DNA from: a virus
IMG/VR virus record: IMGVR_UViG_3300038701_002726
Location: 1 to 29,354 of that record
DNA: 29,354 nucleotides
Strand: one strand, 5' to 3'
The position numbers were made by a program, and so were the translations under genes. This document shows, piece after piece, positions 1-29,354 of this stretch; the stretch's first letter is position 1; each line of letters opens with the position of its first letter. Below the pieces are notes generated by a model. The model searched no databases, was not told the DNA's origin, and saw only the letters and a list, made by a program, of their open reading frames with translations.

Positions 1-2
1 GG

Positions 3-407
3 AGCCACAAGTTTGACCTGCAGGAAGAGCCGATCAAAATTGCGATCACTGCAGAACAGGTGGATGATCTCGCTGATGAGCTGCAAATGGTTCATTCTGA
101 TTATCGCGCCGAAGCCGGGCCGCAATTCACCAAAAGTGGTCGCTTGTCGATGGTGTGGGGGCATGAGTTTATCGAGTATCAGAACCTGACCACGAAGCAG
201 GGCAACTATGGCGGTGCGGTGACGCTGCAGCGGGTGCCGACGTGGCGCAAATCGTCCGTGCGTCTTGGTGTCTGGAAAGAGATCACGCCGCGCGACACGA
301 TCGACACTTCGAAATATGACGCGCCCTATTTCTGGTCAGAGGCCAGCATGGATTGTCGTCGTATGGAAGATACCGGCGTGTCCGAAATCGAGTGCCTGAT
401 CGGCTAA
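3..407 (+). CDS. Major capsid protein, C-terminal part (5' truncated by window edge)
   Basis: The frame is open from the first bases of the window to a TAA at 405-407, so this is the last ~134 residues of a longer gene; the GTG at 60 is just an internal valine. The product has no membrane segment and ends in a beta-rich stretch with the pattern W-K-E-I-T-P-R-D-T-I-D, then Y-D-A-P-Y-F-W-S. It lies immediately before the tail tubular A and B genes, where T7-like and related podoviruses encode the major coat protein. That position and the tail sequence suggest the C-terminal domain of a podoviral major capsid protein, which forms the icosahedral shell. A different head protein cannot be excluded because the N-terminal two-thirds is missing. 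Portal and scaffold genes would be expected just upstream, outside the window. Confidence 0.55.
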   Translation, partial: SHKFDLQEEPIKIAITAEQVDDLADELQMVHSDYRAEAGPQFTKSGRLSMVWGHEFIEYQNLTTKQGNYGGAVTLQRVPTWRKSSVRLGVWKEITPRDTIDTSKYDAPYFWSEASMDCRRMEDTGVSEIECLIG

Positions 408-424
408 ATCGATTTTGAGGAAAT

Positions 425-452
425 AACCGGGCGGTTGCGGCTGGCCGGTTTT
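425..452 (+). terminator. Weak terminator-like hairpin after the capsid gene
   Basis: Arms AACCGG (425-430) and CCGGTT (445-450) enclose a 14-nt loop, and the 3' arm runs into TTTT before C453. It lies in the 69-nt gap after the capsid stop. A partial terminator at this place would resemble T-phi after gene 10 of T7, which tunes coat-protein excess. The stem is only 6 bp, so this is tentative. Confidence 0.35.
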
Positions 453-476
453 CTCACAGTTTTACAGGAGGCCATC

Positions 477-944
477 ATGGCTATCAGAAAAGTTCTATCC
501 ACCTTTTACGGGCAGCTCGTCGCGGGTGTCTGGCTGCCAGCCACAGGCGCTGCATCGGCGGGCAAGATCACGCGGGTGACGGGCACGGTTGAGTGTCTTG
601 CCACGGATGAGGCGGGGTCGGAGTACAAGTTGATGGATGTTCCATCGTCCGCGATCATGTTGCCCGAAAGCGCGATCAAAACGACAGCCTGGGGATTTGC
701 GCAGGCGGTTATTGGTGTTGATGGTGACACCGATGCGTTGCTCGATGTCACCAAGGCGACGGGCGGTGCCAGCGGCAACAACCCCGTCGATCTGTTCGAT
801 GCCAAGTGGGGCAAGCCGATCTGGCAACAGCTCGGAATGGCGGAGGATCCCGGCAACCCCATCACGTTGAAGGTCTTTACCGAAGCGGATGCGACGGTGG
901 CCGGGCAGATCGATTTTGATCTGCAATTCGCCAACCACGTTTAA
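477..944 (+). CDS. Small head-associated virion protein, function unknown
   Basis: The 155-residue protein starts at ATG 477, chosen because CAGGAGG lies directly upstream with good spacing; an in-frame ATG at 435 has no comparable site. It begins M-A-I-R-K-V-L-S-T-F-Y-G and is rich in Ala, Thr, Asp and Gly, with beta-forming stretches and no cysteine, signal peptide or membrane segment. It sits between the capsid gene and the tail tubular A homologue. In several podoviruses this slot holds a head-decoration or head-completion protein, so a capsid surface or head-tail role is likely but unproven. I do not recognise a specific family. Confidence 0.6.
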   Translation: MAIRKVLSTFYGQLVAGVWLPATGAASAGKITRVTGTVECLATDEAGSEYKLMDVPSSAIMLPESAIKTTAWGFAQAVIGVDGDTDALLDVTKATGGASGNNPVDLFDAKWGKPIWQQLGMAEDPGNPITLKVFTEADATVAGQIDFDLQFANHV

Positions 945-957
945 GGCGGATTGAGAA

Positions 958-1575
958 TTGACCGTCCTTCAGTCTGATAGCGCTGCTGATATTATTTCCC
1001 GTGCCATGGCGTGGGCGGAGCATAAGGCGCGTTTTACCAGTCTGGAGGACGGCAGCATCGATGCCCGCGAGGCGCGGATTGCCTATGATGCGCGGCGTCG
1101 GAATGTGCTGGAGATCATGGACTGGAATTTTGCGCGGCACCGATTTGCCCCCGGTGCGGTTCTGGTTGACACCCCTACCCCGGCAGGCATGCCCTATGCC
1201 TACAGCGTGCCGCCCTCCTGTTTGCGGGTGCGTGATGTGCTGGCGGGCGATGCCAGTCTGACGTGGCGGCGCGAGGCAAACATTTACTGCAACGCTGCTG
1301 ATGGCGTTCAGGTCGTTTATACGATCGATGAGGGCAACCCGGCGCTGTTCATGCCCAGTTTCACGCTGGCGCTGGAATATCTTTTGGCGGCGCAGTTCGC
1401 GATGGTTTATGCCCGGTCGGTCAATCGGTCCAACCAGATGCTTGATAATTTTCGCCGTGCTGTCATCGAGGCGGATCAGATGGAAGGCGTCGAGCAGAGC
1501 AATGACAGCGCCTATGCGCCCGGTGCTTTGGATATGGCGCTGATGTCCTTTGATTTTGCAAAGCCCATCCGATGA
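958..1575 (+). CDS. Tail tubular protein A (T7 gp11-like head-to-tail adaptor)
   Basis: A 205-residue product resembling podoviral tail tubular protein A, the adaptor ring beneath the portal. The helical N-terminus contains R-R-R-N-V-L-E-I-M-D-W-N-F-A-R (about residues 45-59), matching the family's 'aR..vL....WnfA' region. A Y-S-V-P-P-S-C-L-R-V segment (about 82-91) matches the '.Y.lP.dclrv' strand. The C-terminal half is helical and ends near the Y-A-P-G-A-L motif. The start is TTG 958 with a purine-rich AAGGCGGA element upstream; the next in-frame ATG would remove the conserved N-terminal helix. The gene follows the 155-residue head protein by 13 nt and its end overlaps the tail tubular B start by 4 nt. 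Length and gene order are typical of the family. Confidence 0.8.
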   Translation: MTVLQSDSAADIISRAMAWAEHKARFTSLEDGSIDAREARIAYDARRRNVLEIMDWNFARHRFAPGAVLVDTPTPAGMPYAYSVPPSCLRVRDVLAGDASLTWRREANIYCNAADGVQVVYTIDEGNPALFMPSFTLALEYLLAAQFAMVYARSVNRSNQMLDNFRRAVIEADQMEGVEQSNDSAYAPGALDMALMSFDFAKPIR

Positions 1576-4001
1576 CAAGAGTTTCGCCTCCGTCCACGTC
1601 TGCTGCGTCCGGTGAATTATCGTCGTTGATGTATGCGCGCAGCGATTATGCGCGGTTTCAGAATGGGCTGCGGCGGTGCCGGGGGTTCATGACATTGCCT
1701 GAGGGCGGGTTCACGCGCCTGCCGGGCACGAAATACCTTGGCGATACAGATCGAAATTTCCCGGCGCGGCTGATGCGGTTTGCGTTCAAGGATGAAGACG
1801 CGGTTTTGCTGGAATGGACGGATCAGCTGCTGCGGTTCTGGCGCAATGGGTCCCTTGTTCTTGAGGCGGGTGGTGTTGAGCCTTACACGTTGCAGACGCC
1901 TTATAGCTTTGCGCAGGCGCAGCGGCTGCAGTCGCTGTTGTCGTCAGATCGCATTTACCTGACTGAGGGTGAAATTGCGCCGCATCGATTGTCCCGGTTT
2001 GCCCTGGACAACTGGACGATTGAGCCGACGCCGTTTGCAAACGGTCCCTTTGCCCCGGTAAACATCAACCGAGCCAAGGAAATCACGGTATCGGACGTGG
2101 CGGGCAATATCGCCGTCACAACCAATTTCGACCTATTCGACAGCCGGTACATTGGCGTCCTGTTTCAGCTGAGCGAGGTCAACACAACGCGCACCCCGGC
2201 ATGGTCTGCCGATATTTCGACGTCTGTGGGTGATCAGTTTTACAACAGCGGGAACGTGTATCGCGTCGCCGGTTTCGATGTGAATAACGGCGTGACAGGC
2301 GGCGATGCACCAACCGCGTCGATTGTCGGCGGTGCCGTGACCAGCATCGGGCCGGTGCAATGGCATGCGTTCGCATCGGATAATGCGGGCGGATATCCTG
2401 ACTGGATCGCGGGCGAAACTGTCAGGATTGGCGATCGACGCTGGACCGGGGAGTTTGTGTTTGAGGTTGTCGGTTTTGCGGCCAGTGGCAAAAACACAGG
2501 TGTGAACCCGCCGGTGCATATCAGCGGGTTCTGGCTCGGTGAAAAGGGCGGCCCGGTTTATGAGTATCTGAGCGACGGTTCCGGGATCATTCAGATCACG
2601 CAGATATCCGGCGCGCGCAGTGCGTCGGCGGATGTCATTCGGCAGCTGCCTGCGGGGCTGGAAAACGCCGGAACATATCGCTGGGCGGAGCAGGCATGGT
2701 CGGCGGTCAAGGGTTTTCCCCGCGCGATCGGGGCCTATAAGCAGCGCCACATTTACGGGGGCACCCCAACAGAGCCGCGCACAATCTGGCACAGCGTGAT
2801 TGGCGGCACGGTCGATTTTTCCGCGCTTGGCGGCGATGATGAGGGCTTTTCCTACATTCTGGACAGTGATCAGCGCGACAACGGCGAAATCACGTACATT
2901 GTTCAGGCCGGTGGCGTTTTGCATATCGGCACGACAGCCGGGGAGTTTGTCGGCTCTTCGACCGATGCGGATCGCGTCTATGCCGAAGAAACGGCCACTT
3001 ATGACAGTGATACGTCGATCGGCAGTCGCAGCGTCGCGCCGGTGATCGTCAACGGCAAGGTCGTGTTTCTGGCCAAAAGCGCGCGCAAGCTGATCACGCT
3101 GCTTTTGGGGCCCGAAGGCAAGTATGAGGATGAGCATCTGACGCAGATCGCGCGGCACATTCTGGCCCCAGGCGCGGTCAAGCTGGTGTTTCAGGCGGAG
3201 CCGGTGCCGTGCATCTGGGCGGTTTTGTCAAACGGTGATCTGGTCGGTTGCACCTATATCCTCAAGCAAAAGGTGCTGGGGTTTCATCGCCACGAGGTGG
3301 GCGGCGGCGCGGTTGTTGATGTCGAGGTCATGCCGGGCGATGACGGGTCAAGCGAAGTTCTGGAGCTGGTTGTGCGTCGCACAATCAATGGTCAGGTGCG
3401 CCATTTCCGTGAGCAGATGCAGCCGCCGTTTGTCGATCTGGATGGTGATGCGCCGGACATCGAGGACGCCTGGCATTTGTTCGCAGGCGTCAAATACAAG
3501 GGACCTGCAACAGATGAGATTTCCGGGCTGGATCATCTTGAGGGTGAGGTGGTGGCAGCCTGGACGGAATACGGGGCGTTTACCGGGCTGAGCGTTGCAG
3601 GTGGCCGGGTGTCGTTGCCGCAGGCGGTCACCTGGGCAATCGTCGGGATTGACGGTTCAGACGGTGAGGAAGTCGACACGCTGGATATGCGCGTGGGCAC
3701 GCCGGATGGTGGCGATGAGGGTCGCAACAAATCGCACCGTGCGTCGGGTATTCACGTGCATCGATCGGCGGGTGGCACGTTCAGCGTTGTGCAGGTCGAG
3801 GATGGCGTCGAGATCGCCAGCAGGCCGGAGGACATCTTGCCGGTTGGCTTTGCGGATCGTGTCATTCTGCGCAGCGGCGTCTTTGATCTGGCGGGCCACA
3901 AGGGCTGGGCCAAGCAATCGTTTTTTCGGTTCAAGCCGCAACCCGGTGCGCCGCTGACCATTTTGGCCAGAACGCCCACAATGATGGTGAGTGATGACTG
4001 A
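1572..4001 (+). CDS. Tail tubular protein B (T7 gp12-like tail nozzle)
   Basis: This 809-residue, beta-rich protein matches T7 gp12 (794 residues) in length and position, directly after the gp11-like gene with a 4-nt ATGA overlap. Gp12-type proteins form the hexameric nozzle of the short tail. The N-terminus holds Y-A-R-S-D-Y-A-R-F-Q-N-G-L-R-R-C-R-G-F (about 18-36) followed by L-P-G-T-K-Y, the usual 'YaR.DlakY..gl....Nf...p.Ggv..RpGt.yv' opening of this family. Further along come Q-R-H-I-Y-G-G-T-P-T-E-P-R-T-I-W-H-S (about 390) and a region near 470-500 with S-I-G-S-R-S-V-A-P-V, both typical of nozzle proteins. There is no signal peptide or transmembrane segment. Its stop codon overlaps the next start by one base (TGATG). 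Confidence 0.85.
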   Translation: MTRVSPPSTSAASGELSSLMYARSDYARFQNGLRRCRGFMTLPEGGFTRLPGTKYLGDTDRNFPARLMRFAFKDEDAVLLEWTDQLLRFWRNGSLVLEAGGVEPYTLQTPYSFAQAQRLQSLLSSDRIYLTEGEIAPHRLSRFALDNWTIEPTPFANGPFAPVNINRAKEITVSDVAGNIAVTTNFDLFDSRYIGVLFQLSEVNTTRTPAWSADISTSVGDQFYNSGNVYRVAGFDVNNGVTGGDAPTASIVGGAVTSIGPVQWHAFASDNAGGYPDWIAGETVRIGDRRWTGEFVFEVVGFAASGKNTGVNPPVHISGFWLGEKGGPVYEYLSDGSGIIQITQISGARSASADVIRQLPAGLENAGTYRWAEQAWSAVKGFPRAIGAYKQRHIYGGTPTEPRTIWHSVIGGTVDFSALGGDDEGFSYILDSDQRDNGEITYIVQAGGVLHIGTTAGEFVGSSTDADRVYAEETATYDSDTSIGSRSVAPVIVNGKVVFLAKSARKLITLLLGPEGKYEDEHLTQIARHILAPGAVKLVFQAEPVPCIWAVLSNGDLVGCTYILKQKVLGFHRHEVGGGAVVDVEVMPGDDGSSEVLELVVRRTINGQVRHFREQMQPPFVDLDGDAPDIEDAWHLFAGVKYKGPATDEISGLDHLEGEVVAAWTEYGAFTGLSVAGGRVSLPQAVTWAIVGIDGSDGEEVDTLDMRVGTPDGGDEGRNKSHRASGIHVHRSAGGTFSVVQVEDGVEIASRPEDILPVGFADRVILRSGVFDLAGHKGWAKQSFFRFKPQPGAPLTILARTPTMMVSDD

Positions 4002-4447
4002 TGTGTGATATTGGAGCCGCCGCCCTTGCTGTCTCGACCCTTGGAGGGCTGTACGCTGCCGGTGAGCAGTCGGCCATCGGTGCGCAGAATTCCCAGCTGG
4101 CGCGCGCTGAAGCCGCGCAGCAAGAGGAAATCGGGCGCTACGAAGAACAGAAAACGCGCAGCCGCATGGATCGCCTGATCAAACAACAGCGTGGCCAGTT
4201 TGCCGCGCGCGGGGTGCGTCTGGACAGCGCGAGTGCGCAGCGGCTTGGGGCTGAGGCATCGCTGGAGCGCAGCAAAGAGGCTGAGGCCATTCGTTTCAAC
4301 ACCGGATCGCAGGTGGATGCGTCCAATGCTGAGGCCGATCTGGCGGAGCGTCGCGGGCGGCTGGGCTTTATCACCGGTGTCACAAATACCGGCGCGCGGA
4401 CGGTGAGTTCGTCGCTCAAGCTCTGGCCGGAATTGGCGGGGGGCTGA
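4001..4447 (+). CDS. Internal virion protein (T7 gp14-like)
   Basis: A 148-residue, Ala/Gln/Arg-rich protein with a short hydrophobic N-terminal stretch (A-A-A-L-A-V-S-T-L-G-G-L-Y-A-A) followed by a long helical, coiled-coil-prone region (about 25-125). Small proteins of this form, placed between the nozzle and two large internal proteins, correspond to T7 gp14, which inserts into the outer membrane during DNA ejection. The Q-Q-R-G-Q-F-A-A-R-G-V segment (about 65-75) recurs in this family. It starts on the last base of the nozzle stop codon and ends 3 nt before the next gene, so translation is probably coupled. The exact role is inferred from position and shape. Confidence 0.7.
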   Translation: MCDIGAAALAVSTLGGLYAAGEQSAIGAQNSQLARAEAAQQEEIGRYEEQKTRSRMDRLIKQQRGQFAARGVRLDSASAQRLGAEASLERSKEAEAIRFNTGSQVDASNAEADLAERRGRLGFITGVTNTGARTVSSSLKLWPELAGG

Positions 4448-4450
4448 GCG

Positions 4451-6475
4451 ATGGCGCTGATCATACCGCAGAGCAACACGCCGTTTCAGCAGGTGCGCAA
4501 GCCGCGCCAGTCGTTTGATGAACCCAGCATCGGCGAAGCCGTGGCCGGTCTGGCGGATGTCGCGGTGTCGTACGGGATCGATCAGAACGAGCATGCCCGC
4601 GCGATGGTCATGCAGGAGGCGCGCGTCACCGCGGCGGAGCGTCTGGGCGCGTTGCGCGATAAGTACGAGCAGGACCCAAACCTTGATGGGCTGAGCGAGA
4701 GGTTCGGCGCGGATGTCGAAGCGCTGAAGGGGGAATTGAAGGGCAGTCTGCCGAAGGGTCGCCAGCAGGATCAGTTTGACCTGACGTTCAGGCAGATGGC
4801 AAATCCGCAGGTGCGCGCCATCGGCAACCGTCAATATGCGCTGCAGCGCGATGCGTCCCTTGCGCAGCTCAACGCATCCTTGCGGGTGTACCAGCGCGAG
4901 GCGGCGTCTGCCCCGGATACGCAGTCCCGTGATGCGGTGTTGGCGACAGCGGCAGAAGACATCGGTGCGGCGAAAGCGGCGGGCTGGATTTCTGCAACCG
5001 ATGCAGAGAGTATTTTGGCCGGTACGCTGGACGGTGCCGTCAGCAACGCCGCGATCGAAGCGCTGCAGAATGATCCGCAGGAATTCCTTGATCGTCGCGA
5101 TGACGGGGAATTCAGCGCCATGGACCCCGCGCGTCTGACGGCGCTGACGGGGCGGGCGAAATCTGCACTTGCCGCAGAGCAGGTGCGTCTGCAGAAGGCG
5201 GCGCAGGTGCAGGCGAAGGAGGTTGCCGCGCGCCTGAAGGCAGATATTGAAAACGCTGTGGACGTCATCGAGGGCGGGTTGCGGTTTGACGATTTGCCGG
5301 GCCTGATGGAACGTGCCGCCGGGACGGAACACGAGGCCACACTGCGCGCAACGCTGGCCGCTGCGGAAACAGAAGGCAATTTTGCGATTATCGATCCGCT
5401 CGATCAGCAGGCGGTGATTGCGCAGCTTGAAAATACATTGACCGGAGATCCGGAGGATATTGCACGATTGAACCGTCTGCGGTCGATCAATGAGAAAACC
5501 CGCAACAGTCTGGAAAATGATCAGCTGTCACATGTCAGCAAGCTCGGCATTGTTGCGGTGCAGCCGGTTGCGATCGATGATCCGGAGAGCATGGCCGCGC
5601 GGATCGCCACGGCGGAGGCGGTGGCGTCTGACATCAAAACGGATGCGCCGCAGCTGCGGTATTTTACAAATCCGGAGCGCGATGCCCTGCAGGCGGAAAT
5701 TCAGGCCGGTGGCCCCGATGAGCAATTGGCAATCGTCACCAGCATCGTTGAAAACGCCGGAAACCGCGCGGGGGCGATCCTGCAGGAAGTCGGCGCGCAG
5801 GATCCCTTGTTTCATCTGTCTGGCCAGCTGGTGCTGCAATCGGGTGATATCGCGGCGGCGCGCACGATGCTGAGCGGTCGCCAGCTGACACGTGACAAGC
5901 AGGGTGCAAAAGCGCCTGCATCTGCGCGCACGGCCCTGAGGGCGGAATTTGCCAGTGCCTTTCCGCCCGCAGATCAGGCGCGGGTGGCTGGGTTGCTGGA
6001 GGCGGCGGATGCGCATTTTGCGGCATCTGGCCTTGCTGTTGACCCGGATGCGGGCGAAGACGTTTTGCGCGGGGCATACCTCAAATCCATCCAGGCGGTT
6101 TCGGGTCAGGTTGTGCGTCGCGGCGTGGCGTATGGCGGCATTCAGGAGGTCAATGGCCAGCAGACTTTGTTGCCGTCCACCTTGTCGGCGGAGATCGTTG
6201 AGAAGGCCATCGCGGACGCAACGCCAGAGACCTGGGCGGCGGCGTCTGTAACGGGTGGCGCACCAATGCTTGGAGGTCGCCCCCTGCCCGATCCTGCATC
6301 ACGCGCCTGGCGGCGTGCGGGCCTTGACAGCGCGCGGGTGCTTTCGATGGGTGGCGGGCGTTATGTTGTCGGGATCGAGCGATCAGACGGCACCATGCGC
6401 TGGCTGACAGACAGCAGGTCGGCCAATGGTCTGTTTTATGTCGATCTTGAGCAGTTGCGCGGGGCGCGGCAATGA
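4451..6475 (+). CDS. Internal virion / ejection protein (T7 gp15-like)
   Basis: A 674-residue, mostly helical, acidic, Ala-rich protein without a signal sequence or obvious membrane segment. It occupies the place of T7 gp15 (747 residues), which forms the periplasmic tube of the ejectosome. The N-terminus (S-N-T-P-F-Q-Q-V-R-K-P-R) is followed by long heptad-like helices, consistent with an ejected tube protein. No enzymatic motif was seen. It lies 3 nt after the gp14-like gene and overlaps the next gene by 4 nt (ATGA), indicating one transcription unit. The assignment rests on order, size and composition; sequence similarity to T7 itself would be low. Confidence 0.65.
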   Translation: MALIIPQSNTPFQQVRKPRQSFDEPSIGEAVAGLADVAVSYGIDQNEHARAMVMQEARVTAAERLGALRDKYEQDPNLDGLSERFGADVEALKGELKGSLPKGRQQDQFDLTFRQMANPQVRAIGNRQYALQRDASLAQLNASLRVYQREAASAPDTQSRDAVLATAAEDIGAAKAAGWISATDAESILAGTLDGAVSNAAIEALQNDPQEFLDRRDDGEFSAMDPARLTALTGRAKSALAAEQVRLQKAAQVQAKEVAARLKADIENAVDVIEGGLRFDDLPGLMERAAGTEHEATLRATLAAAETEGNFAIIDPLDQQAVIAQLENTLTGDPEDIARLNRLRSINEKTRNSLENDQLSHVSKLGIVAVQPVAIDDPESMAARIATAEAVASDIKTDAPQLRYFTNPERDALQAEIQAGGPDEQLAIVTSIVENAGNRAGAILQEVGAQDPLFHLSGQLVLQSGDIAAARTMLSGRQLTRDKQGAKAPASARTALRAEFASAFPPADQARVAGLLEAADAHFAASGLAVDPDAGEDVLRGAYLKSIQAVSGQVVRRGVAYGGIQEVNGQQTLLPSTLSAEIVEKAIADATPETWAAASVTGGAPMLGGRPLPDPASRAWRRAGLDSARVLSMGGGRYVVGIERSDGTMRWLTDSRSANGLFYVDLEQLRGARQ

Positions 6476-8763
6476 CGTTTCTGGATGGGGCATCACCGAT
6501 TGCGGCGGCGGGCCTGGAACCGGCATCTGAGGGGCCGGAAACCACGACGGGTGAGCTGGTCGGCATTGGGTTTGAGAAAGAGGCGATTGATCGGAATTAC
6601 TGGGCGGCGCGCCAGAAGCGCACAGGGCACCGGCAGTTTACCGTGATCGGCGATATCTCGGAAGCGCTTTATGGCGATCGCAACGCATGGGTTGGTGATA
6701 CGCAGGGCGGGGCAAATCCTCCCGTGATCGAAGACCAGATTGACACGCTGTTTCGGGATCTCGAAGCGCGTCGGGGCGCAGAGCCGGGCCAGCTGGCCAA
6801 TTTCCCGAATTCGCGCGCCGCGCTTGAGGATTTTGCAAAAGACCAGGTGCGATCGGAAATGCAGGAAGAGCGGATCGAGCTGGAAGAGCGGAGCCAAAAC
6901 AGGTCCAGTCCCAGCCTGACGGGTGGTGTCGCGGAATTTGTGGGCATGGCAGGCGCGGCGGTGTCAGACATCGAGGGGCTGGCCCTGTTGCCTTTTGGCG
7001 CCGGTAGCGGGTCGCTGGCCCGCACGATGCTGGTTGAGGGTGCCCTTGGCGCCGGGTCGGAGGCGCTGGCCATCCCGGCCTATAATGCGCAGGCGGAGTT
7101 TCTGGAACGCGATGCCCCGGATGTTTTGCAGCTGCTGTTGTTTGGTGCGACCTTTGGGGCGGCGCTGCCGCTGGCCGGGCGTGGTATCGGTGAGGCGGGC
7201 AAGCTGGGCGTCAGGGGTGCTGAGGTTGCGAACGAAAAGCTGCTGGCGGCGGTGCGGCGCACGGGCGGGTCCGACAAGGAACGTGGCGCGGCGGCGCAGC
7301 TGGCGCGGGATGAGGCGGCATTGCAGAGCGCGCCAGCGGGTGTCGATCCGGATGAGCATGCGGCACGTATCGATGCGGCGGAGGTTGCGCTTGAAAACGG
7401 CGATCCGGTTGTTGTGCGTCCGGAAGATGTTGACCTGAACGCACCGGCGGACTGGCCGCGCATTCAAGCCGGTATTTTTGCCGGTGAAAGCGGCGGTGAC
7501 TACGATGCTCTGTTTGGGTTTTCAAACCGTGAGGGCGGGCCGTTTTCAAATGTGCGCGTCACTGAAATGACTGTGGATCAGGCCATCGCGTTTTCCAACC
7601 CACGCGGTGCCTATGGCCAGTGGGTTAAGGGTCGTGTCGGGCGCGTCGCCACGCCGATGGGGGCCTATCAGGTTGTCGGCACCACGTTGCGCGCCGCCAA
7701 GGAAGGTTTGGGGCTGTCAGGCAATGAGGTCATGACGGCCAAGCTGCAGGATCGCATCGGCATCTGGATCCTTGAGAAGCAAGGCACCGGCGCATGGGAG
7801 GGGTATCGCGGCCCGCGCACGCCCGGCACCGGCACTGCCGCTGATACCCCTGCCCCACGGTTTCAGGGGTATGGCGTGGCACCTGATGGCCGCGTGCTGG
7901 CGGATTTGTCAGGCGGGCGCATCGAGGCTGACGAAAGCCGGTTTCGCATCGAGGTTGGCGAGATCGAGATCGATCAGCCGTGGACGCAAGCGGCGTTTGA
8001 TTTTGATGATCGGTCCCCGCCGCCGGATGGCCCTGCATCTGCTGCCCCCGCGCCGATTGGGCCGGTGTCTATCGATGCGGTGGCAGCGCGGGAAATCCAA
8101 GAGGAAATGGCGGCACGCGGCGTTGATCTGCCGGACGATCCGCCCGCGCGCCCTGCCCGTGCTGAGGCCGACGAAGTGGAAGACGCCGCGCGCGATGAAC
8201 CGGATGCTGCGCGTCCGGCAGACGCACCTGAAGATGTCGTTCGTGATGAGGCCGAACCCAATGCTGCTGCTGCCGATGCCCCGTCCAGCTGGATTGTTGT
8301 TGATCGGGCCACGTCAAAGCCCGCGCTGGAGACAAGCAACCCAAAGGTGGTCGATGCCATTAACCGGGACAAATACGCCGCCGTTCCGGCCCGTGCCTAT
8401 CTTGAGGATTACAATCAGCGCGTCAAAGCGGCGGGGGGCGAGACACCTGCGCCGGGCCGATGGCTTGGCCCTGAGGCTGTGACGCCGTCAAACCAGCCGG
8501 ACGTTCCAGTCAGTGCCGTGCAGTCGGATATGTTTGATGACCCGGCGACCAGCGCGGGTGCTGTTGCGCAGGCCGATCTGATCGATGCGGATCTGCGCGC
8601 GCGTCTGGCGGAGGATCCTGCCAACGACATCGAGGTCCCGGTGGATGCTGGTGAAGATGCTGCGCGCATCAAGGTTTCGGAGATCCTGGCCGATCTGGAT
8701 GACGAAGCCGAATTCTTAGAACAACTCAATGTTTGTATGCCGAAAGGAGTTTCCAATGGCTGA
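6472..8763 (+). CDS. Virion-associated muramidase-domain ejection protein
   Basis: A 763-residue protein with a lysozyme-like domain at about residues 325-445. It contains F-A-G-E-S-G-G-D-Y-D-A-L-F-G with a probable catalytic Glu339, and downstream T-P-M-G-A-Y-Q-V-V-G-T-T, the substrate-cleft 'G.YQ' element of lysozyme-fold enzymes. It would locally cut peptidoglycan to let the ejection tube cross the wall, as the transglycosylase domain of T7 gp16 does. The N-terminal ~320 residues are helical, with a hydrophobic patch near 155-200 that may contact membrane. The region after about 500 is acidic, Ala/Pro/Asp-rich and probably disordered, and a compact stretch follows it. Unlike T7 gp16, the lytic domain is on its own chain and the other large ejection protein is a separate gene at 9109. 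It overlaps its neighbours by 4 and 8 nt. Confidence 0.7.
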   Translation: MTFLDGASPIAAAGLEPASEGPETTTGELVGIGFEKEAIDRNYWAARQKRTGHRQFTVIGDISEALYGDRNAWVGDTQGGANPPVIEDQIDTLFRDLEARRGAEPGQLANFPNSRAALEDFAKDQVRSEMQEERIELEERSQNRSSPSLTGGVAEFVGMAGAAVSDIEGLALLPFGAGSGSLARTMLVEGALGAGSEALAIPAYNAQAEFLERDAPDVLQLLLFGATFGAALPLAGRGIGEAGKLGVRGAEVANEKLLAAVRRTGGSDKERGAAAQLARDEAALQSAPAGVDPDEHAARIDAAEVALENGDPVVVRPEDVDLNAPADWPRIQAGIFAGESGGDYDALFGFSNREGGPFSNVRVTEMTVDQAIAFSNPRGAYGQWVKGRVGRVATPMGAYQVVGTTLRAAKEGLGLSGNEVMTAKLQDRIGIWILEKQGTGAWEGYRGPRTPGTGTAADTPAPRFQGYGVAPDGRVLADLSGGRIEADESRFRIEVGEIEIDQPWTQAAFDFDDRSPPPDGPASAAPAPIGPVSIDAVAAREIQEEMAARGVDLPDDPPARPARAEADEVEDAARDEPDAARPADAPEDVVRDEAEPNAAAADAPSSWIVVDRATSKPALETSNPKVVDAINRDKYAAVPARAYLEDYNQRVKAAGGETPAPGRWLGPEAVTPSNQPDVPVSAVQSDMFDDPATSAGAVAQADLIDADLRARLAEDPANDIEVPVDAGEDAARIKVSEILADLDDEAEFLEQLNVCMPKGVSNG

Positions 8764-9112
8764 TACTGAAATGACACCGCAACAAAAGGCTGCGGCCACA
8801 AAGAAGGCAAAGGCGGAAAAGAAAGCCGCAGACGCCCAGAGCGCCCCGTCAGGCGGGGTTCAGGGGGCGGCGGGCACCCTGCCCCTCAGTGAGCTGCTGC
8901 GGGGCTATCACGCGCGGCGTTTGTCCTGGGCGTTTGGTCGCGTGATCTATGTCGGCCAGAAAGGCGGGCGCGGCGGTGCAAAACCGATGCTGATGATGAC
9001 CGGGAGCCGGTCGGGCGATCTGCCGTGGGTGCGCACCGATGACGCGGACGTGCTGGCAGAGGACTGGGTTGTGGTTGACCCCGCTGCTGATGTGTCGGTG
9101 GCGTCTGAATGA
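8756..9112 (+). CDS. DUF2829/Tad2-like protein, candidate nucleotide sponge
   Basis: A 118-residue protein starting at ATG 8756, chosen because AAAGGAG (8743-8749) sits 6 nt upstream; the in-frame ATG at 8729 has none. Residues 1-41 are a Lys/Ala-rich, probably disordered tail. Residues 42-109 follow the DUF2829 (Tad2) pattern: L-P-L-S-E-L-L-R at the start, a central W58, then L-P-W-V-R-T-D-D-A-D-V-L-A-E-D-W-V-V-V (89-107), close to the family's 'PW..s..DllAeDW.vv' ending. Some DUF2829 proteins block Thoeris defence by sequestering cyclic ADP-ribose isomers; whether this one binds a ligand is unknown. It overlaps the muramidase gene by 8 nt and the next gene by 4 nt, so it is made with the virion proteins. 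Alternatively it is a structural protein that reuses this fold. Confidence 0.6.
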   Translation: MADTEMTPQQKAAATKKAKAEKKAADAQSAPSGGVQGAAGTLPLSELLRGYHARRLSWAFGRVIYVGQKGGRGGAKPMLMMTGSRSGDLPWVRTDDADVLAEDWVVVDPAADVSVASE

Positions 9113-11622
9113 GCCTTTATGATTGCATAGAGCGTGCAATCAACGCCGGTGAAATGCCCAAGGCCCGCGCCCGTGCTGCGCAGGATCTGTTGCAGGAGCG
9201 CCTGAAAGCGCATGCGCATCTGGGTCCCGGCGCAGAAGCGGCTGCGGCGCAGGATGTCTGGATACATCTGCGCCGCAGTGCGCAGGAGCGCAAGCGCGGC
9301 CATCTGCTGCAGGTTCAGGCGAACATCAAGATCATCGAAAATGTCACCAACCACGTTGACAGTGATGGCAATGCGAACGCGGCCAACGCGCCCCGGCAAT
9401 TGATCGAGCATGGGCAGTCGGCAAAATTCCAGAATGTTTCGGCAAGAGCTGATGCGCTTGAGGGTTTCTACATGAAGTCGATCGGCGGTTTCATCGAAAA
9501 GCACAAGCGCAACATCTTTGGGGGTGTGCGCAGCAAGGCGCTGTTGGGTGATGTCGTGAGAGAGCTGTACGGGGATGCATCCGGGAGCGCTGCTGCCAAG
9601 CAGATGGCAGATGCCATTCGCGATGCGTTCGAGCTGGCGCGCACCGATTTCAACGCTGCCGGTGGGTCGATCGGCAAGATCGACAATTATGGCCTGCCGC
9701 ATTCGTGGGATACGGCGCTGACGAAAAAGGCCACCTTCGACGATTGGGCAGGCGAAATGGACAACCGCCTGGACTGGGACCGCATCATCGATCGCGATAC
9801 CAGTCAGCCGTTTTCATCGAGCACGCCTGAGGCGCGGGCGCGGTTTTTGCGCGATGTTTACGAGGGGATCACTACGGACGGCTGGTCGCAGCGTGAACCT
9901 GCCGGCATGCAGATGGGGCGGTCGGTTGCGAATTCGCGATCGGATCACCGGGTTTTGCACTTCAAGTCTGCTGACGACTGGATGGCGGTGAACGACAAAT
10001 TCGGGCGGTCTGACCCCTTTTCTGCCGTTGTGGCGCATCTGAAATCCATGGCGCGTGACACGGCATCGATGCAGGTGCTTGGACCCAATCCGCGCGCCGG
10101 GCTTGAGCTGGCAATCCAGACAGCGGAAAAGCTGGCGCGGGATCGCCCGTGGGTACAAAACAAAAAAGGCTCAAGTCTCTTTTTCACAACGCCTGCTGAT
10201 GAGGCGCGCGGCAAGGGGCGGCATGCGCGGCGCATGTATGATCTTTATACCGGGGCGGCCAACAAGGTCGAAAGCGACGTGGTGGCCGGTGCGTTTGCCG
10301 GGCTGCGTCATTTCCTGATCGCGTCGCAGCTGGCCGGTGCGATGCTGTCAGCGGTGTCGGATGTTGGATTTCAAGCGATGGCCGCAAAGCATGTCGGCAT
10401 CAAATGGAACAAGGTGGTTGGCCGTCAGCTGAAGGCGATCGCGTCATCGAAAGATCGTGCGTTGATGGCGCGCATGGGGATCATCGCGGAAAGCGCGGCG
10501 AACACAGGTGTCGCCCAGGCGCGTTTGATGGGGGATGATTATGTCGGCCCGATGATGGAACGCCTGAGCGAGTTCACCATGCGCGCGTCGGGCCTGACAG
10601 CCTGGACGGATATCGGGCGCGGTGCGTTTCGGCTGGAGTTCTATGGATTTCTTGCGGAGAACGCCGGGCAGTCGCTGGATGCCCTGCCCAAGCCGCTGCG
10701 CGATTTGATGGTTGAGCGCGGCTTTTCGGCGGAGGATTGGGACATCATTCGCGCGACGGACTTGGCGCGCAGTGAGGCAGAGCCTGAGGCGACGTTCCTT
10801 GTGCCGGGGGATATTCGGTATCGCGATGATCTGGACGGTGCGCAGGCACTCGATCTGTCCCTGAGGCTTGAGGCGATGGTGCGCGAGCAGATGGAATTTG
10901 CCGTGCCGTCTGCCAGCCTGCGGGGCCGTGCGATGTTTGATTTTGGGGGCAATGGCACGCTGGCCGGTGAGTTGTTGAAATCCGGTCTGATGTACAAATC
11001 GTTTGCGTTTTCGATGCTGTTCAACCAGCTGGGCCGGGTGTTTTATCATCGTCTGAACGGATCGCGGATCAGTCAGGCCGTGATGTTTGCCACGATCACC
11101 ACGGCAGGTGGTGCCTTGGGTATTCAGCTCAAGGAGTTGGCCAAGGGCAATGACCCACGCCCGATGGATAGTAAAGAGTTTTTAATGGCCGCTGTGTTGC
11201 AGGGTGGTGGGCTTGGTATTTTTGGCGATTTCGCATCGAGCACGCAGAACCGTTTTGGCGGTGGCCTTGCCAGCACGTTGGCCGGTCCTGCGGCGGGTTT
11301 CCTGAATGACACCGGCGGGTTGATCGGTCGCGGTGTCGCTGCGGTGACTGGCGGTCAAAAAGAGCAGGATCAATTTGGCCGCGCGGCCACCAAATATCTC
11401 AACCGATATTCTGGGCCAACAAACCTTTGGTACATCAATCAGGTGCTTGACCGGGCGCTGTGGGACAACCTGCAGGAGCTGACGGACGGCGAGGCGCAAA
11501 AGGCGTTTCGCCGCGAGGAACGGCGTCGGGTCAAGGACTTTGGCAACCCTTCGTACTGGCCGCGTGGTGAGCCGGTGCCGGAGCGGTTGCCCAACATTCT
11601 GAACGCGATAGAGGGCAGTTAA
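9109..11622 (+). CDS. Large internal virion / ejection protein (T7 gp16 C-terminal-like)
   Basis: An 837-residue, largely helical protein. It lacks a lysozyme motif; that activity is on the product of the gene at 6472. Hydrophobic stretches, for example around residues 400-425 (F-L-I-A-S-Q-L-A-G-A-M-L-S-A-V) and near 645-670 (M-F-A-T-I-T-T-A-G-G-A-L-G-I-Q), suggest membrane contact during ejection. The C-terminal end (N-R-Y-S-G-P-T-N-L-W-Y-I-N-Q-V-L-D-R) resembles the tail of large podoviral internal proteins that begin with a head-like helical bundle and end in this motif. Together with the 148-, 674- and 763-residue proteins it would form the ejection machine. It overlaps the Tad2-like gene by 4 nt, and the tail fibre gene begins directly after its stop. 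Confidence 0.65.
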   Translation: MSLYDCIERAINAGEMPKARARAAQDLLQERLKAHAHLGPGAEAAAAQDVWIHLRRSAQERKRGHLLQVQANIKIIENVTNHVDSDGNANAANAPRQLIEHGQSAKFQNVSARADALEGFYMKSIGGFIEKHKRNIFGGVRSKALLGDVVRELYGDASGSAAAKQMADAIRDAFELARTDFNAAGGSIGKIDNYGLPHSWDTALTKKATFDDWAGEMDNRLDWDRIIDRDTSQPFSSSTPEARARFLRDVYEGITTDGWSQREPAGMQMGRSVANSRSDHRVLHFKSADDWMAVNDKFGRSDPFSAVVAHLKSMARDTASMQVLGPNPRAGLELAIQTAEKLARDRPWVQNKKGSSLFFTTPADEARGKGRHARRMYDLYTGAANKVESDVVAGAFAGLRHFLIASQLAGAMLSAVSDVGFQAMAAKHVGIKWNKVVGRQLKAIASSKDRALMARMGIIAESAANTGVAQARLMGDDYVGPMMERLSEFTMRASGLTAWTDIGRGAFRLEFYGFLAENAGQSLDALPKPLRDLMVERGFSAEDWDIIRATDLARSEAEPEATFLVPGDIRYRDDLDGAQALDLSLRLEAMVREQMEFAVPSASLRGRAMFDFGGNGTLAGELLKSGLMYKSFAFSMLFNQLGRVFYHRLNGSRISQAVMFATITTAGGALGIQLKELAKGNDPRPMDSKEFLMAAVLQGGGLGIFGDFASSTQNRFGGGLASTLAGPAAGFLNDTGGLIGRGVAAVTGGQKEQDQFGRAATKYLNRYSGPTNLWYINQVLDRALWDNLQELTDGEAQKAFRREERRRVKDFGNPSYWPRGEPVPERLPNILNAIEGS

Positions 11623-12690
11623 ATGGCGCAGGCGATACAACCGACAGAGGCGAGCTTTGCCATGGTTCAGGGGGCGGTGAACACGTTGCCCTGGCGGTAC
11701 ATGGCGGCGGCGGAACATGTTGTTCACACCCTGAATGCAGGCGGTGACCAAATGCGCCTGCTGGTTTTTGGGGTCGATTACACGATCGCGCCGGATGGCG
11801 ACACGCCTGCAGGGACCGGCACGATTACCATGCTGAGCGCGCCGGCGACAGGTGAGGTGAATTTCCGCGTTCGCGCGAATACGAACGCGGTCAATCTGGT
11901 GGTGCCTGAGCCGGGGACGGAGGCGATCGCGGCGGCGCTGGATCGGTTCGCGCTGGTGGCGCAGCAGGTCACGGCGGCCCTTATGCGGCAGGACGTGGAA
12001 AGCGACAAGCAGGCCGCGCAGGTGGCCGCCCAGGCGGCGCAGACGTTTGCCGCTGCAGCTGCTGCCAGTGCCACGGCGGCCGCGGCGTTTGATCCTAGCG
12101 CGTTTTTCCGAAATGACGGCGCGGTGTCGACGGCTGAGTTTGGGTATCTGGATGGTGTGACGGGGCCGTTGCAGGGGCAGTTCAACGATCTGGTTGCCGC
12201 GCTGAGGGCGGAGCGGGAAATGTTGATCGGGCTGGCCTTTCCCTGCCCGATGGCGACGCCGCCGCCGGGCATGATGTTTTATGTCGGGGCGGATTTGTCG
12301 CGCACGGCCTATCCGGAGCTTTATGCCAAGCTGGGCACGGTGCACGGGGTGGGCGATGGCGCAAACACCTTTGGCACGCCCGATCTGCGCGGGGTCGCGT
12401 GGCGCGGCCTTGATGCAGGGCGCGGATTGGATCCGGGTCGCGTGTTGGGATCGTATCAGGCGGATGCGTTTCAGGGGCACTGGCATGATGTGCGCGTCGG
12501 TTTTGACGGCACCCTTTCAGCCGGTGACCGCGTGAACAAAGGCGAAGTGAGCAACAATCAGCGCAACGATGAAACAGGTGTCAGGGACGCATCGACCGAC
12601 GGCGTGAACGGCACCCCGCGTACCGCAGACGAAACGCGGATGAAAAACTTTGCCGGTAACTGGGCGTATATCTACGGGCTGACAGCATGA
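11623..12690 (+). CDS. Tail fibre protein with T7-type N-terminus and tail collar domain
   Basis: A 355-residue protein. Residues ~1-95 resemble the N-terminal attachment domain of T7-type tail fibres: a short lead, L-P-W-R-Y-M-A-A-A-E-H-V-V, then G-V-D-Y-T-I-A-P-D and a closing R-V-R-A-N-T. An Ala/Gln-rich helical shaft follows (about 100-160). Residues ~206-285 form a phage tail collar domain: a P-P-P-G-M-M-F opening, T-A-Y-P-E-L-Y-A-K-L-G, F-G-T-P-D-L-R-G-V, and a final G-S-Y-Q-A-D-A-F. The far C-terminus carries H-W-H-D, as in short fibre tips. It would sit on the tail and contact the host surface. The start codon directly follows the upstream TAA, and its end overlaps the next gene by 4 nt. 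Confidence 0.75.
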   Translation: MAQAIQPTEASFAMVQGAVNTLPWRYMAAAEHVVHTLNAGGDQMRLLVFGVDYTIAPDGDTPAGTGTITMLSAPATGEVNFRVRANTNAVNLVVPEPGTEAIAAALDRFALVAQQVTAALMRQDVESDKQAAQVAAQAAQTFAAAAAASATAAAAFDPSAFFRNDGAVSTAEFGYLDGVTGPLQGQFNDLVAALRAEREMLIGLAFPCPMATPPPGMMFYVGADLSRTAYPELYAKLGTVHGVGDGANTFGTPDLRGVAWRGLDAGRGLDPGRVLGSYQADAFQGHWHDVRVGFDGTLSAGDRVNKGEVSNNQRNDETGVRDASTDGVNGTPRTADETRMKNFAGNWAYIYGLTA

Positions 12691-13340
12691 ATTATTATCA
12701 GACAGACACCGACGGGTTTTTTGCCGGATCCGGCATCGCCCAGGAAAGCCCGCGTGAGACGGATGTTTTCCTGATTCCCAAAGGTGCGGTAACGGTTGCA
12801 CCGCCTGCCCTGTCACTGGGTGAGCGGGCGCGGTGGACGGGCAGTGCGTGGGAGGTTGTGCCGCCCGAAGCGGTTGGCGGCGCGCCAGAGGCGACACTGG
12901 CCCAGACACGCGCCACGGCAGAGCGCGCGGTGGATGCGGTGGTCAGGGCGACGCGCCTGCTGTTTGTGACGGCCATCCCGGCGCAGGAAACCACGTATGT
13001 TGAGAAGGAGCAGGAGGCGATTGCATTTCTGGCGCAATCGCCCACGCCGGTTGATTTAGCACCGTACAGAAAGATCGGGTTTGACAGCTTTCTGAATGAT
13101 GTGAGCGCGGTGTCGGTTGCGCAGGAGTACGTCACGATGGCGCAGCAGTGGCGGTTTTTCGGCGATCCGCTGGAAGCGGCGCGCACCACGGCCAAGGCGA
13201 ACGTGCGGGCGGCGGCAGACATCGCGGCGGTCGAAACGATCGTTGCCGCATTTGAGGCGGTCGTCACTGATATTCTTGCGGCTGAGGACAACGCTGACAT
13301 CATGACGGCGTTGACCACGTTCAAGGCGGCGCTGCCATGA
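12687..13340 (+). CDS. Probable tail fibre assembly / fibre-associated protein
   Basis: A 217-residue protein directly after, and overlapping by 4 nt, the collar fibre gene. The first ~70 residues are beta-like and include S-L-G-E-R-A-R-W-T-G-S-A-W-E-V-V, a pattern common in tail fibre assembly chaperones and fibre caps, where a short 'W.g..We' repeat recurs. The remainder is Ala-rich and helical. There is no signal peptide or membrane span. Position and the W-T-G-S-A-W-E motif suggest help in folding or trimerising the adjacent fibre. Family membership cannot be settled by eye. Confidence 0.5.
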   Translation: MNYYQTDTDGFFAGSGIAQESPRETDVFLIPKGAVTVAPPALSLGERARWTGSAWEVVPPEAVGGAPEATLAQTRATAERAVDAVVRATRLLFVTAIPAQETTYVEKEQEAIAFLAQSPTPVDLAPYRKIGFDSFLNDVSAVSVAQEYVTMAQQWRFFGDPLEAARTTAKANVRAAADIAAVETIVAAFEAVVTDILAAEDNADIMTALTTFKAALP

Positions 13341-13846
13341 AGCAATTCGCAAAGTGGGTAGTGAACCACACAGCGGCAATCATGCTGGCCTGCACTGTGT
13401 TGGTGGGTCTGTTCTATGAGGTGGCTGCCGAGACTGTGCGCGATTTCCTGTCCCGTGAGATTGAAAGCCGTGGTGGCGGTGTTTGCGCGGTTGTGCCGCA
13501 AACCGGGCACGAGGTCATCGGGGCGGCACCGGGCGGTGTTGGATATGTCACGTGGCGTGGCGTGCGCCGCTTGCGGGGCAACTGCGGGCGTCCCGTGGTC
13601 GATGGGATGATCGCCAATGGTGGTGGATATTATCATGACGCGCCGTTGTCCATTCGAGGTCTGCCGTTATCGGTCGGCGAACATACCTTGTCTTACCGCT
13701 TCAAGATCAACGAAGACGTGGAGCCGGGCGCGGCGCGGTTTCGTGTCATCGTGACCTACCCCGAAGCGGTTGGAGGCGCGCCGCCTGCCTATTCACCGTG
13801 GGTCAATTTCATTGTTTCAGAACGCGAAAAGGATCAGCCAAGATGA
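13337..13846 (+). CDS. Membrane-anchored periplasmic protein in the lysis cassette
   Basis: A 169-residue protein with one N-terminal hydrophobic segment (about residues 11-28, A-A-I-M-L-A-C-T-V-L-V-G-L-F), preceded by Lys and followed by acidic and basic residues, so it is probably anchored in the inner membrane with the rest outside. The outer part is beta-rich with two cysteines (C-A-V-V and N-C-G) that could form a disulfide. It overlaps the fibre-associated gene by 4 nt and the endolysin by 4 nt. Placement suggests a lysis or superinfection role such as a spanin equivalent, but it lacks a lipobox partner and the long coiled coil of classical i-spanins. The function is unknown. Confidence 0.5.
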   Translation: MKQFAKWVVNHTAAIMLACTVLVGLFYEVAAETVRDFLSREIESRGGGVCAVVPQTGHEVIGAAPGGVGYVTWRGVRRLRGNCGRPVVDGMIANGGGYYHDAPLSIRGLPLSVGEHTLSYRFKINEDVEPGAARFRVIVTYPEAVGGAPPAYSPWVNFIVSEREKDQPR

Positions 13847-14481
13847 GTGGATTTCATGACTACATCGCAGAGCATCTGTTCAAGGGATCGTTGCCGCAGT
13901 GGCAGCGTGAGCCGGTGGATAAACTGGTTGCGGAGGGGCTGCGCCGCAATCGCAGCCTGGAGGATACGGCCTATGTTCTCGCAACGGCGTTTTGGGAAAC
14001 CGGGCGGTTCAGACACAGCGATGAAATCGGTGAAGGCCAAGACCATGACTACGGCGAACCGATCTGGTTGATCCGAGGTGTGCGGGTGGCCTATTTCGGG
14101 CGCGGGCATACGCAGCTGACGTGGCTGCGCAACTATGCAAAGATGAGCATCTTTCTTTCGCTGGAGTTTGGCCGTGAGATTGATCTGGTCAACAAGCCGG
14201 ATCTGGCCACTGAGCCGGAAATGTCGGCGCAGATCATTTGGGAGGGCATGATCCGTGGCATGTTCACCGGCAAGAACCTTGCGGATTACATCACGCCGGA
14301 AAAGGTCGATTACGTTGAGGCGCGCCGCATCGTGAACGGCACCGATCGGGCGGGCGAAATCGCTGAGATCGCGCGCAGGTTTGAAAGCGGGTTGCGCCTG
14401 ATCGATGGCAAGGAAGGGGAGAAATCAGCATGCGGTTTAAGTCGGTCAGACTGCCCGATACACCAGAGGTCAGCGGCATGA
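13843..14481 (+). CDS. GH19-type endolysin (chitinase-like muralytic enzyme)
   Basis: A 212-residue protein starting at ATG 13843 in an ATGA overlap with the previous gene. It shows W51-E52-T53-G54-R-F, equivalent to the 'HETGG' catalytic motif of glycoside hydrolase family 19. A second acidic residue, E61, lies nine residues on, and Y-F-G-R-G-H-T-Q-L-T-W-L-R-N-Y (84-98) is the 'GRG..QLT...NY' signature. Phage GH19 enzymes cleave the peptidoglycan backbone. No signal peptide is present, so release would depend on the holin encoded next. The last 52 nt overlap the holin gene in another frame, so the extreme C-terminus (S-A-C-G-L-S-R) is probably not conserved. Confidence 0.8.
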   Translation: MSGFHDYIAEHLFKGSLPQWQREPVDKLVAEGLRRNRSLEDTAYVLATAFWETGRFRHSDEIGEGQDHDYGEPIWLIRGVRVAYFGRGHTQLTWLRNYAKMSIFLSLEFGREIDLVNKPDLATEPEMSAQIIWEGMIRGMFTGKNLADYITPEKVDYVEARRIVNGTDRAGEIAEIARRFESGLRLIDGKEGEKSACGLSRSDCPIHQRSAA

Positions 14482-15053
14482 GTATCGTGGGCACATTGGT
14501 CGGCACCCTTGGCGCGCAGGTCGCAAAGGAGGTTGTGCCTGAGCTATTCCAAAAGCTGGCGCGCGGGCGCGGTAAATCGGCAGAGAGGGTCGCAGAGGTG
14601 GCCGCTGATGCGGTGTTGGCGGCTACGGGTATGTCGGCTGACACGCCGCCCGAAAACGTCCTGACGGCCCTGAAAAACGATCCAGCGGCCTATGCGCGTG
14701 TCGTGGAGGCGACGACGGCGAAAGCTGTTGCTGAGATTGAGGCGCAGGTGCTAGCGCAGCAGATCGCTGCCGAAGATCGCGACAGTGCCCGGCGGATGAA
14801 TGTCAAAACGCAGAGTAGTATTCTGATTGTATTGGCCATCGTGTCCGGGTTCTTTGCGTTTGCGGCTGCTGCGGCGGCAATTTATTTGAATGTTATTGGC
14901 ATTGAACCGACGACGCTGACGACCACGATCATTACTGCGGCAATTGGTTTTTTTGCATCGGTAATCGGTTTTTACTTTGGATCGAGTGCAGGTTCGAAGG
15001 ATAAGACCAGCGCCATGAGCGACGAAATCCAAGCGCTGGCAAAGCGCAGATAG
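14430..15053 (+). CDS. Holin of the GTA-type 3TM family
   Basis: A 207-residue protein starting at ATG 14430 because GGAAGGGGAG lies just upstream; ATG 14478 is a possible second start. The N-terminal ~120 residues are amphipathic and helical. Two clear transmembrane segments follow at about 129-153 (I-L-I-V-L-A-I-V-S-G-F-F-A-F) and 163-184 (I-I-T-A-A-I-G-F-F-A-S-V-I-G-F-Y-F-G), then a short hydrophilic tail ending K-R-R. This arrangement, with a helical front and paired C-terminal spans ending G-S-S-A-G-S, matches the three-TM holins found in gene transfer agents and alphaproteobacterial phages. It would open the inner membrane for the endolysin upstream. It overlaps the endolysin by 52 nt and is the last gene before a strong terminator. 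Confidence 0.75.
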   Translation: MRFKSVRLPDTPEVSGMSIVGTLVGTLGAQVAKEVVPELFQKLARGRGKSAERVAEVAADAVLAATGMSADTPPENVLTALKNDPAAYARVVEATTAKAVAEIEAQVLAQQIAAEDRDSARRMNVKTQSSILIVLAIVSGFFAFAAAAAAIYLNVIGIEPTTLTTTIITAAIGFFASVIGFYFGSSAGSKDKTSAMSDEIQALAKRR

Positions 15054-15076
15054 TTAGTTCGCCAAGCCGGATGCAC

Positions 15077-15106
15077 AAAGCGCAGCAATTTGAATTGTTG
15101 CGCTTT
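15077..15106. terminator. Strong bidirectional hairpin after the lysis genes
   Basis: Arms AAAGCGCAGCAATT (15077-15090) and AATTGTTGCGCTTT (15093-15106) pair over 14 bp with one G-T wobble. A-rich and T-rich flanks on the two sides allow it to work in either direction. It lies 24 nt after the holin stop and probably ends the late transcript before the attachment site. Confidence 0.75.
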
Positions 15107-15154
15107 CGTCCGAACAAATAGACCTTTTAAGCCATTGTTTTAATTAATTATTTG

Positions 15155-15204
15155 GTTGACTGTTAATCAATTGGTCGTAGGTTCGATCCCTACCGCCGGA
15201 GCCA
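15155..15204 (+). other. attP core: 3' fragment of tRNA-Asn(GTT)
   Basis: These 50 bases match the 3' two-thirds of an alphaproteobacterial tRNA-Asn: anticodon stem-loop GTTGA-CTGTTAA-TCAAT with anticodon GTT, variable loop, T-arm GTAGG-TTCGATC-CCTAC, acceptor strand CGCCGGA, discriminator G and CCA (15202-15204). The D-arm and 5' acceptor strand are missing; upstream is AT-rich filler. Integrating phages carry such fragments so that the host tRNA is rebuilt on insertion. The opposite strand encodes the tell-tale A-V-G-I-E-P-T-T-N peptide seen where tRNA 3' ends are mis-called as genes. Given its direction, an integrated prophage would lie to the left of this site and the host to the right. 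Phage genes lie on both sides, so this is attP in circular or free phage DNA, or a junction between tandem copies. Confidence 0.8.
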
Positions 15205-15247
15205 ATTTACCAAAGAAAAACAACGGCTTGCGCCTTACGGGCGAAAA

Positions 15248-15295
15248 CCGTCCGAACCGTCCGACGTGCCGTCCGACAAGTGGCATGTCGGACGG
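15248..15295. repeat. CCGTCCGA direct and inverted repeats beside the att core
   Basis: CCGTCCGA occurs at 15248-15255, 15257-15264 and 15269-15276, and inverted (TCGGACGG) at 15288-15295. The third and fourth copies form a perfect 10-bp stem, CCGTCCGACA / TGTCGGACGG, with a 7-nt loop. Lying 44-91 nt from the attP core, the copies could be arm-type integrase binding sites. The hairpin is not followed by a T-run, so it is a weak terminator candidate. Confidence 0.5.
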
Positions 15296-15309
15296 TTTGA
15301 GCGTTTCAG

Positions 15310-15341
15310 TTGACATTTCGCGTTGCTTGGTGCAGCGATAG
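15310..15341 (+). promoter_or_regulatory. Possible promoter for the spike genes
   Basis: A perfect -35 hexamer TTGACA lies at 15310-15315. No good -10 is found at 17 nt; the best element is GCGATA/CGATAG at about 15335-15341 with a 19-20 nt spacer. A promoter is expected here because the hairpin at 15077 should stop late transcription, but the evidence is thin. Confidence 0.3.
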
Positions 15342-15484
15342 TTGGAAATGCGGGTGGTCTCGGTCACGGGGTCCGCTGACTTTGGGGAAAGTCTCAACGC
15401 CAGGGCGCGCTGCCTTAGGTCGGGTCCGGCATTCGCCGGGGGGTCCTCCGAACAAATCACATGATGTTTGTTCAGGAGGCGGTA

Positions 15485-15760
15485 ATGCGCACAGACGACA
15501 CTTCCCTTTTTGGTCACTGGGCACTTGGGGTGCCAAATAAAACGCTGGCGGTTGATCTTTCGTCCGGTGATTTCACCGTGCCGGATCTGTACCGGCAGAT
15601 CATGGTTTCTGTGCCTGGCGATGTTGCCGTGGTGCAGCATGATGGCACTGGCGGTTTGCTGCCTGCGTTGCAGCCGGGCGTTCCTGTCACGTTTTCCGCA
15701 AAAGAAATCAAAGATGCTGCGGGCGGTACGACGGCCACCGGCATCGTTCTGCTGGCCTGA
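15485..15760 (+). CDS. Spike base protein (GTA Rcc01079-like)
   Basis: A 91-residue protein starting at ATG 15485 behind AGGAGG (15474-15479 region). Its pattern, F-T-V-P-D-L-Y-R-Q-I-M-V-S-V-P-G-D-V-A-V-V followed by a turn, P-V-T-F-S-A-K-E-I-K and a final G-G-T-T-A-T-G-I-V-L-L, resembles the small spike base proteins encoded with the head spikes of the Rhodobacter capsulatus gene transfer agent. Those anchor a fibre to the capsid. Here it precedes the 1841-residue spike gene by 2 nt, the same base-then-spike order. An ATG at 15461 in frame lacks a ribosome site. The assignment is by pattern and context; a general beta-barrel decoration protein is the alternative. Confidence 0.6.
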   Translation: MRTDDTSLFGHWALGVPNKTLAVDLSSGDFTVPDLYRQIMVSVPGDVAVVQHDGTGGLLPALQPGVPVTFSAKEIKDAAGGTTATGIVLLA

Positions 15761-15762
15761 GT

Positions 15763-18700
15763 ATGTCAGTTGGGGTTGGTGCTGGTGTTGGGGCCGGTCT
15801 ATCGGCGTTCCGCCCTAGTGGGCGGTCGGCGTTCATTGCGTCTGCGTTCACCTATGAGCGGGGCGCGCCGGATGTTCTGACGGCCCGCATATCGCGCGCT
15901 TACAAGACATCGACCGGTGACACGCTCACCTTCGTTTTTCAGCGGGACGGGGTGCAGGTCGCCAGTGTCACCAGCTCGCAGTACGCATCGAACGATGCAC
16001 CGGGCGCGCGATCAGGGTCGGGTCAGTCGTTGTCTGCGCTGACGGGTGCGCTGACGGTCGGCAATCTGTACATGATTACTTATGAAGTGTCAGTCAACGA
16101 CAGCGGCGCGACGATCTTTCCCTTCGGCCTCAGCCCGTTTGAGGATCTGACTGGCGCTGATTTTCCGTCGACAGTCGGGTGGCACACGGTCTTTGGCGTG
16201 GCGAAAAACACCAACACGCAAGCGGTGGTTTACACCACCGGCGATATTACCATTCCGCATTTCAACGTCCAGGACGCGCAGGCGTCGATCGACGTGCCGG
16301 CCAGCTGGGTCGGTGATCTGGTCAGCTATCAGATCACGTCAGGAAATGAGACAGCGGCCAAGCGGGCCTTTACCGTGCCGTCCGCTGGCACCGTCTTTGT
16401 GCACCCCACGAACGGCAGCGACGATTTCGGCGTTGGGTCGCAACTGTCACCTTACAAATCGATGTCCGCAGCGTTTGCGGCCATCGGTGATGGCGTCGGC
16501 GGCACGATCATCAAGCGACCCGGATTTTACGACCCGTACGAGGTTCCGATCGAAGGCGCGGACGGCAACCCGTTGCGGATCACGCACATGCCCGGTGAAA
16601 GGAACCTTGCGATCGTTCTGGGCGATGTTGACCAGCATGTGGCGCGTGGTGGCGCGGGCGTGGCACAGAACAACGCGACACGTGACGGGATCCGCATAGA
16701 CGGGAAAAGCTACGTCGAGATTGACGGCATCGCGGTCCACAAAGTTTGGCGCAATGGCATTTTCGTCAAGGGCGCTGGCGCAGACACCGTGAGCGGCAAT
16801 ATCAAGATCACAAACTGCGTCACTGATGATACCGGGCTTTCCGGCATTTATATCTGCGGTGACGTGGCAGGATCCCCGGTGCCTGCAAATGACGCATTCC
16901 GCACGCGCTATGTCTACGTCGAGGACAATGACGTCACCAAAACCAACACGGTCAATGACTGGAATTATGACCAGATCAATTCCGAAGGCGAGCGGGGCGG
17001 CGTAGGTGAGGCGATCACTGTCGCGAACAGCGTGCAGTACATTTATGTGCGTCGCAACCACGTGCACAACTCGCGACAGTACGGCATCGACTTCAAGAAC
17101 CACGTGGTCGATGGGGAGATCACGCACAACCGGATCGATCAGGTCACGCGCTATGCCATCTACCTCGATTCCGGTGAGCTCGACGTGCGGCGCATTCTTG
17201 TGGCCAATAACCAGATGAGCAACTGCCGGGCGGGCCTTGTTCTGGCTCGTGAGGAAGACGGGAACGACAGCGGCGATGATCTGGCGATGGAAGACATCGA
17301 CATCGTGAACAACGTCACGTGGAACATGTCGCGCGTCGGCATGCACTTCCAGCGCCACCCGACCAAGGACCAGCAGAACATCGGCTATTTCCGCCGGATC
17401 AGGGCGCGGTTCAATGCGTTCTTCAACACGAACACGGACGGGATTTACCGCGATATTAACATTGACGATATTGCGTCGTTTGGGAACAACATCGCGGGCG
17501 ATCCGATTGTTTCCGGCATCGAGTTGATCGGCAACGTGGCGTGGAACCCTGATGGCTCAATGCGCATGGCGATTGATGTGGCGGGCGACAGTCGGTTCAC
17601 GGTGGCGCAAAACTACAATGTGCAGGACGGGACGTTTACCGGCACTGACCCGCTATATGTTGCCCCGACAGCAGATGAGCCTGATTTCAGCTTGGGCGAC
17701 GGCTCTGGGGCCAAGGAAATCGTCACCACGGCATCCTATATCACAGCGCCGTTTGACAAATTCCCCGATGGCAGCGCGCGCGTTACGCCGGGGCCTGCGG
17801 GCGCGTTTGATGTATTTAAGCCTGCGCTGCGTATCTCCTCAAATGTCCTGACGCACAACGATTTCACGCCAGCAGTCCCGTTTCTGAACAGGTTCACTTT
17901 GGCGCGCTATTATTTCATGGGTACTGGTGGCGCAGACGACATATATTGCGGTGATGCTGCGCTCGACGGCCTGTCAGATTCCGAGGGCTGGATACACTCA
18001 GCGCCCACAGGTCGCACAAGTGCGCGCGTGTTCTTCGCGTGGAGTGGCTTTGAACCGGATTATCATCAAGTCTCGTATGATATGACTTGGGACGGTGCAG
18101 AACAATTTACCCTGTTTGGTGTAGACAACCAGACTAGTGTCGGAACCAACCATATTCGGTTTACGCCACGTATGGAGGGTTGGGGCTTTAATATCACGTC
18201 GTTCCCCGGCGCATCTGGTGACTACACGCGCAATGTAAAAATCTATCGCACTGTCGATGCGTCTCGGATCGCTGCGGGCGAAATGTTCAACCCGGATTAT
18301 GTCGCTCTGTTTGAGGGGCTGACGGAAAAACGCTGGATGGGCTGGATGGGCGAAAACAAGGATCAGGTTGTTGCCCTGCCTAAGTTTCCCTTCGCAAACT
18401 ACGGCAGTTCTGGGCAAGATATACGGCCTACAATCCCGCCCGAAATAATTGCCCGTTTTTCGAATGAGGTAGGGATCACGCCTTGGCTCAACTTCCATTT
18501 TCGTATGACTGACGCGGAAATAAGCACATGGTTGGAGCGCTTCGTAGCGGTTCTGGACACCGACATGGTTGTTAAAATGGCACCGTCGAATGAAACATGG
18601 AACTGGGGCTTCCCTGTACATGATTATTATATTGACGCCGCTCGTGCGCTTTGGAGCAATGTGGGGCCGACGGATTTCGCGCAAGACAGCTATCATGGAT

Positions 18701-21288
18701 ACAAAACAGTCAAGTTGTTGGAAATCGCAGAAGATCATTTGCCGCGAAACCGCATTAAACTGGTACTGGAAACGCAATCTAGCAGTCAGGCAGTAACAGA
18801 AAGGCGGTTGGAAGCGCAGGCATGGGAGGACAGCGGCGACACCGAATTTGTACGCCCCGGCGATGTGGTTGATGAGATTGCAGCGACCAGCTATTTCGGT
18901 TCGAAAATTTTGTCAGAAGAACCCAACAGGTCGGCTTTGCTAGACGCCATTGACACCCGCACAAAAGCAGACGCTTTTGACTGGCTAACCTCTTTCATTC
19001 TTGGTGATACTTCATGGGGCAGTGGCGAATGGGACGCAACGATTGAATCTTTTGAGGAAAACAATGTTATCGCCGTGCGGGAGGGTGTGCCGCTCACTCT
19101 CTATGAGGGCGGTCAGCATGTTTATCATAGCTTCAACGTAAAAGACATGACGCAGGCGCAGATTGATATTCTTGCCCCCTTCCTGAAAGACTTCGTTAAC
19201 AGCGATCAGATGGGTGGTCTTTATCAGATGCTAAGTGACGAGTGGCAGAAGGTTTCGCCGTCTGAACCAATGATGCAGTTTGGCATGATTTCAATGCCGG
19301 GTGACTTTGGTTTTTGGGGTCTTCTGGCTGATTATGAGCAGCCTCTTTCCCCGCGCGCCGAATATATTCTGGGGGTCGCACGCGGCGAGTCCTTTACCGA
19401 CTACAGGCCATCGCTTGAACCTCTGACGCCCCGACACCTTGCAGTTGATGTAACAAGCGTGTCAGCGACCACAGACGGTGTTTCCATCACTTATGAGGGT
19501 AGTCCGATCACCAATGCGGCAGTCGATGGCGGTACAGCTACCGGCGCTGTGATGGTGGGGAGCGAGTTGCGAAATACAGAAGTGAATGGCTTTGCGGGTC
19601 AAACTGGCAACATCGTTCAAGTGTCGTCCGACCAGGGTTACTTCATCCTTACCTTGACCGCCGCAGACGCGGTGACAGTGTTTGGCGCGACAGTGACAAT
19701 CCCGGCGCAAAACTCCGCATTGTCTGGCTTCCCCGTGCCGATAGATCTTTCCGAAATGGATAATGCGGCATGGACGCGATTGCGCGGTGATGGCGGCAAC
19801 CTCAGAGCAAAAAGCACCGATCTGGCCACTGAGTATCCAATTGATGTGAGTTTTGTCGATAAGGCAAACAAAGCGGGCCGGGCGTGGGTACGCACAGACT
19901 TGTCAGGCAGCGCGGCCACAACCTTTGTGCTTGATGTTGCTGACCCAAGCGTCACGGCGGTGGCGTCCGACGCCGCGACGGGCCGTGAGGCTGTCTGGAC
20001 TGGCTATGCCGCTGCGGTAAGTTTGCCAGAGAAAATCAACAGAGCGGACGGTGTTGCGCTGGTAGAAGATAGACCGATAACCAGCGGCGCAGAAATTCGA
20101 AATTATACACAATCGGCAGCACGGCAAGGCATCGCTTATGGGTCAAGTGGTGAACGGTTTGCCTTTGATACAGATACGATCACGAAATATGCGTCAGATT
20201 GGACTACGCAAACGGCGATAAACACCACGCCGCTTGCCAGCCAGCAAGCCGCCTTGAATCATGTTGGTGATGGGTGCGTGGTCGGCACAGAATTGTTTGC
20301 GGCAAATTCGAAATATGTGGCTGACGGAACGCCCACAAGCGAGGTGGCCGTGTATGAAACATCAAATCTGACATTTAAGCGGTCATATAATATCAGCAGC
20401 ACCCCCGGCATGACCGCTCTGTCCTCGATGTGTTACAATGCCGATGACAGCGTGTTTTACCTCTCGTGCTTTGAGACGAATGACGAAATCTTTGTTTTCA
20501 ACAGCAGCTTTGTGCAGCAAGCAAGCATCACGCTTTCCGATAATATCGACAATATCCAAGGCATTACCTATGCGCAGGACCACATATTTGTGTCGCATAA
20601 CACGACCGGCACTGACTTAATCACGAAAGTCGCGAAAGACGGGACCGTACAAGAAACAGCGGCAACTCAGAATGGTTATGGGCAAGGCATAGATATTACT
20701 GAGGAAGGTTATTTGGTAGGCGTCGGGTCGGGCAAAATAATCGAGTGGGATATTTCTGCCGGGTCCATGGCAAGTGGCACAGTCGTCTATACAATAGACG
20801 ATATTGGCACTCACGCCGGTTGGACCCTATCGGCCACCAGCCTTAACCGCTTGGCGGCGAGTAATCAGCAGATTGCGGGCTTTAACACTGTGGCAAATAC
20901 AAGTACGCGAGGCGGTTTCCATGTCAGATCAAACGGCAACTATGAGTCTTGGGCATCCGGTGAAAGCTGGATTGCTCCTTCTCCAGCAACCACGCGTGAC
21001 GCGGTAAACAAGCGGCACATGGCGCTGACGTTCAACGGCACGACTGGCCGTGATCTGTTTTTGGATGGTGATGCGTATGCAACCGATGGCCCAATAGGCA
21101 GCACGTTCACGACTTCTGCGCTCAATCTGGTAGTCGGCGGGAACGGTGCCTCTGCGACCTCTGAATTGTTTCAGGGTTTTGTTTTTGACGTGTTATTCCA
21201 TGAAACTGTTCGCAGTGACGAATGGATTAAGGCAGAAGCAGACGCGCTGCTTGATCCAGCCACATTTGCGGTGCTCACGTCCAGATGA
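15763..21288 (+). CDS. Giant spike: beta-helix plus glycosidase-like and LamG-like domains
   Basis: An 1841-residue receptor-binding spike. Residues ~1-205 are beta-rich and probably attach it to the particle. Residues ~210-690 are a right-handed parallel beta-helix, opening V-F-V-H-P-T-N-G-S-D-D-F-G with many short N-rich turns such as I-K-I-T-N-C-V and V-R-R-N-H-V-H-N. Residues ~690-830 look like a carbohydrate-binding-type sandwich. Residues ~830-1220 look like a clan GH-A TIM barrel: P-S-N943-E944-T-W-N-W-G-F supplies an acid/base Asn-Glu pair and L-Y-E1115-G-G-Q-H a nucleophile. Residues ~1450-1665 have repeated short beta strands like a propeller, and ~1680-1841 resemble a LamG/concanavalin-like lectin fold. 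The role would be binding and cutting surface polysaccharide. From about 17,830 onward the DNA looks less GC-rich than the 5' part, suggesting domain exchange. Confidence 0.75.
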   Translation: MSVGVGAGVGAGLSAFRPSGRSAFIASAFTYERGAPDVLTARISRAYKTSTGDTLTFVFQRDGVQVASVTSSQYASNDAPGARSGSGQSLSALTGALTVGNLYMITYEVSVNDSGATIFPFGLSPFEDLTGADFPSTVGWHTVFGVAKNTNTQAVVYTTGDITIPHFNVQDAQASIDVPASWVGDLVSYQITSGNETAAKRAFTVPSAGTVFVHPTNGSDDFGVGSQLSPYKSMSAAFAAIGDGVGGTIIKRPGFYDPYEVPIEGADGNPLRITHMPGERNLAIVLGDVDQHVARGGAGVAQNNATRDGIRIDGKSYVEIDGIAVHKVWRNGIFVKGAGADTVSGNIKITNCVTDDTGLSGIYICGDVAGSPVPANDAFRTRYVYVEDNDVTKTNTVNDWNYDQINSEGERGGVGEAITVANSVQYIYVRRNHVHNSRQYGIDFKNHVVDGEITHNRIDQVTRYAIYLDSGELDVRRILVANNQMSNCRAGLVLAREEDGNDSGDDLAMEDIDIVNNVTWNMSRVGMHFQRHPTKDQQNIGYFRRIRARFNAFFNTNTDGIYRDINIDDIASFGNNIAGDPIVSGIELIGNVAWNPDGSMRMAIDVAGDSRFTVAQNYNVQDGTFTGTDPLYVAPTADEPDFSLGDGSGAKEIVTTASYITAPFDKFPDGSARVTPGPAGAFDVFKPALRISSNVLTHNDFTPAVPFLNRFTLARYYFMGTGGADDIYCGDAALDGLSDSEGWIHSAPTGRTSARVFFAWSGFEPDYHQVSYDMTWDGAEQFTLFGVDNQTSVGTNHIRFTPRMEGWGFNITSFPGASGDYTRNVKIYRTVDASRIAAGEMFNPDYVALFEGLTEKRWMGWMGENKDQVVALPKFPFANYGSSGQDIRPTIPPEIIARFSNEVGITPWLNFHFRMTDAEISTWLERFVAVLDTDMVVKMAPSNETWNWGFPVHDYYIDAARALWSNVGPTDFAQDSYHGYKTVKLLEIAEDHLPRNRIKLVLETQSSSQAVTERRLEAQAWEDSGDTEFVRPGDVVDEIAATSYFGSKILSEEPNRSALLDAIDTRTKADAFDWLTSFILGDTSWGSGEWDATIESFEENNVIAVREGVPLTLYEGGQHVYHSFNVKDMTQAQIDILAPFLKDFVNSDQMGGLYQMLSDEWQKVSPSEPMMQFGMISMPGDFGFWGLLADYEQPLSPRAEYILGVARGESFTDYRPSLEPLTPRHLAVDVTSVSATTDGVSITYEGSPITNAAVDGGTATGAVMVGSELRNTEVNGFAGQTGNIVQVSSDQGYFILTLTAADAVTVFGATVTIPAQNSALSGFPVPIDLSEMDNAAWTRLRGDGGNLRAKSTDLATEYPIDVSFVDKANKAGRAWVRTDLSGSAATTFVLDVADPSVTAVASDAATGREAVWTGYAAAVSLPEKINRADGVALVEDRPITSGAEIRNYTQSAARQGIAYGSSGERFAFDTDTITKYASDWTTQTAINTTPLASQQAALNHVGDGCVVGTELFAANSKYVADGTPTSEVAVYETSNLTFKRSYNISSTPGMTALSSMCYNADDSVFYLSCFETNDEIFVFNSSFVQQASITLSDNIDNIQGITYAQDHIFVSHNTTGTDLITKVAKDGTVQETAATQNGYGQGIDITEEGYLVGVGSGKIIEWDISAGSMASGTVVYTIDDIGTHAGWTLSATSLNRLAASNQQIAGFNTVANTSTRGGFHVRSNGNYESWASGESWIAPSPATTRDAVNKRHMALTFNGTTGRDLFLDGDAYATDGPIGSTFTTSALNLVVGGNGASATSELFQGFVFDVLFHETVRSDEWIKAEADALLDPATFAVLTSR

Positions 21289-21388
21289 TTGCTGCAACAA
21301 TCGGGAGCCAGATCGCCAGCGAGATTATCAGCGCGCACCACGGGAATCGCATTTGATCTGGTGACGGTCTATCTTTTCGTTCAGTCAT
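21275..21388 (-). CDS. Small single-span membrane protein (37 aa)
   Basis: Reading leftward, AAAGGA lies 6 nt upstream of the ATG at 21388, giving a 37-residue product. It has a charged N-terminus (M-T-E-R-K-D-R) and a hydrophobic C-terminal span (A-L-I-I-S-L-A-I-W-L-P-I-V-A-A-I-I-W). An upstream in-frame ATG at 21463 lacks a ribosome site and would run through the terminator hairpin. The gene overlaps the end of the spike gene by 14 nt and lies downstream of the integrase on the same strand. Its function is unknown; superinfection exclusion or membrane sensing are possibilities only. Confidence 0.55.
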   Translation of the reverse strand: MTERKDRPSPDQMRFPWCALIISLAIWLPIVAAIIWT

Positions 21389-21416
21389 GTCGATTCCTTT
21401 GCAGTCGGTGTGATGA

Positions 21417-21451
21417 GAAGCCCCGCGCTGGTGAGACGGTCGCGGGGCTTC
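21417..21451. terminator. GC-rich hairpin terminator between the spike and integrase units
   Basis: Perfect 11-bp arms GAAGCCCCGCG (21417-21427) and CGCGGGGCTTC (21441-21451) enclose a 13-nt loop and are followed on the + strand by GTTCGTT. It lies between the convergent spike (+) and integrase (-) genes. In the leftward direction it would also separate the integrase from the 37-residue membrane protein. Confidence 0.7.
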
Positions 21452-21499
21452 GTTCGTTAACAAGGTTACTCGTTACTGGTGGTGTTATTGGTGGTCGCT

Positions 21500-22672
21500 T
21501 CAGGCGGATCGGCGGGGGTGTTCTATTGCCAGGATGGCTTTGGCGGCGCGGGCGTCGGATGCGGGCATGTAGGTTTGGCGCAGGTTGGCGTCTGTCCCGG
21601 ATGTGTTGCCCAGGGCGTCATCGACGTCATCGCTGACCACGCCTGCGTGGCGGGAGTTGTTGCTGAAGGACCGGCGGAAGTCGCGAAACTGGATGTCGTA
21701 GACGGAGGGGCAGGTTTCGGCGGCTTTTTCGCGGATCCGGGCGAATTCCTTGGGAAAGCTCGTGTCGTTGAAAGGGCGCGCGTCGTGGTCGCGGGTTACA
21801 AGCGGGCTCTGGGGCGCTGTGGCGGCGCGCAGGGCGTCGCTGAGCAACGGCAGGACGTCGTCGTGCACCACAAGGTAGCTGAGGCGCTGTTTGGTGCTGT
21901 CCTTTGATCTGACGATGCGCCAGTGCAGGCGGTCCTGGGGGCCGGTTCCGTCATCGAGGTCAACGGTGCGCATGATGAAGCTGGCGGCGCGGGCGTTGAA
22001 GACGTCGGTGACGCGCCCGCCCATGAACATGGCCAAGTGCATCGCAAGGCGCATGTTTGTCAATTCGAGATCCTGCGCGGCGGCATCTAGGGCATCAAAT
22101 TCTGCCCAGTCGATTGTGCGGTTGCGCGATTTCGGTGTGATCATCCGCATGCGCACGACGGGGTTTGTCGGGATGATGCCTTTGAGTTCAGCGTAGGACA
22201 GCAGGATGCTGAGCATGCGCACCAGGCGTTTGGATACCCAGACGCCGTGAGCGGCATAAAGCTCTTCGTACCAGCTGTAGATTTTGGGCTTGGTGAGTTT
22301 GCGCACGTCGGTGCCCTGCCAGCGGTCGACAATGCGGATGATGTCTTTTTCGTATTCAAACCGGGTCTTTGGTTTCTTGGTGAGAAACTGTGGACTTTTG
22401 AGATAGGCGGCGCGCAGTGCCTCGATCGAGTTGGGGGCGGTGCGGGCGCGGTACGTTTCTGTCTTTGGGGCTGTGCCAGATTTGAGGTTCAGCTCCTTTG
22501 CCTTGCGCACGGATGCGGTTGGCTGGTCTGCGCGCAGCTCGACGTTCTTTGCGCCCATCAAGCGCTGTGTTTTGCTGGGCTCCCACCAGACGCGCCAGCC
22601 GTCGCGCGCCCGGTAGCGTTGGCGCAGGCCGGGCACCTTCTGTTTGATCGGTTTCGGGGGTTGGGTGCTCAT
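21500..22672 (-). CDS. int: Tyrosine integrase with atypical catalytic residues
   Basis: A 390-residue site-specific recombinase, presumably acting at the tRNA-Asn site. Residues ~80-175 form a SAM-like core-binding domain (A-P-N-S-I-E-A-L-R-A-A-Y). The catalytic domain shows R220 in M-G-G-R-V-T-D-V-F, a possible Lys at 257 or 261, a box II of R330-D-F-R333-R, and the nucleophile Y368 in L-R-Q-T-Y-M. Two positions differ from the usual set: the His of H-x-x-R is Arg330, and the His/Trp of 'LGH' is Asn356 (L-G-N-T-S-G). The N-terminus is basic and may bind arm sites. The start overlaps the upstream gene's stop (ATGA). It is the last gene of the leftward operon driven from about 24,350. Its distance from attP, about 6.3 kb, is unusual. 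Confidence 0.85.
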   Translation of the reverse strand: MSTQPPKPIKQKVPGLRQRYRARDGWRVWWEPSKTQRLMGAKNVELRADQPTASVRKAKELNLKSGTAPKTETYRARTAPNSIEALRAAYLKSPQFLTKKPKTRFEYEKDIIRIVDRWQGTDVRKLTKPKIYSWYEELYAAHGVWVSKRLVRMLSILLSYAELKGIIPTNPVVRMRMITPKSRNRTIDWAEFDALDAAAQDLELTNMRLAMHLAMFMGGRVTDVFNARAASFIMRTVDLDDGTGPQDRLHWRIVRSKDSTKQRLSYLVVHDDVLPLLSDALRAATAPQSPLVTRDHDARPFNDTSFPKEFARIREKAAETCPSVYDIQFRDFRRSFSNNSRHAGVVSDDVDDALGNTSGTDANLRQTYMPASDARAAKAILAIEHPRRSA

Positions 22673-23394
22673 TGGGCCTGCCCCTGCGGTGCCGCTATGC
22701 GAAGAGGTCCTGCGTCGTCGTCAAGCGGGCGATGAAGAGTGACATTTTCACCCGCCTCCGCGCCAGCCGTTGCGCCCGCCCGATAAAGCGTGTGCTTGCG
22801 CTGCGCCGCGCCGGGCAATCCCAGCGCGTCATAATAGTCATCGACCTTTTTGTTCTTGACTATGAGGACATCGGTGCCTGTGCCCCGGCCATTGTCGTCC
22901 AGCGTTTCCGTCATCTCTACAAGTCGCTCAGCGATACGTTTTGCCATGTATATCGCGAATGACTTTCGATCTCTGGCGCGGATTGCCGGACTAAAGGGTC
23001 CCGGGTCGTAAGCCGCGCTGGCAACCTTGATAGCGTTGAGAATGTGGCCGTGCAGCCATACTGCCAAATCCCGCTCTGCGCCGTACCCGTGGTACGTCAT
23101 CGAAGTTCCTTGTGATACTGTACCGGTGAACGAAACCCGCGTGTTGGTAAAAGCTGCGATTTCATTCTGGACGTAGAACATGGCCCCGCCGGGTCGGCCG
23201 TTTGTCCACGCCGTTTTGCTGCGGCCAATTTGTTCGGCTTGATCACCCTCAATTTCGGACATCGTAAAGCCAAATTTCGCCATCAAATCCATTGCCTTTT
23301 GCATGCAAAGGTTTGCCTCGGCCTCACTCGCGGCGGGATCGTTGGCTTTTGCCATTAGCGCAGCGGCGCGTTCCTTCATGGACTTTGCGGCCAT
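22669..23394 (-). CDS. DUF2786-like phage protein
   Basis: A 241-residue protein starting at ATG 23394, preceded by a strong AGGAGGG; its first base is shared with the preceding stop (TGATG). A longer in-frame form up to 23676 would overlap two other genes and is unlikely. The N-terminal ~45 residues (K-E-R-A-A-A-L-M-A-K-A-N-D-P-A to K-F-G-F-T-M-S-E-I-E) fit the DUF2786 pattern of paired helices with 'A....Kaa.lm.k.g.'. A longer mixed domain of the type usually following it in phages comes next (Y-G-A-E-R-D-L-A-V-W-L, C-terminal to D-D-Y-Y-D-A-L). The molecular function is unknown. It lies between the AlpA-like gene and the integrase in one leftward operon. Confidence 0.6.
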   Translation of the reverse strand: MAAKSMKERAAALMAKANDPAASEAEANLCMQKAMDLMAKFGFTMSEIEGDQAEQIGRSKTAWTNGRPGGAMFYVQNEIAAFTNTRVSFTGTVSQGTSMTYHGYGAERDLAVWLHGHILNAIKVASAAYDPGPFSPAIRARDRKSFAIYMAKRIAERLVEMTETLDDNGRGTGTDVLIVKNKKVDDYYDALGLPGAAQRKHTLYRAGATAGAEAGENVTLHRPLDDDAGPLRIAAPQGQAQ

Positions 23395-23615
23395 CACCCT
23401 GCCCTCCTGATTTCGCTGCGGTTGGGGCATTGGTTGGCGATCCATTCCTCGATCTTGTCGCGCCGCCATGTCATGGGCTTCAGGCGATGCGGGGCTGGCA
23501 GGGGGAAATCGTATTGTTCCTGCAGGCGGTCGAGGGACTGGCGGAAGGTGTGCGCCGACATTTCGAGTTTTGCCGCCACTTCGCCGGTGGTGATCCAGTT
23601 TTTCTGCGCGCTCAT
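23394..23615 (-). CDS. AlpA-like small HTH protein, possible excisionase
   Basis: A 73-residue protein from ATG 23615 with GGAGG upstream. The N-terminus W-I-T-T-G-E-V-A-A-K-L-E-M-S-A-H-T-F-R-Q (7-26) is a winged-helix MerR/AlpA-type recognition motif, and the C-terminal half includes M-T-W-R-R-D-K-I-E-E-W-I, typical of AlpA/excisionase proteins. Such proteins bend att DNA or regulate integrase. Being two genes upstream of the integrase in the same operon fits an excision directionality factor. It overlaps its upstream neighbour by 4 nt. A general regulator of the operon is the alternative. Confidence 0.65.
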   Translation of the reverse strand: MSAQKNWITTGEVAAKLEMSAHTFRQSLDRLQEQYDFPLPAPHRLKPMTWRRDKIEEWIANQCPNRSEIRRAG

Positions 23616-23893
23616 GATTGTGCCTCCGTTGAGGGGGCGTCGGTTGGTGGCACGACGTGCAGGCGGGCGGGCGCATCTGGCCGGGGTGGTGCCGGTTGTG
23701 GCGCGGTTTTGGCTGGCGCCGGGTTCTGGCGCAGTTCGCGGTATTCGGACAGGCATGCGGGCATGTGGTGGCACAGCAGCGCGAGTTCCAGTTCGGTGAT
23801 TGCGGGGCTGCCGATCTTGTAGGCGATGCGCTCGATTTCCTGCACGATGGCGAGGGATGTCTGTTGCGGGTTGTGTTGGGCGGTGTCAGCCAT
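23612..23893 (-). CDS. Unknown 93-residue protein in the integration operon
   Basis: Starts at ATG 23893 with GGAGG about 9 nt upstream, and overlaps both neighbours (8 nt upstream, 4 nt downstream). The first ~55 residues form helices (A-I-V-Q-E-I-E-R-I-A-Y-K-I-G-S and E-L-E-L-A-L-L-C-H-H-M). The last ~35 are Pro/Ala-rich and probably disordered. No motif is recognised and there is no membrane span. It may be a small accessory DNA-binding or partner protein, but nothing in the sequence proves this. Confidence 0.55.
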   Translation of the reverse strand: MADTAQHNPQQTSLAIVQEIERIAYKIGSPAITELELALLCHHMPACLSEYRELRQNPAPAKTAPQPAPPRPDAPARLHVVPPTDAPSTEAQS

Positions 23894-24293
23894 TTTTCAG
23901 CGCCTCCTGTACTTTGCTCATGACCATTTCGCGCCCGCAGACGGGCAAGGCATGCAGGCGCGCGGCCAGGCGGGCGACGCCGTGATCGGTCAGCTGGTGG
24001 GGGATGATGCCTGAGCGGTCAAAGATGCCGTCGAAGATGGCCAGCGGGTGGACATCGAGGGCCTGACAGAAGCGGATGAGCTGGTCGGCTGTCAGCTCGG
24101 CATCGCCGGTATAGAGGCGGAACAGCATATCCATGGGAATGCCGGTTTTGGTGTGAATTTCCGCCTCTGACATGTTGCGCAGATCGGCGATGTGCCAGAT
24201 CCGCGTGACAAGCATGGGAGACAGGCTGTCGGGGGGTGGTTGGGTTTCTTGCGCCCCGGTGATGTCGGGCGCGTGTGCTGGTTCTGTGCTCAT
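23886..24293 (-). CDS. XRE-family HTH regulator, first gene of the leftward operon
   Basis: A 135-residue protein from ATG 24293. A Pro-rich N-terminus (1-25) leads to a Cro/CI-type helix-turn-helix at about 28-85: L-R-N-M-S-E-A-E-I-H-T-K-T-G-I-P-M-D-M-L-F-R-L, then L-T-A-D-Q-L-I-R-F-C-Q-A-L-D-V. A short helical tail with H-G-V-A-R-L-A-A-R-L-H follows. It lacks a protease-like domain. As the first product of the repressor-controlled leftward promoter it could be a second regulator, like lambda CII or an anti-repressor, acting on integration. Its ribosome site UAGGAG lies in a hairpin just after the predicted transcript start. Confidence 0.7.
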   Translation of the reverse strand: MSTEPAHAPDITGAQETQPPPDSLSPMLVTRIWHIADLRNMSEAEIHTKTGIPMDMLFRLYTGDAELTADQLIRFCQALDVHPLAIFDGIFDRSGIIPHQLTDHGVARLAARLHALPVCGREMVMSKVQEALKNG

Positions 24294-24301
24294 AACAAGC
24301 T

Positions 24302-24319
24302 CCTATCGCTGTGGATAGG
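24302..24319 (-). promoter_or_regulatory. Leader hairpin covering the XRE gene ribosome site
   Basis: In the leftward RNA the arms CCUAUC and GAUAGG pair around CACAGC, and the 3' arm contains most of the UAGGAG Shine-Dalgarno sequence used for ATG 24293. The predicted transcript start (about 24318) coincides with the outer end of the stem, so the mRNA would begin with this hairpin. It could lower or regulate translation of the XRE gene. Confidence 0.5.
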
Positions 24320-24324
24320 TTCTT

Positions 24325-24386
24325 AGTTAGGAGTGCTTACCTCACACTGTCAATAGAAACGTGAGATTTTCTCAATTATATGTGAG
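24325..24386 (-). promoter_or_regulatory. Leftward early promoter with repressor operators
   Basis: On the - strand a perfect -35 TTGACA (24348-24353) is followed after 17 nt by CTAACT (24325-24330) as a -10. CTTACCTCA (24336-24344), one arm of the palindrome at the rightward operator, sits inside the spacer. AAACGTGAG (24357-24365), the complement of CTCACGTTT, lies 3 nt upstream of the -35. A TGAGA-TTT-TCTCA palindrome (24362-24374) and a further GTGAG (24382-24386) follow. A repressor bound here would block the integration operon. Confidence 0.65.
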
Positions 24387-24750
24387 TTTGACTTGGCCCT
24401 CTCTGAGCATAAGCCTCGTGTGCTAAGTCCAGATAGTATTCAGCAGATTGATCAGGTGGGCCGTCGAAAGTGGCGGCCTGCGCTTTTGTCTCGATGCGCA
24501 AGAGCGTGCATCCGAAGTCGTGAAACACTAGGCGCTCGGCGATGCGCCCGATCTCTTTTTGAGCGTTTGGATTGGTCACCAGTTTTGCGGTGGCTGACGT
24601 TTTCCTTTTGATGTGAAACCATATGGCCGTGCATTGCGTTGACAGTGCGGCATCTGGCTTAATCGTTGATCCGCTGGATTTATCGTGAACCCTCAAGCCT
24701 CTGATCCAACCGTTCGAGACCGAGAAAATCTGATTTTCATATAAGATCAA
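24376..24750 (-). CDS. Unknown 124-residue protein co-transcribed with the repressor
   Basis: It starts at TTG 24750, overlapping the repressor TGA (TTGA), with GGAGG about 5 nt upstream inside the repressor 3' end; this is a convincing start despite the rare codon. The product has a beta-rich first half (I-F-S-V-S-N-G-W-I-R-G-L-R-V-H, then C-T-A-I-W-F-H-I-K-R-K) and a helical second half with E-I-G-R-I-A-E-R-L-V-F-H-D-F-G-C-T-L-L and Y-Y-L-D-L-A-H-E-A-Y. No family is recognised. Lying just downstream of the repressor, in the position of rexAB in lambda, it would be made in lysogens, so an immunity, exclusion or defence role is plausible but unproven. Its base composition is less GC-rich than the late genes. 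Confidence 0.6.
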   Translation of the reverse strand: MILYENQIFSVSNGWIRGLRVHDKSSGSTIKPDAALSTQCTAIWFHIKRKTSATAKLVTNPNAQKEIGRIAERLVFHDFGCTLLRIETKAQAATFDGPPDQSAEYYLDLAHEAYAQRGPSQTHI

Positions 24751-25367
24751 TATAGCCTCCAGCTGGCAATCATCTTTCCGCGAATAAGCACGTTTCGGTC
24801 ATCGACCACCAATACGCGCTGTTCTTCTGGATTTGGCGACGCGGCAACCAAAACCGGCGGCTCATATCGGCGCAGCACAGTGGTCGCGCCATCGCTATCG
24901 CGCTCATATATTTGAGCAATTACGACATCTCCAGCCTTGCATCTCTCTGCCTGCAGCGTGTCGATCAACAGGAAATCGCCTTGCATGATACCCATTTGAG
25001 ACAGAACAGATGATTTAGCAGACCAAACATCGATGCCCGGCTTGTTTCCGCCAAGGCTTTCTGCGGTGGACTGCACTACCTTTGAGCGTGACCCCTGCGC
25101 AACCCACGCAATCGCATCGCTTTCAGCGAACCCTGAATTGAACACTTGTGCTGTTTCACCATCCGCCAAACCCAAGTGAACAAGTACATCCGCCACCGGG
25201 TGATCGATGGTCGCGGCAAAAGACTTTGCCTGCTCCAGCGTGGCGGGCTGCTTGCCGTTTATTATACGAGACACCACAGCACGGTCGCGACGGATCGCAT
25301 GAGCAAGGTCGAGTGTCGTTTTGTCAGACTTTCGTAGCGCTGACTTAAGCCATTCTTTATTAACCAT
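24747..25367 (-). CDS. CI-like repressor with LexA fold lacking the Ser/Lys dyad
   Basis: A 206-residue phage repressor. The N-terminal HTH (about 14-62) reads L-D-L-A-H-A-I-R-R-D-R-A-V-V-S-R-I-I-N-G-K, a Cro/CI-type motif. The C-terminal half (about 110-206) matches the S24/LexA fold: M-G-I-M-Q-G-D-F-L-L-I-D (125-136), G-D-V-V-I-A-Q (146-152) and a final R-N-V-L-I-R-G-K-M-I-A. Aligned with UmuD/LexA, the catalytic Ser position is Val121 and the Lys position is Leu165, so self-cleavage looks lost. Its ATG lacks a clear ribosome site and lies next to the palindrome at 25373, implying autoregulation. It faces the Cro-like gene across a 96-nt divergent region. Confidence 0.8.
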   Translation of the reverse strand: MVNKEWLKSALRKSDKTTLDLAHAIRRDRAVVSRIINGKQPATLEQAKSFAATIDHPVADVLVHLGLADGETAQVFNSGFAESDAIAWVAQGSRSKVVQSTAESLGGNKPGIDVWSAKSSVLSQMGIMQGDFLLIDTLQAERCKAGDVVIAQIYERDSDGATTVLRRYEPPVLVAASPNPEEQRVLVVDDRNVLIRGKMIASWRLY

Positions 25368-25372
25368 ATTTA

Positions 25373-25456
25373 TGAGGTAAGACTTGCTTACCTCACGTTT
25401 AAGTGCAATTATCTCACGTTTTGCATTGACAGCCCCCTATGCTGACACACTATACG
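25373..25456 (+). promoter_or_regulatory. Rightward early promoter and repressor operators
   Basis: A perfect palindrome, TGAGGTAAG (25373-25381) and CTTACCTCA (25387-25395) with a 5-bp spacer, lies 6 bp from the repressor start. CTCACGTTT occurs at 25392-25400 and again at 25413-25421. The second copy is 4 nt upstream of a perfect -35 TTGACA (25426-25431), and a TATA-containing -10 (CTATAC/TATACG, 25450-25456) follows. The same CTCACGTTT/TTGACA layout is found at the leftward promoter. Transcription would start close to the ATG at 25464, giving a nearly leaderless mRNA. Confidence 0.7.
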
Positions 25457-25463
25457 TTGTGTT

Positions 25464-25754
25464 ATGAGTAACGTATTCACACCACTGCAAGTCGCTGAAA
25501 GGCTGCTGAATGGCATTGAAAATGTCGGTATTGCTGCAGGTCGCCATGAAAAGGCGGCGTATCAGTGGCGATATGCCAACGCGACACGTCTAGCGGGTGA
25601 TTTTCCATCGGTTGAGGTGATCCGGACGCTTTTTCACGAGGCGCGGCGGCAGGGTTTTCCGCTGGAATTGGCGCATCTGATCTTTGGGGCCACTGAAGAT
25701 GAGGTTGCGGCGATTATCGCAGGGCGCACCACAAACGAGACACAGGCCGCGTGA
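25464..25754 (+). CDS. Cro/YdaS-like regulator
   Basis: A 96-residue protein, first in the rightward early operon and divergent from the repressor. The pattern N-G-I-E-N-V-G-I-A-A-G-R-H-E-K-A-A-Y-Q-W-R (16-36), then F-P-S-V-E-V-I-R-T-L-F-H-E-A-R-R-Q-G-F-P and L-A-H-L-I-F-G-A, resembles YdaS/Cro-type proteins, whose HTH ends in 'vsqWr' and is followed by 'iP...i..i..ar..G....ehLi.G'. It would counter the repressor at the shared operators. There is no Shine-Dalgarno sequence before ATG 25464, and the predicted transcript starts within a few bases of it, so translation may be leaderless. Confidence 0.65.
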   Translation: MSNVFTPLQVAERLLNGIENVGIAAGRHEKAAYQWRYANATRLAGDFPSVEVIRTLFHEARRQGFPLELAHLIFGATEDEVAAIIAGRTTNETQAA

Positions 25755-25772
25755 GCTGCGCGGTCCCGATAT

Positions 25773-25869
25773 CCCTGCAGATGTGCAGGGTGAAGCCGGC
25801 CCGGTTCTTCTCAATTGGCCGGGTGCTGGGAAACTGGGGCGTGTGCTGCTCGCCGCGCCCCGTTTTTTT
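25773..25869 (+). terminator. Stem-loop leader with terminator after the Cro-like gene
   Basis: The 136-nt gap after the Cro-like gene holds three hairpins in a row: CCCTGCA/TGCAGGG (25773-25790, 4-nt loop), CCGGCC/GGCCGG (25796-25822) and GGGGCG/CGCCCC (25836-25861). The last is followed by G and seven T (25863-25869), a rho-independent terminator form. The arrangement resembles the tR1 position after lambda cro, where early transcription stops unless antiterminated. No nut-like sequence or antiterminator gene was identified. Confidence 0.55.
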
Positions 25870-25890
25870 CTGCTTTTTGGGCGGTGCGTC

Positions 25891-26154
25891 ATGTCGTTGA
25901 TCGGGTTCAAGTTTGCCGCGATCGCGGTCGCGTACCGGGCGCAGTGTGGTGATGTCGATCCGCTGGATGTGGATCACCTGCTGGTGGAAGCGGACACGCG
26001 GCTGCATCGGGATCACCGCATTTTTCGCGCGGTGTCGCGATTTGCCACGCAGTACCAGCTTGCGGAGCATGATCGCCGCGCCCTGCGCCAGCTGGGGTGT
26101 GAGTTGGCGGCGCAGGTTGAGGGCTGGCCGATTTCTGAACCCGCCGACGCCTAG
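25891..26154 (+). CDS. Unknown 87-residue early protein
   Basis: It begins at ATG 25891 just after the terminator-like T-run; longer in-frame readings back to 25684 would pass through the Cro-like gene and the hairpins. The ribosome site is weak (GGGCGG). The product is helical (K-F-A-A-I-A-V-A-Y-R-A, H-R-I-F-R-A-V-S-R-F-A-T-Q-Y, H-D-R-R-A-L-R-Q-L-G-C-E-L-A-A-Q) and has no recognised domain. It precedes the acyl carrier protein gene by 25 nt. Confidence 0.5.
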   Translation: MSLIGFKFAAIAVAYRAQCGDVDPLDVDHLLVEADTRLHRDHRIFRAVSRFATQYQLAEHDRRALRQLGCELAAQVEGWPISEPADA

Positions 26155-26179
26155 CGCGGCCCCCGGACAGGAGAAGAAC

Positions 26180-26437
26180 ATGACGTACCAAGGTATCATG
26201 AACAAGGTGACGACGATTGTGTCCGACCAGGTGGGGCGCGATGCGTGCTTTTGCGGGGCGGATCAGCGGTTGGTGGATGATCTGGGGGCGGACAGCCTCG
26301 ATGTTGTGTCGATCACGCTGGATGTTGAGACCGAATTGGCGATCGAGCTGCCGGAACGGGTGGTCGAGGATGTTGAAACGGTGGGCGATCTGGTGGCCGC
26401 GGCGGCGGTGCAGTTGCAGGTCGAGGTGCCGTCATGA
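26180..26437 (+). CDS. Phage-encoded acyl carrier protein
   Basis: An 85-residue protein from ATG 26180 behind AGGAG. It has the whole ACP pattern: helix 1 (N-K-V-T-T-I-V-S-D-Q-V-G), then L-V-D-D-L-G-A-D-S39-L-D-V-V-S-I with the phosphopantetheine-accepting Ser39, helix 2 continuing through V-E-T-E-L-A-I-E-L-P-E, and V-E-T-V-G-D-L-V-A-A closing helix 4. Two extra cysteines (C23, C25) are unusual. Carrier proteins hold acyl chains for fatty acid, lipid A or other acylation reactions and also bind other proteins. No acyltransferase or PPTase gene is visible here, so it would rely on host enzymes. It overlaps the next gene by 4 nt (ATGA). Confidence 0.85.
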   Translation: MTYQGIMNKVTTIVSDQVGRDACFCGADQRLVDDLGADSLDVVSITLDVETELAIELPERVVEDVETVGDLVAAAAVQLQVEVPS

Positions 26438-26775
26438 CCGCCGCGCATCTGATGAACGCGGCGGATCACACGGTGGTGCATGCCATCGGCGCGCTGATTA
26501 CCGGGCTGCATGAGGGACCCGAAGATGTGCGGATGTTTGTCGATATCGTGCGGCAGGCCCTGCCCCATACCGGCGATCAGAACCCCAACATGGCGCAGAT
26601 GCTGTGCGTGGCGATGCATCTGATCGAGTTGCCCGCCAGTTCCTATTTCGGGGGTAGTGAGTGGTGCGGATGGCGCTATCGCGCGGCGTGCGCGCTCAAG
26701 GCGCATCATCGGTATGCGACGGGTCAGGCGCAGGATCGGATGAACCGGCAAATTCTGGAAAGGAGGTGCGCGTGA
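26434..26775 (+). CDS. Unknown 113-residue protein translationally coupled to the ACP
   Basis: A small helical protein that starts in an ATGA overlap with the ACP gene. It contains A-D-H-T-V-V-H-A-I-G-A-L-I-T-G-L-H-E-G-P-E (about 10-30) and a Cys/Trp-containing stretch W-C-G-W-R-Y-R-A-A-C-A (about 81-91). No family is recognised. The tight coupling to the ACP suggests joint expression and possibly a shared task, but no enzymatic motif is visible. Its stop overlaps the next start (TGATG). Confidence 0.55.
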   Translation: MTAAHLMNAADHTVVHAIGALITGLHEGPEDVRMFVDIVRQALPHTGDQNPNMAQMLCVAMHLIELPASSYFGGSEWCGWRYRAACALKAHHRYATGQAQDRMNRQILERRCA

Positions 26776-27782
26776 TGGATTGCAGCATCGGGAAAGAGAT
26801 TGAGCGCCTCAACGGCGTTGTCGCGGATGTCACCAAGGATCGTCGCGTCCTGGAGAAAGTCAGCAGTTTTGCGGAGGATCTGGCGCGCCACGGGGCGTTG
26901 GTGTCGACGGAATTGTCGGATTGCAAAACGCAAGTTGTTTTGGAGATTGGCCTGCCGGGTCGCGTCGTGGCTGCGCAGGTCGATCCCGTACCCCAGCCTG
27001 AGATGAATGAACCCGCGCCAGAGGCGATTGAGAGCGCGGTCAAAGAGGCTGGTGCGGTGGCGGCGGCGCAGGGGTTTGACGGGTCCCCTGCGCCCGCCGC
27101 AAGGGACGGTGTGCGCGATGATGCGCCGGCTGCGGTTGCGCCGGCTGAAAAAGAGCAGGCCGGGTTCCAGCGGCCCAAAAAGCTGCGCAGTGGCACGTAC
27201 AGCCCGCAGGAGCAGATGGAATTTGACCGTCTTGCCGCGCAGGGTGCTGCCAGTGGTGAGATTGCCCGCCGGTTGAACCGCGCGGCCAATCCGGTGTCGG
27301 TCAAGCTGGCGAAGTGGCGCAAGGCGCAGCGTGCCGAGGATGCGGATGCGCCCGCGCCTGAGGTGCCGGATGAAGACCCCGATGAAGCGGAGATGCCTGC
27401 GGCGCTGGAAGTTGCGGCCCGGCAGGAGATTGCTGTGACCCGCCCGGTTTCGCCTGTTGCCCTTCCTGCTGCTGTGCCGCGTGGGTCCGGTGCGAGTTGG
27501 TACAGCGGGATGACCGGCGCGCGGTATCTGATTGCGATGTATCTGAATGATCTGCGCCCTGATCCGGTGTTTGATTGCCAGGCTGATCTGGCGCTGGTCG
27601 AGGCGCTGGCGCGTGGTGAAAAGGCCGGGCATGTCGCGGCGCTGTTTGAGGTGCCCAAGGATGATCTGCTGGCGCGGTGGCGTCTGCTGAACACTGATGC
27701 GGGATCCATCGAGCATCAAAAGAATTTGCTGGACGTCCTGCGTGTCAGGGCGGCGGCAGGTATCCCTCAGGCCGCTGAGTAG
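26775..27782 (+). CDS. Early protein with a central GcrA/SANT-like HTH
   Basis: A 335-residue protein starting at ATG 26775 behind AGGAGG (26761-26766), sharing one base with the previous stop. Residues 1-70 are helix plus strand; 71-135 are Ala/Pro/Glu-rich linker. Residues ~142-183 (Y-S-P-Q-E-Q-M-E-F-D-R-L, G-E-I-A-R-R-L-N-R-A-A-N-P-V-S-V-K-L-A-K-W) form a Myb/GcrA-type HTH of the kind that begins 'W..e....l..l...G.s..eIA..L....naV..k'. A second disordered linker leads to a helical C-terminal domain (~255-335, with Y-S-G-M-T-G-A-R-Y-L-I-A-M-Y-L). It is probably a DNA-binding early regulator or recombination/replication accessory protein. Confidence 0.55.
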   Translation: MDCSIGKEIERLNGVVADVTKDRRVLEKVSSFAEDLARHGALVSTELSDCKTQVVLEIGLPGRVVAAQVDPVPQPEMNEPAPEAIESAVKEAGAVAAAQGFDGSPAPAARDGVRDDAPAAVAPAEKEQAGFQRPKKLRSGTYSPQEQMEFDRLAAQGAASGEIARRLNRAANPVSVKLAKWRKAQRAEDADAPAPEVPDEDPDEAEMPAALEVAARQEIAVTRPVSPVALPAAVPRGSGASWYSGMTGARYLIAMYLNDLRPDPVFDCQADLALVEALARGEKAGHVAALFEVPKDDLLARWRLLNTDAGSIEHQKNLLDVLRVRAAAGIPQAAE

Positions 27783-27812
27783 AGCGGCGTTTGCATGGAA
27801 AAGGAGAAAATC

Positions 27813-28076
27813 ATGCATGTGAAGATTAATACGGCGGCGCTGGTTGAGGAAGAAGTGCCGATCAACAACAGCGCTGCAGCGTTGGTGCGTATGGGGTTCA
27901 ACCCGTCGACGTTGCCAAAGGTTGACAGAGTCAAAGCGTTGGCAGCGGCGTTTATCAGCGAATGCGAGGCCATCAAAGCAGAGGATGGCCCAGGCGCGCG
28001 CGAGGCTGCGATTGCGATCACTGACATGCAAAAGACCAGCATGATGGCGGTCGCGGCGGCTACTGCCGACCTCTGA
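27813..28076 (+). CDS. Acb2/Tad1-hairpin-like protein, candidate anti-CBASS sponge
   Basis: An 87-residue protein starting at ATG 27813 behind AAGGAG; the ATG at 27795 would lack a site. The C-terminal half (about 37-85) reads V-D-R-V-K-A-L-A-A-A-F-I-S-E-C-E, a short loop G-P-G, then A-R-E-A-A-I-A-I-T-D-M-Q-K-T-S-M-M-A-V-A-A-A-T. Two helices joined by a loop, with the second carrying 'R..a.A.Td.Q...M.aV.AA', match the Acb2/Tad1 hairpin pattern ('Rw..iA.tdlQ.gfMalvRAva'). Acb2 proteins sequester cyclic di- and trinucleotides and disarm CBASS. Place and size fit; the ligand is unknown. A small unrelated helical hairpin protein is the alternative. Confidence 0.55.
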   Translation: MHVKINTAALVEEEVPINNSAAALVRMGFNPSTLPKVDRVKALAAAFISECEAIKAEDGPGAREAAIAITDMQKTSMMAVAAATADL

Positions 28077-28080
28077 AAGG

Positions 28081-28271
28081 ATAACCAGAGAGGGGCGACT
28101 GGTCCGGGCCGCAAGCCCGTCAGCACCCATAGACCGCCGGTTTTAAATTCTGCCCTGTCAGAGGGTTTGACCAGGATACCGGCGCAGGGAACGTCCAGAG
28201 CGTAGGGCCATAGCCTAGCCCCGTAGAGCAGACCTGAGCATGTCGAAAAAAGGCTCACTAATTTTGGGGAC
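28081..28271 (+). ncRNA. Possibly structured non-coding RNA segment, function unknown
   Basis: The 195-nt gap has no credible ORF but contains a stem CGGGC/GCCCG with loop CGCAA (28105-28119) bracketed by GGTC and GACC, a CCCT/AGGG hairpin near 28153-28165, and a T-rich GGTTTTAAATT after the first group. These could be a small RNA, an attenuator or a leader element for the next genes. I recognise no known RNA family and base pairing was judged by eye only. Confidence 0.3.
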
Positions 28272-28484
28272 ATGATGATGATTGATTACGCGACGACAAA
28301 AGTTGGTGACAAGCTGCGGATCACTGGAATGGGTGCGCGTGGGTTCGCCAAGCTGGGCGACATAGTAACCGTTACAGAAACCAACGGCGAAAACAAACTG
28401 CACGTTCGGCACAATGAAACCGGCGAGGAAGTTTTCTTTGCTTTGACGTGCGGTGCGCAGCGTCTCGAACACGTCAGCGAATAG
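28272..28484 (+). CDS. Small SH3-like beta protein (70 aa)
   Basis: Starts at one of three tandem ATGs (28272, 28275, 28278) behind GGGGA (28266-28270); 28278 has the better spacing. The product is a compact all-beta protein with V-G-D-K-L-R-I-T-G, L-G-D-I-V-T-V-T-E, N-K-L-H-V-R-H and E-E-V-F-F-A-L, the layout of small SH3-like barrels common in phage early regions. It is cytosolic with no signal peptide. The role is unknown; nucleic-acid or protein contact is plausible. Confidence 0.55.
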   Translation: MMMIDYATTKVGDKLRITGMGARGFAKLGDIVTVTETNGENKLHVRHNETGEEVFFALTCGAQRLEHVSE

Positions 28485-28494
28485 GGGGAACCAC

Positions 28495-28707
28495 ATGCAG
28501 TTGTTTCTGATTTCATTGCTGGCGGGGCATGTTGTGGCCGCGACGGCGTTGCCTGCCTCTGAGGGGTTTGAGGACTGCATGGTTGAGCGGGCCGCGTTGC
28601 AGCATTGGTATGAGCAGGGGCTGGATGCGGGGTTTACGCAGGCCCCGATGCAGTTTGTTTGTCAGTTCCTGCCGGTCGAGGTTGCGCGGCCTGATCAAGA
28701 GCTATGA
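28495..28707 (+). CDS. Small exported protein with two cysteines (70 aa)
   Basis: Starts at ATG 28495 behind GGGGGA. The N-terminus M-Q-L-F-L-I-S-L-L-A-G-H-V-V-A-A-T-A (1-18) is a signal-peptide-like hydrophobic stretch with a possible cleavage after A-T-A or A-L-P-A. The mature part has Cys in F-E-D-C-M and F-V-C-Q-F, which could pair in the periplasm. Such a gene in the early replication operon is unexpected; superinfection exclusion or host envelope change are possible roles. Its stop overlaps the primase start (ATGA). Confidence 0.5.
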   Translation: MQLFLISLLAGHVVAATALPASEGFEDCMVERAALQHWYEQGLDAGFTQAPMQFVCQFLPVEVARPDQEL

Positions 28708-29354
28708 GTTTCGACGGCCACAGCATTGAGGAAATCAAGTTCCGGTTGCTCGATCGGGTCAATGATGTGGCCTATCATTATGCGCCGCCGTGCAGTGCGT
28801 CCTATGAGGACAAGGGGATTTATTTCACCCTGTGCCCGTGGCGTGCGGACAAGAGCGTGGGTAGTTTTTACATCTATTTGCGCGGTGACAAGCGCGGGCG
28901 CTGGCGGGATCACGCGACGGGTGAATATGGCGATGTTCTGGATCTGATCCAGTCATCAATCTTTGGCACCCCGGCGGATGCGATCCGCGAGGCGCGCAGT
29001 TATCTGGGCCTGTCGTCGGACAACCCGGAAACCCGGCGCCAGCGTGAGGAAGCGCTGGCCAAGTCGAAAAAACTGCAGGCTGAGGCGGCGGCGCGGGACA
29101 AGGCGGCGCGGCAAAAGCGGGCGTCGAATGCGCGGCGGTTGTTCCAGTCGGCCATGCCGATCGAGGGGACGCCCGCCGAAAATTACCTGTTTCACACGCG
29201 CGGGATTGATTTTGATCGTTTGGGGCGGATGCCCGGTGCGCTGCTTTATCATCCGGATTGCTTTTACAAGCACACGGATGCGGTGACGCGCGAGGTGACT
29301 GAGGGGCGGTATCCGGCCATTCTGGCGCGGATCATTGATCGCAATGGCAAGGTC
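28704..29354 (+). CDS. DNA primase/helicase, N-terminal part (3' truncated by window edge)
   Basis: The frame is open from ATG 28704 to the end of the window (217 residues), so the gene continues outside. The N-terminus has a primase-type zinc-binding region with Cys in P-P-C-S-A-S and L-C-P-W-R (about residues 30-50). D-H-A-T-G-E-Y-G-D-V-L-D-L-I-Q follows (about 76-90), matching the 'D..tGe.GDildLi' element of phage Toprim primases. A charged helical linker (115-145) leads to A-E-N-Y-L-F-H-T-R-G-I, the usual start of the pre-Toprim domain ('a..YL..RGi'). The Toprim core itself is not yet reached. It would prime phage DNA replication, perhaps fused to a helicase further on. Confidence 0.75.
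   Translation, partial: MSFDGHSIEEIKFRLLDRVNDVAYHYAPPCSASYEDKGIYFTLCPWRADKSVGSFYIYLRGDKRGRWRDHATGEYGDVLDLIQSSIFGTPADAIREARSYLGLSSDNPETRRQREEALAKSKKLQAEAAARDKAARQKRASNARRLFQSAMPIEGTPAENYLFHTRGIDFDRLGRMPGALLYHPDCFYKHTDAVTREVTEGRYPAILARIIDRNGKV

Follow-up and report, generated by a model that had tools for sequence, protein, structure and literature searches.

Tad2 is a homotetrameric protein that binds gcADPR, cADPR, HisADPR or cyclic dinucleotides. Its ligand is lined by the loops β1-β2, β3-β4 and β4-α3 together with neighbouring elements, and some Tad2 proteins carry a long insertion with a second, cyclic-dinucleotide site (PMC12043709). Acb4, a sponge for cyclic dinucleotides, represents the family PF13876 (PMC11722364). 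The Thoeris systems of Staphylococcus and Streptococcus are activated by newly made major capsid protein (PMC12578639). Here, we describe a small gene, referred to below as the slot gene, that lies between two ejection-protein genes of a temperate podophage and encodes a likely Tad2-fold protein. It is named a Tad2-fold protein and is not filed as a functional Tad2, because its ligand specificity appears to be changed or lost.

The window, that is, the whole stretch of DNA analysed, is a 29,354-base IMG/VR virus record and constitutes the right part of the phage genome, the nearest relatives of which are Rhodobacterales prophages. It contains the C-terminal end of the major head protein, the genes of tail tubular proteins A (958-1575, + strand, phrog_394) and B (1572-4001, +, phrog_376), a 148-aa gp14-type internal virion protein gene (4001..4447, +, phrog_418 internal virion protein at 2.8e-12) and two large proteins. 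A 674-aa gene in the same operon as the slot gene (4451..6475, +), conserved at 61% in a prophage of a Rhodobacteraceae MAG (L006) and at 46% in an IMG/VR contig (L052), probably encodes a further ejection protein, an assignment made by position only. After the slot gene come a pilot-type protein gene and tail fibre genes, and the opposite strand carries an integrase and a repressor. An 1841-aa protein (15763-21288), the sole match of which is to the beta-helix family PF13229, is probably a tail spike or fibre, and a protein with DUF2786 and DUF7168 (22669-23676, - strand) is encoded next to the integrase gene.

The genes on either side of the slot support the statement, made in an initial annotation of this DNA, that it lies between two ejection-protein genes. 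The upstream gene (6472..8763, +) encodes a 763-aa protein that matches phrog_14527 (1.6e-14) and, weakly, the endolysin phrog_90; its L006 homologue contains a Phage_lysozyme2 domain (PF18013, 78.5 bits). This protein aligns with its relatives mainly at the two ends, at 43-48% identity, and its middle varies in length (proteins of 763, 981 and up to 929 aa). The downstream gene (9109..11622, +) encodes the 837-aa ejection or pilot protein, which matches phrog_684 (virion structural protein, E 4.7e-153) and has homologues in 112 phage records.

The slot gene itself (8756..9112, +) encodes 118 aa. An alternative in-frame ATG lies upstream at 8729 and would give a 127-aa product, but the start at 8756 is preferred because a Shine-Dalgarno-like AAAGGAG (8743..8749, +), located within the upstream gene close to its 3' end, stands just before it and because the homologues in L006 and L052 both start at the matching codon after a similar upstream sequence that includes this element. 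The start of the gene overlaps the upstream gene (6472-8763) by 8 nt, and at its end it shares 4 nt with the start of the next gene (ATG at 9109), the same overlaps that the initial annotation had given. The translation of the frame likewise places W58, P90-W91 and L100-A-E-D-W104 at the positions named there. The Lys/Ala-rich N-terminal tail that it had described as an extra element is real: residues 1-41 (8756..8878, +) include 12 Ala, 6 Lys/Arg and 4 Asp/Glu, with a helix predicted at residues 8-28. The tail is about 103 aa long in L052 and poorer in Lys in L006, so that within this three-member family its presence is conserved and its sequence is not.

The Tad2-like domain occupies about residues 42-108. 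Residues 46-107 match Pfam PF11195 (Tad2-like) with 25.7 bits (E = 1.7e-5), just above the curated gathering cut-off of 25 bits, which bears out the original domain claim; the two homologues, which were found independently, score 21.4 and 24.4 bits and both fall just under that cut-off. A phmmer search of the slot protein against the PDB returned nothing, and no NCBIfam model matched it. A structural model made from the three family members alone reached a pLDDT of 47 and was unusable. An AF2 model was then based on an alignment (A5) in which the family was joined by 38 canonical Tad2 sequences taken from viral contigs, and with this alignment the block-mean pLDDT of the domain was about 81-90. 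The structural comparison with Tad2 that the initial annotation had proposed gave a match, on a model whose alignment contained canonical Tad2: residues 39-108 superposed on SPO1 Tad2 (8smf_H) with a Z score of 8.8 and an rmsd of 2.6 Å over 69 residues. The ten best solved structures were, without exception, Tad2 or AcrIIA7 proteins (Z 7.8-8.8, rmsd 2.5-3.0 Å, 68-73 residues), and the next, unrelated row had a Z score of 3.3. Likeness to DNA- or RNA-binding folds (MBD2, mitoribosome, Z 2-3.3) in the same list was judged to be noise. In a profile-profile alignment, the small family matched canonical Tad2 over only 17 columns, at 84% probability. The slot protein thus likely has a Tad2 fold, a grade kept short of proof because the canonical Tad2 sequences in the alignment may steer the model.

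The loops that would form the ligand pocket have been rewritten. In the canonical Tad2 sequences compared, these loops carry the near-invariant motifs GWNGK.M and W..SQ.D. The position of the former reads SWAFGRVI in the window, SWANGITL in L006 and AWSPGFEL in L052, and that of the latter reads WVRTDDAD, YLETLKDSDD and WKPKAIDD, respectively; in each of the three proteins, other residues stand in for the near-invariant ones of GWNGK.M and for the SQ of W..SQ.D. The long β2-β3 insertion is absent from the slot protein. Core residues are retained (R55, W58, G61, D98, D103 and W104), and R54, R55, W58, G61, G70, R72, G73, G83, R85 and G87 are conserved within the small family. Judged from sequence conservation and from the published description of the loops (PMC12043709), the replaced loops and the missing insertion point to a changed or lost ligand specificity. 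Since the pocket motifs are lost, it cannot be taken for granted that cADPR isomers are bound, and with the loops replaced the ligand is not predictable from the sequence. Ligand binding may have been lost in the three family members; if a signal is bound, it probably differs from the one bound by SPO1 Tad2. The initial annotation had held that its reading would fall if there were no structural match to Tad2, or if relatives showed a conserved structural role with the pocket residues absent. This objection applies in part: the pocket-loop residues are indeed lost, whereas the predicted fold matches Tad2 and no structural role is conserved across relatives.

The same gene order in relatives, which the initial annotation had suggested looking for, was found twice. 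L006 has a homologue in the same slot (7657-8001, 46% identity, against 75% for the pilot protein), and L052 has another (9426-10004, 32% over the domain, against 63% for the pilot protein). Most flanking genes are 61-75% identical to L006 and 46-63% identical to L052. Between the window and L006, differences in the slot gene at the three codon positions are 0.40, 0.41 and 0.62. The pilot gene was found in 80 viral contigs, 77 of which show the junction; the slot gene is absent at 76 of these, the exception being L052. The flanking genes abut at 72 of the 77 junctions, with gaps of -4 to +32, and they abut as well in nine prophages found among 391 Rhodobacterales genomes. The remaining junctions hold the Tad2-like gene of L052, unrelated small genes in L054-L056 and a 115-nt gap in L071. 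Searches of the slot protein with tblastn against 50,697 phage records and in scans of the viral contigs found nothing. The three-member alignment revealed no further member above noise in 395 host-family genomes beyond the known MAG, and among viral contigs it recovered only L052 again and L145, the latter matched over the C-terminal motif alone. A second, canonical Tad2 is present neither in the window, which does not include the terL-portal region, nor in the L006 genome or the L052 record.

A conserved structural role is rejected on these counts, with the gene missing at 76 of 77 viral junctions and in nine prophages. The pattern of presence and absence between conserved flanks marks the slot gene as an insertion at an accepting junction and not as a core virion part; on gene order, it is a moron-type gene that this ejection-protein operon may have or lack. 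The small genes in L054 (9753-10004), L055 (9400-9962) and L056 (970-1351), some of them zinc-ribbon-like (FHCATCGR..CMGC), are candidates for counter-defence or accessory proteins, and the L054 gene has no Pfam match. With such genes in it, the slot is not exclusive to counter-defence genes, which counts against a counter-defence reading of the slot gene.

Sponge-family genes occupy late slots in other phages. In the Pectobacterium phages Momine and Koot, a canonical Tad2 (92.9 bits) lies between the genes of an internal virion lysozyme (phrog_2083) and an internal virion endolysin (phrog_342). The equivalent slot is filled by a PF13876 gene in Lelidair, Ekidair, Khlen, PP16 and relatives, and it is empty, with the two genes abutting, in PhiM1 and others; the flanks of Lelidair and Ekidair are about 95-96% identical over the aligned part. 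Slant encodes a protein identical to the PF13876 slot protein, a case known from the protein and not from the junction. The PF13876 slot genes of Lelidair, PP16, Khlen and relatives are annotated as hypothetical (L231:1717-1995, L242:2212-2490, L245:2209-2487 and L257:3995-4273). PF13876-like genes of some Vibrio phages (for example, L254:3998-4273) are annotated as 'ryanodine receptor', a label that recalls the RyR-domain counter-Thoeris proteins (PMC13232231).

In relatives of the window phage, canonical Tad2 occurs in 9 of 40 records and PF13876 in 5 of 40, never both. Tad2 adjoins terL in six of those nine, with portal sequence on its other side in three (within the stretch inspected), and in one record this terL-portal slot holds a PF13876 gene. 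The position next to terL is another late slot in which one sponge family can stand in for the other (L271 and L258-L264; six Tad2, one PF13876). The order terL-Tad2-portal is found in two of three prophages as well, and canonical Tad2 is commoner in genomes with this phage type (3/13 versus 3/378, one-sided Fisher p 5e-4). Jedunavirus IME346 has the order terL-Tad2-portal, Drulisvirus has the order capsid-Tad2-tail tubular A, and the Tad2 genes of SPO1, IME_EC2, AB4P2 and MW202475 are located elsewhere. These contexts were picked by hand and show recurrence, not a rate. The recurrence of sponge genes in late operons undercuts the premise of the initial annotation that Tad2 as a rule belongs among the early or accessory genes, given canonical genes at terL-portal, at capsid-tail tubular A and between internal virion genes. 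N4 gp49 (L135:3752-4234), a 160-aa protein with a Tad2-like C-terminal half (84 bits), is encoded next to the virion RNA polymerase gene. An extra N-terminal region appears in many such Tad2 genes, as the match of canonical Tad2 to phrog_1048 and phrog_872 is confined to their C-terminal part.

We consider the slot protein, on a slender balance of probability, to be a sponge-type counter-defence protein that is expressed late and has a diverged Tad2 fold with a rebuilt pocket. Translation of the gene would be coupled to that of its neighbours and take place late in infection, and an abundant, presumably oligomeric protein would be made alongside the capsid. It would sequester an immune signal derived from a nucleotide, in the TIR/Thoeris pathway or one related to it, and this would coincide with the firing of capsid-sensing systems. 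The host order does have ThsB-type TIR genes, which were found in 35 of the 391 genomes searched. Other fates of a Tad2-like domain must be weighed against this. The gene could be a decayed passenger, left neutral after a former Tad2 insertion, or its domain could serve an unrelated regulatory or nucleic-acid-binding role. The weak HMM scores (21-26 bits) and the lost motifs agree with such a history, which we nonetheless regard as quite improbable, because the frame, start signal and overlaps are maintained in three phages at 32-46% identity, the differences between the window and L006 concentrate at the third codon position, and the six core residues listed above are kept. It is unlikely, too, although less so, that the domain lost its ligand pocket and was recruited as a small internal or ejected virion protein that aids genome delivery or stabilises the ejection complex. 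Its position between ejection genes, the translational overlaps and the Ala/Lys-rich tail would suit such a part, as would the loss of the canonical pocket motifs alongside conservation of RR..W, G.RG and G[ST]R.G in the small family. Relatives that share its ejection genes, however, nearly all lack it in the slot, it has evolved faster than most of its neighbours, and the equivalent slot elsewhere holds sponge families.

The initial annotation had raised the idea of a sponge packaged in the particle. In this scheme, the protein would enter the particle along with the ejection proteins and reach the cell together with the DNA, so as to blunt immune signalling before new synthesis. The operon position and the extra tail speak for it, as does the recurrence of canonical Tad2 and Acb4-family genes between the ejection genes of an unrelated phage group, and there is a precedent in the injected anti-defence proteins Ip2 and Ip3 of T4 (PMC12373910). 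A simple late-expression reading, moreover, leaves the tail unexplained. On the other side, the Corkvirinae slot proteins are tailless, a stoichiometric sponge requires many copies, and sponge genes also stand at terL-portal and capsid-tail junctions, where position is more simply read as late expression. In the literature on Phimunavirus, we found no virion proteomics for the slot proteins. Since Thoeris responds to capsid protein in two genera, synthesis late in infection could be enough without packaging, and with sponge genes recurring in late operons, the location of the gene is weakened as evidence for packaging. That the slot protein, together with the canonical Tad2 and Acb4-family proteins of the Pectobacterium phages, is packaged with ejection proteins and delivered as a putative pre-made sponge is in our view very unlikely. 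It is testable in isolated phages, for example, Koot and Lelidair.

Two unrelated podophage groups thus have sponge-family genes, or a Tad2-fold relative, between their ejection genes, and a second late slot, at terL-portal, can hold a member of one or the other of these two sponge families. The pattern suggests a link between genes that counter immune signalling and the expression of virion genes. Such a link would be expected if the TIR and CBASS systems of the host respond to phage products made late. The pattern also provides a search rule for new counter-defence proteins, namely small genes at junctions within virion operons. The slot family, with its rebuilt pocket loops, is a candidate for a new ligand specificity.

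Among described proteins, the slot protein is closest to Tad2 (SPO1 gp34.65, ModTad2, HgmTad2/AcrIIA7 and SptTad2), which it resembles in its domain match and predicted fold, with 20-28% identity to the solved structures and the core positions L..G...R..W, G and D.LA.DW in common. The family departs from Tad2 in the replaced GWNGK.M and W..SQ.D, in lacking the long β2-β3 insertion and in an extra N-terminal tail of about 36-103 aa. With the Tad2 of Momine and Koot (Corkvirinae, Phimunavirus), it shares a type of slot, from a lysozyme-type gene to the last internal virion protein gene, that is polymorphic for presence and absence, whereas their proteins are canonical in sequence, tailless and from a different phage lineage. 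The PF13876/Acb4 genes of Lelidair, Ekidair, Khlen, Slant and PP16 are alike in being small genes of a known sponge family in an equivalent slot, but the family is unrelated, and the protein on which it was founded, SPO1 Acb4, has cyclic dinucleotides as its ligands, for example, 3'3'-cGAMP (PMC11722364). With the anti-restriction proteins Ip2 and Ip3, the likeness is in the idea of particle-borne counter-defence proteins; injection has been described for T4 (PMC12373910), whereas for the slot protein it is only a proposal.
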